In this document: positions 1 through 64,000 of the stretch, in pieces
Layout: the number at the start of each line of letters is the position of its first letter
Position numbering within the stretch: position 1 is the stretch's first letter
Source: Celeribacter persicus
Lineage (GTDB): Bacteria > Pseudomonadota > Alphaproteobacteria > Rhodobacterales > Rhodobacteraceae
NCBI RefSeq assembly: GCF_003050785.1
Contig: NZ_QAOH01000015.1
Coordinates: 1 to 64,000, forward strand
Direction of reading: 5' to 3'
DNA length: 64,000 nt
Translations under genes and position numbers: made by a program
Notes under the pieces: model-generated
Told to the model about the DNA's origin: nothing
Databases searched by the model: none
Seen by the model: only the letters and a program-made list of their open reading frames with translations

Positions 1-95
1 ACTGGCCGCCAGCGCTCTGTGCGCCCGTCACGCTAAACCCACAAGTGGTCTACTTTTGCGCCGCCCTTTGGTAGGTTTTTACTCCGCCGTTGACA
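1..95. mobile_element. Terminal region of an IS21-like insertion sequence (partial)
   Basis: Read on the minus strand from position 95, the DNA starts TGTCAACGGCGGAGTAAAA and then carries two degenerate internal repeats of the form GG-G-AAAA-ACCA (near 60-88 and 45-65). A TGT start followed by repeated GTAAAA-type motifs is characteristic of IS21-family ends. The reading frame of the cytochrome b561 gene loses its family sequence exactly at this boundary. The transposase genes (istA/istB) would lie outside the window, so the family call is inferred from the end sequence alone. Confidence 0.5.
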
Positions 96-527
96 GTCAC
101 CGATCTGCTTCATCCAGCTCACTTCACTCTCGTGTTTCTCGAAAATGGTAAATCCGAAGGGGGCAAAGCCGCGCGTTGATCCGGCCGCGCGGATCAGCGC
201 CGCGACTGGCACGAGCAGCATCAACAGGTAAAGCGCCCCATGTCCGGCCTTGGCCGCAAGTCCAAGCCAGCCTGTCCCATGGGAGGGTCGGCGTTTGCGC
301 ATGGCGAGCATCCAGATGACACGCAGCACGACGATCATAAAAATCACGGTGCCGACCTGTTGGTGCGTGCCAACGAAAAAGGACACGAAAGGCTGGCGAC
401 CGAAAATGGCACGCAGGCCCATGCCGATGAATTGCCAGATGATCAGCGCGGCAAGCGTCCAGTGGAACAGGCGGCTGATCAGACCATAGGAAGCGGAGTT
501 GTCGAGAAGGCGGGAGGGCAGGTTCAT
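96..527 (-). pseudogene. Cytochrome b561 family protein, C-terminus truncated by an IS end
   Basis: This is a di-heme membrane cytochrome of the b561/YceJ type, which moves electrons between quinol and periplasmic partners. From the start at 527 the protein shows the family's opening: SRLFHWTLA with the first heme-ligand histidine, then GTHQQVG with a second, and three clear membrane segments. Residues to about 144 are b561-like. From there the frame enters the insertion element and continues for about 20 foreign residues to a stop at 33. The last family segment, which normally carries another membrane helix and ligand histidines, is missing. Intact relatives are about 170-190 residues, so the gene is probably inactive. 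It is alone in its orientation, with no co-transcribed partner visible. Confidence 0.75.
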
Positions 528-788
528 GCGAAAATCTCGGCGTTGGGGCGGAAAAGATGTGTTTTCACAATACTATGGCGTATTTATGCTGGACAGGGGA
601 ATGGCTTGACGAAAAGTTTATTGTTTCTCCTGAGAAACGTGCGGCAGACAAGGGACTGGTTTATAAGTGCCGTCGACATGTGAAGGTATATTGGTGGCTG
701 TTTTATAAGATAAAATGACCTCGGTTGCAGAGCCGGGTGCGGCCCCGCCCCGCTTTTCTTCGCCGCAATGGGATCGGAAGTTACGCGG

Positions 789-968
789 TCAGACACACGC
801 TTGGCATCCTCTCACCCCTTCAATGAACTCTGGTGTGCCCTGTTTTGAGGGCACGGCAAGATAATCCCGGAGCCACACGGGGGTCCGTGTGAAGCTCCCG
901 GTCGGAAAGCGGCCCGGAATGTCCACGATCTCGGTCTCTGTCGGACATATGGGACGGTTGCGATTCAC
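789..968 (-). CDS. Possible 59-residue small protein, or a structured intergenic segment
   Basis: A GTG at 968 overlaps the thiD stop (GTGA) and opens a 59-codon frame that reads like ordinary protein: acidic N-terminus, several aromatic residues, ending GCQACV. I recognise no family. The same DNA contains two perfect hairpins, GTGCCCT/AGGGCAC (834-853) and CACACGG/CCGTGTG (874-891). An RNA structure or the thi-operon transcript end is therefore an equally good explanation. Codon composition is weaker than in neighbouring genes. The remaining stretch 528-788 upstream of the b561 gene shows no gene I can support. Confidence 0.22.
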   Translation of the reverse strand: MNRNRPICPTETEIVDIPGRFPTGSFTRTPVWLRDYLAVPSKQGTPEFIEGVRGCQACV

Positions 969-1693
969 GGAGGGGAGGTGGAGCTCAACGCCTCATGGAC
1001 ATGAGCTTTCCCCGTCTCAATCGCAGACACAAGGCGCGCGCCTTTCGACAGGTGAGCGGCAATTGCGCTGGCCAGACGGCAGCCCGTTCCCCTGAGCGTG
1101 CTGTTCGTTCGGGGCGCGGTAAACGGCACGACCGGCAGGCCGGGCCGATAGAGGCGATCCACGCTCTCAGTGCCCCCGGCATGCCCACCCTTGACCAGAA
1201 CGGCCCCACACCCCCGTTGCAAAAGCCGCGCCACACAGGCCTCGTGCTCCTTGGGGGCAAGCCCGAAATGGCGTGCAAGCGCCGACAGTTCCGGCAGGTT
1301 GGGGGTCAGAAGGTCGGTTTTCGGTAGGAGACAGTCCAGAAGTGCTTCTGTCCCGGCTTCATCGAGCAGCATGTGCCCCGAACTCGACATCAGAACCGGA
1401 TCGAGCACACAGGGAGCAGGGGGCAGCGTATCGGCGACGGCCCGGACGGTCCCAGCCGTGCCAAGCATGCCGATCTTGACCGCGCCCACCTGCCCGGCAA
1501 TGGCGATCTGTGCCCGGACGGTGTCGGGCGAAACAAGATGAACGGCGCTCACCGCATGATCGCTTTGGGCGGTGACGGCGGTGACGGCCACGCGGGCCGT
1601 GACCCCGAAAGCATTCGCCACAGCACAATCGCGCAGCACCCCGGCACCGCCGCTTGAATCGAGCCCGCCGATCATCAGCACAGGCGCGCTCAT
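965..1693 (-). CDS. thiD: Hydroxymethylpyrimidine/phosphomethylpyrimidine kinase ThiD
   Basis: Phosphorylates 4-amino-5-hydroxymethyl-2-methylpyrimidine (HMP) and then HMP-P to give HMP-PP, the pyrimidine half of thiamine phosphate. The 242-residue protein has the ribokinase-like fold signatures: MIGGLDSSGGAG at the N-terminus for substrate binding, KIGMLG in the middle, DPVLMSSSG, and a C-terminal TLRGTGC motif that forms the anion hole of this family. It is somewhat shorter than the usual 260-270 residues but has all the motifs. It is the last gene of the operon, and its ATG overlaps the thiF stop (ATGA), so it is translationally coupled. Confidence 0.93.
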   Translation of the reverse strand: MSAPVLMIGGLDSSGGAGVLRDCAVANAFGVTARVAVTAVTAQSDHAVSAVHLVSPDTVRAQIAIAGQVGAVKIGMLGTAGTVRAVADTLPPAPCVLDPVLMSSSGHMLLDEAGTEALLDCLLPKTDLLTPNLPELSALARHFGLAPKEHEACVARLLQRGCGAVLVKGGHAGGTESVDRLYRPGLPVVPFTAPRTNSTLRGTGCRLASAIAAHLSKGARLVSAIETGKAHVHEALSSTSPP

Positions 1694-2604
1694 GTGCCCA
1701 TCCCGACGATGGCCACATGGGCATGTCCCTCTGCCGCGAACGCTCTTGCCGCGCGCCAGGCCCGTAGCCCGGAGGTACAGGTGAAAACCACGCGCTGATC
1801 CGGTGCGGGGCGTGGGATGGGGGTGGGGGTGTCGCGCAGGTCGATCACGAGGTCCGCCGCTTTGATTTGACTGGGGGAGAGGATGACAGGCGAGGGATTG
1901 GCCGGTTCGGGCGCGTCATCAAAACGGAAACCACCCAGTCGCCATCTCGCCAGATCGAGCGAGAGCAATTGTCCGAGGGGGGAGGGCTGATGTTGCAATA
2001 GCACCGTGAGGGCCATCTGCGCCTGAAGCGCGGCGAGGCTCGCGACGATCGGTCCGAGCACTCCGGTTTCCGCGCAAGACCCCATGACCTCCGGCAGATC
2101 GGGAAACACCGCGCGCAGGCTCGGCGCACCCCCACAAAACCCGCCGACATAGCCCTGTCGTCCGGTGACGGAGGCGCTGATCAGTGGCAGTCCGGCATTC
2201 CGACAATGATCCGAAAGCGCATAGCTGGTGGCGAAAGTATCGGCGGCGTCAATGATCAGATCGACATCCGCCGACCATCGGGGGAGGGAGGCGGGATCGA
2301 GCCGGGCGGTGTGTGGCTGCAGCGTGCAATCGGGGTTCAGACCGACCAGCGACGTGGCGGCGGTCTCGGCCTTGGGCCGTCCGAGATCGCTCATGCGATA
2401 GAGTGTCTGGCGGTGCAGGTTGCTTTCTTCGACCACATCGGGGTCCATGAGCCGGATAAAGCCAACGCCCGCGCCCACCAGTTGCGGCAAAAGCGTCGCA
2501 CCAAGCCCCCCCGCGCCGACCACAAGCACCCGCGCGGCGGCCAGCCGGGCCTGCCCCTTCGCACCAAAGTCGGTGAGACATATCTGTCGGGCATAGCGGC
2601 TCAT
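1690..2604 (-). CDS. thiF: ThiF-type adenylyltransferase with a C-terminal rhodanese-like tail
   Basis: Activates the C-terminal glycine of the sulfur carrier ThiS by adenylation so that it can be loaded with sulfur. The 304-residue protein starts [10 protein letters not shown] and carries the nucleotide-binding loop GAGGLGATLLPQLVGAG near residue 30. It also has the DPDVVEESNLHRQ segment typical of the E1-like ThiF/MoeB family and DAADTFATSY further on. The C-terminal 60 residues (VIDLRDT...VVFTCTSGLRAWRAA) look like a short rhodanese domain with a cysteine in the loop, as in MoeB/ThiF-rhodanese fusions. The zinc-binding CxxC pairs of many relatives are not evident. The start overlaps the thiE stop (ATGA). 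Longer in-frame starts upstream lie inside thiE and are rejected. Confidence 0.88.
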   Translation of the reverse strand: MSRYARQICLTDFGAKGQARLAAARVLVVGAGGLGATLLPQLVGAGVGFIRLMDPDVVEESNLHRQTLYRMSDLGRPKAETAATSLVGLNPDCTLQPHTARLDPASLPRWSADVDLIIDAADTFATSYALSDHCRNAGLPLISASVTGRQGYVGGFCGGAPSLRAVFPDLPEVMGSCAETGVLGPIVASLAALQAQMALTVLLQHQPSPLGQLLSLDLARWRLGGFRFDDAPEPANPSPVILSPSQIKAADLVIDLRDTPTPIPRPAPDQRVVFTCTSGLRAWRAARAFAAEGHAHVAIVGMGT

Positions 2605-3209
2605 TTGAGATACCTCCGCGTGGCGGCAATCCATTCGGCACAGCGCGCCTCCGGGTTTTCGGCTGTGGCAATATCGGTCACCACGGCGGCACTGTCCGCG
2701 CCCGCATCGAACAGTCCGGGCAGCCGCTCGGGTGTCAGACCGCCGATGCCGACCAGGGGGGTGCTCCCGGCGATTTTCTTCCATTCCCGCACCCGCTCAA
2801 GTCCCTGCGGTCCCCATTTCATCTTCTTGAGCAAGGTTGGATAGACCGGGCCGAGGGCGACATAGGCCGGGTCATGGGACAGAGCACGCTCCAGTTCGGC
2901 CTCGTCATGGGTCGAGAGGCCAAAAGCGACGCCCGACCGGCGCAAGGCTTTGAGGTCGGCGGTCTCCATGTCCTCCTGCCCGAGGTGGACGAAGCTGCAT
3001 TTGAGATCGAGCGCCGCCTGCCAGTAATCGTTCACGACGAGTTGGGCACGATGCACCGCGCAAAAATCACGGGCGCGGCGGATCTGGCGGTAAATCTCCG
3101 GCTCCGGCTGATCCTTGAGCCGAAGCTGGACAAGACGCACGCCATGAGGAACGAGCAATTCGAGCTGTCCGACATGGCCCACAATGAGATAAAACGGATC
3201 GAGTGTCAT
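2601..3209 (-). CDS. thiE: Thiamine phosphate synthase ThiE
   Basis: Joins HMP-PP to the thiazole phosphate carboxylate to make thiamine phosphate. The 202-residue TIM-barrel protein shows VQLRLKD near residue 30, VNDYWQAAL (the family NDR/ND loop), [21 protein letters not shown], and [12 protein letters not shown], all landmarks of TMP synthase. [24 protein letters not shown] is the C-terminal phosphate-binding loop. It overlaps thiG upstream and thiF downstream by 4 bases each. The family identity is clear. The tail is slightly shorter than in enterobacterial ThiE. Confidence 0.92.
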
Positions 3210-3967
3210 GCCAAAAGCTCCGCCATGCCGAACACCGGTGTGGAGGCCTGCGCCATGTCGCGGCGGGGCATGAGACCGGCGTCATGGGCCTGTTTCCCGG
3301 CGGCGATGGCGCGGGCAAAGGCCTCTGCCATTGCGACCGGGTCAAGCGCCTTGGCCACGGCGGTGTTGAGCAGTATCGCGTCAAACCCCATCTCCATCGC
3401 CTGTGCCGCCTGTGATGGCGCGCCGATCCCGGCGTCGATCACCAATGGCACGTCGCGAAAATGTGCCCGCATCGTGCGCAGCCCTTCGATGTTGCGCAGC
3501 CCTTGCCCGGAGCCAATGGGCGCGCCCCATGGCATCAACACGCGGCACCCCGCCTCGATCAGCTTTTCTCCGAGGATCAGGTCTTCGGTCGTGTAGGGAA
3601 ACACCTCGAACCCGTCGGCACAGAGGATGCGCGCGGCCTCGACCAATGCGAAGGGATCGGGTTGCAGCGTGTCGGCATGGCCGATCACTTCGAGTTTGAT
3701 CCATGTGGTTCCGAAGACTTCGCGCGCCATATGGGCGGTGGTGACGGCTTCGCGCGCGCTGTGACAGCCCGCCGTGTTGGGTAGGATGCGACAGCCGCTC
3801 TTCCTGAGAATGTCGCGAAACCCCGCCCCGCCGGTGCCTTCGCGGCGCAGTGACACGGTGATGACCTCCGCACCCGAGGCCGAAATTGCGGCGCGCAGAA
3901 TCTCGGGCGAGGGGTATTGCGCAGTGCCGAGCATGAGGCGGTTTGTCAGATCGGTGCCGTAGAACAT
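3206..3967 (-). CDS. thiG: Thiazole synthase ThiG
   Basis: Builds the thiazole phosphate ring from 1-deoxy-D-xylulose 5-phosphate, dehydroglycine and the thiocarboxylate of ThiS. In the 253-residue protein the Schiff-base lysine is Lys91 in [10 protein letters not shown]. The phosphate loops are [27 protein letters not shown] and [16 protein letters not shown]. The start at 3967 is chosen because it lies one base after the thiS stop and is preceded by the GGAGG encoded in the last codons of thiS. The frame runs further upstream, but that part does not resemble ThiG. The dehydroglycine should come from ThiO in this operon, since no ThiH is present. Confidence 0.93.
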
Positions 3968-3968
3968 G

Positions 3969-4155
3969 TTAGCCTCCTTGCATCGGTGCGAGAATTTCAA
4001 CCTTTGCGCCATCGCTCAGAAGGGTCGCTGCGCGGGCGTCGCGGGGGACGAACACACCGTCGAGCGCGGTCGCGACCGCCGCCGCTTCCGCCCCGGTTTC
4101 CGCGATGAGATCGGCCAGCGTACGGGCCGGGGTCTCATAAGACGTGCCGTTGAGA

Positions 4156-4166
<11 letters not shown>
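3969..4166 (-). CDS. thiS: Sulfur carrier protein ThiS
   Basis: Small ubiquitin-like sulfur carrier of 65 residues that ends in the required Gly-Gly. ThiF adenylates that C-terminus, it becomes a thiocarboxylate, and ThiG takes the sulfur from it. The sequence [21 protein letters not shown] and GVFVPRD fit the beta-grasp ThiS family. Its start lies inside the end of thiO, 11 bases overlapping, and thiG follows after one base. Tight coupling of carrier and user is usual for thiamine operons. Confidence 0.92.
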
Positions 4167-6938
<2,772 letters not shown>

Positions 6939-7003
6939 TTACGCAACAGGGCCATGCGGCCCGAAAGGACCGCTCTCATGATCGAGACTGCGGAGATGCC
7001 CTT

Positions 7004-7117
7004 CGGTCTTCCTACGCCAGTGTCAACTGGGTCAGGTTCTAAGGGTCGCGTCACCTCGGGCGGGTTTGCCGCCGTCAATCAGCCTCTCAGTCCCTTGGGC
7101 GGGACTCCCCTGACGTA
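7004..7117 (-). promoter_or_regulatory. TPP riboswitch (THI element) of the thi operon
   Basis: The minus strand carries the conserved thiamine-pyrophosphate aptamer in order: GGGGAGTCCC (7110-7101), GGGACTGAGAGGCTG around 7096-7082 with the CTGAGA core, ACCCTTAGAACCTGA (7046-7032), and CTGGCGTAGGAAG (7020-7008). These are the pyrimidine- and pyrophosphate-sensing loops of the family. The aptamer begins about 7 bases after the -10 element, so it starts essentially at the transcript end. It is expected to shut off the operon when TPP is plentiful. Confidence 0.95.
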
Positions 7118-7123
7118 AGCGCA

Positions 7124-7152
7124 TTTATCGAAAGCCTTGCCTCGTTTGTCAA
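7124..7152 (-). promoter_or_regulatory. Promoter of the thiCOSGEFD operon
   Basis: On the minus strand a perfect TTGACA (-35, 7152-7147) is followed after 17 bases by GATAAA (-10, 7129-7124). The TPP aptamer starts at about +1. The position, spacing and orientation fit a sigma-70 promoter for the thiamine operon. The rest of the 7153-7310 stretch, up to the divergent regulator gene, holds no further feature I recognise. Confidence 0.7.
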
Positions 7153-7310
7153 CGGTCGACAAAGGGAGACAATCTTCAAAGCCGGTGCCCGAGACTGTCG
7201 GGGCATTGCGACCGGCAGGTCTTGTCACAAAACATGCCGCCGAAAATCCGACCAAAAGGTCTGTTTTTTCTTTATGAATCTATCGAAACCGTCAAAGCCG
7301 GGGTAAATGG

Positions 7311-8249
7311 ATGTGCGGCAGTCCTTTTGCCGAAACGTTTCACCGAGTTACACAGGAAGATGTCTTGCCCGAAAACCTTGCATATGCCGAATTGATCGCC
7401 GTTCTTGTCGCTGTGACGGACAATGAACCCCGCGTCATGACCATCGGCGCGGGGGAGGCATTGCCGTCGGGTCCGTTCGAAACGAGCCATCGCAGTCTTC
7501 AGAGCGGGCTGCGGGCCTGGATCGAGAGCCAGACCGGGCATCCCGTGGGCTATCTCGAACAGCTTTACACCTTTGCCGATCGCGACCGGGCGACAGAGGC
7601 AGCGAGTGCCGCGCCCCATACCCGGCATATTTCCATCGGCTATCTCGGTCTTGTCCGCGAACAGGCAGCTCTGGGGGCAGGGCGCCCGGAATGGCACAGT
7701 TGGTATGAATATTTCCCGTGGGAGGATCACCGGGAACGGCGTCCCGAATTGCTGAACCACATCACCGAGCGGCTTCTGGTCTGGGCGGGGGAGGATGTGA
7801 CCCGTCGTCAGAGGGTGGAATTTCTGTTCGGGCTGAACGGCTTGCTCTGGAACGAAGATCTTGTCTTGCAGCGCTACGAGATGATCTACGAGGCGCAACT
7901 CGAAAAGGAGCCGGGCTTTGGGCGGCAAATGGCCGGCGACCATCGTCGTATTCTGGCCACCGGGATCACGCGGCTTCGGGCCAAGATCAAATATTATCCG
8001 GTGGTGTTCGAACTGATGCCGGACAGTTTCACTCTTCTGGACCTTCAGCGCATGACCGAAGCGCTGGCGGGGCTCAGGCTTCACAAATCGAATTTCCGCC
8101 GTCAGGTCGATCAGCAGAACCTGATTGAGGAGACCGGGGAGATGTCGAGTGAGACGGGCGGACGCCCGGCCAAGCTGTTCCGCTACCGTCCCGCCATTCT
8201 GGAGGCGAGCGCCCTGTCGGGGGCGCGTCTTCCCTATTCCCGTCACTGA
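7311..8249 (+). CDS. nadQ: NadQ-like transcriptional regulator of NAD synthesis (COG4111/NrtR-type)
   Basis: A 312-residue protein of the Nudix-derived regulator group that senses NAD metabolites. The N-terminal ~210 residues resemble a Nudix fold (ELIAVLVAVTDNEPRV, LGAGRPEWHSWYEYFPWEDHRERR) without a recognisable catalytic Nudix box. The C-terminal ~90 residues are a winged helix: LLDLQRMTEALAGLRLHKSNFRRQVDQ and GRPAKLFRYRP closely match the NrtR-type DNA-binding module. The gene sits directly upstream of nadABC in the same direction. A 19-base palindrome lies in the gap between this gene and nadA. The family assignment is from memory of motifs and synteny. Repression of nadABC is inferred. 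Start chosen at the only ATG in the frame near 7311. Confidence 0.75.
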   Translation: MCGSPFAETFHRVTQEDVLPENLAYAELIAVLVAVTDNEPRVMTIGAGEALPSGPFETSHRSLQSGLRAWIESQTGHPVGYLEQLYTFADRDRATEAASAAPHTRHISIGYLGLVREQAALGAGRPEWHSWYEYFPWEDHRERRPELLNHITERLLVWAGEDVTRRQRVEFLFGLNGLLWNEDLVLQRYEMIYEAQLEKEPGFGRQMAGDHRRILATGITRLRAKIKYYPVVFELMPDSFTLLDLQRMTEALAGLRLHKSNFRRQVDQQNLIEETGEMSSETGGRPAKLFRYRPAILEASALSGARLPYSRH

Positions 8250-8260
8250 GTGTCATGCAC

Positions 8261-8289
8261 TTGACATAAACTCACATCGAGAATAAGTC
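8261..8289 (+). promoter_or_regulatory. Candidate promoter of nadABC
   Basis: TTGACA at 8261-8266 is a perfect -35 box. After 17 bases the -10 region reads TAAGTC (8284-8289), a weak match. The start point would fall near 8296, just before the palindrome at 8300-8318, which is a good layout for repression by a DNA-bound regulator. Confidence 0.5.
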
Positions 8290-8299
8290 ATCCCCTGGA

Positions 8300-8318
8300 T
8301 GTACTCAATTCGAGTACA
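8300..8318. promoter_or_regulatory. Palindromic operator candidate before nadA
   Basis: TGTACTCAATTCGAGTACA is a perfect inverted repeat: TGTACTC and its reverse complement GAGTACA separated by AATTC. It lies 12 bases before the nadA start codon, downstream of the probable transcription start and next to the nadA Shine-Dalgarno (AAGGAGG). Such a dyad fits a dimeric winged-helix regulator, most simply the NadQ-like protein encoded just upstream. The palindrome is observed and the ligand and partner are inferred. Confidence 0.65.
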
Positions 8319-8329
8319 AGGAGGATTCT

Positions 8330-9298
8330 ATGACGACCATGCGCCTGCCCGAGCTTTACGAGCGTGTTTCCAAGATCATCCCGCATCCCGACTGGATGCT
8401 GTTCGAGGATGATATCGCGGCGATTCTTGAGCTGAAACGCGAGAAAAACGCAGTGATCCTGGCCCATAATTACCAGACGCCGGAAATTTTTCACGGCGTG
8501 GCCGATATCGTGGGCGACAGTCTGGCGCTGGCGCGCAAGGCGGTGGATGTGGAGGCGGATGTCATCGTGCTTGCCGGGGTGCATTTCATGGCGGAAACCG
8601 CCAAGCTTTTGAACCCGGAAAAAACGGTGCTGATCCCCGATCCCGGTGCAGGCTGTTCGCTGGCCGACTCGATCACGCCGGAGGACATCGCGCTCCTGCG
8701 GGCCGCGCACCCCGGCGTGCCCGTCGTCACCTATGTCAACACATCGGCGGCGGTGAAGGCGGTCTCCGACATTTGCTGCACCTCCGGCAACGCCAAACAG
8801 GTCGTCGAATCTCTGGGTGTTGACCGGGTGTTGATGCTGCCCGACGAATATCTGGCGCAAAACGTCGCGCGGGAGACGGATGTCGAGTTGATCGCGTGGA
8901 AGGGCCATTGCGAGGTGCATGAACTGTTCACTCCGCAGGATGTGCGCAGCATGCGGGAGGCCTATCCGGGCGTCATCGTGCTCGCCCATCCCGAATGCCC
9001 GCCGGAGGTTGTGGCGGAGGCCGATTTCTCCGGCTCGACGGCGGTGATGTCCGATTTCGTCGGAAAGCAGAAACCTGCGCGTGTCCTGCTTTTGACCGAG
9101 TGCTCGATGAGCGACAACGTGGCGGCGAACCACCCGGATGTGGAATTCGTGCGGCCCTGCAACCTCTGCCCGCATATGAAGAAGATCAGCCTCGCCAATA
9201 TCCGGGAGGCATTGGAAACCGGGCGGCATGAGGTGACGATCGACCCGGCGATTGCGCAAGACGCGCGTCGTGCCGTCGAGCGGATGCTGACGGTCTGA
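8330..9298 (+). CDS. nadA: Quinolinate synthase NadA
   Basis: Condenses iminoaspartate with dihydroxyacetone phosphate to quinolinate, using an oxygen-sensitive 4Fe-4S cluster. The 322-residue protein has [11 protein letters not shown] near the N-terminus, the cysteine in [11 protein letters not shown] (Cys109), Cys194 in [10 protein letters not shown] and the CNLC motif (Cys277/Cys280), giving the three expected cluster ligands. VNTSAAVKA and [12 protein letters not shown] are further family landmarks. An excellent Shine-Dalgarno (AAGGAGG) precedes the ATG. It is followed by nadB with a one-base overlap (TGATG). Confidence 0.94.
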
Positions 9299-10869
9299 TG
9301 CAAAGCCTCGCGCCCCTCGTTGCCCCTGTGGCGGGACAGATCGCGGTGGTCGGAAGCGGCATTGCCGGGCTGATGACTGCGCTGGAACTGGCACCCAGGC
9401 CCGTGGTTCTGGTGACCCGTGCCGATCTTGGCCGGGAAAGTTCGAGCCTCTGGGCGCAGGGTGGAATTGCCGCGAGCCTCGGTCCGGAGGACGACCCGGA
9501 ACAGCATGTCGACGACACGCTGCGCGCCGGGGCGGGGCTATGTGACCCGGAGGCGGTGCGGGGGATTCTGTCTCAGGCGCGCGATGCCATTGAAACGCTC
9601 GAACGCTATGGCGTGCGCTTTGATCGAAATGCCGATGGCAGCTACGCGCTTGGGCTTGAGGCCGCACATGGGCGGCACCGTATCTTGCACGCTGGTGGTG
9701 ACGGGTCGGGCGCGGCGATCACGGAGGCGCTGGTCAAGGCCGTGCTCAACACCCCGTCGATCACCTGCCTGACCGGGGTCGAAGCGCGGCGTGTCTGTGT
9801 GACGGACGGGGGCGTGAGCGGTCTGTGGCTTCAGTCTGGCGATGAGGCGATGATCCTGCCGACGTCGCAAGTGGTGCTGGCGACCGGCGGTCTTGGCGGG
9901 CTCTATGATGCGACCACCAATCCGCGCGGCAATGTGGGGCAAGGGGTCATGATGGCCGCCCGCGCCGGTGCCGTGCTCACCGATCTGGAATTCGTGCAGT
10001 TTCACCCTACGGCACTCGATGTGCCGCGCACGCCGCTGGCGCTTGTCAGCGAGGCGGTGCGGGGCGCGGGGGCGTGGCTGATCAACGGGGCGGGCGAGCG
10101 GTTCATGGCCGACACGCCCGGCGCGGAACTGGCCCCGCGCGACGTTGTGGCCCGTGCGATCCATGCGCAAATCGCGCGGGGGGAGCGGGTGTATCTCGAT
10201 GCGACGCGGGCGATTGGCGAGGATTTTGCTGCAAAATTCCCGATCATTCATCAGTTTTGTCGCGAGGCGGGGATTGATCCCGCGCGCGCGCCAATCCCGG
10301 TGCGCCCCGCGGCGCATTACTACATGGGTGGGATCGCGACGGACCTTCGGGGGCGAACCACCGTACCCGGTCTTTGGGCGGTCGGTGAATGTGCCTGCAC
10401 GGGTCTGCACGGGGCCAACCGGCTGGCCAGCAATTCGCTTCTGGAGGCGGTGGTGATGGGGCGGCGCGCGGCGCGCGACATTTATGAGACCGCCAGACCG
10501 ATGTCGCAGACCGAGCCAAGCAGAGCAGCGCCGCAGATGTTGCCAAAGGCGGAGGCCGACGACATCCGCCCGATCGTGTCGCAGTATCTCGGAATGATCC
10601 GGGACCGTGCGGGGATCGAAGCGGCCCTGCGTGCGCTGCGCCCTCTGGCGATGGGGAACGGTCCGGGTGCGGATGCGGCCATTGTCGCGCTTGGCATTGC
10701 CTGTTTCGCCGCATTGCGCACGGAATCGCGGGGCGGCCATGCCCGCAGCGATTTTCCTGAACCGGAGGCCGTGTCGACCCGCCGCCGCATGACCCTCGAT
10801 GATATTTTTACCGCCAGCGGCACGCTGCTGGCCCCCGCTTCTCAACCTCTACCGGAGACCCTGACGTGA
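9298..10869 (+). CDS. nadB: L-aspartate oxidase NadB
   Basis: FAD enzyme that oxidises L-aspartate to iminoaspartate for NadA. In the 523-residue protein, VVGSGIAGLMTALEL is the FAD loop, SSLWAQGGIAASL and ATGGLGGLYDATTNP are succinate dehydrogenase/fumarate reductase-family blocks, and FVQFHPTAL, RPAAHYYMGGI and GECACTGLHGANRLASNSLLEA complete the active site and C-terminal FAD contacts. It overlaps nadA by one base and nadC by 4, so the three genes form one unit. Confidence 0.94.
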   Translation: MQSLAPLVAPVAGQIAVVGSGIAGLMTALELAPRPVVLVTRADLGRESSSLWAQGGIAASLGPEDDPEQHVDDTLRAGAGLCDPEAVRGILSQARDAIETLERYGVRFDRNADGSYALGLEAAHGRHRILHAGGDGSGAAITEALVKAVLNTPSITCLTGVEARRVCVTDGGVSGLWLQSGDEAMILPTSQVVLATGGLGGLYDATTNPRGNVGQGVMMAARAGAVLTDLEFVQFHPTALDVPRTPLALVSEAVRGAGAWLINGAGERFMADTPGAELAPRDVVARAIHAQIARGERVYLDATRAIGEDFAAKFPIIHQFCREAGIDPARAPIPVRPAAHYYMGGIATDLRGRTTVPGLWAVGECACTGLHGANRLASNSLLEAVVMGRRAARDIYETARPMSQTEPSRAAPQMLPKAEADDIRPIVSQYLGMIRDRAGIEAALRALRPLAMGNGPGADAAIVALGIACFAALRTESRGGHARSDFPEPEAVSTRRRMTLDDIFTASGTLLAPASQPLPETLT

Positions 10870-11732
10870 TCCATCCTTCTCTTCTGGCCCCGCTGCCGCA
10901 TCTGATGATCGAACCTGTGGTGCGTCGCGCGCTTGAGGAGGATCTCGGGCTGGCCGGTGATATCACCTCACAGGGCGCGATCCCGGCCGGGCATCGCTCC
11001 ATCGTCACGGCGGTGTCGCGCCATGACGGGGTGATCGCCGGGCTCGATTGCGCCGAGATCGCCTGTCGCCTTGTCGATCCCAACATTATCGTGACCCGCT
11101 GTGTCGAGGACGGTACGGCGGTGACCCCCGGCACACATATCGCCACGTTCGAGGGACCTTCGCGCAGCCTGTTGACCGCCGAACGCACGGCGCTCAACTT
11201 CATGGGGCATTTGTCGGGGATTGCCACGGTCACGGCGGGGCTGGTGCGGGCCGTCGCGGGGACCAAAGCCGCGATCACCTGTACGCGAAAGACCACTCCG
11301 GGGCTGCGGGCGTTGGAGAAATATGCGGTGCGCGCGGGTGGCGGGATGAACCATCGTTATTCGCTGGCCGATGCGGTGTTGATCAAGGACAACCATATCG
11401 CGCTCGCGGGCGGTATCCGTCCGGCGCTGGAAGGTGTGCGGAGAACAGTTGGGCATCTGGTGAAGATCGAGATCGAGGTGGATACGCTCGATCAGCTCGC
11501 CGAGGTGCTTGAGATCGGGGCAGATGCGGTTTTGCTCGATAATATGTCGCCGGAGATATTGCGTGAGGCCGTGGCCATGGTCGATGGCCGTGCCATCACC
11601 GAAGCCTCGGGGGGGATCACGCCGGAAACGGCGGCTTCTGTCGCGGCGTCGGGCGTCGATCTGATCTCGCTGGGCTGGATTACGCACAGCGCGCCCGTGC
11701 TCGATATCGGGCTGGATTTCGTGCCACAGTAA
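10866..11732 (+). CDS. nadC: Nicotinate-nucleotide pyrophosphorylase (carboxylating) NadC
   Basis: Converts quinolinate and PRPP to nicotinate mononucleotide. The 288-residue protein shows LEEDLGLAGDITS, ERTALNFMGHLSGIAT, TRKTTPGLRALEKYAVRAGGGMNHRYSLADAVLIKDNH and DAVLLDNMSPE, the full set of quinolinate phosphoribosyltransferase motifs including the substrate arginines and lysines. The start is a GTG overlapping the nadB stop. It closes the nadABC operon; a convergent regulator gene lies immediately downstream. Confidence 0.94.
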   Translation: MIHPSLLAPLPHLMIEPVVRRALEEDLGLAGDITSQGAIPAGHRSIVTAVSRHDGVIAGLDCAEIACRLVDPNIIVTRCVEDGTAVTPGTHIATFEGPSRSLLTAERTALNFMGHLSGIATVTAGLVRAVAGTKAAITCTRKTTPGLRALEKYAVRAGGGMNHRYSLADAVLIKDNHIALAGGIRPALEGVRRTVGHLVKIEIEVDTLDQLAEVLEIGADAVLLDNMSPEILREAVAMVDGRAITEASGGITPETAASVAASGVDLISLGWITHSAPVLDIGLDFVPQ

Positions 11733-11748
11733 CAGGGGCAGGCGGGAT

Positions 11749-12468
11749 TTACGTCTCGCCTGTCTTGAGCACGGAGGCCGAAAACACATACCCGGCCCCA
11801 TAGACCGTGCGGATGATTTTCGGAGATCTTGGATCGTCGCGGAGTTTGCGGCGCAGGCGGCTGATCCGGGCATCCATACTGCGGTCGAAAGGATCTGCGG
11901 ACCGTCCGGTGGTCGCATCCAGAAGCTGATTGCGGCTCAGAACGCGTCCGGGAGCCTTGGTGAACACCTGCAAAAGCTCGGCTTCGGCCGAGCTCAGTTC
12001 CACCTGATCGCCGCTTTTATGGGTCAGCACACAGGCGTCGAAATCGACCGTCCAGTCACCGAAAGCAAAACTCTGGCCGCTTGGGTCATCGGTGTCGCGG
12101 GCGGCGCCTTCGCTGCGCCGCAGCACGGCACGGATGCGGGCGATCAGTTCGCGGGGCTCGAAAGGTTTGACGATGTAATCGTCCGCGCCGATTTCCAGCC
12201 CGAGAATGCGGTCGGAAATGCTGCCGCGCCCGCTGACGATGATCCTCGGCAAGCCCTCTGGCAGGGTGCCATGGCGCAAAAGGTTGAGACCGTCGCCATC
12301 GGGCAGGCTCAGGTCGATCAGGTACAGATCGGGGGCATCCCGCTCCACCGCGCGCAGAAACTCTGCCTGAAGATCGAAGCATTCGACACTGGCGCTGTAG
12401 CTTTCGAACGAGCGCGAGACGAGGCGACAGATATCGGCATCGTCTTCGAGAAGAAAAATTCGTGTCAT
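11749..12468 (-). CDS. OmpR/PhoB-family response regulator
   Basis: A 239-residue two-domain regulator. The receiver domain (residues 1-120) has the acidic pocket LLEDD, phospho-acceptor Asp52 in LIDLSLPDGDG, and the conserved lysine in VKPFEP. A winged-helix effector domain follows (about 140-232) with DARISRLRRKLRDDPRSPKIIRTVYGAGYVF. It overlaps the end of the hybrid kinase gene by 4 bases (ATGA) and is therefore its likely partner. The signal and target genes are not apparent from context. Confidence 0.88.
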   Translation of the reverse strand: MTRIFLLEDDADICRLVSRSFESYSASVECFDLQAEFLRAVERDAPDLYLIDLSLPDGDGLNLLRHGTLPEGLPRIIVSGRGSISDRILGLEIGADDYIVKPFEPRELIARIRAVLRRSEGAARDTDDPSGQSFAFGDWTVDFDACVLTHKSGDQVELSSAEAELLQVFTKAPGRVLSRNQLLDATTGRSADPFDRSMDARISRLRRKLRDDPRSPKIIRTVYGAGYVFSASVLKTGET

Positions 12469-13949
12469 CTGTTTTTCACTTCCTCTGTGGCCGTGTGTCG
12501 GGACCGTTGCCCGAGAGATGCGAGCAACTCCTCCTGTGTGAACGGTTTGTTCAGAAAGGGAACATCAGAGGGCCAGATGTCTTTGTCGAGATGCCCCGGT
12601 TTGCCGCTCATCAACACGACGTGGAGATCGGGACGGCTGTCGGTGAGGCGACGGGCGAGATCGACACCGTTCATGGCGCCGGGCATGTCGATATCGGAGA
12701 TGACGGCGGTGATACCCTGAACGACGCTGAGCACGTCAAGCGCCTCATCCGCATCGCTCGTCTCCAGAACCGTAAAGCCGGTTGCGGTGAGTTTGCGGCA
12801 CAGGGCGCGGCGCACATCCACATCGTCCTCGACGAGCAGGGCGATGCCGCGATCCGGGTCTTCGCCGGTGGTGTCGGAGGATGTGTCGGGTAACAGAGGG
12901 CCGATGTATTCTTCTGGCGTCAGATCGACGCTGGGCAACAGTATGGTGAATTCACTGCCCTGACCCGGAGCGCTGTTCACATAAATCGCGCCGTTGGACT
13001 GTTCGACGAAGCCATAGACCATCGACAGGCCAAGGCCCGATCCGCCCCCTGTCTTGGAGGTGAAAAAGGGTTCGAAGATCTTTTCGGTCAGGTCCTCTGA
13101 CATGCCGCAGCCGTCATCCTTGAACGAGAGCCTCACGTAATTTCCCGCCGGAAGACGCGACAGTTCGGCCTCTGCGGGCGGCAACGCATAGGGGGCGAGT
13201 GTAATGTCGATCCGGCCTCGCCCGCCCGTCGCATCGCGGGCATTGAGCGCGAGGTTCAGAATCGCCATTTCGAATTGCGACCGGTCGATGAAGGCGCAGG
13301 GCAGAGCGGATTTCTGTGTCAGGTTGATGGTCTGTGTGCTGGGAATGGAGGATTGCAGCAGGCTGTAGATTTCTCGGACCGCCTCGCCGATGTCTGTCGG
13401 ACGTGCATCGAACTGTTCGCGCCGGGCCAATGACACGAGCCGTTTGGTGAGCGCCGACCCACGCCGCGCCGCGGAAATCGCGGGCATGAGGAATTCCTCT
13501 TTGATCGCAGCGCTCTCCGGCCTTTCGCTCAGGGGCAGAAGATTGCCCAGAATGACCGTGAGAAGGTTGTTGAAGTCATGGGAAATCCCGCTGGCCATCC
13601 GCCCGAGCGCATCCATTTTCTGCGATTGCATCAGGGCGGTCATGGTCGCCTTGCGCCGGGTCACGTCGATCGAGACGAGGTAGAACCCGATGACCTCTCT
13701 GCTGGAGGGTTTTTCCGGGCGCAGCAACGTGCGAACGTCCTTGAACTTATGTTCGGGCAACTCGACACGCATTTCGAAATCCACCAGCATGCCGCGCCGG
13801 GCCTGTTCAAAGAAGCGGGAGGAATGCTCCATCGTCTTGGGGTGGAGAACGTCATAGGCGCGCGGGAGGCGGGGGCCTTGGGGCTGTTGGACCCGTCCCA
13901 GCCGGTTGTCATGTATGAGGGCGACGTGTTCGAGGCGGCGATTGCGCAT
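12465..13949 (-). CDS. Hybrid sensor histidine kinase (PAS, HisKA, HATPase, receiver)
   Basis: A cytoplasmic-looking hybrid kinase. A PAS domain of the PAS_3 type is visible (YDVLHPKTMEH ... GFYLVSIDVTRRK), then the H-box GRMASGISHDFNNLLTVILGNL and the N box LNLALNARDAT. The G boxes are DDGCGMSED and GGGSGLGLSMVYG, and a C-terminal receiver has its aspartate in ISDIDMPGAMNG and lysine in LNKPF. The ISHDFNN form groups it with soluble NtrB/hybrid-type kinases. The start is uncertain. 13949 is the first ATG that keeps the PAS region. The frame stays open with coding-like composition to about 14219, so the true N-terminus may be longer, and no membrane segment appears in either version. It is coupled to the downstream OmpR-type regulator. 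Confidence 0.8.
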   Translation of the reverse strand: MRNRRLEHVALIHDNRLGRVQQPQGPRLPRAYDVLHPKTMEHSSRFFEQARRGMLVDFEMRVELPEHKFKDVRTLLRPEKPSSREVIGFYLVSIDVTRRKATMTALMQSQKMDALGRMASGISHDFNNLLTVILGNLLPLSERPESAAIKEEFLMPAISAARRGSALTKRLVSLARREQFDARPTDIGEAVREIYSLLQSSIPSTQTINLTQKSALPCAFIDRSQFEMAILNLALNARDATGGRGRIDITLAPYALPPAEAELSRLPAGNYVRLSFKDDGCGMSEDLTEKIFEPFFTSKTGGGSGLGLSMVYGFVEQSNGAIYVNSAPGQGSEFTILLPSVDLTPEEYIGPLLPDTSSDTTGEDPDRGIALLVEDDVDVRRALCRKLTATGFTVLETSDADEALDVLSVVQGITAVISDIDMPGAMNGVDLARRLTDSRPDLHVVLMSGKPGHLDKDIWPSDVPFLNKPFTQEELLASLGQRSRHTATEEVKNR

Positions 13950-14308
13950 CTCGACACTCTGTCGCCGGGTGGTTGCGACCAACCGGAGGTGACGTTGCGT
14001 CTGGATCCTCAGAGCCTTCTGGACCGGCTGCTCGCAGATCGTAAAACTGCACGGGACGAGGGCACGCTGACACAAAACGCGTTCGACCTTCAGAGCCGCA
14101 TCGCCGAAATTTTCGCCAGAGGAGGGGGCGGGATAGAGGACGCAGATCTCGCGGCTTTTGAATGCGATGCTTTCATGGTGCTTACCAAAACGCCGGAAAC
14201 GCTTGCACGGATCCGCCACATGCTGCGGACCGGAAAACCGCTTCGGATATGAGCTTAGGGGCCGGACCGGCCCCGATGCACAAGATTTCCACGGAGGAGG
14301 ACAACAGA

Positions 14309-15949
14309 GTGAAAGATACGATTTACGATCTGGGGCTCGACCAGACACCCGCGAATTACGTTCCGATGACGCCTGTGAGTTTCATGGCGCGCTCGGCCCA
14401 TATCTACCCCGACCGTACGGCCGTCGTGTATGGCGCCGTTCGTCGAAGCTGGGCGGAGACCTATGACCGGTGCCGCCGCTTTGCCAGCGCACTTGTGAAA
14501 CGCGGCTATAGGCGCAGCGATACGATTTCCATCCTTGCGACGAACATTCCGGAGATTTACGAGGCGCATTTTGCCGTCCCGATGGCCGGATGTGTGCTCA
14601 ATGCGATCAACACACGCCTCGATGCGGAGGCCATCGCCTTCATCCTCAACCACGCGGAAACCAAGGTGTTTATTGTCGATCCGGAACTGTCCGAGGTGGC
14701 CTCTCAGGCCGTCAAGATGACGGGACGGGACGACATTCTGGTGCTTGACATCATCGACGAGAGTTTCGAGGGCGGACGTAAAATCGGCGCGTTGAGTTAC
14801 GACGATGTGCTGGCCGAGGGCGACCCCGATTTCATGTGGACGCCACCGCAATCGGAATGGGACGCGATCTCGCTCAACTATACCTCGGGCACCACGGGCA
14901 ATCCGAAGGGCGTCGTGTATCATTACCGCGGCGCGCATCTCAACGCGCTCTCCAATATCGTGATGTGGGAAATGGGCAATGCGCCGGTCTATCTCTGGAC
15001 TCTGCCGATGTTCCATTGCAACGGCTGGTGTTTCCCGTGGTCCATCGCGGCGGCGGCGGGAACGGTCGTCTGTCTGCGCGCGGTGCGCGAGGAGCCGGTC
15101 TTTGAACTGCTGAAGGCCGAAAAGGTCACGCATTTCTGTGGTGCGAGTGTCGTCCTTGCGCTTCTGGTTCATGCGCCGGAAGACCTGAAAAAGGGACTTC
15201 ATGCCGGGATCAAGGTGCTGACCGGCGGAGCCCCGCCGCCTGCGATCATCATCGAAAAGATGGAAGCGCTGGGTTTCGACGTGACCCATGGATACGGTCT
15301 GACGGAAACCTACGGTGCCGCTGTGATCTGCGCCTGGCACGACGAATGGGATGCCCGCGCGGCTTCTGAGCGCGCCGCGTTGAAAGCGCGACAGGGCGTG
15401 CGCAATCTGGCCGCCGAAGGTCTGATGGTTGCCGATCCCGAAACCATGCAGCCCGTGCCGTGGGACGGGGAGACCATGGGCGAGATCTTCATGCGCGGCA
15501 ACAACGTGATGAAAGGCTATCTCAAGAACCCATCGGCCACGGACAAGGCGTTCCGGGGCGGATGGTTCGCCAGCGGCGACATCGGGGTGATGTATCCGGA
15601 CGGCTATATTCAACTCAAGGATCGCTCCAAGGACATCATCATCTCCGGTGGCGAGAACATCAGCTCGGTCGAGGTCGAGGATGTGTTGTTCAAGCATCCC
15701 GAGATCATGGAGGCCGCGGTGGTCGCGCGCCCGCATGAGAAATGGGGCGAGACCCCCTGCGCCTTTGTCACGCTCAGGGCCGGGGCCTCTGTCTCGGAGG
15801 CGGAGATCATCGCCTATTGCCGGCAGAACATGGCGCATTTCAAAGCCCCGAAAACCGTGATCTTCGGCGAGTTGCCGAAAACTTCGACCGGGAAAGTGCA
15901 GAAGTTCGTGCTGCGCGAACAGGCGCGGGCACTGGACCTGCAAAGCTGA
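14309..15949 (+). CDS. AMP-forming acyl-CoA synthetase
   Basis: Activates a carboxylic acid to its CoA thioester through an acyl-adenylate. The 546-residue protein has the P-loop-like motif YTSGTTGNPKGV, GYGLTETYG, the hinge region GDIGVMYPDGYIQLKDRSKDIIISGGENISS, and the catalytic lysine near the C-terminus in PKTSTGKVQKF. The overall pattern (LPMFHCNGWCFPWS) is that of medium-chain/methylmercaptopropionate-type ligases such as DmdB relatives. The exact substrate cannot be read from sequence. The GTG start at 14309 is chosen because GGAGG lies 8 bases upstream. The frame is open further upstream but that part shows no ligase similarity. Followed by thiolase and thioesterase genes in the same direction. 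Confidence 0.88.
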   Translation: MKDTIYDLGLDQTPANYVPMTPVSFMARSAHIYPDRTAVVYGAVRRSWAETYDRCRRFASALVKRGYRRSDTISILATNIPEIYEAHFAVPMAGCVLNAINTRLDAEAIAFILNHAETKVFIVDPELSEVASQAVKMTGRDDILVLDIIDESFEGGRKIGALSYDDVLAEGDPDFMWTPPQSEWDAISLNYTSGTTGNPKGVVYHYRGAHLNALSNIVMWEMGNAPVYLWTLPMFHCNGWCFPWSIAAAAGTVVCLRAVREEPVFELLKAEKVTHFCGASVVLALLVHAPEDLKKGLHAGIKVLTGGAPPPAIIIEKMEALGFDVTHGYGLTETYGAAVICAWHDEWDARAASERAALKARQGVRNLAAEGLMVADPETMQPVPWDGETMGEIFMRGNNVMKGYLKNPSATDKAFRGGWFASGDIGVMYPDGYIQLKDRSKDIIISGGENISSVEVEDVLFKHPEIMEAAVVARPHEKWGETPCAFVTLRAGASVSEAEIIAYCRQNMAHFKAPKTVIFGELPKTSTGKVQKFVLREQARALDLQS

Positions 15950-15959
15950 CACACGAGAC

Positions 15960-15983
15960 GGGCGGGCCTGTACAGGCCCGCCC
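15960..15983. terminator. Strong GC stem-loop after the acyl-CoA synthetase gene
   Basis: A perfect 11-bp inverted repeat (GGGCGGGCCTG, two-base centre TA, then its complement) follows the stop codon by 10 bases. It has no U tract on the + strand, so it may be a processing or partial-termination structure separating the ligase from the thiolase gene. Confidence 0.5.
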
Positions 15984-16033
15984 CTGATCCGCGCCCGGAC
16001 ATCGGAAACCGGCGCATAGGAATGGAGAAGAAT

Positions 16034-17209
16034 ATGACGGATATCGTGGTGCTGGACGGTGCGCGGACGGCGATCGGAGCCTTTGGAGGCTCGCTTGTGG
16101 GCACGTCCCCGATCGAGATGGGAACCATTGTGGCAAAGGAGGCGCTGGTGCGCTCCGGCGTCGAGGGCGGACAGATCGAAACCGTGGTTTTCGGCCATGT
16201 GATCAACACCGAACCGCGCGATATGTATGTGAGCCGCGCGGCCGCCATTGGCGCGGGCGTGCCGAACGAGACGCCTGCGATGAACGTCAACCGGCTGTGT
16301 GGTTCGGGCCTTCAGGCCATCGTGTCGGCGGCGCAATCGCTGATGCTGGGGGATGCCGAATTCGCGCTTGCGGGCGGCAGCGAGAATATGAGCCGCGCGC
16401 CCTATATCCTGCCCGCCCTGCGCTGGGGTCAGAAAATGGGCGACACCGGGGCGACCGATATGATGATCGGCGCACTGACCTGTCCGTTCGGCACGGGTCA
16501 CATGGGGATCACGGCGGAAAATGTCGCTTCCGAATATGGCATCACCCGTGAGGCGCAGGACGCCTTTGCCCTGCAAAGCCAGGAGCGCGCCCTCAAGGCC
16601 ATCGGGGCCGGGTATTTCAAATCCCAGATTGTGCCCGTCGAGGTTCGGGTGAAACGCGACATGGTGGCTTTTGAGACGGATGAGCACCCCAAGGCCAGTA
16701 CGCTCGAGTCGCTCGCCAAACTGCGCCCGGCCTTCCAGAAGGACGGCACCGTGACGGCGGGCAATGCTTCCGGCCTCAACGACGGGGCGGCGGCGGTTGT
16801 GCTCGCGACGGCGGAGGCGGCGTCGAAGGCGGGTCTGAAACCGCGCGCGCGGATCGTCGGCTATCACGTCGCGGGTGTGCGTCCCGAAGTCATGGGCACA
16901 GGTCCGATCCCGGCGGTTCAGGGGCTTTTGACCCGCACCGGGCTGTCGCTCGCCGATTTCGATCTGATCGAATCGAACGAGGCTTTCGCGGCGCAGGCGC
17001 TGGCGGTGAGCAACACGCTTGGCATGGACAATGACAAGGTGAACCCGAACGGCGGTGCGATTGCGCTGGGTCACCCGATCGGGGCTTCGGGGGCGATCTT
17101 GTTCATCAAGGCGCTTTATGAGCTTGAACGGACTGGCCAGAAACGCGCGCTGATCACCATGTGCATCGGCGGCGGGCAGGGGATCGCGGTGGCCATCGAG
17201 GCCCTGTGA
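16034..17209 (+). CDS. Acetyl-CoA C-acyltransferase (beta-ketothiolase)
   Basis: Cleaves or forms beta-ketoacyl-CoA with free CoA/acetyl-CoA, by a ping-pong cysteine mechanism. The 391-residue protein has the nucleophile in [11 protein letters not shown], the mid-domain signature [29 protein letters not shown], and the C-terminal catalytic cysteine in CIGGGQGIA. This is the complete thiolase II set. The start at 16034 ([12 protein letters not shown]) is chosen for its GGAG at proper distance and because the family usually begins there. An ATG 12 bases earlier is in frame. With the adjacent acyl-CoA ligase and thioesterase it suggests CoA-dependent breakdown of an organic acid, or polyhydroxyalkanoate/beta-oxidation work. 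Confidence 0.9.
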
Positions 17210-17227
17210 TCCTTGGATGAACAGACG

Positions 17228-17258
17228 ACAGGGCGTAGGCGATAGCGCTGCGCCCTGT
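17228..17258. terminator. Stem-loop after the thiolase gene
   Basis: ACAGGGCG (17228-17235) pairs perfectly with CGCCCTGT (17251-17258) across a 15-base loop, 19 bases after the thiolase stop. No T run follows. It could attenuate transcription into the thioesterase gene, or simply stabilise the thiolase mRNA. Confidence 0.4.
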
Positions 17259-17314
17259 TCGCCATGCCGTGCGCATGGTCAAAAATCAAAAGCCGAACTC
17301 AAAGGACAATTTTC

Positions 17315-17791
17315 ATGCACACCATCGACACAAACCTTCTGGCGCCCATTCCGATTGATCACCTTAGAACCCTGTCCGGGGTCGAGCTGTTCAAACGCGT
17401 CATCGCCGGAGATTTGCCCGCGCCGCAGGTTTGCGGTGTTGCGAATGAATGGATGCTTGAGATCGAGGAGGGCCGTGCGCTTTGGGAGGCAAGCCCGCCT
17501 GCGAACTTCGTCAATCCGATGGGCGGTGTGCATGGCGGCTGGGCCATGACGGTGCTCGACACGGCTCTGGGCTGTGCGGTGCATTCGGTACTGCCGGCGG
17601 GGACCGGATATACGACAATGGAGGTCAAAACCAACCTGACACGCGCGCCCAAAGTGGGCGAGCGGTATCTCTGCGAAGGCAAAATTCTGACCGCCGGTCG
17701 CCGCACCGCCACGGCGGAAGCGAAACTGTTCGACGCGCAAGACCGCATTGTCGCCTTCGGCACGACGACCTGTCTGATCCTGGAGTTTTAG
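17315..17791 (+). CDS. PaaI-type hotdog-fold thioesterase
   Basis: A 158-residue single hotdog domain. The segment NPMGGVHGGWAMTVLDTALGCAV carries the family's HGG signature and the downstream aspartate used for water activation in PaaI-like thioesterases. TTMEVKTNLTRAPKVGERYLCEG is the second half of the fold. It probably hydrolyses a dead-end or product acyl-CoA of the pathway encoded upstream. The start at 17315 has AAGGAC upstream. The longer frame upstream lies in the intergenic stem-loop region and is rejected. Its stop overlaps the convergent LysR gene by 4 bases. Confidence 0.82.
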   Translation: MHTIDTNLLAPIPIDHLRTLSGVELFKRVIAGDLPAPQVCGVANEWMLEIEEGRALWEASPPANFVNPMGGVHGGWAMTVLDTALGCAVHSVLPAGTGYTTMEVKTNLTRAPKVGERYLCEGKILTAGRRTATAEAKLFDAQDRIVAFGTTTCLILEF

Positions 17792-18705
17792 GGCTGACGC
17801 CAATTGACGTCTTTGCCGCGGATATGGTCGCTTACAATCGGGGTGAGCGTGTCCAGGATCAGATGAAAATCCTCGACAGGTAAATGGCGGCGGGCCGTCA
17901 GATACAGGGTGCGCGTGATACAGGGGGCCGTGATGGGGGCCCAGTCGAAACGCTCTTCCGTGATGGCCTCCTGAAACAGGCCGCGCGGGACAATCGCAAA
18001 GCAGTCTTGCGACAGAAGAACCTCGCGTTTGAGATTGACGGAGTCCACTTCGAGCACAACCTGAAGCGTGACGTTTTCCTGACGCGCCATTTTATCCAAC
18101 AGGCGCCGTGTGATCTGTTTCGGGCTGTCCATCACCATGGGGAACTCGCCTAAGGTGTGAAAATCGACGGGGCGAAGGCCCCCTCCCAGCTCTCCCGGTG
18201 GGCCGACAAGGATCAGATCGTCATGGGCGAGCGCGGCACTGAGGCGGGTCTCATCCGGAGGCGGATCATAGCTCAGGGCAAGATCGAGATCTCCGCTTTT
18301 GATATGTGTGACGAGATCCGAAGACAGCCCTTCATGAAGCGCAAGAGTGAGAGCGTCCTGACTGGCAAGCGCGCGCAGAAGCGACGGCACCAGGAGCTTT
18401 CCCGGCGTGGGCGGGGTTCCCAGGCTCAATATGCGTCGGGGACGTTGTGCGAAACTCCGCATGGCTTGCCGTGTGTCTTCCAGATCCTGAAACACCCGTT
18501 CGGCGCGCCCGAGGAGTTCCTTTCCCGCCGGGGTCAATTCCATTCCGCGGCTGCGTCTGTGAAAAAGCTGAACGCCGAGATCCGCTTCGAGTTCGCGAAT
18601 CTGAAGCCCCAGAGCCGGTTGAGAGACATTGAGCCGTTGCGCTGCCGAGGTCTGGCTGCCGCAATGGGCAACTTCGATGAAATAGCGAAGCTGTTTGAGT
18701 TTCAT
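17788..18705 (-). CDS. LysR-family transcriptional regulator
   Basis: A 305-residue LTTR. The N-terminal winged helix-turn-helix is clear (QLRYFIEVAHCGSQTSAAQRLNVSQPALGLQIRELEADLGVQLFHR), followed by the linker helix and the two-lobed effector-binding domain (residues about 90-300). It is divergent from the amidohydrolase gene at 18836 and separated from it by 130 bp containing an ATAAG-N12-CTTAT dyad. The usual LTTR arrangement makes the amidohydrolase/TAXI-TRAP unit its likely target. The inducer is unknown. Confidence 0.87.
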   Translation of the reverse strand: MKLKQLRYFIEVAHCGSQTSAAQRLNVSQPALGLQIRELEADLGVQLFHRRSRGMELTPAGKELLGRAERVFQDLEDTRQAMRSFAQRPRRILSLGTPPTPGKLLVPSLLRALASQDALTLALHEGLSSDLVTHIKSGDLDLALSYDPPPDETRLSAALAHDDLILVGPPGELGGGLRPVDFHTLGEFPMVMDSPKQITRRLLDKMARQENVTLQVVLEVDSVNLKREVLLSQDCFAIVPRGLFQEAITEERFDWAPITAPCITRTLYLTARRHLPVEDFHLILDTLTPIVSDHIRGKDVNWRQP

Positions 18706-18732
18706 GTATCGCTCCTCCCGGTCTGTTCCCGG

Positions 18733-18754
18733 ATAAGGTAAAAGTATTTCTTAT
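18733..18754. promoter_or_regulatory. LysR-type dyad between the regulator and amidohydrolase genes
   Basis: ATAAG (18733-18737) and CTTAT (18750-18754) form a perfect interrupted inverted repeat with a 12-base AT-rich centre. This is close to the T-N11-A pattern bound by LysR proteins, and it lies in the divergent gap where such a site is expected. It starts 27 bases upstream of the LysR start codon and 80 bases upstream of the amidohydrolase start. Confidence 0.45.
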
Positions 18755-18835
18755 ATCATTAAGAGGCAAACGGTCTTTGTCAGCTTGTCTGCGGTTCCGT
18801 ACCTTTTCCGGGACTGATCTCAGGGAGGACAAAGA

Positions 18836-19849
18836 GTGAGATACATCGACGCCTTCAACCATTTCTTTCCCAAACCCTTGTGGGACAAGATGCAGACCTC
18901 CGAGGGGACGATACGTGATATCGGTCAGAGGATGCGGGGCATCCCGGCGATTTACGATCTGGAAGAACGCTTCCGCGTGATGGATCGTTTCGACGACTAC
19001 ACGCAAATCCTTTCTTTGGGCATGCCGCCGCTGGAAAGCCTCGGTGCCCCGGAAGAGACCGAGGAATTCGCACGGCTCGGCAATGACGGGATGGCCGAAC
19101 TCGTGAATCGTCATCCGGATCGTTTCGCGGGCTTCATCGCATCCTTGCCGATGAATTCGCCCAATGCGGCAGCGGAGGCGGAGCGGGCTTTTACTGAACT
19201 GGGGGCAAACGGGCTTCAAATTCATACCAATGTGAACGGGCGCGCGCTGGACAACGACGAATTCTTCGCGGTGTTCGAAATGGCGGAAAAACACGGCAAG
19301 CCGGTGCTTCTGCACCCGTCGCGCGGCGCCAACATGCCGGACTACATTGACGAGGAAAAATCGAAATACGAGATCTGGTGGACGTTCGGCTGGCCGTATG
19401 AAACCAGTGCGGCCATGGCGCGACTGGTGTTTTCGGGGATGATGGACCGTTTGCCCAAGCTGAAAGTGCTTGGGCACCATCTCGGTGCCATGGTGCCCTA
19501 TTTCGAAGGACGCGTCGGGCCGGGCATGGACCAACTCGGCAAACGCACCACGGATGAGGATCTGAGCCTCGTGCTCAAGAGCCTCAAGAAACGTCCGCTG
19601 GACTATTTCAAGGATTTCTATGCCGATACCGCCGTCTTCGGCTCCCGTGCGGCGACGCTTTGCGGGTTGGAATTCTACGGGGAGGACAAAGTTCTCTTTG
19701 CTTCGGACAGCCCCTTCGACCCGGAACGTGGGCCGGGCTATATTCGCGATACGATCAAGGTTCTGGAATCCATTGAGATGTCCACGGAAACCCGCGAGAA
19801 GATTTCGTACCGCAACGCACAGGATTTTTTCGGATTGAAAAAGAACTGA
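18836..19849 (+). CDS. Amidohydrolase-2 family protein (ACMSD-like), first metal histidine replaced
   Basis: A 337-residue TIM-barrel metal hydrolase/decarboxylase of the aminocarboxymuconate-semialdehyde decarboxylase type. These enzymes remove carboxyl groups from aromatic acids or muconate derivatives using a bound metal. Visible positions are His9 in DAFNHFFP, His160 in VLLHPSRG, His214/215 in VLGHHLGAMVPYFEGR and Asp291 in FASDSPFDPERG. The canonical D-x-H-x-H start reads D-A-F-N-H, so the first metal histidine is a phenylalanine. This is seen directly. Its effect on metal binding is unknown. The GTG start at 18836 follows GGAGGACAAAGA. Next to a TAXI-TRAP importer, it probably acts on the imported organic or aromatic acid. 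Confidence 0.82.
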   Translation: MRYIDAFNHFFPKPLWDKMQTSEGTIRDIGQRMRGIPAIYDLEERFRVMDRFDDYTQILSLGMPPLESLGAPEETEEFARLGNDGMAELVNRHPDRFAGFIASLPMNSPNAAAEAERAFTELGANGLQIHTNVNGRALDNDEFFAVFEMAEKHGKPVLLHPSRGANMPDYIDEEKSKYEIWWTFGWPYETSAAMARLVFSGMMDRLPKLKVLGHHLGAMVPYFEGRVGPGMDQLGKRTTDEDLSLVLKSLKKRPLDYFKDFYADTAVFGSRAATLCGLEFYGEDKVLFASDSPFDPERGPGYIRDTIKVLESIEMSTETREKISYRNAQDFFGLKKN

Positions 19850-19855
19850 AAAAAT

Positions 19856-19888
19856 ACGCGCGGCTGTCGTCTCATGGCCGCCGCGCGT
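19856..19888. terminator. Stem-loop between the amidohydrolase and TAXI protein genes
   Basis: ACGCGCGGC at 19856-19864 pairs with GCCGCGCGT ending at 19888. The stem follows the amidohydrolase stop by a few bases and precedes the next Shine-Dalgarno. No long T run follows, so partial termination or mRNA processing is more likely than a full stop. Confidence 0.4.
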
Positions 19889-19914
19889 GAATAATGCATC
19901 AAAGGGAGGAGAAG

Positions 19915-20856
19915 ATGCTCAAAATGAAAGGTTTGGTGGCTGCGATCGCCATGTCACTGGCGTCAACCGCTTCGGCACAGGTGCTCAGCGTGGGCACGAC
20001 CGAGGGCGGTGCGGTGGCACAACTCGGAGCAGCTGTGTCCAATGTCGTCTCGTCGCATTCGGACCATCAGATGCGCCCGCAGGCGATGGCCGGAACGCAG
20101 CAATATATGACGGGCGTGGATATGGGGCGGATCGACTTCGGCATTTCCAATTCCATGCAATATTACATGGGGGTCACGGGGACGATGCTCTCCGATGGGC
20201 AACCGCATGATAACCTCCGCATTGTCGCCACGCTTGCGCCTTTCGTGCAAGGTGTGATCGTCACCAAGAAGGGTGGGGTGAACAGCGTTACTGAGCTGAA
20301 AGGAAAGCGTATCCCGACCGGATACAATGCTTCGCCTCTGTTCGAATATTTTTGGGATGCGTTTCTCGCCGGGTCCGGGCTCAGCCATGACGATGTGTCG
20401 GGTGTGCCGGTCACATCCCTGCCCAACAGCTGGCAGGCGTTTCGCGAAGGTCAGGTGGATGCGGTGATCGCGGCGGCGGGATCGGCTGCGGTGCGTGAGA
20501 TGAACGCGACGATCGACGGCGGTATCCGTTATATTCCGCTGGAACCCGAGGGGACCATGATGGCCGCTTTGCCAACGACTCGTATCGAGATGGTGGACCC
20601 GGCCGAGGGGCTCGACGGGATTGATGTGCCGACCGGATTGCACGTCTACGAAACCGTACTCTTTGCCAACAAGGATGTGCCGGATGATGTCGTTTATGCC
20701 GTGACCAAGGCCTTGGCCGAGAATGAGGCTGCCTTGAAAGCGTCCGGGCCTTTGTGGGCGAATTACTCTACGGCAAAAATCCATACCGATTTCGGCATGG
20801 CCTATCATCCGGGCGCACTACGCTATTACGAAGAAGCCGGGCTGAGCGCTCAGTGA
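19915..20856 (+). CDS. TAXI-family TRAP transporter solute-binding protein
   Basis: A 313-residue periplasmic receptor. The signal peptide runs to about residue 22 (VAAIAMSLASTASAQ). The mature part has the TAXI features LSVGTTEGGAVAQLGAAVS, then a two-lobed fold with IVATLAPFVQGVIVTKKGGVNSVTELKGKRI, a segment also shared by NMT1-like proteins. The start at 19915 has GGAGGAG just upstream; an ATG 21 bases earlier lacks one. It delivers a ligand to the fused permease encoded 147 bases downstream. TAXI receptors bind organic acids such as glutamate or oxoglutarate; the ligand here is unknown. Confidence 0.86.
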   Translation: MLKMKGLVAAIAMSLASTASAQVLSVGTTEGGAVAQLGAAVSNVVSSHSDHQMRPQAMAGTQQYMTGVDMGRIDFGISNSMQYYMGVTGTMLSDGQPHDNLRIVATLAPFVQGVIVTKKGGVNSVTELKGKRIPTGYNASPLFEYFWDAFLAGSGLSHDDVSGVPVTSLPNSWQAFREGQVDAVIAAAGSAAVREMNATIDGGIRYIPLEPEGTMMAALPTTRIEMVDPAEGLDGIDVPTGLHVYETVLFANKDVPDDVVYAVTKALAENEAALKASGPLWANYSTAKIHTDFGMAYHPGALRYYEEAGLSAQ

Positions 20857-20865
20857 TCGCATTTT

Positions 20866-20891
20866 GCGCCCGTTCCGGGAGGGGCGGGCGC
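20866..20891. terminator. Stem-loop between TAXI receptor and permease genes
   Basis: GCGCCCG (20866-20872) and CGGGCGC (20885-20891) form a perfect 7-bp stem with a 12-base GC-rich loop, 9 bases after the receptor stop. Such hairpins often allow higher receptor than permease output by protecting the upstream message or by partial termination. That role is inferred here. Confidence 0.4.
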
Positions 20892-21002
20892 GACTTGACT
20901 GGCGGACATGGGGAGACCCGCCGACGCAGATGACGCATCGGTCATAACAAACACCATTCCCGTATCCGCGCTTCCTTTTCCTGCAAGCGACAGGACACGC
21001 AC

Positions 21003-22892
21003 ATGCAAGTCACTTCAAAGCCGGTAGCGGCATTGGGTCGGGGCCTCGGTCTTGGCATCACTTTTTTCGCACTTATCCTGGGCGGTAATATCGCGTCCCG
21101 TTTCGGCATCGCCGTTTTCCAGGAACAACTCCTGTTCCTGGTCCTCGGTTGTGCCATTGGCGCGGCTTATATTATGAGCCCGAAACAGTTTTATCCGCGC
21201 TGGGTCGATTTTCTTCTGGCGGGGGCAGGGCTTGGGATTTGTGTCTGGACAGCCTGGCGCTATCCGATGATCTCCACGAACTTCTTTCGTTACGAGCAGG
21301 AGATTTCATGGATAGGCATGGGGTTGATCCCCCTGCTGCTCGAAGCCCTGCGACGCAAGGCGGGGTTCAGTCTCGTGGCGGTTGTTCTGGTTTTTCTTGC
21401 CTATGGGCTTTTGGCCGACAAGGTGCCCGGAGCTCTGGGGGGACGTGCCAGCCCGCTGGATGAATTGCTGGGCTATCTGACCATCGACTCGACGGCGATG
21501 ATGAGTTCCCCGATCAAGATCGTGGCCACAATCGTGGTGATCTATATCCTTTTCGGAGCGGTGTTGCAGGCCACGGGTGGGGCGCACTGGTTCACGGATC
21601 TCGCCATTGCTCTGGTGGGTCGCCGCCGCGGCGGTGCCGCCAAAATGGCCATCGTTTCCTCGGCGCTTTTCGGGTCCATTTCCGGCAGTGCCGTGGCCAA
21701 TGTCGCCTCCACCGGCGTCATCACAATTCCTCTGATGAAAAAGGGGGGATACAGCCCACGGATGGCCGCTTCGCTCGAAGCGGTCGCTTCGACCGGGGGG
21801 CAGCTTATGCCGCCGGTCATGGGGGCCGCGGCCTTTCTCATGGCGGAGCTGTTGCAGACCTCTTATGCGACCGTGGTGGTCGCCGCGATCATTCCCTCGT
21901 TTCTCTTCTTTCTGGCCGTGATCATTCAGGCCGATCTTGAGGCCGGGGTGAAACATATTCCGCCGGTCCCCGAAGAGATGATCCCGCGTCTTGCGGATGT
22001 TCTGCGGGTCGGCTGGTATTTCCCGATACCATTCGCGGTGCTGATCTGGCTGTTGTTCAGTGAAAACAAATCCCCGACGGAAGCCGCATTCTGGGCGATT
22101 GTGGCGGTCATCATCTTCAACCGGCTCTTTGGCTACAAAGGACACCGGGTTCAATTGCGCGAACTTTGGGATGCGCTGCTGGACACCGGACGAGGATCGG
22201 TCGAGATCGTGCTGATCGGAGCCATTGCGGGGATCGTGATCGGCGTTCTTCAGACGACGGGCCTCGGTTTCGGTCTGACCTATCTGCTTGTCAGTCTGGG
22301 GCAGACCAGTTTGCTGCTGTTGCTGCTTGCCACGGCTGTTGTATGTATTCTGCTTGGCATGGGGATGCCGACCACGGGGATTTATCTTCTGGTGGCGACG
22401 CTGGCGGCCCCGCCTTTGCTGCAACTCGGTGTGATGCCGATTGCCGCGCATTTCTTCATCTTCTATTTCGGAATGATGTCGATGATCTCGCCCCCGGTTG
22501 CCGTGGCTGCTTTCGCCGCTGCAAGCATTTCCGGGGCAAGCGCAATGCAGACCGCGCTGACATCGGTGCGTGTTGGGTGGCCGGCTTTCATCGTGCCGTT
22601 TCTCTTTGTCTTCTCTCCCTCGCTTCTGATGCAAGGGAGCTGGCCGGCGATCGTTCTCGCTGTGGTCTCGGCCTCTGCCGGCATCTGGCTGGTTTCTGTC
22701 GCCATGGTCGGGTTCTGTCGCGCTCATCTTGGGGTGGCGGAACGTCTGTGGGTGGCTATCGCCGGTCTGATGTTGCTGATCCCGGCGGATGTAGGAGCCT
22801 TCGGTCTTTGGATCGAACTGGCCGGACTGCTGCTCGGGGTTGTCTGGCTGTGGCGGCGTTTTGTTTTGCCGCAGAAAAGCACTGTGTTCTAA
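21003..22892 (+). CDS. TRAP transporter fused permease (4TM/12TM, TAXI type)
   Basis: A 629-residue integral membrane protein joining the small (DctQ-like) and large (DctM-like) TRAP subunits, as is standard for TAXI systems. Many hydrophobic segments span the whole length. Signature stretches include LFGSISGSAVANVASTGVITIPLMKKGGY and EAVASTGGQLMPPVMGAAAFLMAE in the DctM half, and GMGMPTTGIYLLVATLAAPPLLQLG later. It uses an ion gradient to take up the ligand handed over by the TAXI receptor. Its end faces the FAD monooxygenase gene across a shared terminator. Confidence 0.9.
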   Translation: MQVTSKPVAALGRGLGLGITFFALILGGNIASRFGIAVFQEQLLFLVLGCAIGAAYIMSPKQFYPRWVDFLLAGAGLGICVWTAWRYPMISTNFFRYEQEISWIGMGLIPLLLEALRRKAGFSLVAVVLVFLAYGLLADKVPGALGGRASPLDELLGYLTIDSTAMMSSPIKIVATIVVIYILFGAVLQATGGAHWFTDLAIALVGRRRGGAAKMAIVSSALFGSISGSAVANVASTGVITIPLMKKGGYSPRMAASLEAVASTGGQLMPPVMGAAAFLMAELLQTSYATVVVAAIIPSFLFFLAVIIQADLEAGVKHIPPVPEEMIPRLADVLRVGWYFPIPFAVLIWLLFSENKSPTEAAFWAIVAVIIFNRLFGYKGHRVQLRELWDALLDTGRGSVEIVLIGAIAGIVIGVLQTTGLGFGLTYLLVSLGQTSLLLLLLATAVVCILLGMGMPTTGIYLLVATLAAPPLLQLGVMPIAAHFFIFYFGMMSMISPPVAVAAFAAASISGASAMQTALTSVRVGWPAFIVPFLFVFSPSLLMQGSWPAIVLAVVSASAGIWLVSVAMVGFCRAHLGVAERLWVAIAGLMLLIPADVGAFGLWIELAGLLLGVVWLWRRFVLPQKSTVF

Positions 22893-22918
22893 ACAAGGTT
22901 TGGACAATCAGCACAAAG

Positions 22919-22948
22919 AAGCCCCCGGTTCCATTGAGCCGGGGGCTT
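22919..22948. terminator. Bidirectional intrinsic terminator between convergent genes
   Basis: AAGCCCCCGG and CCGGGGGCTT form a 10-bp perfect stem around a short loop, ending in TTTC on the + strand and with an A-rich flank on the other side (T-rich when read on the minus strand). It sits between the TRAP permease stop (22892) and the convergent monooxygenase stop (22969), serving both. Confidence 0.8.
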
Positions 22949-22968
22949 TCGTCTCGATGTGAGAACGT

Positions 22969-24609
22969 TCAGAGGTGATGCCGTCCCATTCCCTGAACCG
23001 GGTAGCCCGTGCTCAGAAGCGCCAGCGTCATCGGGTCCTGTGGCAGGGCATCGCCGCGCCAGGCGATATGAAGATCGGGGCGCAGCAGGAACATGTCTCT
23101 CCCATAAAGCGCGCGCAGTTTCGGGTCCGGCAGGTCAATTACCCGGAGCGGTGCTCCTATAAGTTGGAAGGCTGCGGCGAGTTCGCTTACGCCATCGGAG
23201 CTGTCGGTGAAGCGGACAAACGAATAACTGCGGTCGAAGCCGTCATTGATCGACTGTCCAGGGGCGAGCCAGACATGCGGCATGCGTACACCGGTCCATG
23301 CGGTCGGGTTGTAGCTGCGAAACAGATGCTCAGGGCCACCGGGTTCGTCCCAGATCACCGGGCTGTCCACATAGCGATACCCAAGCTCGGCCCCGATCAT
23401 TTCGTTGGTCTTGCGCTGTTCGACGTCTGCAACCTGCGCAAGGTTGTCCCGCAGAGCCTGCCCCTCCGGCGTGTCGTCGTTGAAGCCCGGTTGCCATTGT
23501 CCGCGCCATTTGCGGCGGCCCTGAGAGGCATAGCGCGACGCACCGATATTGCGGTCGCCGATCTGACGGCGTTCGACCTCGTAGGAGCGCAACAGGTTCG
23601 GCCCGGCCCAGCCTTGTAGCGTCGCAGCCAGTTTCCACGACAGGTCGATGGCATCGCCCACGCCGGTGTTCATGCCGAGGCCACCCGTGGGGATCACCAA
23701 ATGGACGGCATCCCCGGCGAGAAAGACCCGCCCGTGCCCGTAGCGGTCGGCCAGCAGCAGGTTCTGTTTCCATTCCCCGACATAGAGCATTTCATAATCG
23801 ACATCCGTGCCCACAACCTTTTCGAACTGGGTTGCCATGGCTTCGTCGCTTTCGACGACGGCGTGGAGGGTCCAGTGTTTGGTCGAGTCCTGCATGATGA
23901 GAAAAGAGGCCTGGTTGTCGGCGACATGGTAATGCCGTCCATGGCCCGGACCGTCACCCAGCGGAAGGCGGTCGAACAGATCGTCACAGCGGTAGAGCGC
24001 CTGACGCAATTGCAGCAGGTTGCCCTCTCCACGCAGACGAATGCCAAGCGTCTTGCGAACCGGGCTTGCGCCGCCGTCGCAGCCGACCATGTAATCGGAG
24101 CGCAGATCGTAGGTGCTTCCGTCCGCACGACGCAAGGTGGTGACGACGGAGCGGGCATCCTGTTTGAAGTCGACGAATTCCGTATCGTAGGCGAGGGTGA
24201 CGCTGGGCAGTTTCTCGGCCACGGATTTCAGCAGCGGTTCCACGGTATATTGGGAAATCAACTGATAGGGTTCGGCGGGTTCCGACGTGTCTTCCGACGC
24301 GTCGCAGATTTTGCGGGCCTCGTTCACCGAAGGGTACTTGAGATGCAGCAGGGGCTTTTCCGTCATTTTCGTGATGACGAAAACATCCATCGGGACATCG
24401 CCATCCAAGCCCGCCTCCCTGATTTTTTCGGCCAGCCCCATGCGCCGGAAAATCTCCATGGTGCGCGCATTGCAGCGTTCCATCTTCGGCAGGAATTCCG
24501 GCTGCGGTTTTTTCTCGACCAATGTGCATTTGATGCCTTGCAGGCCGAGATCGACCGCGAGGGTCAGCCCCACGGGACCGGCGCCGATGATTGTGACTTG
24601 GGTGTTCAT
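22969..24609 (-). CDS. FAD-dependent aromatic monooxygenase (PHBH/UbiH-like)
   Basis: A 546-residue group-A flavoprotein hydroxylase that would use NAD(P)H and O2 to hydroxylate a phenolic ring. IIGAGPVGLTLAVDLG is the FAD loop, and VGCDGGASPVRK is the DG motif for NAD(P)H/FAD. VFLAGDAVHLVIPTGGLGMNTGVGDAIDLSWKLAA is the GD motif. A C-terminal thioredoxin-like region follows (from about 430), as in phenol/3-HPP hydroxylase-type enzymes. GGGAG precedes the ATG. It is divergent from the IclR regulator 110 bases away, its probable controller. The substrate cannot be assigned from sequence, though a ring-hydroxylation step before cleavage fits the neighbourhood. Confidence 0.85.
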   Translation of the reverse strand: MNTQVTIIGAGPVGLTLAVDLGLQGIKCTLVEKKPQPEFLPKMERCNARTMEIFRRMGLAEKIREAGLDGDVPMDVFVITKMTEKPLLHLKYPSVNEARKICDASEDTSEPAEPYQLISQYTVEPLLKSVAEKLPSVTLAYDTEFVDFKQDARSVVTTLRRADGSTYDLRSDYMVGCDGGASPVRKTLGIRLRGEGNLLQLRQALYRCDDLFDRLPLGDGPGHGRHYHVADNQASFLIMQDSTKHWTLHAVVESDEAMATQFEKVVGTDVDYEMLYVGEWKQNLLLADRYGHGRVFLAGDAVHLVIPTGGLGMNTGVGDAIDLSWKLAATLQGWAGPNLLRSYEVERRQIGDRNIGASRYASQGRRKWRGQWQPGFNDDTPEGQALRDNLAQVADVEQRKTNEMIGAELGYRYVDSPVIWDEPGGPEHLFRSYNPTAWTGVRMPHVWLAPGQSINDGFDRSYSFVRFTDSSDGVSELAAAFQLIGAPLRVIDLPDPKLRALYGRDMFLLRPDLHIAWRGDALPQDPMTLALLSTGYPVQGMGRHHL

Positions 24610-24718
24610 TTTTTTCTCCCTTGGTTCTCCTTCACGGGATCAGGGCTACGGGTGGTTTTGATGTGAGTCAATAAATAATCCCATATTATAGGATTTTTAA
24701 AAACAATCTGCTCAACCC

Positions 24719-25531
24719 TTGGCACCTGACGACGGCTCCCTTACGGTCTTGCGACAGATCGCAGCCGCAGAGCAGGGGCATCTCGTGCAAAGTCATGAAA
24801 AACTATTGGGCATTCTGGATCTCTTCGATGAGGAAAATCCGGAATGGGATTTCGATGCGATGCTTGTGCGACTGGGGTTCAGCCGCTCGACTTTATACCG
24901 TTATCTCAAGGTTCTGACGGATGCGGGGTTGTTGTCGTCCTTTCCGGGGCGTGGCTATAGTTTGGGTCCACGCATCATCCAGATGGACTATCAGATCATT
25001 GTCAGCGACCCCCTGATCCGGGCGGCGCGGCCGATCATGCAGGACCTGACCCAGGAATATCCCAGCGTCAGTCTTTTGTGCCGCCGGTATCGTCAGGGTG
25101 TCCTCTGCGTTCATCAGGAAAGCAGTACCGATCAAGTCCGGTCCAACTTTGAACGGGGACGGTCGCGACCCTTGTTGAGAGGGGCGGCGTCGCAAGTTAT
25201 TCTGGCCCATCTGTCGCCTTATCAACTCTCCCGTCTTTACGATGAGAACCCGGTCGCGTTTGCCAAAGCGGGTCTGGGTGAGACCCTGCCTGCGGTCCGT
25301 TCGGTTCTGAAAGACATTCGACAGAGGGGCTGGCATCACACGGTCGCAGCGGTGACCCCCGGGGTGACCGGCGTTGCAACCGCGCTTTTCGATGCGCAGG
25401 AGGAGGTGACAGGTAGTCTGAGCCTGACCTTTCCGGGAACCGATCTGTCTGAGGAAGAGATCGCGGGGATTGGCAAACGGCTTTCCGATGCATCCCGGAG
25501 CGTTGCCGAGAGATTGCACAAGGCGCTCTAG
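24719..25531 (+). CDS. IclR-family transcriptional regulator
   Basis: A regulator of about 250-270 residues. The N-terminal winged helix is recognisable (LLGILDLFDE...LVRLGFSRSTLYRYLKVLTDAGLLSSFPGRGYSLGPRI), followed by the IclR effector domain with SLLCRRYRQGVLCVHQE, RGAASQVILAHLS and a C-terminal GVTGVATALFDAQEEVTGSLSLTFP. The frame opens with a TTG at 24719. A GTG at about 24785 is an alternative and would still retain the HTH. It is divergent from the FAD monooxygenase gene, and IclR proteins commonly control adjacent aromatic catabolic genes. Confidence 0.82.
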   Translation: MAPDDGSLTVLRQIAAAEQGHLVQSHEKLLGILDLFDEENPEWDFDAMLVRLGFSRSTLYRYLKVLTDAGLLSSFPGRGYSLGPRIIQMDYQIIVSDPLIRAARPIMQDLTQEYPSVSLLCRRYRQGVLCVHQESSTDQVRSNFERGRSRPLLRGAASQVILAHLSPYQLSRLYDENPVAFAKAGLGETLPAVRSVLKDIRQRGWHHTVAAVTPGVTGVATALFDAQEEVTGSLSLTFPGTDLSEEEIAGIGKRLSDASRSVAERLHKAL

Positions 25532-25825
25532 GGTCTGTGGTGCTTCATCGTCCGTTGAGAAGCGCGCTTCAAAAGCGATGTCGTCACAATGGCGCGACCC
25601 AACCGTGCCGTGACGAGTGCCCCTTTTTGCGCCATGATCGTGTCGGTGAACCTTGACCAGCGTTGCATCGCCCGTCGCGATTTCAAGATCGGGCACATCG
25701 GATAAATACTTGAATCTACGCCCGCTCCAGTCTTCGCTCAATGATGATCTTCAATAATCCGCCTGCTGATTGGAGTTCCCCCGGTTTGATGGACGCTTTT
25801 TGACTGCAATGGAAAAGTGTGCATA
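25532..25825. other. Intergenic stretch with a probable decayed IS left end
   Basis: No gene is supported here. A frame read on the minus strand from 25741 looks protein-like for a short distance but matches nothing I know and runs into the IclR gene. From about 25770 the sequence (TGGAGTTCCCCCGGTTTGATGGAC) is of the kind found at the left ends of IS3-family elements and leads directly into the transposase relic that follows. Confidence 0.35.
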
Positions 25826-25931
25826 CGCTAGGTGCAAGGCCCCCGTACCACCCGACGGATTTCCGGGATCAAATCATTGCTCTTATTGAGCAGGTAAAGC
25901 ATCAGAGAACTGGCCAAGGAGTTCTATCCTG
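25826..25931 (+). pseudogene. Frameshifted remnant of an IS3-family transposase OrfA N-terminus
   Basis: The frame that includes 25837 reads RPPYHPTDFRDQIIALIEQ, the typical start of IS3-group OrfA proteins. At about 25897 the match moves to another frame and continues SIRELAKEFYP (25898-25930), the expected next piece of the helix-turn-helix region. The rest of the transposase is absent, as the adjacent nnrS gene ends at 25951. It is a short scar of an old insertion, not a functional gene. Confidence 0.6.
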
Positions 25932-25950
25932 TCCTGTGCCGCTCTCCGCC

Positions 25951-27156
25951 TCAGCAGCCCTCATGCTGACCAAGCGTGTCGGGGTCGGTGAGGATCGGCC
26001 AGTAGCGCCAGAGCCAGAGACCAAATCCCGCGGCCCAGAACACAGACGCGCTCAGGTGGCCTGCCATGGCGGAGATCATGCCCAGTTCCGGGAAAATTCG
26101 CAGCACGACAGAGATCACGAGTAAAACCAGTGCCGTTTTGACTGCGCCTCCGACCGGAAGTGTCAGACCGGCGTGGAACAGCCCGGCAATGGAGAGGACC
26201 GCGAGCACGGCGACGCCAAGTCCGCCCATCAGTGCGAGATGCCAGCCGCCTGCGGGCAATACAGGAGCACCAAGCGCGGAAGCCCCAAGCCAGATCAGAC
26301 CAGCACCAGAAAGCAGGGAGGGCAGGGTGAGGGCGATGATTTCGACCCGGAATGTCTCGCGCCCGATGAATCCTTCTCCGGCACGGTCGAGAAACCCTGC
26401 CCCGGCCGCAATCATCAGCCAGGCGACGACTGTGTCGCTCAGCCCGAAGAATTTTCCCAAAAGCACGAACGCAACCAGACCGGGGGCGAGATTTTTGCGG
26501 CCCGGATGGGGGCGGTAGGGCGAGGTCTCTTCGCTCGGGTCCAGCACGAGATTGGTCACAGGCACGGTGATCCGCGCAAGCGCCAGCCCCAACACGCCAA
26601 GAAACACAAGGCCGCTGTATTTCACCGCTTCCCCCGCCAGATAACTGTCGCCGGTGATCGTGAAATAGCGCGTGATCGCCTCGGCCATGAAGAAGCCCAC
26701 AAGCCATGGCAGAAAGGCCAGAAGCCGGTCCGTGCGTTTGCGCCATGTGATTGCGATCCCGTAGAGGATCAGCCCGGCCATCCATGCCAGATCGCCAAGC
26801 GCGGCCAGCGGTGTCAGCGCGTCGAAACCGATCAGCCCGATCAGCCGCGCAACGCCCCAGATCGCCGCAAAGCTCCAAAGCGCGCAACCTTGCAGCTTTG
26901 GCGTGTCAGTCCATTCTGGGAAAGCCGTGGTCAGAAACCCGATCAGCGCGGCGCCAAAGGAGCCGACAATCATCTCATGCATATGCCAGACGGAGGAGGC
27001 GATTTCCGTCGCGCCGATCAGGAGATAGCCCTGAACCGCGACCCACAGAAACGGCCAAAGGGCGGCATGGGCGGCAGCCAGCGGAAAGAACAGGCGAAAG
27101 CCTTCGTCGGCAAGGACCGTCGAGAGTGGCGGAGCGGATTGAGACGTGTCTTTCAT
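25951..27156 (-). CDS. nnrS: NnrS family membrane protein
   Basis: A 401-residue polytopic membrane protein with about 12 hydrophobic segments. The opening EGFRLFFPLAAAHAALWPFLW and VWHMHEMIVGSFGAALIGFLTTAFPEWTDTP are hallmarks of NnrS, including the conserved HMHEM histidines thought to bind heme/copper. RITVPVTNLVLDPSE and the C-terminal GHLSASVFWAAGFGLWLWRY complete the family pattern. Known NnrS proteins relieve nitric oxide stress. Here the gene is the last of an ABC importer operon, not near denitrification genes, and its start overlaps the ATPase stop by 4 bases. A role in metal handling is therefore also possible. Confidence 0.88.
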   Translation of the reverse strand: MKDTSQSAPPLSTVLADEGFRLFFPLAAAHAALWPFLWVAVQGYLLIGATEIASSVWHMHEMIVGSFGAALIGFLTTAFPEWTDTPKLQGCALWSFAAIWGVARLIGLIGFDALTPLAALGDLAWMAGLILYGIAITWRKRTDRLLAFLPWLVGFFMAEAITRYFTITGDSYLAGEAVKYSGLVFLGVLGLALARITVPVTNLVLDPSEETSPYRPHPGRKNLAPGLVAFVLLGKFFGLSDTVVAWLMIAAGAGFLDRAGEGFIGRETFRVEIIALTLPSLLSGAGLIWLGASALGAPVLPAGGWHLALMGGLGVAVLAVLSIAGLFHAGLTLPVGGAVKTALVLLVISVVLRIFPELGMISAMAGHLSASVFWAAGFGLWLWRYWPILTDPDTLGQHEGC

Positions 27157-27908
27157 GCGATCCGCCTTTCATCGACATCATGCACATGGCGAAACAACGG
27201 ATCGTCATGTTGCCAGTGTTGAGTCAGGTCGAACAGCTCGCGTTCGGACCGCATTCCCGGGCGACCGGAAATGTCGCGCAGCCCCATGATCCCCTGACCC
27301 GTGGGGTGCATCACCGCGATGCGGCTGGCGATACGGGCGGCTTCCGTGAGATCATGGGTCACAAAGAGTGCGCCGAACCGGCCCGATTGCGAGGCCTCGA
27401 TCACGATGTCCTGCATCCGGTGTTTGAGTGCGGCATCGAGTGCGGTAAAGGGCTCGTCGAAATAGATGAAATCGGGATTGGCAACCAAAGCGCGGGCAAT
27501 GGCGATCCTCTGACGCATACCGCCGGACAGCTCGACGGGAAACTTGTCCAGGTCTTCAGGCAAAAATCCCACACGTTCGGTGCTCTGTGCCGCTGCGGCT
27601 CGTGCGCGCCGTCGCGACAGGCCCGAGAGGCGCGCGACATAGGCGACATTCTCAAGCGCAGTTGCCCATGGCATCAGTCTCGGCTCCTGAAACACCATGC
27701 TGTGACGGGCGTAACCCCGGATCACCCGGCCTTCTTTCGGTTCGGAAAGACCGGCTGCGATATGGGCCAGTGTGGACTTGCCGCAACCGGAGGGGCCGAC
27801 AAGTGCCACGACCTCGTGATCGGCGATTTCTAGGTTGATCTTCGAAATGACCTCGCGCCCGAGAAAGGCATGAGAAACCCGGCGCAGTGCAAGGGACGGA
27901 GAACTCAT
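27153..27908 (-). CDS. NitT/TauT-type ABC transporter ATP-binding protein
   Basis: A 251-residue ABC ATPase. Walker A is GPSGCGKSTLAHIAAGL (near residue 40), the signature is VELSGGMRQRIAIARALVANPDFIYFDEPFTALDA with Walker B, and the H loop is in FVTHDLTEAARIASR. The arrangement and companions place it with SsuB/TauB-like ATPases. The ATG at 27908 overlaps the permease stop (ATGA). Cytoplasmic subunit powering the permease encoded upstream. Confidence 0.88.
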   Translation of the reverse strand: MSSPSLALRRVSHAFLGREVISKINLEIADHEVVALVGPSGCGKSTLAHIAAGLSEPKEGRVIRGYARHSMVFQEPRLMPWATALENVAYVARLSGLSRRRARAAAAQSTERVGFLPEDLDKFPVELSGGMRQRIAIARALVANPDFIYFDEPFTALDAALKHRMQDIVIEASQSGRFGALFVTHDLTEAARIASRIAVMHPTGQGIMGLRDISGRPGMRSERELFDLTQHWQHDDPLFRHVHDVDERRIA

Positions 27909-28714
27909 CGTTTGATTCCCCAAGGCCGTGCCGCCTCACGCCAGCGCTCGACTTCTGCGCGCACCGGATGCACCAGCGCATACTCCACCGCGATCAACCC
28001 TGCGACCGCGATGCCGATCCACGCAAGCGCCTGTGTCACATCCATATATTGACGGGCTTTCGCCAACTCGTTGCCGATCCCGCCGACGGAGGAGAGCACT
28101 TCGATCATCACCGCCACCTTGATCGAAGAAGCCAGGCCCAAGAGCAACGCTGGGAAAAGATGCGCGAGCATCTGGCGAAACCCGACGCTCCAGAACCGGC
28201 GCAACCGGGTGGCCCCGAACACTTCGGCCATGGCATCCAGCCCGCGATCTCGTGTGGCGATGCCTTCGGCTGTGCCTGCAAAGACCAGAGGCACGACCCC
28301 CACGAAAATGGTGACGATCACCATCCCATCCGTCGCCCCGAACCAGATCAGCGCCAGCACCAGCCATGCAATCGGCGGAACCCCGAGGATGACCGTCAGA
28401 AGCGGGCGCGCCAGACGCATGGTGGCGGGTGAGTAGCCTGCGATCAGACCCGCAAAGCCGCCAATCAGGGCGGAGAGCGCAAACCCGATCAGGGCGCGGC
28501 GCATTGTAGCGATGAAAATGGCCCAGTTCTCAGGGCTGCCGAGGATGTTCAGCGCGGTTCGGAGCGTTGCCAAAGGTGCCGGCAGGATGAAATCGCCATA
28601 GGCTTCGTGCCCCGCCTGCCAAAGCGCAGCAAACAGCGCGAGCGCGGCCAGCCCCGACCAGCCGCCCCAGAGAAAGCGCGCGCTGCGCCCCAGTCTGTCG
28701 AGAAGGCCGGTCAT
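27905..28714 (-). CDS. NitT/TauT-type ABC transporter permease
   Basis: A 269-residue inner-membrane subunit with six or so hydrophobic segments. The cytoplasmic EAA loop is visible around AEVFGATRLRRFWSVGFRQMLAHLFPALLLGLASSIKVAVMIEVL, matching the SsuC/TauC group. MRRALIGFALSALIGGFAGLIAG is the start of the BPD_transp_1 domain. It overlaps the receptor gene upstream and the ATPase gene downstream by 4 bases each. Confidence 0.86.
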   Translation of the reverse strand: MTGLLDRLGRSARFLWGGWSGLAALALFAALWQAGHEAYGDFILPAPLATLRTALNILGSPENWAIFIATMRRALIGFALSALIGGFAGLIAGYSPATMRLARPLLTVILGVPPIAWLVLALIWFGATDGMVIVTIFVGVVPLVFAGTAEGIATRDRGLDAMAEVFGATRLRRFWSVGFRQMLAHLFPALLLGLASSIKVAVMIEVLSSVGGIGNELAKARQYMDVTQALAWIGIAVAGLIAVEYALVHPVRAEVERWREAARPWGIKR

Positions 28715-29703
28715 AGGCGATAGAAACCATCATCGGGCAATTGCCCGCCGATGGCTCGCGGTTCGACATCGGCCACGGCCTTGTACATGGCCTCGAATTG
28801 TGGGCGCAGACTTGAGGCCCGATCTGCCGACAAGGCGGAATGCGGAATGGATTTCGCCAGGATCGGTGCGGGCATGCCAAGTGCGTTAGCGGCGGCTTTG
28901 GCGGCTTCCATGGGGTTGGCAATGACTTTGGGGAGGGTCGCCTCGATGGCACTTTGAATGGCTTCGATCACGCCGGGGTTGGCCTCATCGAAATCGCGCA
29001 TCACTGCCAGACCGGCTTGGGGGGCGACGGGGCCAAGACCGGTGATCTTGCCCCATTCTTCCTGGATGTTGATGGCGCGATAAACCTCTTGCCCGGCTTG
29101 CAGCGCGCGCATCTCCGCCATGGTGGTGGCGGGTTCCGGCAGAACCGCCGTTTCCGCGCGACCCGAGAGCAGAAGCTGCACTGCTTCGATCGGGGTGGCG
29201 GCATTGACGATTTTGAGGCTGTTCTCAGGCACATCGGCAGCTGCCAGAACGCGGCGCAAAAGGATGTCCGGCGTGTCATTGCGGAAGGGGAAGGTGATGG
29301 AGCGACCTCTAAGATCGGCGGGTGTTTTGATCGCGGGGTCTTTGGTCATGATATAGTTGAGACCGAGTGTCATGGCATTGACCATGCGCACGCCAAGCCC
29401 GCGATTATAGAGATTGGCGGCGGCGTTCGAAGGCATGATCACGACTTTCATCGTGCCGGATGTCAGTCCGGCCCGCAATTCATCAGGATCTCGCCAGGTC
29501 TTGAACGCGACCTCCCCGGCGATGTCGGAAAATGAGCCTTCCGCGACCGCATAGGCGAGTGTGATCGAGGGGCCGGCGGGCGGGCCGTAAAAGGTCAAAC
29601 CCTGAAGCGGCGTTTTGGCACGCAGTACGGCGGGCATGGACAAGGCCGCAACGGAGATGGCCGAAGACAGAAGAAAACGGCGGCGGCTCGGCAGATCATG
29701 CAT
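28711..29703 (-). CDS. NMT1/SsuA-like ABC substrate-binding protein with Tat-type signal
   Basis: A 330-residue periplasmic receptor. The N-terminus MHDLPSRRRFLLSSAISVAALSMPAVLRA has the twin-arginine pattern S-R-R-R-F-L, implying folded export. The body (GLTFYGPPAGPSITLAYAVAEGSF, DLRGRSITFPFRND, AVLPEPATTMAEM) follows the NMT1/NitT/TauT receptor fold. The start at 29703 has GGAG 9 bases upstream; an ATG 15 bases earlier is less well placed. Ligand unknown. Family members bind sulfonates, nitrate, pyrimidines or riboflavin-like compounds, and the divergent TonB receptor gene suggests a larger or metal-bound ligand. Confidence 0.83.
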   Translation of the reverse strand: MHDLPSRRRFLLSSAISVAALSMPAVLRAKTPLQGLTFYGPPAGPSITLAYAVAEGSFSDIAGEVAFKTWRDPDELRAGLTSGTMKVVIMPSNAAANLYNRGLGVRMVNAMTLGLNYIMTKDPAIKTPADLRGRSITFPFRNDTPDILLRRVLAAADVPENSLKIVNAATPIEAVQLLLSGRAETAVLPEPATTMAEMRALQAGQEVYRAINIQEEWGKITGLGPVAPQAGLAVMRDFDEANPGVIEAIQSAIEATLPKVIANPMEAAKAAANALGMPAPILAKSIPHSALSADRASSLRPQFEAMYKAVADVEPRAIGGQLPDDGFYRL

Positions 29704-29769
29704 ATCGGAAGGCTCCATAACTGATCTCGTGATGTATATCCGATATTTTCAGTCAGAAATTAACATTCA

Positions 29770-30186
29770 TCAATTGAATTCTGTGGAGCGCGACATTGTG
29801 AGGCGAATAAGCGAACCGAGGAGCAGGCACATTGCGGTTGGGACGGCATAAAGCAAAACCGCACTGGGCACCGTGAGACGTGTGAGCGGTGCAAAGCCCT
29901 GAGCGGGCCCGAGTGTGCCATGCATCCCGATCATTGCCACGACCGTGATGATCCACAACGCGAGGCGCCAGACCATCCTGTTCACGGCCACGGACAGCAC
30001 AAGGGGGATAATCCAGACCGGCCCCCAGCCGGAGAAAACACTGGCGAGTCCGCTCACAGTCATCAGGGCCGTTGCCTTTGGATCAAAAGGCCACAAGGCC
30101 CCACGCCATGTCGCGAGCGCGGCGGAGAACAGCAGGCAAAGTACGAAAGCGGACAGATGGAGAATGAGACGCTGCGGTTTGGACAT
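29770..30186 (-). CDS. Small integral membrane protein of unknown function
   Basis: A 138-residue protein with four hydrophobic segments (LHLSAFVLCLLFSAALATW, ALMTVSGLASVFSGWGPVWIIPLVLSVAV, LALWIITVVAMIGMHG, VPSAVLLYAVPTAMCLLLGSLI). I do not recognise a family. The start at 30186 is chosen because AGGAGC precedes it. The frame continues upstream into the divergent promoter region. It lies 66 bases upstream of the ABC receptor gene in the same direction, so it is probably the first gene of the transporter/NnrS operon and may be an accessory membrane component. Confidence 0.6.
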   Translation of the reverse strand: MSKPQRLILHLSAFVLCLLFSAALATWRGALWPFDPKATALMTVSGLASVFSGWGPVWIIPLVLSVAVNRMVWRLALWIITVVAMIGMHGTLGPAQGFAPLTRLTVPSAVLLYAVPTAMCLLLGSLIRLTMSRSTEFN

Positions 30187-30408
30187 AGTGGGCTCCTGAT
30201 GACGGCGAGAATCTCTGCTGAAAAGAGCCTTGGGTGCCCGTTCTGGCGTGAGGCGAAAGAGCGTTTCGCCAAGTATGCGAAACATCACTTTATGAATTCC
30301 TATTTTGCAATGTCTTGGAGTTCGACCTCAAGTATAAACTCCTTCACGGAGCCAATGCCACTCAGAGCAAATCAGTGCATTGTCCGGGTTTTTGCGATAC
30401 CGTAACAT

Positions 30409-30440
30409 ATGCGACATTTCGCATGCTTGTTTTTGCATGC
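30409..30440. promoter_or_regulatory. Two overlapping palindromes in the divergent TonB/ABC promoter region
   Basis: ATGCGACATTTCGCAT (30409-30424) is a perfect palindrome with a 4-base centre. Overlapping it, GCATGC (30421-30426) recurs at 30435-30440 around a T-rich spacer. They lie about 90 bases before the TonB receptor start and 220 bases from the divergent gene, within the 344-bp gap 30187-30530. A further ATGCGA half-site is near 30279. These are good operator candidates for a metal- or ligand-responsive repressor, but I cannot match them to a known box with confidence. Confidence 0.5.
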
Positions 30441-30530
30441 ATATCCGTGGATTGTGACGCCGTCAGATAAATATCGAGATCCGGTCGCCCGCCTGTCGCC
30501 AGCTATCCGTTTGCAAAGGGGATAGCACAG

Positions 30531-32654
30531 GTGACTTACACCAGATTTTTCTTGTCCAGCGTGGCCGCAGCGGCGCTGATGACACCCGTTTTAAGCAGCG
30601 TGGCTGTCGCGCAATCTGCCTCACCGGGTGCGGTTATTGAGCTTGAGCCTATCGTGATCAAGGGTAAGGATGCCTTGAGCACGGCGGAGCTTTTGGAAGA
30701 GAAGATGCAGAATGTGCCGCTTGCGGCTGATGTCGTAGGTCGGGAGGACTATGCGACCGCACCCTCTCCGACACTGGCCGAAGCCCTGAAATTCTCACCG
30801 GGGGTCGTGGTGCAGGAGTTCTTCGGCGGCCATGATCAGCCCCGACTGCAAATCCGAGGCTCCGGCCTGCAACAAAACCCGACCGAGCGCGGCATCATCG
30901 TCTTGCAGGACGGTATGCCGATCAACCGTGCCGATGGAACGTTTGTCGTCGGGCTTGCAGCCCCCTCGCAGGCCGAGGCCATCGAGGTCTGGCGTGGCGC
31001 ATCGGCGAACCGGCTCGGGGCTTCCGTCATGGGGGGCGCGCTCAATTTCATTTCCTCTACGGCAGACACCCGTCCGGGCAGCACCCTGTCTTTTGGCGCA
31101 GGCAGTTTCGACAGCTACAGCGCAAAGGGCAGCCATGCGATTGATTATGGCAATCTGAGCGCCCTGTTCCGCTTCGATCTGTCTACGTCGGATGGTGAGC
31201 GTGATTATAATGGGTCTGATCGCAGGATTTACGGCGGTAATCTTTCCTACGACTGGGGTAACGGTGTGGTGACGCAGGTCTTTCTGAGCCATGCCAAGCT
31301 CGATTTCGATGTGCCCGGACCGTTGAGTCTGGAAGACCTGAATTCGGATTACACGGTAATCAACCAAAACCCGATGCTGGGGGCCGCCAATGGGAATGGC
31401 ACGGGGATCGGCCCGAATGTGGTGCGCGATCAACCCGGACGTGAGACCGAACAGACCCTGATCGGTAGCCGTACCACCTTTGAAAACGGGGCGCATCGCT
31501 ATGATGTCGGTGTCTCCTACAGTCAGACGGATGATGAATTCACCTTTCCGATTGCCCACGGGGTGCGTGTCACCGATGGCTGGGACACCAATCTGATGGC
31601 CCGCTACGCCTATGTGCCGGATGCCTATGAACTGCCGCTAGTGGAACTGACCGCCAACTATGCCTATGGCGAAGCGGATCGGGATTACTATGAGAATTCC
31701 GGCGGTAACCGTGGTGCGCAATTCGGTCAGAATGAATTCGAAGCCTCGACACTCAGTGTCTACGCGGGTGCGAATGTGCCGATTGGCATCAATTGGCTTT
31801 TGACGCCCTCGCTCTCCTATACCCGTGCCACGCGAGATAACGAGGATCTCTGGGGCAACGGCTCTGATTTTGAAAACACCTATGACGGCTGGAGCCCGTC
31901 ACTGTCGCTGCGCTGGAAACCGAATGGGGATCAGACCGCATGGGTCTCTGTCGCACGCAGCTTCGATGCTCCGACCAGTGACGATCTGATTTCCCCGGTC
32001 GGAGGCAACGTCAACACCAGCCCCACCACCGTACAGGCAGCGGACCTGGACGCACAGATCGCCGATACGATCGAGATCGGCTGGCGCGGGCGAATCGGCG
32101 CGTTCGGCTGGGATGCCGTCGCGTATCACGCGGAGATTGAGAACGAATTCCTGTTGCTCAATACCTCGTCTGGTGTGCCTTACACCACCAATGCCGGCGA
32201 GACCGTGCATAACGGGCTTGAGCTTGGGTTGAGCGGCGAATTCAGCCCGGTTCTGCGCGGGCGTCTGGCCTATACCTGGCAGGATTTCCATTTCGACAAT
32301 GACGCGACACGCGGCGATAACCAACTGGCGGGGGCGCCGGAACATCTTTTGACCGCAGGGCTGGAATGGGATGTGATGGAGGACCTGACGCTTTCTGGGA
32401 CGGTGACATGGCGAGACAAGATGCCGGTGGACAACATGAACACCACTTGGGCCGATGATGCGGTTCTGCTCGATCTGGGGGCGCGTTGGCGGGTCAGTGA
32501 CATGGTGGAACTTGTCGCTGAAGTTACCAATGTCACGGATGAGACCTATGCCTCCGCTGTCGTAGCCAATGACATCCTGAGCTATGCCAATCAGGCCGTG
32601 TTCATTCCGGGCTCCGGTCGGGCGGTGTTCATTGGCACAAATTTCAGTTTCTGA
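30531..32654 (+). CDS. TonB-dependent outer membrane receptor
   Basis: A 707-residue outer membrane protein. The signal peptide runs to about residue 28 (LMTPVLSSVAVAQS). A short TonB-box region around ELEPIVIKG follows, and then the plug domain (GREDYATAPSPTLAEALKFSPGVVVQEF... GSGLQQNPTERGIIVLQDGMPIN... VWRGASANRLGASVMGGALNFIS). The rest is a 22-strand barrel rich in aromatic/charged alternation, ending in phenylalanine (GTNFSF), as needed for Bam insertion. The GTG start at 30531 follows AAAGGGGATAGCACAG. It is divergent from the ABC/NnrS operon, and no TonB/ExbBD genes are local. It imports a siderophore, metallophore or other scarce ligand; the ligand is not determinable here. Confidence 0.87.
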   Translation: MTYTRFFLSSVAAAALMTPVLSSVAVAQSASPGAVIELEPIVIKGKDALSTAELLEEKMQNVPLAADVVGREDYATAPSPTLAEALKFSPGVVVQEFFGGHDQPRLQIRGSGLQQNPTERGIIVLQDGMPINRADGTFVVGLAAPSQAEAIEVWRGASANRLGASVMGGALNFISSTADTRPGSTLSFGAGSFDSYSAKGSHAIDYGNLSALFRFDLSTSDGERDYNGSDRRIYGGNLSYDWGNGVVTQVFLSHAKLDFDVPGPLSLEDLNSDYTVINQNPMLGAANGNGTGIGPNVVRDQPGRETEQTLIGSRTTFENGAHRYDVGVSYSQTDDEFTFPIAHGVRVTDGWDTNLMARYAYVPDAYELPLVELTANYAYGEADRDYYENSGGNRGAQFGQNEFEASTLSVYAGANVPIGINWLLTPSLSYTRATRDNEDLWGNGSDFENTYDGWSPSLSLRWKPNGDQTAWVSVARSFDAPTSDDLISPVGGNVNTSPTTVQAADLDAQIADTIEIGWRGRIGAFGWDAVAYHAEIENEFLLLNTSSGVPYTTNAGETVHNGLELGLSGEFSPVLRGRLAYTWQDFHFDNDATRGDNQLAGAPEHLLTAGLEWDVMEDLTLSGTVTWRDKMPVDNMNTTWADDAVLLDLGARWRVSDMVELVAEVTNVTDETYASAVVANDILSYANQAVFIPGSGRAVFIGTNFSF

Positions 32655-32660
32655 AACTTC

Positions 32661-32690
32661 CCCCGGCGTGTGTCGCCACGCACGCCGGGC
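32661..32690 (+). terminator. Terminator after the TonB receptor gene
   Basis: CCCGGCGTG (32662-32670) pairs perfectly with CACGCCGGG (32681-32689) and is followed by CTCTTC. The hairpin starts 8 bases after the receptor stop codon. Confidence 0.65.
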
Positions 32691-32810
32691 TCTTCAGACC
32701 CTGTTCCCGACCGTCTGCTCCGTGCCAAGCGTCATACCTTTGGCCGATATCAGAGGTTTCAGGCATAACGCTTTGGTCGGTTTATCGCGACAATGTTGCG
32801 GATCAGTTTC

Positions 32811-32834
32811 TTGACAAAAAAAGTCGGTTATAGT
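32811..32834 (+). promoter_or_regulatory. Promoter/regulatory element of the SufCB-like genes (candidate)
   Basis: TTGACA at 32811 and TATAGT at 32829 are good individual promoter hexamers but only 12 bases apart, too close for a normal pair. GAC-A7-GTC (32813-32825) is an inverted repeat. The combination resembles Rrf2/IscR-type control sequences seen before Fe-S assembly genes in alphaproteobacteria, but I cannot confirm it. The remaining 32691-33097 stretch is non-coding, with about 260 bases of leader before the first gene. Confidence 0.35.
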
Positions 32835-33097
32835 TTCGTTGTGTTGAGGACCTCCAGCTTTCGCCAGACACAGGCCGGCGGAAGAGGCGTGTTGGCTCAT
32901 TCTCAGTACAATGTGTCATTTGGTTCAGAGCCATGTCTGGTTCCGCGCTTCGTGAACAGGCGGTTAGGGGCGGACTTGTTTATCTCGTGTGAGCCCAGCC
33001 CTGTGTCGTCCTGTCGGCAGAGGGCCGTTTGGTCGACCCGATGCCTGGGAGGGAGTGCGGTCCGCATGAGAATTCAAAGAAAAAAGAGAGGATTTCC

Positions 33098-33814
33098 TTG
33101 TCCGACAACATTCTCAAAATTCGGGACCTCGATGTCTTCGCCGGCGAGACGCAAGTGTTGCGCGATGTCGATCTGACGATCCACCCCGGTGAAGTGCATA
33201 TTCTTCTCGGGCCGAACGGATCCGGAAAATCGTCGCTTCTGCAAGCGATCATGGGGGTTCCGCCATTTCGTGTGACCAAGGGCGATATCCGGCTCAATGG
33301 CCGGTCGATCTGTGATCTGACGCCGGATCAGCGTGCTGCCTTGGGGTTCGGCATGGCTTACCAGAAGCCGCCGGAAATCGACGGGGTGACGCTGACGGCT
33401 CTGGCGCATGTCATGCGTGCCGATGCGACCTTTGCAACGGAAGCCGCAGCACTCGATATGGCGGATTTTGCGCAACGCGAAGTCAATGTCGGATTTTCGG
33501 GCGGCGAGATCAAACGCTGGGAAGTGCTCAAGCTCTTCTTACAGAATCCGCAGTTCCTGCTTTTCGACGAACCCGAAAGCGGGGTCGATCTTGAACATAT
33601 TGCCGCCGTGGGCGCCGCCATCGAACGGCTTGCGCGGAGCAGGACGGCCAATGGAGCAAAACGCGCCGCACTGGTGATCACCCATACAGGCTTCATCCTC
33701 GATTATGTGAAAGCAGATACGGCACATATGATGGTGGATGGACGCATCATTGCGACCGGTGACCCGAAAGAGATGTTCGAGCAGGTGAAAAGCAACGGTT
33801 ATCATGCCGCCTGA
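33098..33814 (+). CDS. SufC-like Fe-S cluster assembly ATPase (minimal SufCB/Sms type)
   Basis: A 238-residue soluble ABC ATPase. Walker A is LLGPNGSGKSSLLQAIMG, and the signature and Walker B region is VGFSGGEIKRWEVLKLFLQNPQFLLFDEPESGVDLE. An H loop (VITHTGFILDYVKAD) and the SufC-specific sequence GMAYQKPPEIDGV are present. The ESGVDLE wording is that of archaeal/anaerobe SufC rather than the SGLDID of the proteobacterial SUF operon. It is paired with a single SufB-like scaffold and no SufD, SufS, SufE or SufA. The start is TTG at 33098, preceded by AGAGGA. A longer frame from 33029 starts in the leader and is rejected. Acts in the cytoplasm, probably driving cluster assembly on its partner. 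Confidence 0.8.
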   Translation: MSDNILKIRDLDVFAGETQVLRDVDLTIHPGEVHILLGPNGSGKSSLLQAIMGVPPFRVTKGDIRLNGRSICDLTPDQRAALGFGMAYQKPPEIDGVTLTALAHVMRADATFATEAAALDMADFAQREVNVGFSGGEIKRWEVLKLFLQNPQFLLFDEPESGVDLEHIAAVGAAIERLARSRTANGAKRAALVITHTGFILDYVKADTAHMMVDGRIIATGDPKEMFEQVKSNGYHAA

Positions 33815-33859
33815 GCGATCGCCCAAGTCTGTCGCTCAGGTCTTATGAGGAGAACGATC

Positions 33860-34975
33860 ATGAACATTCAAATCACACAATCGCCACTGAGCGATGCCGA
33901 AAAAACCACGTTGAGCAAAGTGGGCTATGTGGCGGAGTCTGAACGTGCCGCAACGGTGGTGATCGCCGATCAGGAGGTACGACATATCTCCATCAATGAT
34001 GATCAGGTGGAAATCCTGCCGATTGCCGAGGCGCTGAAAAAATATGTATGGGTGCAGGAGCTTTATTTCGGTCTGATTGACGTGAACGAAGCTGAAGAAG
34101 TGCAGCATCTGGCACGGTCGGCTGACACTCCCGTCGGTCATTTCATCCGGGTGAAAGCCGGGGCGAAACTTGAGCAGCCAATCCAGTCCTTCTGCCTGCT
34201 GGAAACGCCGCAGGTGCGGCAGGTGCTGCATAATATTACTGTGATCGAGGAAGGGGCGCAGGCCTCCGTGATCTCCGGCAGTTCCGTGGCCGATGGGGTG
34301 CATACGGGTCAGCATACCTGCCTGTGCGAAACCTATTTACGCGAAAGGGCGAGGTGTGAGTCTCTTTCCATCGAACAATGGGCAAAGGACGTGGATGTGA
34401 TGAGCTATGATCGTGCGGATGTGGCGAAATCGGCCCATTGCAGTTCCAACAAGGTGATGGTCTCGCCGGTACGCAATCATTGCAGTCGGACATCCACGAC
34501 CGTGGGCGAGGATGCGACGGCCAAGGATCAGTCCATCGTCTTCGCGCCACAAGGCACCACGCGGATGATGGAGGGAGAAATTCATCTCAGGGGCGAGCGC
34601 GCGCATGCTGAAAGCCTGACCCGGATGGTGACGGCGGGTGGCACGATTGGGAACAATGCGATGCTTGTCGGGGAGGCGGACGATACCGAGGGTTTCCTTG
34701 GTTGCGACGGGTTGAAGCTGACCAGCGATGGTGAGATTCTCTCCGTACCCGCCTTGAGGGCCTTGTCCGAGAAATCTCAGCTTTCTCATGAGGCCTCTGT
34801 TGGCATGGTGAGTGAGGAGAAACTGGCTTATCTGGAATCTCTGGGGTTGACGGAGGACAGCGCCAATGAGCTAATCGTGCAGGGCTTCCTGAACCTGAAG
34901 GAACAGGAAATGCCTGCCCCGGTGCGCGAGACCGTAAAGGATATGATTTCTGCTGCAAAATCCGGCTCGATGTGA
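33860..34975 (+). CDS. SufB/SufD-family Fe-S cluster scaffold (minimal SufCB/Sms type)
   Basis: A 371-residue beta-helix scaffold. Landmarks are HCSSNKVMVSPVRNHCSRTSTTVG, ARAHAESLTRMVT-like wording (RAHAESLTRMVTAGG), GFLGCDGLKLTSDGEILSVPAL and LSHEASVGMVSEEKLAYLESLGL. The cysteine of GCDGL and the glutamate of SHEAS align with the two residues known to be essential in E. coli SufB (Cys405 and Glu434). It is shorter than SufB (about 480-495) and closer to the archaeal-type single SufB/D protein. Start at 33860 with GAGGAGA upstream. The gene follows the ATPase by 45 bases and ends at a strong terminator, so the two genes are a complete cassette. It may serve a special client or stress; the client is not visible. 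Confidence 0.78.
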   Translation: MNIQITQSPLSDAEKTTLSKVGYVAESERAATVVIADQEVRHISINDDQVEILPIAEALKKYVWVQELYFGLIDVNEAEEVQHLARSADTPVGHFIRVKAGAKLEQPIQSFCLLETPQVRQVLHNITVIEEGAQASVISGSSVADGVHTGQHTCLCETYLRERARCESLSIEQWAKDVDVMSYDRADVAKSAHCSSNKVMVSPVRNHCSRTSTTVGEDATAKDQSIVFAPQGTTRMMEGEIHLRGERAHAESLTRMVTAGGTIGNNAMLVGEADDTEGFLGCDGLKLTSDGEILSVPALRALSEKSQLSHEASVGMVSEEKLAYLESLGLTEDSANELIVQGFLNLKEQEMPAPVRETVKDMISAAKSGSM

Positions 34976-34985
34976 GGATGTGAAC

Positions 34986-35026
34986 ACGCCCCGCCAAAAG
35001 CCTGCAACAGCTTTTGGCGGGGGCGT
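34986..35026 (+). terminator. Strong terminator closing the SufCB-like cassette
   Basis: ACGCCCC-GCCAAAAGC (34986-35001) pairs with GCTTTTGGC-GGGGGCGT (35010-35026), a long near-perfect stem beginning 10 bases after the stop codon. No T run follows on the + strand. The stretch 35027-35273 after it contains no gene I can support. Confidence 0.7.
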
Positions 35027-35273
35027 ACAATGCGAATATCATGTGATGTCTCTGCCTGTCTCTGTCTCAGGGAGAAGGCGGGAGGCGAAAGGGCTTTGGC
35101 ACCGTCCCTTCCGGGGCCGACACTATGGTCGGCAACTGCCTTGTTCCGCAGAGCCTGTATGGGCATCTCAAGCTGGCTGTTTACACGGTCTCAGGACCGC
35201 AGTTCCATGGCGTAACCGAAAGTCTGTTGAGCAAAACCCTTGTCATTGCCGGGTTGCGCAGGGGATCGCGATC

Positions 35274-35611
35274 ATGACGTTTGTGGGGGCGTTTTTCCTG
35301 ATGCTGAACCTGCACCCGCAACTGGTGCTGATCGCCGCCGTGATCGAAACCTACCCGCGTGCGATTGCCGGATTTCGCAGCTACCTCGAACTTCTCTCCA
35401 CGGAACGCGACGTGACCGACGGCCCGGACGCACACCCCGCCCCGGTGTTCAGAGGTGATGCGGTTCGAGAACGTTTCCTTCACCGCAGAAGCGGGACAGA
35501 CTGGTCATCGCGCATCGTCTGGAGACCGTTCGCCATGCCGACCAGATCGTCGTCATGGATGCAGGACGTATATATTTGCCCGACGAGGTGGCGCATATTT
35601 TGAGAGATTGA
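35274..35611 (+). pseudogene. Remnant of an ABC exporter (fused membrane/ATPase type) with deletions
   Basis: Three frames carry consecutive pieces of one protein. From 35274, MTFVGAFFLMLNLHPQLVLI then RAIAGFRSYLELLSTERDV is the end of a transmembrane domain and linker. At about 35458 another frame gives MRFENVSFTAEAGQT, the start of the nucleotide-binding domain. At 35495 a third frame gives RLVIAHRLETVRHADQIVVMDAGRI, the H-loop end, with a stop at 35609. Walker A, signature and Walker B are missing, so about 150 residues were deleted. Non-functional. Confidence 0.75.
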
Positions 35612-35613
35612 TC

Positions 35614-36663
35614 TCAGGCAAAGACCTGACCGGCAAAAAGTTTGCGAGCGGTGCGTAATGTACCCGCGCCGATCACGGTGCCCGAGCTGTCGCGGTCAAG
35701 AATGATCTCCACCACGCCCGAAGGGTGTTCAATCACGAATGTCGTGTCCTGAGGCTGTTGCGCCAGGCGTTGCGCAGGACTGCCGTCGAGGACACAGGCG
35801 GTTGCCACGGACACAGCTGCAAACACGCCGATGGAGGCATGACACCGATGGGGGATAAAACTGCGCGTGTTGATAACCCCGCCCTGTGTCGGCGCACTGA
35901 CCAATGTCATTTTCGGAACAGATTTCTCGGTGACATTTCCGAGGGTCATCATCTCACCCGCTTTGAGACGAATGGCCTCGATCCGGGATTTGAGATCGGC
36001 GTTGCCATCCAGGTCTTCGCGGCTTTCCTGACCGCTCAGGCCAAAATCCTCGGCAGCCATCACCACGATGGGCATACCGTTGTCGATCAGGGTACAGGCG
36101 ACACCTTCAATCACGTCAACAGTATTGCCAGAGGGCAAAAGCGCGCCGCACATCGACCCGGCGAGCCCGGTGAACAAAAGCGGGATCGGCGCGTGAGTTC
36201 CGGGAACACCGTCGATGCGCGCTTTGCCCTCGTAAGTGACCCGGCCGTTCGGTGTCTGCACCGTCGCCACCGCAATTTCCCCGGTGTTCTCCATGAAAAT
36301 CCGCACGTGGGTCTCGCCGTCCTGCGCCGGAACGATCTCCATCTCGATTGCGGCGGGTCCGACGCCGGCAAGGATATTGCCACAGGCCTGTGCGCCCGAA
36401 ACCAGCGGTTGATCGACAAAGACCTGCAAGAACAGGTAATCGACATCCGCATCTTCACGCGCGGAGGGCGACAGGATCGCGACTTTTGAGGTCAGCGGGT
36501 CCGCGCCGCCGATCCCGTCGATCTGGCGCGGGTCGGGACTTCCCATGATCCGAAACAAGAGCGCATCGCGCGCATCCGTGTCAGAAGGCAGGTCGGCGGC
36601 CTTGAAATAAGCCCCCTTCGAGGTGCCTCCCCGCATCCAGAGACAGGGGATGCCCTCAGACAT
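35614..36663 (-). CDS. galD: PrpF-family isomerase, probable 4-oxalomesaconate tautomerase (GalD-like)
   Basis: A 349-residue protein of the diaminopimelate-epimerase-like PrpF fold. [11 protein letters not shown] near residue 10, [25 protein letters not shown] with the catalytic-type cysteine, [20 protein letters not shown] and the C-terminal [16 protein letters not shown] identify the family. PrpF proteins isomerise 2-methylaconitate. Next to an aldolase, a GalB-like hydratase and an extradiol dioxygenase, the better reading is the keto-enol tautomerisation of 4-oxalomesaconate in gallate-type meta cleavage. It overlaps the aldolase gene by 8 bases. It could be a PrpF in the strict sense, but no methylcitrate genes are present. 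Confidence 0.8.
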
Positions 36664-37327
36664 ATTTCAACCCCTTGGCCTCAAGCCGCGGGCGCATGTC
36701 GTAAATGTCGAGGCCCAGTTCGCCATTGGCGAGGCGGACACGTTTGGCTTCTTCGAGATCGAGACGCTTTTGCGCGGCGGCCAGAACCGTTTCGGCGTCT
36801 TCGCGACGTACCACACAAACACCATCGTCATCGGCGCAGATGATGTCACCGGGGTTGATCGCCTGACCGGCGCAGACGATGGGCACGTTCACATCGCCCA
36901 GCGTTTCTTTCACTGTACCTTGGCATGAGATCGCTTTGGACCAGACCGGAAAACCCATCTGTTCGAGATCGACCGTATCACGCACGCCCGCGTCGATGAT
37001 CAGTCCGCGGCAACCGCGGGCCTGTGCCGAGGTCGCCAGAAGATCGCCGAAATAGCCATTGTCACAGGGCGAGGTCGGCGCAAGCACGAGAATGTCGCCT
37101 TCCTTGAGCTGTTCGATGGCGACATGGATCATCCAGTTGTCGCCCGGAGGCGCGGAAATGGTCACCGCAGAGCCCGCGATCTTGGCACCGCGATAGATCG
37201 GGCGCATGTAGGAGTGCAGGCATCCGATCCGGCCCTGCGCTTCGTGGACAGTGGCAACCCCGGCCTGACCGAGGGCGTCGATTACCTTGGGATTGGCGCG
37301 TTCGATGTTCTGGACGACAACTGGCAT
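36656..37327 (-). CDS. galC: 4-carboxy-4-hydroxy-2-oxoadipate aldolase (GalC/LigK-like)
   Basis: Cleaves 4-carboxy-4-hydroxy-2-oxoadipate into pyruvate and oxaloacetate, the last step of gallate and protocatechuate 4,5-cleavage. The 223-residue protein is an RraA-like fold. Family landmarks include [68 protein letters not shown] with the metal-site aspartate, and [20 protein letters not shown]. The whole pattern, length and context match HMG/CHA aldolases rather than the RNase E inhibitor RraA. It lies between the dioxygenase and tautomerase genes. Confidence 0.86.
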
Positions 37328-37347
37328 GAGTGTTTCCTTTTGCCTTA

Positions 37348-37367
37348 GGGGGCGACAAAGCCGCCCC
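37348..37367 (-). terminator. Stem-loop between dioxygenase and aldolase genes
   Basis: GGGGCG and CGCCCC arms around a short ACAAAGC-type loop form a compact hairpin in the 57-base gap. On the minus strand it is followed by CTAAGGCAAAAGG, the aldolase ribosome binding region, rather than a T run. Partial termination or message processing is more likely than a complete stop. Confidence 0.4.
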
Positions 37368-37384
37368 TCCGTATTTTATCTGGA

Positions 37385-38347
37385 TTACTGCTTGATCGGT
37401 GGTGTGCCGTGGGTGTGGAAGCTCTCGATGGTCTTGAGACCCCAGGCCTGGCCCTTCATCCGGTCAGATTGTGTCCAGCACACCGGTTTCCAGTCGGGGG
37501 CAAGGATCAGACGCGCACCCGCATTGGCAAGTTCCACCCGGTTCCCGGCAGGTTCCCAGACATAGAGGAAGAACGTGCCCTGCACCGCGTGTTTGTGCGG
37601 GCCGGTTTCGATGTGTACGCCGTTTTGCAGGAAAATATCCGCTGCACGCAGGATATCTTCGCGCTGATCGGTGGCATAGGTGACGTGGTGCAGGCGGGCG
37701 TGACCGCCACCGTGCTCTTCGGTGCAGGCGAGATCGTAGGTCTTGTTGTTCACCGTGAACCAGCAGCCGCCGAGACGACCGTTGTCGAGCTGGATATATT
37801 CGGTCACGCGAGACCCGAGACAGGTCTGCATGAAGCGTTTGAACTCGGTCACGTCCTCGGACAAGAGGTTGAGGTGGTCGATCCGACGCGGTGCCGCACC
37901 GGTAAAAGCGGAGGCGGTGTTTTTCAGTGCGGCCTTTTCGGCATCTTCCTGCGGCTCCCACCAGTTGGTGTCGTAGTAAATCTCGAACACATGGCCGAAG
38001 GGATCTTCAAACCGGAAGGCGCGGCCATGGGAGAGATCGCCCTCATTCCAGCCGATCACCTTGTAACCGCTTTCTTCGATTGCCTTGACGCGGCGTTCCA
38101 GCGCCTCCGGAGAGGCGGCGCGATAGCCGATATGGGCCACGCCAGTGGTGTCGGATTTCGTGAGTTTCAGCGTACAGAATTCATAATCGTCCCAGGCGCG
38201 CAGGTAAGCCGAGGTTTCGTCCTGCGCCGACAGTTTTAGCCCATAGATACGGGTGAAGAAATCGAGGCTTTCCTCGAATTTGTCGGTGAGCATTTCCACA
38301 TGGCCCAGATGGGCGATGTCGAAAGAGGGGTTGGTAGGGTTGGACAT
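37385..38347 (-). CDS. VOC-type (type I) extradiol ring-cleavage dioxygenase
   Basis: A 320-residue two-domain vicinal-oxygen-chelate dioxygenase. The C-terminal domain carries a complete Fe(II) site aligned with catechol 2,3-dioxygenase: His158 in RIDHLNL, His221 in RLHHVTYA and Glu272 in GNRVELAN. His253 and Tyr262 sit in the catalytic acid/base and substrate positions (GPHKHA...FLYVW). The N-terminal domain is the structural copy (AHLGHVEML, FEDPFGHVFEIYY). GGAGGAG precedes the ATG at 38347; the longer frame is non-coding. It opens a dihydroxylated ring. Its neighbours suggest a carboxylated, gallate-like substrate, unusual for this family, since known gallate/protocatechuate 4,5-dioxygenases belong to the LigB superfamily. 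Confidence 0.88.
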   Translation of the reverse strand: MSNPTNPSFDIAHLGHVEMLTDKFEESLDFFTRIYGLKLSAQDETSAYLRAWDDYEFCTLKLTKSDTTGVAHIGYRAASPEALERRVKAIEESGYKVIGWNEGDLSHGRAFRFEDPFGHVFEIYYDTNWWEPQEDAEKAALKNTASAFTGAAPRRIDHLNLLSEDVTEFKRFMQTCLGSRVTEYIQLDNGRLGGCWFTVNNKTYDLACTEEHGGGHARLHHVTYATDQREDILRAADIFLQNGVHIETGPHKHAVQGTFFLYVWEPAGNRVELANAGARLILAPDWKPVCWTQSDRMKGQAWGLKTIESFHTHGTPPIKQ

Positions 38348-38438
38348 TGGGTCTCCTCCGAGAGATTTCCGTGCAGCCACGACGGATGATTGGGCTGCCC
38401 GTGCGGTCCTTCCTCCGCACCGGCGTGAGATGCGTTCC

Positions 38439-39167
38439 TTAGAGTTCGTCAACCGTGCGCGGGAAGATGGACTGGAAGCCCTCGGCATAGTGACAATCAC
38501 GCCCGCCGGACATCCCGCCGGAATTGCGTTTGAAATGGTTGGCGCGTTGTTGGGCCACGCGGGTGTAATAGTCCCACAGATGGACCTGACCGTTCATGCA
38601 TTCCATCGCCGCGCGTTTTTTGTCCCAGACCGGGGTGATGTCGAGGAAGGTGTCGGGCTTCCAGCCCATCTGTTCGGTCTGGTGTGGTTCAAAGAGATAA
38701 AGCTGCGGTGCGCCGAGCACCTTTTGACCCGGATTGTGCCCCCAGGCCTGTGCAATCATCCGGCATTCCAGCGCCACCTGCGTCATGTACATATGATCGG
38801 TGTTGTAGGGGTCATACTGGCTGTGGCTCATCATGAAAGCGGGCTGCACCTCGCGGATCAGGTCCACGAGTCTGTATTTGTCCTCTTTTTCCAGAACCAG
38901 CGAGTAATCGCCCAGATCGAAGCATTCAAGGCGCGTCACACCGAGTTTTTCCGCAGCGGCTTCGGCCTCACCCCGGCGAATGGCTTTCACCTCATCAAGG
39001 CTTTTGCCCTCTTTCCAGAGCCGTGCACTTTCGCCGCGCTCGCCAAAAGACAGGCAGGCGACGGTGACATCATAGCCTTTCTCGGCATGAAGCGCGATCG
39101 CACCACCGCACCGCCAGACAAAATCGGCAGCATGAGCGGAAATGACGAGAGCGGTTTTGTTGGTCAT
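38439..39167 (-). CDS. galB: PIG-L/LmbE-family hydrolase, probable 4-oxalomesaconate hydratase (GalB-like)
   Basis: Zinc enzyme of 242 residues. The opening TALVISAHAADFVWRCGGAIALHA replaces the deacetylase AHPDD motif with AH-AADF, with His12 and Asp15 as metal and base positions, the hallmark of the GalB subgroup that hydrates 4-oxalomesaconate. ACLSFGERGES, RRGEAEAAAEKLGV and SHSQYDPYNTDHMYMTQVAL (with further histidines for zinc) follow. The start at 39167 has GGAGG; the frame open to 39239 lies in the divergent promoter. First gene of the catabolic operon, divergent from the LysR gene. An alternative function as an ordinary deacetylase is unlikely given the motif and context. Confidence 0.84.
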   Translation of the reverse strand: MTNKTALVISAHAADFVWRCGGAIALHAEKGYDVTVACLSFGERGESARLWKEGKSLDEVKAIRRGEAEAAAEKLGVTRLECFDLGDYSLVLEKEDKYRLVDLIREVQPAFMMSHSQYDPYNTDHMYMTQVALECRMIAQAWGHNPGQKVLGAPQLYLFEPHQTEQMGWKPDTFLDITPVWDKKRAAMECMNGQVHLWDYYTRVAQQRANHFKRNSGGMSGGRDCHYAEGFQSIFPRTVDEL

Positions 39168-39322
39168 GAAATCCTCCGAAAGCAGTTGTTTTCGACATTC
39201 CATGCGTCGACCTCCGAGGCAATTTGATTGCAGGTGCATTTGGATAAGAATTTGCTATAGTCAGATGTCCGACGCGACTTTGTGCACAGGGCCGGAGAGA
39301 CAGGAAGGCGAAAGGCAAGCAG

Positions 39323-40507
39323 ATGGAAATCTCGCGCAATATTAGGCATTTTAGGGTTTTTCTCGCCGTTGCTGAGCTGAACTCACTGACCCTTGCCTCG
39401 GAAATGTGTAACGTGTCGCAACCTGCGGTGAGCCAGGCGCTGCATAAGTTGGAAAAGCAGTCGGGAGGGGATTTGTTCTCGCGCATGCGTCACGGTGTGT
39501 TTCTCAGTTCGCGTGGAGAGGTGCTGGTCCGACGTCTGAAACGTGCCTTCGGTCATCTCGATCCGGTCCTCGACAGTCTCGGTCCAAGGCTGCGTGTGAC
39601 CATTACAAGTGCCCAGCTTCAGGCCCTGATTGCTGTGCGGGAGGCCGAGAATTTTACTCTCGCTGCGCAGAAACTCGGGCTGGCGCAGCCAACGGTGCAT
39701 CGCGCTGTGTCCCAGATCGAAAATGTCGCTGAACGGCCGCTTTTTGAGCGCGCCGCGCACGGGTTAATCCCGACCCCTCCGGCGCGGATGCTGGCGCAAT
39801 CGGCGCGACTGTTCTTTTCCGAACTGGATCAGGCGGAAGCGGAGCTTGCGGAATTCGATGGGCTGGAGGCCGGGCGGATCGCCATCGGTGCGTTGCCGCT
39901 GTCGCGGTCGATCCTCTTGCCCAAGACGCTTGCCGCCTTTCGCAAACTGCGCCCGCGCCTGCCGGTCGAGATCAACGACGGGCCTTATGACGACCTTCTG
40001 GCCGGGCTTCGGCGTGGCGATCTGGACCTGATCGTTGGGGCGTTGCGGGTGCCTGCGCCAATCGGGGATGTGGTGCAGGAGGCTCTGTTCAACGACGAAC
40101 TGGCTTTCATTGCCCGGCCCGATCACCCGCTTGTCGAACAGGAACTCTTTCTGGAAGATCTGACAGACCAACAATGGGTGGTTCCGCGTCCGGGCAGCCC
40201 CTCGCGCGGTCAGTTCGACGCGTATTTTCAGGAGCGAAATCTGTCGCCGCCCGAAAGTCTGATTGAATGCGGCTCCATCCTGTTCATGCGCGAAATGCTT
40301 CATGCCGGGGATTTCATCGGCTGCGTGTCCGGAGCTCAGGCCGAGGCCGAGATCGCCAAGGGCCTGGTCGCGCGGATCAACCTGTCGGGGAATTGGCCCG
40401 GGCGGTCGATCGGATTGACCACACGTCAAGGATGGGAGCCGACGAAATCACAGGCGATTCTCCTTGATTTATTGCGTCAGGCAGGCATTGAAAAACGCAA
40501 AGTATAG
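39323..40507 (+). CDS. LysR-type regulator with two N-terminal HTH domains
   Basis: A 394-residue protein, about 90 longer than a usual LysR. Residues 1-85 form one complete LTTR winged HTH (HFRVFLAVAELNSLTLASEMCNVSQPAVSQALHKLEKQSGGDLFSR). Residues 92-160 form a second one (QLQALIAVREAENFTLAAQKLGLAQPTVHRAVSQIENVAERPLFER). A single effector domain follows (IAIGALPLSRSILLPKTLAAFRKLRP onward). Both HTHs keep the expected hydrophobic positions, so neither looks decayed. It is divergent from the gal-type operon and upstream of the DctPQM TRAP genes, and is the natural candidate to regulate both. The ligand is unknown. Confidence 0.85.
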   Translation: MEISRNIRHFRVFLAVAELNSLTLASEMCNVSQPAVSQALHKLEKQSGGDLFSRMRHGVFLSSRGEVLVRRLKRAFGHLDPVLDSLGPRLRVTITSAQLQALIAVREAENFTLAAQKLGLAQPTVHRAVSQIENVAERPLFERAAHGLIPTPPARMLAQSARLFFSELDQAEAELAEFDGLEAGRIAIGALPLSRSILLPKTLAAFRKLRPRLPVEINDGPYDDLLAGLRRGDLDLIVGALRVPAPIGDVVQEALFNDELAFIARPDHPLVEQELFLEDLTDQQWVVPRPGSPSRGQFDAYFQERNLSPPESLIECGSILFMREMLHAGDFIGCVSGAQAEAEIAKGLVARINLSGNWPGRSIGLTTRQGWEPTKSQAILLDLLRQAGIEKRKV

Positions 40508-40639
40508 CGAAAACTTATACACAAAACCTCCCTTTGAATTGGTTTTCGGTCGCATGTTCACTCAACTCTGCCTTGAGACAGGCGGGTTCAGGAGGATGGA
40601 CCTTCCGATATTCAGGATCAAGAAGGGGAGGACCCACTT

Positions 40640-41608
40640 ATGCAGAAAACCCTCGCGTTGACCGCCGCTCTGACGGTCATGGGCGTAGCCGCTCACGCCG
40701 AAGATATGAAATTCGCCAATTACATGCCGCCGATGCATCCCTATGTTGCCGGTGCGTTCCAACCCTTTGCCGATATGGTGTCGGAGGGAACGCATGGCGA
40801 GGTGACGGTGACGATCTATTCGGGCGGCGAGCTTGGGCCGGGCCCGGTCGAGCAATATTCCCGCGTGGTCGATGGTGTCGCCGAATTTGCAATCTCCTTG
40901 CCGGGCTATACCGCATCGCAATTCCCGCTGACTCTCACCGCCGAGCTTCCGGGCGTGCTGAACGAAGCCACTGGCACCGCCGATCTGTGGGAAAATATCG
41001 ACCTGCTGAAAAGCGAATATCGCCGGGTGCAACTCGTGTCTCTGTGGTCCTCTGCGGGCAACGCGCTTTATATGCGCGATGTCGCCGTCGACAGCCCGGA
41101 CGATCTCGCCGGTCTGAAAATCCGCGTGCCTTCGCGCAACGCGGGTGAGGTGATAGAAGCCTGGGGCGCAACGCCGGTGTCGATGCCGGTTTCGGAAATC
41201 TACAACGCCATGCAGACCGGTGTGATCGACGGTGCCTATATCGACACCACGGCCACCCGCGCCTTCCGTCTGGGCGAAGTGGCGAATTATCTCACGCTCG
41301 GTATGGAGACGACGAATTCGCCGTTCTTCATCCTGATGAACCGCGATGTCTTTGAGGGGCTCTCGGACGAGAACCAGGCCGCAGTTCTGGAAGCGGGCAA
41401 GAAAGCGTCCCTCATGGCGCAGGAAACCCAGCTCAAAGTCGCCGCCGATGGCGTCGAGGCCTTCGCCGCCATGGAGGGCAAAGAGGTGATCCACCTGACC
41501 CCGGAACAAGCTGCGCCATTCAATAACCTGTCGCATCAGGTGACGCTCAAAGTGGTCGAGGAGACCGGCGGCATGGCCTCCGCCCTCGTCGACGCGCTGG
41601 CGAAGTGA
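40640..41608 (+). CDS. dctP: TRAP transporter substrate-binding protein DctP
   Basis: A 322-residue periplasmic receptor with a signal peptide (MQKTLALTAALTVMGVAAHA, cut before ED). The DctP fold is seen in FANYMPPMHPYVAGAFQPFADMV, VTIYSGGELGPGPVEQYSRVVDGVAEFAISLPGY, and DDLAGLKIRVPSRNAGEVIEAWGATPVSMPVSEIYNAMQTGVIDGAYID. The arginine in IRVPSR is the residue that binds a ligand carboxylate in the family. It therefore most likely carries an aromatic or aliphatic acid, consistent with the adjacent ring-cleavage genes. GAGGA precedes the ATG. Confidence 0.88.
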   Translation: MQKTLALTAALTVMGVAAHAEDMKFANYMPPMHPYVAGAFQPFADMVSEGTHGEVTVTIYSGGELGPGPVEQYSRVVDGVAEFAISLPGYTASQFPLTLTAELPGVLNEATGTADLWENIDLLKSEYRRVQLVSLWSSAGNALYMRDVAVDSPDDLAGLKIRVPSRNAGEVIEAWGATPVSMPVSEIYNAMQTGVIDGAYIDTTATRAFRLGEVANYLTLGMETTNSPFFILMNRDVFEGLSDENQAAVLEAGKKASLMAQETQLKVAADGVEAFAAMEGKEVIHLTPEQAAPFNNLSHQVTLKVVEETGGMASALVDALAK

Positions 41609-41614
41609 TCCGTC

Positions 41615-42118
41615 ATGAACGGGTATAACTCTGTTGCCTGGGCGAAGGTGTTCGGCCGGGCGACCTACGTGTTGGCCGCGCTCGGGGGTGTTTGTCTCAT
41701 AGCCCTGGTGGCGATCCTCGCCTTCGGGGTGGTGATGCGTTACGTCCTCGGCCAGCCGATCCTCGGCATCAACGAGATCGTTCAGCTTACGGCAACGGCA
41801 CTTGTTATGGCGTCTCTGCCCTATACAACAGCCAATCGGGTGCATGTCAGTGTCGATGTGTTCGACACCATACTGGGCCGGTTCGGGCGGATGGCGGGGG
41901 ATATCCTGTCCCGGGTGATCTCGGGCTATGTGCTGTTTCTTCTGGCGCAGCGTGCGTTTTACAAGGCACTCGATGCGTTGGAATGGGGCGATGCGACCAA
42001 CATGCTGAACCTGCCGATCTGGCCGTTCTATGGCATTCTCGCCGCAGGTACGGCGCTGTGTGTGGTGGTGTTCGCCATCGACATCGTGCTGATCCTCACG
42101 GGTAAGGACAAAGACTGA
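41615..42118 (+). CDS. dctQ: TRAP transporter small permease DctQ
   Basis: A 167-residue protein with four hydrophobic segments, the usual small TRAP subunit. GVVMRYVLGQPILGINEIVQLTATALVMASLPYTT is the typical DctQ core, and NRVHVSVDVFDTILGRFGR follows. It lies 6 bases after dctP and 1 base before dctM. It forms the membrane complex with DctM. Confidence 0.85.
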   Translation: MNGYNSVAWAKVFGRATYVLAALGGVCLIALVAILAFGVVMRYVLGQPILGINEIVQLTATALVMASLPYTTANRVHVSVDVFDTILGRFGRMAGDILSRVISGYVLFLLAQRAFYKALDALEWGDATNMLNLPIWPFYGILAAGTALCVVVFAIDIVLILTGKDKD

Positions 42119-42119
42119 C

Positions 42120-43424
42120 ATGACTGATACGACCGTTGGACTGATCGGCATCCTGTGCCTTTTCGGCCTGTTGATCCTGCGCACCCCCGTGGCCTTCGCG
42201 ATGCTCGTGGTCGGGTTTTTCGGCTATGGCCTTCTGGAAGGAATGCGCTCGGCCTCCGCGCTTTTGCTGACGGAAAGCTATTCGGCGGTGGCGAATTATT
42301 CGCTGATCGTCGTGCCGATGTTCATCCTTTTGGGGAATATTTCCTCGGTCGCGGGCTATTCGCGCGGGCTTTACGATGCCGCCTTCGCCTGGGTCGGGCG
42401 GTTCAGGGGGGGGCTGGCCTCGGCTTCGGTCATCGGCTGTGCCGCGTTTTCTGCCGTTTCGGGCTCTTCGGTGGCGACTGCCGTGACGCTCGGCAAGGTT
42501 GCCTTGCCGGAGATGAAGCGCCTAGGTTATGCCGACAGCCTTGCGACCGGTTCCATTGCGGCGGGCGGGACACTCGGTTTTCTCATTCCGCCTTCCACGG
42601 GTTTTGTCCTCTATGCCATTCTGACCGAGGAAAGCATCGGGCGGCTGTTCATGGCGGGTATTCTGCCGGGGCTGATGCTGATGGTGCTGTTCATGGCGGT
42701 GGTCTGGCTGGTGTCCACGATGGACCCGACTGCTGGGCCGCGTGGCGAGAAGGTGCCGTTTCGCGAACGCTTCACCCTGTTGATGAAGGCCGCACCGCTG
42801 CTTTTTGTCATCGTCGCCTCCATTGGTGGCATCTACCTTGGGGTATTCTCCCCGGTCGAGGCCTCAGGGATTGGCGCAGGTCTGGTGCTGTTGCTTGCTT
42901 TGGTTCAGCGCAAACTGAGCTGGATGACGTTCAAGGAAGCCGTGTTCGGCACGCTCCAGACTTCCGCCATGCTGTATATGATCGTCATCGGCGCGAATAT
43001 TTTGAACCCGTTCTTCTCCGTGACCCATATCCCCGCGATGCTGGGCGAGGGGCTCGGGGCGATGAACCTCGGGGCCTATGGCACGCTGATCGTGATCCTG
43101 CTGGCCTATGTCGTGCTCGGCATGTTCATGGACGGTTTGTCAATGCTGGTGATCACCATTCCGATCGTCTTTCCCGTGATCCTCTCCTTCGGCTTCGATC
43201 CGATCTGGTTCGGCGTTGTCGCGGTGATCGTGATCGAGATGGGAATGATCACCCCGCCGGTGGGGATCAACGTCTTCGTGGTGCGCGGCGTGGCCGACAA
43301 TGTCAGCCTCGGCACGGTGTTCAAAGGTGTGACACCCTTCCTTCTGGCGATGCTTCTGGGGCTGATCCTGATCATCCTCTTCCCGCAGATCGCCCTGATC
43401 ATCCCGACTACGATGTTCGGGTGA
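42120..43424 (+). CDS. dctM: TRAP transporter large permease DctM
   Basis: A 434-residue transport subunit with about 12 hydrophobic segments. Family signatures are ASVIGCAAFSAVSGSSVATAVTLGKVALPEMKRLGY, AAGGTLGFLIPPSTGFVLYAILTEESIGRLFMAG, and the C-terminal GMITPPVGINVFVVRGVAD. It uses a sodium-ion gradient with DctQ and the receptor DctP. The gene stops 5 bases before the terminal repeat of an IS30-type remnant, so the insertion lies just outside the coding sequence and may have replaced the natural 3' end of the operon. Confidence 0.9.
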   Translation: MTDTTVGLIGILCLFGLLILRTPVAFAMLVVGFFGYGLLEGMRSASALLLTESYSAVANYSLIVVPMFILLGNISSVAGYSRGLYDAAFAWVGRFRGGLASASVIGCAAFSAVSGSSVATAVTLGKVALPEMKRLGYADSLATGSIAAGGTLGFLIPPSTGFVLYAILTEESIGRLFMAGILPGLMLMVLFMAVVWLVSTMDPTAGPRGEKVPFRERFTLLMKAAPLLFVIVASIGGIYLGVFSPVEASGIGAGLVLLLALVQRKLSWMTFKEAVFGTLQTSAMLYMIVIGANILNPFFSVTHIPAMLGEGLGAMNLGAYGTLIVILLAYVVLGMFMDGLSMLVITIPIVFPVILSFGFDPIWFGVVAVIVIEMGMITPPVGINVFVVRGVADNVSLGTVFKGVTPFLLAMLLGLILIILFPQIALIIPTTMFG

Positions 43425-43429
43425 TGTGA

Positions 43430-44172
43430 GCGCTACTTGAACCGCGCCTCCTATCGCCGTGGAGGGTAGGGTGATCGTCCCATCTCCGCTAGCATCCTTT
43501 CTCGGAAGACCTCTGCGGGGGTCTTCCAGCCGAGGCATTTTCGCGGTGTGTTGTTGAGCTGATCGCAGAGCTGTTTTCAGCTCACGATCGGGCATGCGCG
43601 TGATGTCCCGCGTGCGGGGCAGCCATTTCCTGACCCGACGATTGGTGTTCTCGACAGTGCCTTTCTGCCAGGGCGAGGACGGGTCGCAAAACCATGTTCG
43701 CGTGCCGAGCTCTGCCTGGAGATGCGGCCAACTCACGAACTCTGTGCCGCGGTCGAATGTGATCGATTTGCGCGCCATGAGGGGCAGATCTCCGATGGCC
43801 TTCATGATCTTTCCCATCACTGGCTTCGTGCGTTTGTTCGGGTTCTTCAACAGCACCGTGAAGCGGCTGACGCGCTCGACCATCGATGTGATGTTTGTCT
43901 GGCCAAAGCTTTGTTTGAACAAGACCAAATCATTCGGGACCGGCCTCGGACCGATGGCAGTTCGGCCCCTCATTCCCAGTGCCCGAACTGCCGACGGTGA
44001 GCGACGTCGTCCGACCGGAACAGGATGCTGACATCACGGTCGAATTTCGGAGGTAGGCGCTTCCTAGCCCGCCGCGGTTTGCGGGACTTCCGGTGCTCTG
44101 GCAGATACCGCCGGAGTTCCTGCGCCATGCCTTACTTGGTTTCTAACAGGAGTCGCACTTCAAGGTAGCGCA
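43430..44172 (-). mobile_element. Internally deleted IS30-type insertion sequence
   Basis: The left end GCGCTACTTGAACCGCGCCTCCT (from 43430, given here in two parts: GCGCTACTTGAACC and GCGCCTCCT) matches, with a few changes, the right end read inward from 44172 (GCGCTACCTTGAAGTGCG and ACTCCT). These are terminal inverted repeats around a broken IS30-family transposase. The 743-bp length is well below the usual 1.0-1.1 kb, so about 300 bp are missing, mostly from the transposase N-terminus. The element is not expected to move by itself. Confidence 0.75.
43451..44128 (-). pseudogene. IS30-family transposase, broken
   Basis: Starting from 44128 on the minus strand, ELRRYLPEHRKSRKPRRARKRLPPKF...FGHWE is the lead-in to the catalytic core. 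It stops at once at a TGA, where an insertion of about 38 bases sits between two GAATGA copies. The match resumes in another frame at DLVLFKQSFGQTNITSMVERVSRF, with SITFDRGTEFVSW and WQKGTVENTNRRVRKWLPR (the second aspartate and the glutamate of DDE). A one-base slip after RELKT moves the end (LCDQLNNTPRKCLGWKTPAEV) to a third frame, ending at 43451. The N-terminal HTH is absent. Confidence 0.8.
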
Positions 44173-44407
44173 CGCTTACGGATGTTTAATTATCCGTTAA
44201 TGAATGTTATGTATATTTGTAAGCCTGAATATTTATTTTCCAACCATCGGCACATGCCCAGAAGCCAGAAGCTGATCTAGGAGCACATGACGCATACCGG
44301 AAATCGCAGAGCCGCATGAGAGTGAACCCGTCACGGTGTCAACCAAGTGGCCTGCTGCCACAGCGGCGTCCGCTGAGGTCATTGCCGTAAAGATCGGAGT
44401 ATCCGGT
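44173..44407. other. AT-rich spacer and a possible stray coding fragment after the kinase gene
   Basis: 44173-44232 is AT-rich and holds nothing recognised. From 44405 to 44233 on the minus strand, in another frame than the kinase that ends at 44408, a fragment DTPIFTAMTSADAAVAAGH... reads like the last part of a receiver domain (the usual T-A-S position after a hydrophobic strand) and then ordinary sequence to a stop. It could be the frameshifted tail of a once-hybrid kinase. This is only a suggestion. Confidence 0.25.
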
Positions 44408-45517
44408 TCAGGACCATGCGGGCAGATTGATGCGGAATGTTGTGCCCTCGCCGGTTTGCGTCTCGAATGAGATTGTGCCGTCCATCTGTTCGACCAGTGT
44501 GCGTACGATATTGAGCCCAAGCCCGGAACTCCCGACACGCCGGTCATTGCCCCAGCTTGCCTTGGTGTAACGCTCAAAAAGCGTATCGCGCAGTTCCGCT
44601 GGAATACCCCCGCCGTGATCCCGCACGAAAATGGCAATTTCGCTACCCGACTGTTGTGCCCAGATATCCACGGATTGGTCCCTCTCGGAGGCTTTCACCG
44701 CGTTCGAGAGGAGGTTTGAGAGGATTTTCGTCACTTGAGCCGGGACGGCGCGAATTTGCAGCGCCGCATCGGTGGGGCGCATTTTGACATCCACGCCATG
44801 ATATGCGCCATAGCCCTGATGCGTTGCAACGAGCCCTTCAAGCAGGCCAGCGATCCCGATCACTTCGCTTTCGGGCTTGGGGCCGGCTTGTGCGCTTTCG
44901 TTGAGGTCGAGGATTTCCTGGATGAGCGACAGCATACGGTCGCTGTTCGCTCCGGCGATGTTGAGAAGCGACTGCGCCTTGTCCGACAGCGGCCCCACCA
45001 GTCCGGACTTCATCAGATCGAGCGCGCCCTTGATGCTGGTCAGCGGGGTGCGCAATTCATGGGTGATCACGGAATTCACTTCCTTGCGCAGGAATTCCGC
45101 ACTCTCCTGTTCCGTTTCGACATGGAACATCGCGACGAAATAGAGTTCGCCCTGTTCATTCAATGTCGACATCACGCGCCCGTTCAGGCGTTTGCCGCCA
45201 AAGGCCGGATGGGTGCGAAAGGTCGCACTGCCGGTGGCCTCGGCTTGGTCCAGAGCCGCGCCTTCTGCCATGAGGTCATGGAAAAATCCGCCTTCACAAA
45301 GTTGTACCGCAGCCTGAATGGAAGAACCGCCGCCCAACATGTTTCGCGTGGCGGCGTTCATGTAATGCGGTTTCTCCATCGTGCGCTCGAACACAAGCAC
45401 GGCGTCGGAAATTCCATCCCATAGAGATCGGTGAAAGTCAGAGCCAGCGTGAGCGAAACAGGCAGTCTCTTCCCCGAAGGCATAGTCACTTATGCCGTGT
45501 TTGAGTGTACATGTCAT
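44408..45517 (-). CDS. Sensor histidine kinase (PAS-like, HisKA, HATPase)
   Basis: A 369-residue kinase without membrane segments. The N-terminal ~130 residues form a PAS-like sensor (WDGISDAVLVFERTMEKPHYMNAATRNMLG). The H-box is NSVITHELRTPLTSIKGALDLM near residue 155, followed by the N box (KILSNLLSNAVKAS), DHGGGIPAELRDTLFERYTKA, and SSGLGLNIVRTLVEQMDG. The protein ends soon after the G2 box, as a non-hybrid kinase should. No response regulator is adjacent. The next gene upstream is another kinase, 180 bp away across an AT-rich gap (45518-45696) without coding signal. Confidence 0.85.
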   Translation of the reverse strand: MTCTLKHGISDYAFGEETACFAHAGSDFHRSLWDGISDAVLVFERTMEKPHYMNAATRNMLGGGSSIQAAVQLCEGGFFHDLMAEGAALDQAEATGSATFRTHPAFGGKRLNGRVMSTLNEQGELYFVAMFHVETEQESAEFLRKEVNSVITHELRTPLTSIKGALDLMKSGLVGPLSDKAQSLLNIAGANSDRMLSLIQEILDLNESAQAGPKPESEVIGIAGLLEGLVATHQGYGAYHGVDVKMRPTDAALQIRAVPAQVTKILSNLLSNAVKASERDQSVDIWAQQSGSEIAIFVRDHGGGIPAELRDTLFERYTKASWGNDRRVGSSGLGLNIVRTLVEQMDGTISFETQTGEGTTFRINLPAWS

Positions 45518-45696
45518 ACGATTACATCCGAACTATTCAAAATCACCAGTTTAAGTTTACGCATTACAGCACGCTTTGTTGGAAGGATATTCCCGACATA
45601 AGTGATACTGTACGTAAATTAAAACATGGCTATGGTTAATTCATGATGAAAATGTGTTCATAAACAAAAACATACAACCAGGGCGTGTGTTGTAGC

Positions 45697-48537
45697 TCAA
45701 TTTGACGCCGTCCAGAGCGGAATCGCGAATGTCATCTTGGTGCCGACCCCCGGTTCGCTTTCGGCTTTGATCCAGCCGTTTTGCAACGCGACCAAATCCT
45801 TGCAGATGGCAAGACCGAGCCCGACCCCCGGATTTTTGCGGTTCGTTCCCGAAGCGGCCTGAGCGAAACGGTCGAAGATGATACCCACACGGTCCTCAGC
45901 GATCCCGATACCGCTGTCCCTGACCTCAAAGATCGCCATATCGTCCTTTATCTGGCTGCGTATCGCGACCTGTCCTTCGTCGGTGAATTTGAAGGCGTTG
46001 CCAAGAAGATTGGTCAGAACCTGCCGCAGTCGGGTTTCGTCGGCATAGACATCGGCCGCAACCAGATCAAGGGAAAGCGTCAGCCCCTTTTCATCCGCCA
46101 GTGTGTGCATCTGATCCACAACGGATTCGATGATCTTTTTGCTGTCCACCTTCTCCAGGTTCAGGCGTATGGTGTTGGCCTCGATCCGTGCGAGATCGAG
46201 CATGTCGTCAATCAGGGCTTTCAGTTGCGTTCCCGAGGCTTGGATGCGCGTGGTAAAGCGTGCGATATCTGCCTCGAAGCCTTTTTGTGCGGCTTCGATC
46301 TTTTCGAGATCGCCTTCGTTCAACGCCGCGCGCAGGGCGGCATAGCTGGGCAGCTTCTCGAAATTGGAGATGAAACTGTTAAAGCCCAGCACCGCCGACA
46401 GTGGTGTGCGCAGCTCGTGACTGATCACGTTGAGGAATTGTGTTTTAGCTTCGTCGGCCTGTTCGGCCTCACGCAGAGCGGTGTAGAATTTCGTCACGTC
46501 CTCGGCAATGCCGATGTAGCCGGTAAACACGCCCTCGGCGTCGAAAAGCGGCTTGCCGCTGATCCGGATCCAACTGAGGTGGCCGGGCTTGAAGTGATAG
46601 CTGTAGACGATATCCCGGAAGGGCTCATGCGCCCTCATCTTTGCATAGAGGTTCTGAAGCGGACCTTCATCGCGATGATCGTTTTTAAGAAAATCATAGC
46701 GCATCTTGCCGACGTAATCTGCCGGATTGGCTCCGATCGTCCGGGCGAACCCTTCCGAGACATGGGTCATGCGCATGTCGGCGTCCTGTTCCCAGAACCA
46801 TTCCGAGCTCAGGTCGGCCACGTCCTGAAGACGCGCTTCGGCCGCGTCGCGCTTGCGCAGGGCGGCGCGCAATTCGCAGTTCGACGTCTCAAGCTCCTGC
46901 TGGTGGCGCCTCAGATCCGTGATTTCCACCCGGAACATCACCAGACCGCCCTCAGAAGTGCGGCGGGTGAAATATTTGAACCACCGATCCCCGCTGTAGC
47001 GCACTTCGAGTTCGGAGGTCTCTCCGGTCAGTGCCGTCAGAATCTCCGTCTCATTCTCTGTCCGCACCCCGTTCAGGCGCACTTCCTCGGAAATCGCAAG
47101 TCGCCGTGAAATCAAGTCTGACAGAGACCGTCCTGTCATCAGATTGCGCTTCACTCCGTCGAGTTTCTCGCCCGCAACGGTGTTGAACATGATCAGTTTG
47201 TCGTCGCTGTCGAACAGCCAGAACCCAACGGGCAGCGCATTGATCGCATCGTGAAGGCGCTGTTCGGCCAGCTTGGCGCGTTCACGGCTGTTCTGAACTT
47301 CGGTAATGTCGTTCATGATTGCCACACGTTCGCCTTCGGGCGTTCCGTGTTCGAGAAGCTGCATCCATGTGCCGTTGCTCAGAGCCAGAGTAAAGCCGGA
47401 ATTTTTTTGGTGCCCGCGCGCGAGTTGGCGTGACACCCATTCCTCTTCGTTTCCGAGGGCGTCTTTATACAGGCCGACCTTGATCCCGGCGCGCAGAATG
47501 CTTTCCAAAGAGGCACCCACGACGATCGCATCGGAAGCCGCTCCGTGCAGATCGCGATACCGGCGGTTACACAGCTCAAGCTTGTCATCCTTGTCGAACA
47601 TCACGAGGCCGGAAGGGGCGGCATTGAGTGCGGCGCGCAACTGCATGGCGATGCGCCAGTTCCGCCTTCTCAGGGAGTGAAGATAACGTGCAAAGATTAG
47701 CGCAAGCGCACCACCGGCCAACACGCTCAGACGGATGAAGTTCAGGGCGTCCGGAGCGATCCCGGCCGCTCGTTTCGGCATCATCGCCACTGTCCAGGTG
47801 CTGCCGGGAAATGGCATCTCATAGATGGCCCTTGCTTTTTGCAAGATCGTCTCATCTCCGACGAGGAGGGCATCTTTGTCGAGCGTGGTATGTACGTTGA
47901 TCGCAATGTTATAGAAGCTGTCGAAATCGGTCAGGCCGATTTCCTGTAAGAAAGGATCGACTGCGAAAACGATCGAGGCCAAGCCGATCATCCCGTTGGC
48001 TCCCTCTCTCCCCCCACGGTGATAAATCGGTTCGCGGACGATAAACCCCGGATACCCCTGAAAGAGATTTGTCGGCCCCTCAATGAATGTTTCGCCGGTA
48101 CGCTTGACCAGTTGCAACACTTCGTACTGTTCTGGCCGTGCCGCCAGATCGCGCCCGATAAACATACTGTTTTCTTCGAAAGGGTGGACATGGGTGATGG
48201 TGGTGCCTGTTATCAAAGCCATGTTCACCACCGAAGAGTCCTCGGTTTTTATAACGCTACAAAGGTCCGAGAATTCTGCCTCCGAGATGTTTGGGGACAG
48301 CGACACTGCGCCCGCAAGTCCGCGTGCAAAGAGCAGTTTTTTGTTGATCGACTGTTGAATGCGTGTCGCGATGACCGATTGGTCGCGATACATCATATCG
48401 GTCTGTTTTTCTTCCGCTTCGATTTGTGCTGTACGAAGCGCCCCAATATAAATAAGCACACAAATGCCGATGATCGCAGCGTAGGATGCGCTCTCGATCA
48501 ACAAATTCATGGACTTGACGCGGTTCTTATCGGGCAT
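45697..48537 (-). CDS. Membrane sensor histidine kinase with CHASE and multiple PAS domains
   Basis: A 946-residue kinase. One membrane segment at residues 12-32 and another near 262-283 enclose a periplasmic CHASE-type sensor (IQQSINKKLLFARGLAGAVSLSPNISEAEF ... HPFEENSMFIGRDL... GPTNLFQGYPGFIVREPIY). Three PAS modules follow (from about 305, 430 and 570: ALNAAPSGLVMFDKDDKLELCN; INALPVGFWLFDSDDKLIMFN; WFWEQDADMRMTHVSEGFARTIG). The kinase core has NVISHELRTPLSAVLGFNSF, NLLGNAFKFTDEG, DSGIGIAEDRVGIIFDRF and GVGLGLAICKDLV. CHASE domains bind small extracellular ligands. No cognate regulator is adjacent. Confidence 0.88.
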   Translation of the reverse strand: MPDKNRVKSMNLLIESASYAAIIGICVLIYIGALRTAQIEAEEKQTDMMYRDQSVIATRIQQSINKKLLFARGLAGAVSLSPNISEAEFSDLCSVIKTEDSSVVNMALITGTTITHVHPFEENSMFIGRDLAARPEQYEVLQLVKRTGETFIEGPTNLFQGYPGFIVREPIYHRGGREGANGMIGLASIVFAVDPFLQEIGLTDFDSFYNIAINVHTTLDKDALLVGDETILQKARAIYEMPFPGSTWTVAMMPKRAAGIAPDALNFIRLSVLAGGALALIFARYLHSLRRRNWRIAMQLRAALNAAPSGLVMFDKDDKLELCNRRYRDLHGAASDAIVVGASLESILRAGIKVGLYKDALGNEEEWVSRQLARGHQKNSGFTLALSNGTWMQLLEHGTPEGERVAIMNDITEVQNSRERAKLAEQRLHDAINALPVGFWLFDSDDKLIMFNTVAGEKLDGVKRNLMTGRSLSDLISRRLAISEEVRLNGVRTENETEILTALTGETSELEVRYSGDRWFKYFTRRTSEGGLVMFRVEITDLRRHQQELETSNCELRAALRKRDAAEARLQDVADLSSEWFWEQDADMRMTHVSEGFARTIGANPADYVGKMRYDFLKNDHRDEGPLQNLYAKMRAHEPFRDIVYSYHFKPGHLSWIRISGKPLFDAEGVFTGYIGIAEDVTKFYTALREAEQADEAKTQFLNVISHELRTPLSAVLGFNSFISNFEKLPSYAALRAALNEGDLEKIEAAQKGFEADIARFTTRIQASGTQLKALIDDMLDLARIEANTIRLNLEKVDSKKIIESVVDQMHTLADEKGLTLSLDLVAADVYADETRLRQVLTNLLGNAFKFTDEGQVAIRSQIKDDMAIFEVRDSGIGIAEDRVGIIFDRFAQAASGTNRKNPGVGLGLAICKDLVALQNGWIKAESEPGVGTKMTFAIPLWTASN

Positions 48538-48639
48538 TTTGCGTCATCCTGTTCTCCGGCCTCAACTCTGTTCGCACGTTTCAGTAAACCTGATTGTTGC
48601 TTATACGTCGATTTTTTTCATTTTCGAAAGAGCAACTCG

Positions 48640-48662
48640 CGCATAGCGTGCGTAACTATGCG
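48640..48662. promoter_or_regulatory. Perfect dyad upstream of the CHASE kinase gene
   Basis: CGCATAG (48640-48646) and CTATGCG (48656-48662) form a perfect 7-bp inverted repeat. A partly overlapping direct repeat GTAACTATG/GTAAACTATG follows at 48652-48670. It lies about 100 bases before the kinase start on the minus strand and just after the giant gene's stop, so it may be an operator or the transcript end of the giant gene. Confidence 0.35.
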
Positions 48663-48684
48663 TAAACTATGATTATAAGCTCTG

Positions 48685-51600
48685 TCAGGGTGCAATTTTG
48701 ACTTGAAAGGTTACCGTCCCTTCGGCCCCCGGTCGGAACAGGCCAGCGCAATCCCAACGCAGATCTCCGCTATATCCCACAGGATTCGTCGCAGGTACAG
48801 CGAGTGTGCAACTCATATCTCCCAGCGTGACAGGCGTCGGGATCGGCGCGGCGAGCACTGTATAAGGTGGCGTGCGGTCGTAGAGTTTCACCTCGCTCGC
48901 GGGCAAGGCGGTCGGGTTGGAGACCGTGATCCGATATTCCAGAACATCGCCGGGCGCGCCGCCGTTGCGGACACCTTCGGCCCCGCCCCTGGTCACGTTG
49001 CGCACGGTTTTCGACAGGTCCAGTGCACCGGTGTGGGCCTCTGTAGTCAGACGGTCCACATTGCTGTCGATCTCGCTCACGCCGGTGGCGCCGTAGTTCG
49101 TGGTAGCATCGAGTTTCACCACATAGCTCGCGTTTGGTCCCAAGGAGGAAGAGGCTGAGACGCGCAACACCAGACAGATCGTCGTTGCGGCATCGGTCGC
49201 AATCGGACCGGTGATCGCCACATCCGCCGAGCCATCGCAATTCATGTCCTCAAAGAGCGCGGCGGAATAGCCGCCTGCGGGCGTTTCCGAAATCGTGGCC
49301 AACGAGAAGTCCACAAGCCCCGGCGCGTCTGCGATATATTCATGGCGCAGCGTCGCGATCTGACCGGCGGAAATGGATCGCGCCTGATCCTCGCGCAGCA
49401 CGGCCTGCGTCAGCACACCGATGTCGATTCCAGCATAATCCGTGCCCGCCGCCGGGGTGAAAGTGAGGCTTCCGTCGCGCGGATCGGTATTGACCAGCGA
49501 TGGCAGGACCGCCGGGGTTTCCGAGATCACCAAGTGATCTGCATCTGCCGTCACCGTCACAGTGATCGCGCCGGTGTAACCCGTGGGCAGGGTCAAAGAC
49601 CAAGTGCCGTCTGCGGCCACTTCCGGGCTGTCGATCAGCGTGCCGGTGCTGTCATAGATCGCCACCTGCGCAACCGCCCCACCGCTCTCCGTTCCATTGA
49701 TCAGCCCGTCGAAGGCCGTACCACCGCCCGCGCCGTTGTCGCGGAACACGGTGCCTGACAGAACCGATCCCGTGCCCGAAAGCGCAACAGTTGCGGAGGC
49801 TTCGTCGTCATCCGCAATCCCGTCCGACAGATCGTCGGTCAGATGCCCTACGCCGGGATCGCTATCCGGGTCGTCCTGATCTGCTGCGACGATTTCGGCC
49901 GTGTTGGTGTGCTCCCCCGTCGCATTCATGGTGACACGAATGGTGAGCGTGACGCTCTCGCCATTCGCCATCGCGCCAATATCCCAGATGCCGGTTGCGG
50001 CATCATATGTATCGCCAAGGCTCACGGCATCGTCGGAGACATAGCTGTACCCGTCCGGGATGAGATCACGTACCAGCACACCGGTCGCGCCCCCTGCCCC
50101 GTCATTGGTCACGGTCAGTTTGAGGTCGAGTGCATTGCCTTCGGATGCTGTCGTCACGACCACCGCGCCCGTGTCCAGGATTTCCATCGCGATGGACAGA
50201 TCGGCGGTTTGCGCTCCTTCGGCAAAGCCGAAATCCTGCCCGGAAGTGTCGGCCCCCGTGGTCACGACCACGCCGGTAAGCGGGTTCGTGGTGCTGATAA
50301 CATAGCCCGCCGGAATATCCGCATCCGCGCCGTCCACCTCGATCCGGTAGGTCTGGGTCGCATCGACAGTGGCAAAGCTATAGGTGCCGTCTGCCGCGCT
50401 TTCCGTGGTGGCGACAAGCGTGTCGTCGGAGCTGTCCGCAGGCGTGCCATTGTCGTTATAAAGCGTCACCGTGACAGAGCCGACGCCCGTCTCTCCGGTG
50501 TCAAAGATGCTGTTGGCGTTCGCATCCTGATAGAGCGTGCCGGAGATCGTGCCTTCTTCGAACAGGGTCGAGGCGAATGGTCCCGGCGCACGGCAGGAGG
50601 CGCCGTCATTGCCCTGATAGGTCAGATCGGCGACCGTGCCTTCCACTTCGATAAAGGAGAAGGTCAGGGGGCGATTGCCCTCCACGCCCACTTCCACAGC
50701 AAAGACCTGACGGGATTGGTTGTCGAAGAGGTAGAGATAGCCCGAGCCATCGAACCACACGGAATCGGGGTCCATAGAGAAAATCCCGACCGGCAAAGGC
50801 ACATTGCCCACCAGCGTGATCGTGGTCGCTCCCGGCGTGCCGCCGAGCGGATCAATCGCATAGATGTTGCGGTTCGAGTCGATGAAATAGAGCAGGCCAT
50901 CGCGCGGATTATAGGCAATGTCGCGCCCGTAGAGGCCACTTTGCCCGGTATCGAGGATCCCAAGCGCCACAGGATTCAGCGGATCGGAAATATCCAGAAG
51001 CTGGTAGTGTCCAAAGTTGGTGCCGGACATATAGACCATGACTCCGTTGGGCAGGATATCGGAGGAGGTATCCGGGCTTTCGATCGTCAGACCGGAAATA
51101 TCCGCCACCTCTTGCACCGCGCCAGAGGCGACGATCCGCATCAATGTGCGCGGGCTTTGGCGCACGCCGTAGATATAGCCGTCAAGCTCGTTATAGCCCC
51201 AGCCGGTCACAAGGTAGTTGCCGGTGTAATCGGGCGGCAAAAGCGTCTGGGACAGGGTATAGGTTCCGCCCGACTCGGTGACGCGCAGTTCACTCAGTGC
51301 CGGTAGGTTCTGCGCGGTTTCCGTCGCGACCATGTAGAATGTATCCGAACAGACAAGCGGCCCGTTGGGATCGTAGACCGGGGTCGCGGGATCGGTGAAA
51401 GCGAAATTCTGATCGCCCGTATCGGCGCCCGAGGTGACGACGACGCCCGTGATCGGGTTTGCGGAGGTCAGGTTGAGGTTGGCCGGAACATCCGCATCCG
51501 CGCCGTCTACCTCGATCCGGTAGGTCTGGGTCGCGTCAACAGCTGCAAAGCTATAGGTGCCGTCCGCCACGCTTTCCGTGGTGGCGACAAGCGTGTCGTC

Positions 51601-54600
51601 GGCTGTGTCGGCGGGGGTGCCATTATCATTATAAAGCGTGACCGTGACGGCGCCGAGGCCGCTGTCGCCCGCGTCAAGCACAGAATCGGCGTTCACATCC
51701 TCAAAGACAGTGCCAGAGATGGACCCCTCGGCAAAAACGGTCGAGGCATAGAACGACCCTTTGCGGCAAGACGCGCCATCGTTGCCGATGGGGGCGGACC
51801 CGGTGCCGGCGATCGCTTCGAACTGATAGCTTGCCGGACGTGCGCCCTCTGCGCCGACTTCGACGTAAAACACCTGTTTCGAGTTGTTGTCATAGGCGTA
51901 GAAGAAGCCGTGTTCATCCATCCAGACGGAGTCGAGCTGGGCCGAGCCGAACCCTGCGGGCAGAGGGATGTTTGCCGAGACAAGTGTGGTTGTCGTGGCC
52001 CCCGCCGTGCCGCCTTTCGGGTCCATGGCATAGATCGAATTGCCATTGACCACCATATAAAGCAGGCCGTCGCGCGGGTTGTAAGTCATATCAAGCCCGT
52101 TCGGCGCGGAGGCCCCCGCATCGAGAATCCCGAGGTTCACCGGGTTGAACGGATCGGACAGATCGACGAGCTGATATTTCCCGCTCTGGTTCAGTACGTT
52201 GTAGACCATCACCCCATTGGGCAGAATCTCAAGCGTCGAGCCCACAGTGCCAAGCCCCAACCCAGCCATGTCCACCACCGGACGCAGCGCGCCGGAATAG
52301 GTCACGCGGTACAGCTGGAACGTATCGCGCAAGACGCCGTAGATATAATGGTCCAGCTCGTTCCAGCCCCAGCCAGTCGTCACATAGTTGCCGGTGAAAT
52401 CGGGCGGATAGGTGGTGCGCACGGAGGTGTAGCTTCCGGGGCTTCCGGTGATCTGAAGCTTTTCGAGAACCGGATCGCCATTGAGCGCAAAGACCATGAA
52501 GAACCCGGTGTCACAGACCAGCGGCCCTTCGGGATTGGTGACGGTGACAAGGTAATCCTCCACCTCGCCATCCGCATTGAGTCCGTTGAACGGATCGGAG
52601 GTCACGCCACTTGTGGTGGACCAGCGCAGGCGGGCATAGGTCTCGCCGCTCACCGCATCCGTCGGCACGGCGATGTCGAGGGTGATCTGATTGTTGAACA
52701 CCCCATCGGTGTCGCCCGTGCCACCATCGCGGTAGTCGACGGCGATCTGTTCAGCGGTGTCGAACAGCCCGTTCTGGTCAAAGTCGATCCAGAGCTGCAA
52801 ATTGGTGATCCCTTCGGTCACCGGCAGGCCGAGATCGAGTTGCAGGCTGAGGGTTTCATGGGTCACGACGGTGAGCTGCACCGTGCTGCCGCCCACAAGC
52901 TCGGGGAAGACCGCCACGGCATCTTCGTCGTCGATACCCGACAGGTCATCGCCATCGGCGCCGACCGTGTGCTGGGTTGTGGTCTCCGTGTCGGGAAGCC
53001 CTGCGCCGAGGTAAATCTCCGGCACGACGATATGGCGCGGATCACCATAGGAGGCGGGCGCATCGCCCCGGTCGACCAAGTCGGCGGCGGCGATCACCAG
53101 AGAATAATCCTCCACCTCGCCATCGACGGCAAAAGAGGACGGCAGGAGGGTCAGTTCCGAGCTGTAGCGGAACCGCGCGAAGGTGGTCGCGGTCGTCGCA
53201 TCCGTCGGCACGGTTACGTCGATCTGGATCACGCCATCGCCCGCCACATCGTCAAACCCCGTCCCGTCATCGCGCAGATCGGTGGCAATGCGCTCGCCAA
53301 GTGTCCCTTCAAATAGCCCGTCACCATTAAAGTCGATCCAGGCCTGAAGATAGCCGTCGCCACTCACCGCGACATCCAGGGTTGAAATCATGCCCTGTGT
53401 GAGCACGGGAAAAGTCACCGCGTCTTCGTCGTCTGTGTCCAAAAGGTCATCGGCGGTGGCGGTTGAGTCCGATTGGGCGATCAGCTCCGCGTCGGGGGCA
53501 ATAGTGCCGAGATAGACGGTCTGCGTGGCATTCACCCCATGCGAGGCGATGAGATAGCTCAAAGGCGCATCCCCGAAATCCACCCCGTCGCCGTCGAACA
53601 CGGCCACGGTCACCTTCGCACGGTCACAATCGCCGGGGTTAAGCGCATCGCACATCTCATACTCTATCGTGTAGACACCTGCCGGCACACCTGCGGGCAC
53701 CACCACGCGGCCCTCATCGAGTCCGGAGGTTTCAATGAAGGGCACTGGATCGCCAATATTCTGCGGCGTCGCCTCGACAAGAACGCTCAGATCGGCGGTG
53801 GCGACCGTGGCTGTCAGACCGTTGATTGTGTCGTTGGTGTAGACCTCGCCCGCGCTGCCGCCCAAGAGGTTGTTCACGGGCGTAGAAGTGTAATCGTCAT
53901 CCTCGGCCCGCACCACGGCAGAGGTCTCGTTGATCGGGCACAAGAGAATGTTGGAACCGCGATACCCGGATTCGGCGCTGCTTCCGGTAAAGCCGTGGAT
54001 AAAGCGCGCTGTTGCGAAGGTTGGGAATTCATAGGTGACAAAGTTGTCCCATGGTGTCTCGTTCGGCTCTTCGATCCAGTTCGTCGGATCGCCCACCTTG
54101 GCCGGGTCCATGGCAATCGCCGTGCCGCCAGCCGCAAAGCCGGTGATTTCCACAGTGTTGAAATGGGTGATCGTGGGCATGCCATCGAGAAAGCCCACCA
54201 CATCGGAGGAATCATGGCCGTTATAAAGGCTGTCCACATCGTTTTGTTGCACGATGATGCCATTGATCCCGCTTTGGTCGATGGGATCGCCCAGCGGATT
54301 TGCGGTCGTGGCGGAGCCGTCCTTGACCAGGTTGATCCGGTAGATGATGTGTGAATCGAGCGTCGGCGTCATCGTTGCCTCAATCCCTGTGGTCTGAAGT
54401 ATTGCGCCACTTGAGTTTGAGATCGTCTCGATCCGGGTTACGATGTCGATGAAATTGCCCGCCGCATCGGTGGCCACATCCTCAAAGAGGAACGTATCCC
54501 CGACTTGAAGCGCCGATGCGCTGCCGCTGCCGGCAAGCTGGGTGCGGGGATGATCGAATATCGTTTCCGGGGTACAGGTCAGAGGACTCGGGGAGACTAC

Positions 54601-55749
54601 GGCACTGGTGGCCACATTCGTGCTTGAGCTGTTCGATTGCAGCCGCGACACAAATCCGGTTCCGATCGTGCCGATCCCGGCAGTCGCCGTGCTGTCGACA
54701 TTGCCGGTCAGAACATCCGCCGCCGTGACAGTGTAGGTGGTGGTACAGGTCACGGTGCCGCCCGGCGCCACAGGCGCGGTGATGGCGGGACAGGACACAG
54801 TGCCAAGCTGCGTGTCCTCGATCACCACATCCTGCTCGGTGTTGAACGGCAGAGTGCCTGTGTTGGTCACGGTATAGGTATAAGTGAGCGTGTCGCCTTC
54901 GATCGCTGTGGCGGGAGAGACGTTGCGCGCCAGTGTGATGCTCTGATCGACGGTGAAATAGACTTCGGCGAACATGCCGATGCCGCGCGCGCCGGGGTTG
55001 TAATTTTGGAATACAGGATAATTGCGCACGTTTTGAATGCTTTCGTCATACCAGAAGGTCACCGAAGACGTGCCGTCCGGGAAGGTCGCGCGCACCGTGC
55101 CCGTGTAATCATTGGGCGAGGTCGGTGAGCCTGCCGGACCCTCATTATAGATGCACTGCGCCTGGTTGGCGGCAATCGTCCCTGTCAGCCCCGACCCCGG
55201 ACCGGGGCCGACCACGACAGACGGTGTAGGGCTGAGTGCGGTGAGCGCCGGATTGCCGTTGTCGCCAAAAGCTGTGAGAAAGTCGCAGCGGTCCGAGGTC
55301 GCATTGTTATCGGTCGCGTCAATGTCCAGCACGTCGATCCGCAGATTGTCGACCTGAACCGCCACGCCGCCGGAACTGGCCGAAACGGTGTTGACGACCC
55401 GGCTGTCGCCGATTGCACCTGCGTTTTGCGGTGCGTCGGACACAAGGATGAGGGATTCGATATTGCCGCCAAAGATAGTGTCGTCATCCGGCGTCTGCAC
55501 GGTCTGTCCCGATCCGTTGACATAGGTGCTCAACGGTCCGTTCACTTCGACCGTCACATCCACGGCGAACCCGTATTGATCGTAAAGCGTTCGGTCGAGC
55601 GGTCCGCCAAAACCCGCAGGCCAATCAAAGGCCCCCCAGTCAATGGTGAAATCCCCGGCTTGTGCAGGCGAAGACAGGACAGACACCCCGCCGAAGACGA
55701 CGGAGAAAGACAAAGCTGACAACAGGAGCCGCGACATTGGCTTGAACAC
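48685..55749 (-). CDS. Giant secreted modular adhesin-like protein (SdrD-B, GEVED, DUF11 repeats)
   Basis: A protein of about 2,354 residues exported by a Sec signal (RLLLSALSFSVVFGGVSVLSSPAQA). It has several modules. First come a beta-rich N-terminal part and a DUF11/DUF7507-like repeat (ARNVSPATAIEGDTLTYTYTVTNTG), then two GEVED-type modules with calcium-like D-D-E-D runs (LLDTDDEDAV and LSGIDDEDAV). Next are two copies of a beta-propeller-like module (DUF6923 type) alternating with SdrD-B-like modules (SGTVFEDVNADSVLDAGDSG), then more DUF11, and an SdrD-like domain near the C-terminus. It ends without an LPxTG or autotransporter barrel, and no type I transporter genes are adjacent. The residue composition is acidic and lysine-poor, normal for extracellular calcium-binding proteins. 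GTG start at 55749 with GAGG upstream; an ATG 12 bases later also fits. Likely an adhesion or surface-layer role; inferred. Confidence 0.85.
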   Translation of the reverse strand: MFKPMSRLLLSALSFSVVFGGVSVLSSPAQAGDFTIDWGAFDWPAGFGGPLDRTLYDQYGFAVDVTVEVNGPLSTYVNGSGQTVQTPDDDTIFGGNIESLILVSDAPQNAGAIGDSRVVNTVSASSGGVAVQVDNLRIDVLDIDATDNNATSDRCDFLTAFGDNGNPALTALSPTPSVVVGPGPGSGLTGTIAANQAQCIYNEGPAGSPTSPNDYTGTVRATFPDGTSSVTFWYDESIQNVRNYPVFQNYNPGARGIGMFAEVYFTVDQSITLARNVSPATAIEGDTLTYTYTVTNTGTLPFNTEQDVVIEDTQLGTVSCPAITAPVAPGGTVTCTTTYTVTAADVLTGNVDSTATAGIGTIGTGFVSRLQSNSSSTNVATSAVVSPSPLTCTPETIFDHPRTQLAGSGSASALQVGDTFLFEDVATDAAGNFIDIVTRIETISNSSGAILQTTGIEATMTPTLDSHIIYRINLVKDGSATTANPLGDPIDQSGINGIIVQQNDVDSLYNGHDSSDVVGFLDGMPTITHFNTVEITGFAAGGTAIAMDPAKVGDPTNWIEEPNETPWDNFVTYEFPTFATARFIHGFTGSSAESGYRGSNILLCPINETSAVVRAEDDDYTSTPVNNLLGGSAGEVYTNDTINGLTATVATADLSVLVEATPQNIGDPVPFIETSGLDEGRVVVPAGVPAGVYTIEYEMCDALNPGDCDRAKVTVAVFDGDGVDFGDAPLSYLIASHGVNATQTVYLGTIAPDAELIAQSDSTATADDLLDTDDEDAVTFPVLTQGMISTLDVAVSGDGYLQAWIDFNGDGLFEGTLGERIATDLRDDGTGFDDVAGDGVIQIDVTVPTDATTATTFARFRYSSELTLLPSSFAVDGEVEDYSLVIAAADLVDRGDAPASYGDPRHIVVPEIYLGAGLPDTETTTQHTVGADGDDLSGIDDEDAVAVFPELVGGSTVQLTVVTHETLSLQLDLGLPVTEGITNLQLWIDFDQNGLFDTAEQIAVDYRDGGTGDTDGVFNNQITLDIAVPTDAVSGETYARLRWSTTSGVTSDPFNGLNADGEVEDYLVTVTNPEGPLVCDTGFFMVFALNGDPVLEKLQITGSPGSYTSVRTTYPPDFTGNYVTTGWGWNELDHYIYGVLRDTFQLYRVTYSGALRPVVDMAGLGLGTVGSTLEILPNGVMVYNVLNQSGKYQLVDLSDPFNPVNLGILDAGASAPNGLDMTYNPRDGLLYMVVNGNSIYAMDPKGGTAGATTTTLVSANIPLPAGFGSAQLDSVWMDEHGFFYAYDNNSKQVFYVEVGAEGARPASYQFEAIAGTGSAPIGNDGASCRKGSFYASTVFAEGSISGTVFEDVNADSVLDAGDSGLGAVTVTLYNDNGTPADTADDTLVATTESVADGTYSFAAVDATQTYRIEVDGADADVPANLNLTSANPITGVVVTSGADTGDQNFAFTDPATPVYDPNGPLVCSDTFYMVATETAQNLPALSELRVTESGGTYTLSQTLLPPDYTGNYLVTGWGYNELDGYIYGVRQSPRTLMRIVASGAVQEVADISGLTIESPDTSSDILPNGVMVYMSGTNFGHYQLLDISDPLNPVALGILDTGQSGLYGRDIAYNPRDGLLYFIDSNRNIYAIDPLGGTPGATTITLVGNVPLPVGIFSMDPDSVWFDGSGYLYLFDNQSRQVFAVEVGVEGNRPLTFSFIEVEGTVADLTYQGNDGASCRAPGPFASTLFEEGTISGTLYQDANANSIFDTGETGVGSVTVTLYNDNGTPADSSDDTLVATTESAADGTYSFATVDATQTYRIEVDGADADIPAGYVISTTNPLTGVVVTTGADTSGQDFGFAEGAQTADLSIAMEILDTGAVVVTTASEGNALDLKLTVTNDGAGGATGVLVRDLIPDGYSYVSDDAVSLGDTYDAATGIWDIGAMANGESVTLTIRVTMNATGEHTNTAEIVAADQDDPDSDPGVGHLTDDLSDGIADDDEASATVALSGTGSVLSGTVFRDNGAGGGTAFDGLINGTESGGAVAQVAIYDSTGTLIDSPEVAADGTWSLTLPTGYTGAITVTVTADADHLVISETPAVLPSLVNTDPRDGSLTFTPAAGTDYAGIDIGVLTQAVLREDQARSISAGQIATLRHEYIADAPGLVDFSLATISETPAGGYSAALFEDMNCDGSADVAITGPIATDAATTICLVLRVSASSSLGPNASYVVKLDATTNYGATGVSEIDSNVDRLTTEAHTGALDLSKTVRNVTRGGAEGVRNGGAPGDVLEYRITVSNPTALPASEVKLYDRTPPYTVLAAPIPTPVTLGDMSCTLAVPATNPVGYSGDLRWDCAGLFRPGAEGTVTFQVKIAP
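50210..52540 (-). repeat. Two tandem ~1.16-kb coding repeats inside the giant surface protein gene
   Basis: Each unit encodes a DUF6923-like block (PLVC...NELD-YIYGV...ILPNGVMVY...YNPRDGLLY...GNDGASCR) followed by an SdrD-B block (SGT---D-NA-S--D-G--G-G-VTVTLYNDNGTPAD). One unit lies at about 51380-52540 and the other at 50210-51365. The SdrD halves are nearly identical over stretches such as VTLYNDNGTPAD and YRIEVDGADAD. This suggests a recent duplication or ongoing recombination and possible length variation between strains. Confidence 0.7.
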
Positions 55750-56082
55750 GGGAAGGCACCTCGATCTGACCCTGCTTGAGTGCCCCGGAGCCACGGGACC
55801 GGCAGGGACGCGGCACCCGTGCGCATCGACCCGGGGTCTGCGACACAGGAATCACTTTGTCTGATCGCAGGGGGAAATGCCTTCGCGCCTTGGTCTACCT
55901 GCGCGGGCCATTGGCCCAGGTCCCTATCCTTCTGGGTAGTTGGGCGACCCGGTCGGGGTGCGCGGCCTCTGCGCATGTCCTCTGGTTTGATCCTCTGCGT
56001 GAAAGCGCGCCCAGAACACGGAGAACATACTGGGATCAGGCCGCGAAATGCGGCGCCCTTTATGTCGCGAAGGATTGCCCAC
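55750..56082. other. Divergent promoter region between surface protein and glycosyltransferase genes
   Basis: A frame on the + strand runs open through this stretch into the glycosyltransferase, but it has no family similarity before 56083 and has poor codon structure. I see no RNA gene or clear promoter boxes. It should hold the two divergent promoters. Confidence 0.4.
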
Positions 56083-57294
56083 ATGCCCAACCCCCAACGT
56101 ATCGCTCTTGTCTCCGCCTTCCCGCCAGGCCGCCAGAGCCTCAATGAATACGGGCTTCACCTCGCCCGCGAACTGGCCGCTTTCCCGGATGTCGAGGAGA
56201 TCGTCGTCATCGCCGAAAAGCTTGCGATTTCAGAGCCAGAGCTTGATCTCGGACCTAAAATCCGCGTCTGTCGTGTCTGGTCTTTCAACAGGCTTTCCGC
56301 CGGTCCCGCGATCCTGCGTGCGCTTTATCGCGAGGAGGTGGACGGGGTGCTCTGGAATCTCCAGATGGCGAGTTTCGGCAATCGTGAACTTCCCGCAGCA
56401 CTCGCCCTGCTCACCCCTGCCCTCGCCCGCCTCGCAGGCTGGCGCAGCGGGGTCATTGCGCACAATCTCGTCTCGGGGATCGACCTCGACAACACCCAGC
56501 TCAAAGGAAGGCCGATCCGTCAGGCCATCGTGCGCTCCGCTGGTGCGGTTGTCACCCGCGCTTTGCTGTCGGCCGATTATATGACCGTGACGCTCACCTC
56601 CTATGCCGAAATGCTGCATGATCGTTATCCCCGCGTCGAGGTTCATCACATTCCTCACGGCACGTTCGACACCGCTGCGCGGACCCTGCCGAAACTGTCC
56701 GAGCGTCCGAAACGGATCGTTACCATGGGGAAATTCGGCACCTATAAACGTCTCGAAACCCTGCTCGCAGCGTTTGACCTGATGCGCGCGATGCCGGAGT
56801 TCGCCGATTACCAACTGGTGATCGGCGGCATGGATCATCCGGCGGCCCCCGGTTATCTCGACCGGGTCGCCCGGATGCGAGAGGGTGACGAAGGCGTTGT
56901 CTTTCATGGTTATGTCGCCGAAGAGGATGTGCCGGATTTCTTCTCGCAGGCACGTCTCAGCGTGTTCGATTACAATGCCACGACCGGCAGTTCCGGCGTC
57001 CTGCATCAGGCGGTGAGCTATGAAACCGTGCCGATCTTTCCCAATATCGGGGATTTCGTCGATGTCTGTGAGCACGAGGGTCTGCGCGGCATGAACTACA
57101 CGCCGGGCAAGCCGGTCGAATTGGCCTGGGTGATGCGCAAAGCCTTGGGCGATCTCGTTGCCGCGCAGCGTCTGGTCGAAAAGAACCGCGTGGCCTCTCA
57201 GGATATCCCGCTCTCACAGATCGCGCGATTCCATGTGGCAATGCTGCGTATGTCCCGGCGACAGAGACCCGAATTGAGCCAGATTTCCGCCTGA
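56083..57294 (+). CDS. Glycosyltransferase family 4-like protein
   Basis: A 403-residue GT-B glycosyltransferase. The N-terminal domain begins IALVSAFPPGRQSLNEYGLHLARELAAF, a typical GT4 opening. The C-terminal half has KRIVTMGKFGTYKRLETLLAAFDLMRAMPEF and VVFHGYVAEEDVPDFFSQARLSVFDYNATTGSSGVLHQAVSYETVPIFPNIGDF, where the family E-x7-E position carries the usual donor contact. Adds a sugar to a lipid or polysaccharide acceptor. Donor unknown. Start at 56083 has AAGGA upstream. With GT2 and flippase genes downstream it suggests surface polysaccharide synthesis. Confidence 0.83.
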   Translation: MPNPQRIALVSAFPPGRQSLNEYGLHLARELAAFPDVEEIVVIAEKLAISEPELDLGPKIRVCRVWSFNRLSAGPAILRALYREEVDGVLWNLQMASFGNRELPAALALLTPALARLAGWRSGVIAHNLVSGIDLDNTQLKGRPIRQAIVRSAGAVVTRALLSADYMTVTLTSYAEMLHDRYPRVEVHHIPHGTFDTAARTLPKLSERPKRIVTMGKFGTYKRLETLLAAFDLMRAMPEFADYQLVIGGMDHPAAPGYLDRVARMREGDEGVVFHGYVAEEDVPDFFSQARLSVFDYNATTGSSGVLHQAVSYETVPIFPNIGDFVDVCEHEGLRGMNYTPGKPVELAWVMRKALGDLVAAQRLVEKNRVASQDIPLSQIARFHVAMLRMSRRQRPELSQISA

Positions 57295-57316
57295 GTTTCC
57301 CTCACCTCGGTGGAGA

Positions 57317-57352
57317 AAGCGGCCTGTCCGAAAGGATAGGCCGCTCTTCCTT
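57317..57352 (+). terminator. Intrinsic terminator after the GT4 gene
   Basis: AGCGGCCTGTCC, loop GAAA, then GGATAGGCCGCT forms a stem with one mismatch, followed by CTTCCTTTG. The hairpin begins 23 bases after the stop codon. It implies that the GT2/flippase pair has its own promoter in 57353-57477, an AT-richer stretch. Confidence 0.75.
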
Positions 57353-57477
57353 TGTTCTGAGAAATACCGCCAAGGCATAGTGAATATCCTTTTGAAACAA
57401 TGGTCTATACCGCCGTTTCCGCGCATTTCACGGTTGCATCTGAAATAAAGGTTTAACCGAAAATCAAAGGTGCTGCC

Positions 57478-58380
57478 ATGAACGCCATCGTTTCTCATCC
57501 TCTGACGAAAACCGTGTCGCAAGAGATCCCGGCCCCGGTCTGCCCCTGGCCGAACAACCCGCGCTTGCGCACGCTTGTCGTGGTGCCCTGCTACAATGAG
57601 GCGCGCCGGTTCAATAACGAAGCCTTCGCCTGTTTCATGGCAGGTCATCCGGATGTCGACTTCATCTTTGTCAATGACGGGAGCACGGACGCGACGGATG
57701 AACGTCTCGAAGCGTTTCGCGCCCACTGGCCGCAACGGGTCACGGTTCTGAATCTGGTGCGTAACGCGGGCAAGGCCGAGGCTGTGCGGTTGGGGCTGCT
57801 TTACGCCTGCGATCAGGGGGTGACACGCGTGGCCTATTGGGACGCTGATCTCGCAACGCCTTTGGAGGCGATCCCGGATTTCATCCGTGCCTTTGACCGG
57901 TTCAGCGAGACCCATGTCGTTTTCGGCGCGCGGCGTCAGATGCTGGGGCACCGGATCGAGCGGCGTCTGTCACGGAGGATCGTCTCGCGGCTGTGTGCTT
58001 TCATGGCGCGTCTTGCGCTCGATTTGCCGATCAGGGATTCGCAATGCGGCGCCAAGATGCTGCGCAACTCGCCCGCGCTGCGTCGCGCCCTGTCCGAACC
58101 GTTCACGGCTGGCTGGCTGTTCGATGTCGAACTCTTCATGCGTCTCAAGGACAATCTCGGCCTCGATCGCCACAAATACGCATTCTACGAACACCCGCTG
58201 GCGGAATGGGATGAGGTGCCGGGGTCCAAAGTCACGGCCAGGGCAATTGCGAAAAGCGGGTTGGAAATGCTCAAACTCATCGCGCGGTCGCGGTTCGGGA
58301 TGCGTTTTGCCCCGAAACAGGTCACCGTTCCGGTCGAGGTTCTGGTGCCCGTACCCGTACCGGTGTCGCAAAGACGCTGA
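57478..58380 (+). CDS. GT2-family glycosyltransferase (dolichyl-phosphate mannosyltransferase-like)
   Basis: A 300-residue GT-A enzyme. LRTLVVVPCYNEARRFNNEAF is the nucleotide-sugar site, FVNDGSTDAT and RNAGKAEAVRLGLLYA follow, WDADLATPLEAI is the DxD metal motif, and SRRIVSRLCAFMARLALDLPIRDSQCGAKMLR with GWLFDVELFMRLKDN forms the C-terminal half. The DPM-like signature implies transfer to a polyprenyl phosphate or a similar lipid. It lacks the extra membrane helices of larger GT2 proteins. Two bases separate it from the flippase gene. Confidence 0.86.
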   Translation: MNAIVSHPLTKTVSQEIPAPVCPWPNNPRLRTLVVVPCYNEARRFNNEAFACFMAGHPDVDFIFVNDGSTDATDERLEAFRAHWPQRVTVLNLVRNAGKAEAVRLGLLYACDQGVTRVAYWDADLATPLEAIPDFIRAFDRFSETHVVFGARRQMLGHRIERRLSRRIVSRLCAFMARLALDLPIRDSQCGAKMLRNSPALRRALSEPFTAGWLFDVELFMRLKDNLGLDRHKYAFYEHPLAEWDEVPGSKVTARAIAKSGLEMLKLIARSRFGMRFAPKQVTVPVEVLVPVPVPVSQRR

Positions 58381-58382
58381 CG

Positions 58383-59642
58383 ATGGAAAGGATGTTGCGC
58401 TCCGGCCTGTCTTTGCGCCTTTTGGTCGTCACGCCTGCCGTAGCGATCTTTCTGTCGTCGATGCTGGTGAATGTCGGAAATCTCGGGTTCAACATGATCT
58501 TCAGCCGATTGATGGGGCCGGAGCTTTTCGGCCAGCTTGCCTTTCTTCTGACGCTGAAACTGTCCGTCCTGTCGCTTTTCGGCGCAGCACAAATGGCGGT
58601 GAGTCATCTGGTATCCGACTGTGAACCGCGTGGGCGAGGCGCGCTTTTGGCCGGGTTGAGTGTGCTCACCCGTCAGGTCTTTGTCCTTCTTTCCCTTGTC
58701 TTTCTGTTCGCAGCCATTGCGCTCTGGCTTTGGCTCGGAACGACCGCCCTGCCCCCGGTTTTACTCTTTGCCGCCCTGCCCTTCGGCGCGGCGTTCAGCG
58801 TTCTGCGCGGGGTGTCCTTCGGTGCGATGCATACCGGGGCAATCATCCTCTCGGCCAATCTGGAAATGGGGGTGCGGCTGATCGGGGCGCTTCTCGCCTG
58901 GCAGCTCGGGCTGGGGCTTTCCGGTGTGGCGGGTGCAATTGCCCTGTCGATCATCGCGGGCTGGGCGGTGGTCCGGCGCGAACTTCCCGCTCCCGCACAG
59001 CCGGTTGAGCTTTCCGGCCTGATCCGTTCGCTCGGACTGGGGGGCGCAGCCTTTGCGCTCTTGCAGCTCGCGCAGGTGCTCGCGCTCGATGGCGACATTT
59101 TTCTCGCCCGTAGCCTTCTGAGCGCCGAAGATGGCGGGTTGATCGCCGCGCTTTCGCTGTCTCAGCGCATCCAGTTCTTTGCCTGTTTCTCGCTCGCAAC
59201 CGTGCTTTTGCCCGATCTCACCCGCGCGCGTCGTACCGGTCAGCCGGTAATCGTGGCCCTCCGTCCGGTGGGGATTTTGTTCGGTGCGGTGAGCATTGCG
59301 GTCCTTTGCGCGACGACGATGGTCCCCGAATGGCTCACTGATCTGTTGGTCGGGCCGCAATATCGCGCGGCTGCTCCCCTGCTGCGTCTGGCGGCGCTCT
59401 CCGCGATTGCCTTTACGCTCAGCTATCTGATTGCCACGGCGCTGATGGCCTTTGGCGACCGGCGTGGGATCTGGATTTGTCTCACCGTTGCAGTGGTACA
59501 ACTCGCGGCCATGGCGTTGATCCCGGAGCCGCACCTTTCAGGGTTTGTCATGATCAAGGTGAGCTGTCAGCTTGCCGCCTGTGGCATAAGTCTCCTGCTG
59601 TTTGCCGTGCGCCTCAAATGTTCGCTCCTGACAACGCGGTGA
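58383..59642 (+). CDS. MOP-superfamily polysaccharide flippase (Wzx-like)
   Basis: A 419-residue membrane protein with about 12 hydrophobic segments. NLGFNMIFSRLMGPELFGQLAFLLTLKL is the family's start, with a repeat of this kind in the second half (GGAAFALLQLAQVLALDGDIFLARSLLSAEDGGLIAALSLSQRI). PQYRAAAPLLRLAALSAIAFTLSYLIATALMAFGDRR is typical of lipid-linked oligosaccharide exporters. It would move lipid-linked sugar units across the inner membrane, working with the two glycosyltransferases encoded just upstream. The polymerase and other assembly genes are not in the window. Confidence 0.84.
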   Translation: MERMLRSGLSLRLLVVTPAVAIFLSSMLVNVGNLGFNMIFSRLMGPELFGQLAFLLTLKLSVLSLFGAAQMAVSHLVSDCEPRGRGALLAGLSVLTRQVFVLLSLVFLFAAIALWLWLGTTALPPVLLFAALPFGAAFSVLRGVSFGAMHTGAIILSANLEMGVRLIGALLAWQLGLGLSGVAGAIALSIIAGWAVVRRELPAPAQPVELSGLIRSLGLGGAAFALLQLAQVLALDGDIFLARSLLSAEDGGLIAALSLSQRIQFFACFSLATVLLPDLTRARRTGQPVIVALRPVGILFGAVSIAVLCATTMVPEWLTDLLVGPQYRAAAPLLRLAALSAIAFTLSYLIATALMAFGDRRGIWICLTVAVVQLAAMALIPEPHLSGFVMIKVSCQLAACGISLLLFAVRLKCSLLTTR

Positions 59643-59694
59643 GGGGCATTCCTCTCTCTTTTGACGACAAGGCACTATCGGGCCAGATGCGCGA

Positions 59695-60054
59695 TCACAT
59701 CTCATCCACGATGGCGTCTTCCATCAGATCGAGCAGGATGTCGATTAGTTCGCTCAATTCGGACAGTTGCCTGTCGGAGCGGTCAAAGCGGGAAACGGCC
59801 TGCTCGACGTCTGCGGCGCTTTCGCCGATCTGAGGAAAGTTGACGGTGGCGGCGATGCCGTTCAGGCGATGCGTCAGAAAGGCAAGACGCGCCAGCGCGT
59901 CTTTGTCGTCTCTTTTACCGTTTATCCGGGTTTGCAGGGTTTCGATTTCCGAGAGCTTCACGATCAGGTCGTCAATGAAACGCTGCCGTGTACGCCCGAG
60001 GGCTTCGGCCATTTTTTGATGGATAGCAGATTCTGAGATTGATTTACCTGGCAT
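59695..60054 (-). CDS. HPt phosphotransfer domain protein
   Basis: A 119-residue four-helix protein. The phospho-accepting histidine is His62 in LTHRLNGIAATVNFPQIGESAADVEQ, which matches the HPt pattern H-x-L-x-G-x-A. The sequence is short, acidic and helical with no other domain. It is encoded between the polysaccharide genes and a degenerate-GGDEF receiver gene. It is probably an intermediate between a hybrid kinase and the receivers nearby. Confidence 0.75.
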   Translation of the reverse strand: MPGKSISESAIHQKMAEALGRTRQRFIDDLIVKLSEIETLQTRINGKRDDKDALARLAFLTHRLNGIAATVNFPQIGESAADVEQAVSRFDRSDRQLSELSELIDILLDLMEDAIVDEM

Positions 60055-60112
60055 AAACGTCCTCCCAGACCTTTACAGTGACCACAGTTCCCCCAACCGA
60101 GTTTGGAGGGGA

Positions 60113-61078
60113 TCAGGCGACAAGGAAAGTGTTTTTAGATCTATGGCCTTTGGAGTCGGTCTGGGCCAGCGCGCGCGCGATCAGAGTTTGCGGGTTCGCA
60201 TCGAACATCGACATCCTGACGGCCTTGCCCACTTTGACGGAAATATCCATCGGCACCGTTTCGCCACCGATCAGACCGAACTCCCGCAACGTCATGGAGA
60301 GGCTGAGTTCGAGTTCTTCCTCTTCGAACTGAAGCGTGCGCGGCAAGATGGCGACATACTGGCCATTGCCGACATAGGAGATGATCACATCGTAATTGCG
60401 CAAAACCTCGAAGATCGCTTCGGCAACATCGGTGAGAATGCCATGGAACTCCAGCGGAGACGTCAGCGCAAACAGGCTTTCCGGTTTTTCGATCTGAAAA
60501 CCGATGGCACCGAACATGAACCGTTTGATGCGGGACAGGCGATAGAGATAGTTTTCCAGTTGCAGACTGCCGATCACCCGCGGCACATCGTAGATGGCAA
60601 TCGGGTCGGCCAGCTCGAAACGCATTTCGGCGTCGGCGGCGCTGTTCATCCCGAGGCGCAAAATCTGTTCGCGTCGGGTTGCGTCCTGAGACCGCTGCTG
60701 TTCGGCGTACAGAAGCTGTGCAACGCGCAGCCTTGCGCCCAGCTCGGTCGTGTCGATGGGTTTGGTAAGGTAATCCGTGGCGCCGCGGAGGAAGGCCGCG
60801 TCGACATGGGCCTTGTCTTTCATGGCGGTGAGCATGATGACCGGCGTGTTGCGGTGTTCGAGCGTGGCGCGAATGCGACCGCAAAGCTCGATCCCGTCCA
60901 TGCCGGGCATCTGGATGTCGAGGAAAAAGGTGGAGAACTGATACCGGTTATCCTGAATCAGGGTCAGCGCTTCTTCACCGCTTTGGGCGCAAACGAAATC
61001 TTCGTACCCGAGAGACGGCAAGATGGCGCTCATCAGATCCAGAATGTTGCGATCGTCATCGACAACCAAAAGTGTCAT
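60113..61078 (-). CDS. Response regulator with a degenerate GGDEF-like output domain
   Basis: A 321-residue protein. The receiver (1-120) has TLLVVDDD, Asp54 in FFLDIQMPGMDG and the lysine in LTKPID. From about 150 there is a diguanylate-cyclase-like domain. GSLQLENYLYRLSRIKRFMFGAIGFQIE is its first part, and where GGDEF should be it reads VISYVGNGQYVAILPRT (GNGQY at residues 237-241). The tail VPMDISVKVGKAVRM...LIARALAQTDSKG corresponds to the usual S-x-G-V and A-x-x-A-L-Y regions. The catalytic aspartate/glutamate pair is lost, so it should not make c-di-GMP and may act by binding a partner or nucleotide. Start 61078 has GGAG upstream. Confidence 0.78.
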   Translation of the reverse strand: MTLLVVDDDRNILDLMSAILPSLGYEDFVCAQSGEEALTLIQDNRYQFSTFFLDIQMPGMDGIELCGRIRATLEHRNTPVIMLTAMKDKAHVDAAFLRGATDYLTKPIDTTELGARLRVAQLLYAEQQRSQDATRREQILRLGMNSAADAEMRFELADPIAIYDVPRVIGSLQLENYLYRLSRIKRFMFGAIGFQIEKPESLFALTSPLEFHGILTDVAEAIFEVLRNYDVIISYVGNGQYVAILPRTLQFEEEELELSLSMTLREFGLIGGETVPMDISVKVGKAVRMSMFDANPQTLIARALAQTDSKGHRSKNTFLVA

Positions 61079-61321
61079 GTGTTTCTCCAACAAAGCGAAA
61101 CCGTCACCCTGCCCTCGATTGTTCCTCAAGGTGCAACGAACTCTCAATTTGAAACAACCCTAGAGGGAGATTTGTCGACAATTTAGGTCAAATTGTGTCA
61201 AAAATGAGAATTTGTGCTTGGCCATAGTTTTTCAATTCTACCCGCAAAAGGTTTCCAAAAGGTTAATTTTTTTGAGTGTAAATTTGCTTGTGTGTGCGCC
61301 AACGACATATATAGTCCGCGC

Positions 61322-61705
61322 ATGAAAGAATTACATCGTATCATGCATGTCGAAGACGATCCAGACATTCGGGAGATCACCCGTATGTCTCTCGAACTTG
61401 TCGGTGGTTTTGAGGTGGTGCAATTCAATTGCGGTGTGGAAGCGATTGAAAACATACCGGCACAGGTGCCGGACATGATTCTTCTGGATGTCATGATGCC
61501 GGTCATGGATGGGATGGAGACCTTGAAGAAGCTCCGCGAAATCGCCGGTTATGAGGATGTGCCGGTCATCTTCGTGACAGCCAAGACATCGCGTGCGGAT
61601 TTCAGTCATCTCAGGGACCTCGGGGCACAGGACATCATTCTGAAACCCTTCGAGCCGATGGAACTGCCGAACCAACTGTTGAAAATCTGGGAAAACTGCC
61701 AGTAA
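61322..61705 (+). CDS. Stand-alone receiver (CheY-like) protein
   Basis: A 127-residue single receiver domain. The acidic pocket is in IMHVEDDPD, the phospho-acceptor aspartate in MILLDVMMPVMDG, and the conserved lysine in ILKPFEPMELP. There is no output domain. The start at 61322 is preceded by a weak site in AT-rich sequence; an in-frame codon further upstream is not supported. It lies divergent from the degenerate GGDEF regulator gene and next to a hybrid kinase with HPt, so it likely acts in that phosphorelay. The stretch 61079-61321 between the two genes is AT-rich, with no gene. Confidence 0.82.
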   Translation: MKELHRIMHVEDDPDIREITRMSLELVGGFEVVQFNCGVEAIENIPAQVPDMILLDVMMPVMDGMETLKKLREIAGYEDVPVIFVTAKTSRADFSHLRDLGAQDIILKPFEPMELPNQLLKIWENCQ

Positions 61706-61750
61706 ACGCGAACGTTTGTGACGGAGCGTGCTGTCTCATGCGGCAAGCAA

Positions 61751-61793
61751 GGTCGGCCGCTCCCCGGGGGGCATGGGGAGCGACCTGCCTCCA
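61751..61793. terminator. Stem-loop between the stand-alone receiver and hybrid kinase genes
   Basis: GGTCG-x3-GCTCCCC pairs with GGGGAGC-GACC across a GGGGGGCAT loop. It sits in the convergent gap after the receiver gene and before the kinase stop at 61924. A poorly conserved T content makes it a weak terminator. The rest of the gap, to 61923, has no gene. Confidence 0.45.
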
Positions 61794-61923
61794 GGCGCCG
61801 TTCTCACAGATCAGAACTTTGCCGAAGGTGAATGAAGGGTGAATTCACCCTACTTGCCATGGCGCAGGAATGCAGGCGCGCAAAGGCACAGGATTGCTAT
61901 ACTAACGGATAGCGAAGCAGAGG

Positions 61924-64000
61924 TTATGTGGCGAAGTGGGCGGTAAAGGCCGGGGCCAGTTCCGAATAGGCGGCTTGCAAATGGGCGACGATGGCTTGGA
62001 CCCCATCCTCGTCTTTCGCATCGCAGGCGGATTGTAACTGCCGGCACAATCCACTGAGTTTCGCCGCGCCGATTATGCCGCTTGATCCGGCAAGAGCATG
62101 GGCCAGAGGACGCAATGCGCTCAGGTCCGGTGTGCGGGTCATTTCGTCGATTTGTTCACGGGCTTGTTCAAGAAACCGTGCCACACGCTCCTGTGTCTTG
62201 TCCTTGCCGAGGAGATCGCAAATCTCGGCGAGTTGCGCGGTGTCGAGGATGTCCTGTTCCACAGAGGAGGCCTCTGTGGCAAGGGCGATCCCTTCTGATG
62301 CCGGGCGGGTGTCTTGTCGTGGCATGGCGTGGCTGGCCAGCGCTTTGCTCAGAGTGGCGCGGCGCACGGGTTTTTCGACAAAGCCCTCCATTCCGGCGGC
62401 CAGAAATTCGGCGCGTTCGGCTGGCATGGCATGGGCGGTGACGGCGATGATCGGCGTCAGGCGGTTCGGGCCATCTCCGGAGCGGATCAGCCGGGTAGCC
62501 TGAATGCCGCTGATGCCCGGCATGGAAATATCCATGAGGATCGCATCGAAGGCTTCGCTTTCGGCGAGGGCGACAGCCTCGCGCCCGTTTTGCCCGACAA
62601 TCACACGATGCCCCATCTTTTCCAGCATTGCCTGAAGCAGATCACGGTTGAGCGGATTGTCGTCGACAACAAGAAGGCGAAGCTGTGCCTGCGGCATCTG
62701 AACCTTGTCTTCGGTCGTGTCGCGGTTTTGTTCGGAGAGGACTTGCTGCACAGGCAGGGTGACATGGAACACGGTGCCCTGCCCCGGCTCTGAGTCGCAG
62801 GAAATCTCACCATGCAGGCGTTTGACCTGTCGTTTCACGATCCCGAGGCCGAGCCCGGTGCCCCCTGTACGTCGCTCATAACGGCTGTCGAGGGAGACGA
62901 AATCTTCGAAAATGCGCGAAATATCCTCTTTTGCGATGCCTTTCCCTGTGTCGCTGACATCGAGAAGGAGATGCGTCCGGGGTTCCGGGCCCTCCGTCTG
63001 TTGATATTGTGCGCGCAGGGTGACATCCCCGCCCGGAGAAAACTTGATCGCGTTGCTCAACAGATTGGCCATGATCTGTTGCAGGGCACGCGGATCGGTC
63101 AGCACGCTGCGGTCATCCAGCCGGGTCTGATCGAGGTGCAGCCTTACCTGCGCGCTGTCGGCAAAGGGTTGCATGGCGCCGATCATCGTGGCGGTCATTG
63201 CAGCGAGATCGACGGGCTCGACGATGAGCGCCTCTTCGTTCTCGGCCTTCTCGATCGCCAGAACGTCGTTGATATGTCCCATCAGAATGTCGCCGGAGGT
63301 CATGGCCGCCTTGAGATATTTGTGCTGTTCCTCGCTCAACTCGTCAGAATCGAGCAATTCCAGCGCTGCGATGATGCCGTTGAGCGGCGTGCGCATTTCA
63401 TGGCTCATCATCGCGAAGAAGCGCGACTTTTCGCGATAGGCGGACAGGGCCTCGTCCCGCATCCGCAGAATCTCCGCCTCTTTTTCCTTTTGTTCCGTGA
63501 TGTCGCGAATATAGGTCACGAAGAGGTTGTGGTTTTCGCCCTGGACAAGCGAGGCGGCAAGTTCCACCGGGAACTCGCGCCCGGTGCCGTCGACCATTTC
63601 AAATTCCAACACGCCCTTGTCGGCGATGGAAGTAACGCCGGTTTCGCGAAAGTTGCGGAGATAAAACCGGAATGTGTCTTTGAGCCGGTGCGGCAGGAGC
63701 GTTTCGGGCAGAGATGCGCCAAGCAGCTCTTGCCGCGATTTCGCAAACACTGTCTCCGCAGAGCCGTTCAGGTCGACGACCTTGCCGTGATCGTCCACCA
63801 TAAGCACTGCGTCGATCGAAGAGCGCAGCATGGTGTCGAGCCGGGCTTCGTTCTCCGTCGCTTTATGGGTCGCAATACGCAGGGATTTGGAGCGTTGCGC
63901 CAGCACGTAGATCGCGCTGATGAGAAAAAACGCGACCAACCCGAGCACGTAAATGAGTGTCTTGATATAGAAACTGACCTGTTCGCGCTGCGCCTCCGAA
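61924..64000 (-). CDS. Hybrid histidine kinase with receiver and HPt domains (5' end outside the window)
   Basis: The frame stays open to the window edge, so the N-terminus is missing. About 690 residues are seen. Near the edge there is a membrane segment (IYVLGLVAFFLISAIYVLAQRS), then PAS (LDTMLRSSIDAVLMVDDHGKVVDLNGSAE), HisKA (FFAMMSHEMRTPLNGIIAALELL), HATPase (QQIMANLLSNAIKFS, DTGKGIAKEDISRIF, GGTGLGLGIVKRQV) and a receiver (LLVVDDNPLNRDLL, DAILMDISMPGISG, FVEKPVRRATL). A C-terminal HPt follows (LRPLAHALAGSSGIIGAAKLSGLCRQLQSACDA). This is the BarA/ArcB-style order, allowing full His-Asp-His transfer. The signal would be sensed by the missing periplasmic part or the PAS domain. Confidence 0.87.
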   Translation of the reverse strand, partial: SEAQREQVSFYIKTLIYVLGLVAFFLISAIYVLAQRSKSLRIATHKATENEARLDTMLRSSIDAVLMVDDHGKVVDLNGSAETVFAKSRQELLGASLPETLLPHRLKDTFRFYLRNFRETGVTSIADKGVLEFEMVDGTGREFPVELAASLVQGENHNLFVTYIRDITEQKEKEAEILRMRDEALSAYREKSRFFAMMSHEMRTPLNGIIAALELLDSDELSEEQHKYLKAAMTSGDILMGHINDVLAIEKAENEEALIVEPVDLAAMTATMIGAMQPFADSAQVRLHLDQTRLDDRSVLTDPRALQQIMANLLSNAIKFSPGGDVTLRAQYQQTEGPEPRTHLLLDVSDTGKGIAKEDISRIFEDFVSLDSRYERRTGGTGLGLGIVKRQVKRLHGEISCDSEPGQGTVFHVTLPVQQVLSEQNRDTTEDKVQMPQAQLRLLVVDDNPLNRDLLQAMLEKMGHRVIVGQNGREAVALAESEAFDAILMDISMPGISGIQATRLIRSGDGPNRLTPIIAVTAHAMPAERAEFLAAGMEGFVEKPVRRATLSKALASHAMPRQDTRPASEGIALATEASSVEQDILDTAQLAEICDLLGKDKTQERVARFLEQAREQIDEMTRTPDLSALRPLAHALAGSSGIIGAAKLSGLCRQLQSACDAKDEDGVQAIVAHLQAAYSELAPAFTAHFAT

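Follow-up and report, generated by a model that had tools for sequence, protein, structure and literature searches.

The best-described system close to the one presented here is the gal pathway of Pseudomonas putida KT2440, in which gallate is degraded by GalA, GalB, GalC and GalD, with the LigB-type GalA opening the ring, the MFS transporter GalT and the porin GalP accompanying these enzymes, and galB lying divergent from an adjacent regulator gene (accessible portions of PMC9942251 and PMC12314914). GalA, DesB and LigAB, which convert gallate to 4-oxalomesaconate (OMA), are members of the LigB superfamily, a superfamily different from that of the VOC-fold (type I) extradiol dioxygenases such as HPCD and AphC (AromaDeg, available sections of PMC4250580). 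Here we analyze a window of 64,000 nucleotides from Celeribacter persicus (contig NZ_QAOH01000015.1, positions 1 to 64,000) that encodes the same downstream enzymes as KT2440, leading presumably to the same product, and in which galB and a neighboring regulator gene likewise diverge, but which carries a VOC-type ring opener and a TRAP transporter in place of GalA, GalT and GalP. We consider it probable, reading the substrate from the gene context, that the operon serves gallate catabolism, with a VOC-fold dioxygenase in place of the LigB-type gallate dioxygenase (GalA/DesB/LigAB), and the reaction predicted for it is presumably the one that those enzymes perform. The operon consists of the following genes:

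38439..39167, minus strand: galB-like PIG-L 4-oxalomesaconate (4-carboxy-2-hydroxymuconate) hydratase, operon gene 1, 242 aa (PDB 5cgz, 313 bits; Pfam PIG-L)
37385..38347, minus strand: VOC (type I) ring-cleaving dioxygenase, 320 aa (Pfam, alignment to HPCD, fold matches)
36656..37327, minus strand: galC-like 4-carboxy-4-hydroxy-2-oxoadipate aldolase/oxaloacetate decarboxylase, 223 aa (NCBIfam ligK_PcmE; PDB 3noj, 327 bits)
35614..36663, minus strand: galD-like 4-oxalomesaconate tautomerase, 349 aa (NCBIfam OMA_tautomer; PDB 6p3j, 484 bits)

The hydratase, aldolase and tautomerase of the gallate/OMA route that a preliminary description had placed here are all present, with families confirmed by NCBIfam and PDB matches. 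GalC and GalD, whose genes overlap by 8 bases, exceed the cut-offs of the NCBIfam equivalogs ligK_PcmE (383.9 bits; cut-off 304.5) and OMA_tautomer (514.2 bits; cut-off 440), respectively. The matches of GalB include no NCBIfam GalB equivalog; its best PDB match, the OMA hydratase 5cgz, covers residues 4-241, with HAAD aligned to HSAD at the HxxD motif.

Relatives of the VOC dioxygenase, of some degree, are encoded in at least 590 stretches of the GTDB genome collection (tblastn E <= 1e-3). We examined the neighborhoods of the best 80 of these by similarity, a biased sample, using BLAST at E <= 1e-15 with one query per gene and the best label per ORF, such that neighbor counts denote similarity only. 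In the four-gene survey that the preliminary description had called for, the VOC gene follows galB and precedes galC and galD, all four sharing a strand, at 66 of the 80 closest loci, an arrangement far beyond chance. None of galB, galC or galD is in reach of the VOC gene in seven of the 80, some of which end at contig ends, and VOC genes without gal neighbors were also found at loci L125, L128, L139 and L150. GalB, GalC and GalD matches adjoin the VOC gene in an actinomycete, as do GalB and GalC matches in a Thermus. A DUF1932 NAD-binding dehydrogenase gene was additionally observed in 35 of the 80 loci. Beside the C. persicus operon, four further genes lie on the opposite strand:

39323..40507, plus strand: LysR-type regulator, divergent, 394 aa; two HTH_1 stretches, effector part PcaQ-like but under the PcaQ cut-off (profile matches)
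40640..41608, plus strand: TRAP transporter solute-binding protein DctP (profile matches; relative in 36 of the 80 closest loci)
41615..42118, plus strand: TRAP transporter small permease DctQ (Pfam; relative in 33 of 80)
42120..43424, plus strand: TRAP transporter large permease DctM (profile matches; relative in 39 of 80)

The divergent LysR gene, a relative of which (BLAST E <= 1e-15) is found in 62 of the 80 closest loci, likely controls the operon, and the TRAP system likely takes up an aromatic acid through DctP. DctP matches 102 distinct PDB sequences, the best at 104 bits, none of which could be read as telling its ligand.

The association between the VOC enzyme and GalB extends to a sample of 198 genomes of the same family, one per genus: the VOC gene is present in 36, GalB in 50 and both in 29 (Fisher p 4e-15, a value that serves only as a guide given that the genomes are related), and the two genes lie within 10 kb of each other in 24 of the 29. 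Among the 50 GalB genomes, 27 have VOC only, 13 LigA only, two both and eight neither (Fisher p 7e-5), an exclusion confined to GalB genomes, as VOC and LigA do not exclude one another across all 198 (p 0.74). GalB is missing from seven of the 36 VOC genomes. Because VOC and LigA are both absent from eight GalB genomes, GalBCD can be fed in other ways, and seven of these eight genomes without VOC and LigA/LigB carry intradiol dioxygenase (PF00775) genes. Such genes are also present in C. persicus, where they might act on gallate. That GalBCD is supplied by a different ring opener, for example an intradiol PcaGH acting on gallate, with the VOC enzyme unrelated or accessory, nevertheless seems to us very improbable, given that the VOC gene sits between galB and galC in those 66 loci, that it takes the place of LigA among GalB genomes and that its metal site does not vary between the sequences we compared. 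The C. persicus genome gave no LigA match, and its single LigB-family match is a YgiD-type 4,5-DOPA dioxygenase (YgiD/DODA). The proposal that a type I enzyme substitutes for LigAB/GalA is thus strengthened, and the caveat originally attached to it, that a separate LigB-type gene elsewhere could supply the pathway, finds no candidate beyond this YgiD-type gene.

The dioxygenase itself is a member of the type I extradiol class by its 2-His-1-Glu site and paired VOC domains, the latter seen as two stretches matching Pfam Glyoxalase (82.4 bits). Its Pfam matches are confined to glyoxalase-type models and Diox-like_N, with LigB and LigA domains absent. An AlphaFold model, computed from the protein and 25 close relatives only, retrieved type I extradiol folds in structure searches with Foldseek and VIA. 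Because confidence in this model was low (mean pLDDT 66.6, with values below 50 at residues 139-154, 159-163, 207-220, 250-257, 276-284 and 299-320), we make no geometric claim on residue Tyr204, discussed below. The nearest NCBIfam model is catechol 2,3-dioxygenase (TIGR03211), which the protein matches at 293.8 bits, below the cut-off of 320.2; a Thermus relative exceeds that cut-off at 332.2 bits, and relatives are annotated as "VOC family protein" or "catechol 2,3-dioxygenase". These matches, together with the DUF1932 dehydrogenase of the 35 loci, would suit a conventional extradiol enzyme for catechol or protocatechuate that yields a semialdehyde, with a dehydrogenase and a hydrolase provided from elsewhere. 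Against this stand the eight scanned cluster genes, which include neither a dehydrogenase nor a PDC hydrolase, the lack of a DUF1932 match in the C. persicus genome (in a search run without a positive control), the separation of the Tyr204 clade from His-bearing enzymes, and the company of ordinary meta-pathway genes (dmpG) kept by a His-type relative in T. thermophilus (L154). We therefore give this explanation very little weight.

Alignment to HPCD shows where the active site is conventional and where it is not. His158, His221 and Glu272 align with the HPCD metal ligands H155, H214 and E267, and His253 and Tyr262 with H248 and Y257, so that these five residues of the "full XylE-like site" previously described are indeed present; the site is not full, however, as Tyr204 occupies the position of the second-shell acid-base residue H200 of HPCD, in an otherwise typical fold and metal site. 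The corresponding acid-base histidine of XylE is H199. In addition, Thr248 replaces R243 of HPCD, and identity in the structural alignment is 25% to 1f1x and 32% to 3lm4. Tyrosine occurs at position 204 in all 121 fetched copies with at least 50% identity (117 of them distinct, and one, L086, being the window itself), and histidine in all 11 copies below 50%, among tblastn matches of at least 200 residues with E <= 1e-5. The closest solved sequence, PDB 9wgj (351 bits; deposited as "Catechol 1,2-dioxygenase"), has the tyrosine as well but, unlike the 122 other Tyr-type sequences, in which T248 and H251 are invariant, lacks both of these residues. We found no paper carrying the code 9wgj, the entry was absent among the structure matches listed by Foldseek and VIA (data to April 2026), and a plasmid search with its sequence returned nothing above 57% identity. 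In HPCD, His200, together with His248 and Tyr257, favors extradiol over intradiol cleavage according to a review (PMC6308299, in the text accessible), and structure titles indicate that H200 C, E, N and Q engineered variants have already been crystallized; a natural tyrosine at this position is thus an opportunity to test that residue's role. Tyr204 probably recognizes the substrate's third hydroxyl or activates it.

Further indications of that substrate come from neighboring genes. Gallic acid is a building block of plant tannins, and BLAST identified tannase relatives in seven of the 80 closest loci. Four of these loci have the gene within the operon (L008, L016, L022 and L043), two directly after galD (L017 and L018) and one at the far end (L035). 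Family membership was checked for L043, L137 and L008 only; PF07519 also takes in feruloyl esterases, and nine of 33 PF07519 rows above the cut-off contain internal stops. Four PF07519-type relatives were found at the loci, compared to approximately 0.05 expected from the family-wide density, and a walnut Agrobacterium plasmid has a gene of the tannase/feruloyl esterase family after galB-VOC-galC-galD. Genome-wide, the association of PF07519 tannase with VOC was not significant (8/36 vs 17/162, p 0.09), and the C. persicus genome has no PF07519 match. LigM-like genes lie near the operon in four of the 80 closest loci and occur in nine of 122 loci (112 of the 122 with a VOC gene); all four tested pass the cut-off for vanillate/3-O-methylgallate O-demethylase, and the C. 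persicus genome contains a LigM match of only 58 residues. In relatives, tannase and LigM-like neighbors thus add evidence for the gallate-like substrate first proposed.

The LigM-like genes next to VOC genes, in some cases in the absence of galB, are also compatible with an enzyme that opens a relative of gallate, such as syringate-derived 3-O-methylgallate or a different 3,4,5-oxygenated benzoate, with the product still reaching OMA. Similarly, genome G293 (locus L129) has a complete classical gallate dioxygenase gene (NF009904, 720 bits) close to the VOC gene. The VOC enzyme would there be either redundant or active on another substrate, and differing substrates would fit this co-location. 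We judge this alternative unlikely, since tannase relatives inside the operon indicate free gallate, no esterase that could be a DesC-type methylesterase candidate is found among the eight scanned window proteins, and LigM converts 3-O-methylgallate to gallate (as its family name and the accessible part of PMC6888825 indicate), which places demethylation before cleavage. Gallate itself appears to be the best substrate, because of the recurring gal operon, the co-occurrence with GalB and the tannase and LigM-like neighbors, though other carboxylated trihydroxy rings may also be accepted.

In the pathway that we propose for gallate, the TRAP transporter would take up the compound, and the VOC enzyme would bind two neighboring hydroxyls on the metal held by H158, H221 and E272 and insert O2 between two ring carbons that carry hydroxyls. 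The product would be 4-carboxy-2-hydroxymuconate, which is OMA in its enol form. GalD would then interconvert OMA tautomers, GalB would add water and GalC would cleave the resulting compound to pyruvate and oxaloacetate. Owing to the symmetry of gallate, C4-C5 extradiol and C3-C4 intradiol cleavage yield the same diacid, and since any cut between hydroxylated carbons does so, no LigC-type dehydrogenase would be needed. The earlier deduction that the cleavage product should already be a diacid agrees with this symmetry and with the lack of a dehydrogenase among the eight scanned cluster proteins.

The further suggestion of an undescribed route is not supported, as the steps after ring opening are those already known for gallate (PMC12314914 and PMC9942251, in their accessible parts) and only the ring opener looks new. 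A VOC-type gallate dioxygenase was not found in the accessible portions of the literature on gallate ring opening, a search whose scope lay within sources other than subscription journals and preprints. Judged from sequence, then, the pathway is known, and the enzyme that opens the ring looks like a replacement not described before, its active site being altered. A broader possibility, which we regard as doubtful, is that marine and plant-associated bacteria harbor a widespread VOC clade which lacks the acid-base histidine and constitutes a gallate-specific opener and an independent route, without intradiol/extradiol control, masked by the labels "catechol 2,3-dioxygenase" and "VOC family protein"; such control would be dispensable because either mode of cleavage leads to one and the same diacid. 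Surveys of gallate and syringate use keyed on GalA, DesB or LigAB, such as the homologue search described in the available text of PMC12314914, would miss users of the VOC opener, and the gallate assignment, if true, would provide a function for proteins that now carry those two labels.

The candidate gallate ring opener of Celeribacter persicus, a 320-aa VOC-fold (type I) extradiol dioxygenase, is encoded between galB and galC in a compact operon.

Genes of the operon and its immediate neighbors
38439-39167, minus strand: galB, first gene of the operon
37385-38347, minus strand: VOC dioxygenase, second operon gene
36656-37327, minus strand: galC, third operon gene; above the NCBIfam equivalog cut-off
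35614-36663, minus strand: galD, fourth operon gene; above the NCBIfam equivalog cut-off
39323-40507, plus strand: LysR-type regulator, divergent from the operon; 394 aa, with two N-terminal HTH_1 stretches
40640-43424, plus strand: TRAP transporter dctPQM, on the strand opposite to the operon

No GalB equivalog was among the NCBIfam matches of the window proteins; the window GalB matches the solved 4-oxalomesaconate (OMA) hydratase 5cgz along its full length (313 bits). Because of this alignment, and because GalC and GalD exceed their cut-offs, we regard the post-cleavage half of the gallate pathway as secure by family membership. Other features of the window include an apparent transposase fragment just after dctM (43430-43973, minus strand; rve domain at 25.8 bits, below the cut-off of 32.6, and IS30-like by eye), an ABC ATPase that by eye resembles SufC and, behind it, a SufBD-core protein (33029-34975, plus strand), and a 2369-aa protein with GEVED, DUF11, DUF7507, and SdrD_B domains (48685-55794, minus strand), perhaps a surface protein.

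The preliminary description had named a separate LigB-type gene elsewhere as an alternative supplier of the ring-opening step. We found no LigAB/GalA-type gene in the C. persicus genome: a LigA match is absent, and the only LigB-family gene is a YgiD-type 4,5-DOPA dioxygenase (286.6 bits, cut-off 233), leaving the original proposal intact on this point. In 198 genomes from the family of C. persicus, with each genus represented once, VOC (E <= 1e-60) was present in 36, GalB (E <= 1e-40) in 50, and LigA (PF07746) in 16; VOC and GalB co-occurred in 29 and lay no more than 10 kb apart in 24. The 50 GalB genomes comprise 27 with VOC only, 13 with LigA only, 2 with both, and 8 with neither (Fisher p 7e-5). 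This exclusion is visible only within GalB genomes, and over all 198 there was no negative link between VOC and LigA (p 0.74).

Several genomes argue against gallate opening by the VOC enzyme. One of them (G293, locus L129) encodes a classical gallate dioxygenase of the fused kind (NF009904, 720 bits) close to VOC, separated from it by TRAP transporter genes. Seven of the 36 VOC genomes lack GalB; in the six inspected (G429 was left out), LigM-like, GalC, or GalD genes adjoin VOC in four (L124, L126, L127, L135), and all three are missing beside it in two (L125, L128). The eight GalB genomes with neither enzyme (G290, G313, G336, G361, G370, G371, G378, G436; loci L116-L123), mostly with GalC and/or GalD, have no LigA or LigB match and, apart from a single fragment of 27% identity, no VOC match. 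Since seven of these eight carry intradiol dioxygenase (PF00775) genes, as does C. persicus, PcaGH-type enzymes might open gallate there.

In the best 80 (L006-L085) of at least 590 loci with a VOC relative (82-92% identity; mostly Rhodobacterales and Rhizobiales, plus two halomonads), galB precedes VOC and galC and galD follow it on one strand in 66, and all three are missing within reach in seven. Anywhere in these 80 loci, GalB was matched in 69, GalC and GalD each in 71, a LysR relative in 62, and DctM in 39; the LysR relative adjoining the operon in L050 is 398 aa long, near the 394 aa of the window regulator. A DUF1932 NAD-binding dehydrogenase lies near the operon in 35 of the same best 80 (e.g. 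L032:4136-5032), and a search run without a positive control gave no DUF1932 match in the C. persicus genome.

Among more distant relatives, an actinomycete VOC with tyrosine at the acid–base position (Tyr-type; L152, 54% identity) has GalB, GalC, and GalD matches in its locus, and roughly 2 kb downstream of the Thermus oshimai VOC (L141, 56%) lie matches to galB and galC. The relatives in Roseomonas (L140) and Methylobacterium (L155), at 57-58%, have a DUF1932 gene and no gal gene within reach; in the Roseomonas locus there is also a gene for a class III extradiol dioxygenase. Relatives that share 38-44% identity (L142-L147, L153, L154) are His-type, again with no gal gene within reach. Because the Tyr-type Thermus enzyme (L141:5965-6945) exceeds the NCBIfam catechol 2,3-dioxygenase cut-off (332.2 vs 320.2 bits) despite nearby galB and galC, this label may be wrong for the Tyr-type clade.

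Tannase relatives occur in seven of the best 80 loci (of at least 590): four lie within the operon (L008, L016, L022, L043), two directly 3' of galD (L017, L018), and one at the far end of its locus (L035). Family membership was confirmed by Pfam PF07519 for L043 and the further locus L137 (395 and 438 bits) and by PDB tannases for L008 (180 bits); the remainder were assigned by BLAST similarity to L137 or L008 (56-62% identity). Four PF07519-type relatives were observed in 1.12 Mb of loci against about 0.05 expected from the PF07519 row density in the 198 genomes, at a rough mean genome size of 3.9 Mb. Across those genomes tannase and VOC showed no significant link, 9 of 33 PF07519 rows over the cut-off contain internal stops, and C. 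persicus has no PF07519 match. Locus L137 comes from an Agrobacterium strain of walnut, on whose plasmid pAt (NZ_CP048541.1), typed conjugative, galB-VOC-galC-galD precedes a gene of the tannase/feruloyl esterase family and stands divergent to genes for an ABC transporter and a DUF1932 protein; VOC relatives are carried on Agrobacterium plasmids of walnut, grape, and rose origin. LigM-like O-demethylase genes were found in 4 of the best 80 loci (of at least 590) and in 9 of 122 loci examined, 112 of which have a VOC gene. Those in L081, L124, L132, and L135 score 603-635 bits, all over the vanillate/3-O-methylgallate O-demethylase cut-off of 580; outside these four, the L047 match has only 40% identity, and the sole C. 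persicus match spans 58 residues at 40% identity.

AromaDeg assigns gallate dioxygenases to the LigB superfamily, in contrast to the VOC fold here, and gallate is not named in the visible part of its list of VOC-enzyme substrates (PMC4250580). In the accessible text of a 2025 syringate paper, gallate dioxygenase is the name given to DesB and GalA, and the survey in that paper scores the gallate step by desB, ligAB, or galA (PMC12314914). No VOC-type gallate dioxygenase appeared in the visible portions of the literature searched on gallate ring opening. The gallate pathway and the VOC fold are both already known; the VOC-GalBCD pairing and the Tyr-for-His site are undescribed as far as these sources go.

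Gallate is symmetrical, with hydroxyls at C3, C4, and C5, and both a proximal extradiol cut (C4-C5, with O3 and O4 on the metal) and an intradiol cut (C3-C4) yield the same 4-carboxy-2-hydroxymuconate. As both cuts give one diacid, lack of a LigC-type dehydrogenase in the operon is to be expected with gallate but would not be with protocatechuate. We propose that the VOC enzyme would cut gallate to 4-carboxy-2-hydroxymuconate, which GalD, GalB, and GalC would convert to pyruvate and oxaloacetate, a route described for P. putida in the accessible parts of two papers (PMC12314914, PMC9942251). The latter gives OMA as the effector of GalR in P. putida, and by analogy we would guess that the window LysR follows similar effector logic. 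Tyr204, at the position of the acid–base histidine (HPCD H200), may hydrogen-bond the third gallate hydroxyl or serve as the acid–base group; with gallate as substrate, nothing would be lost if the enzyme no longer distinguished intradiol from proximal extradiol cleavage.
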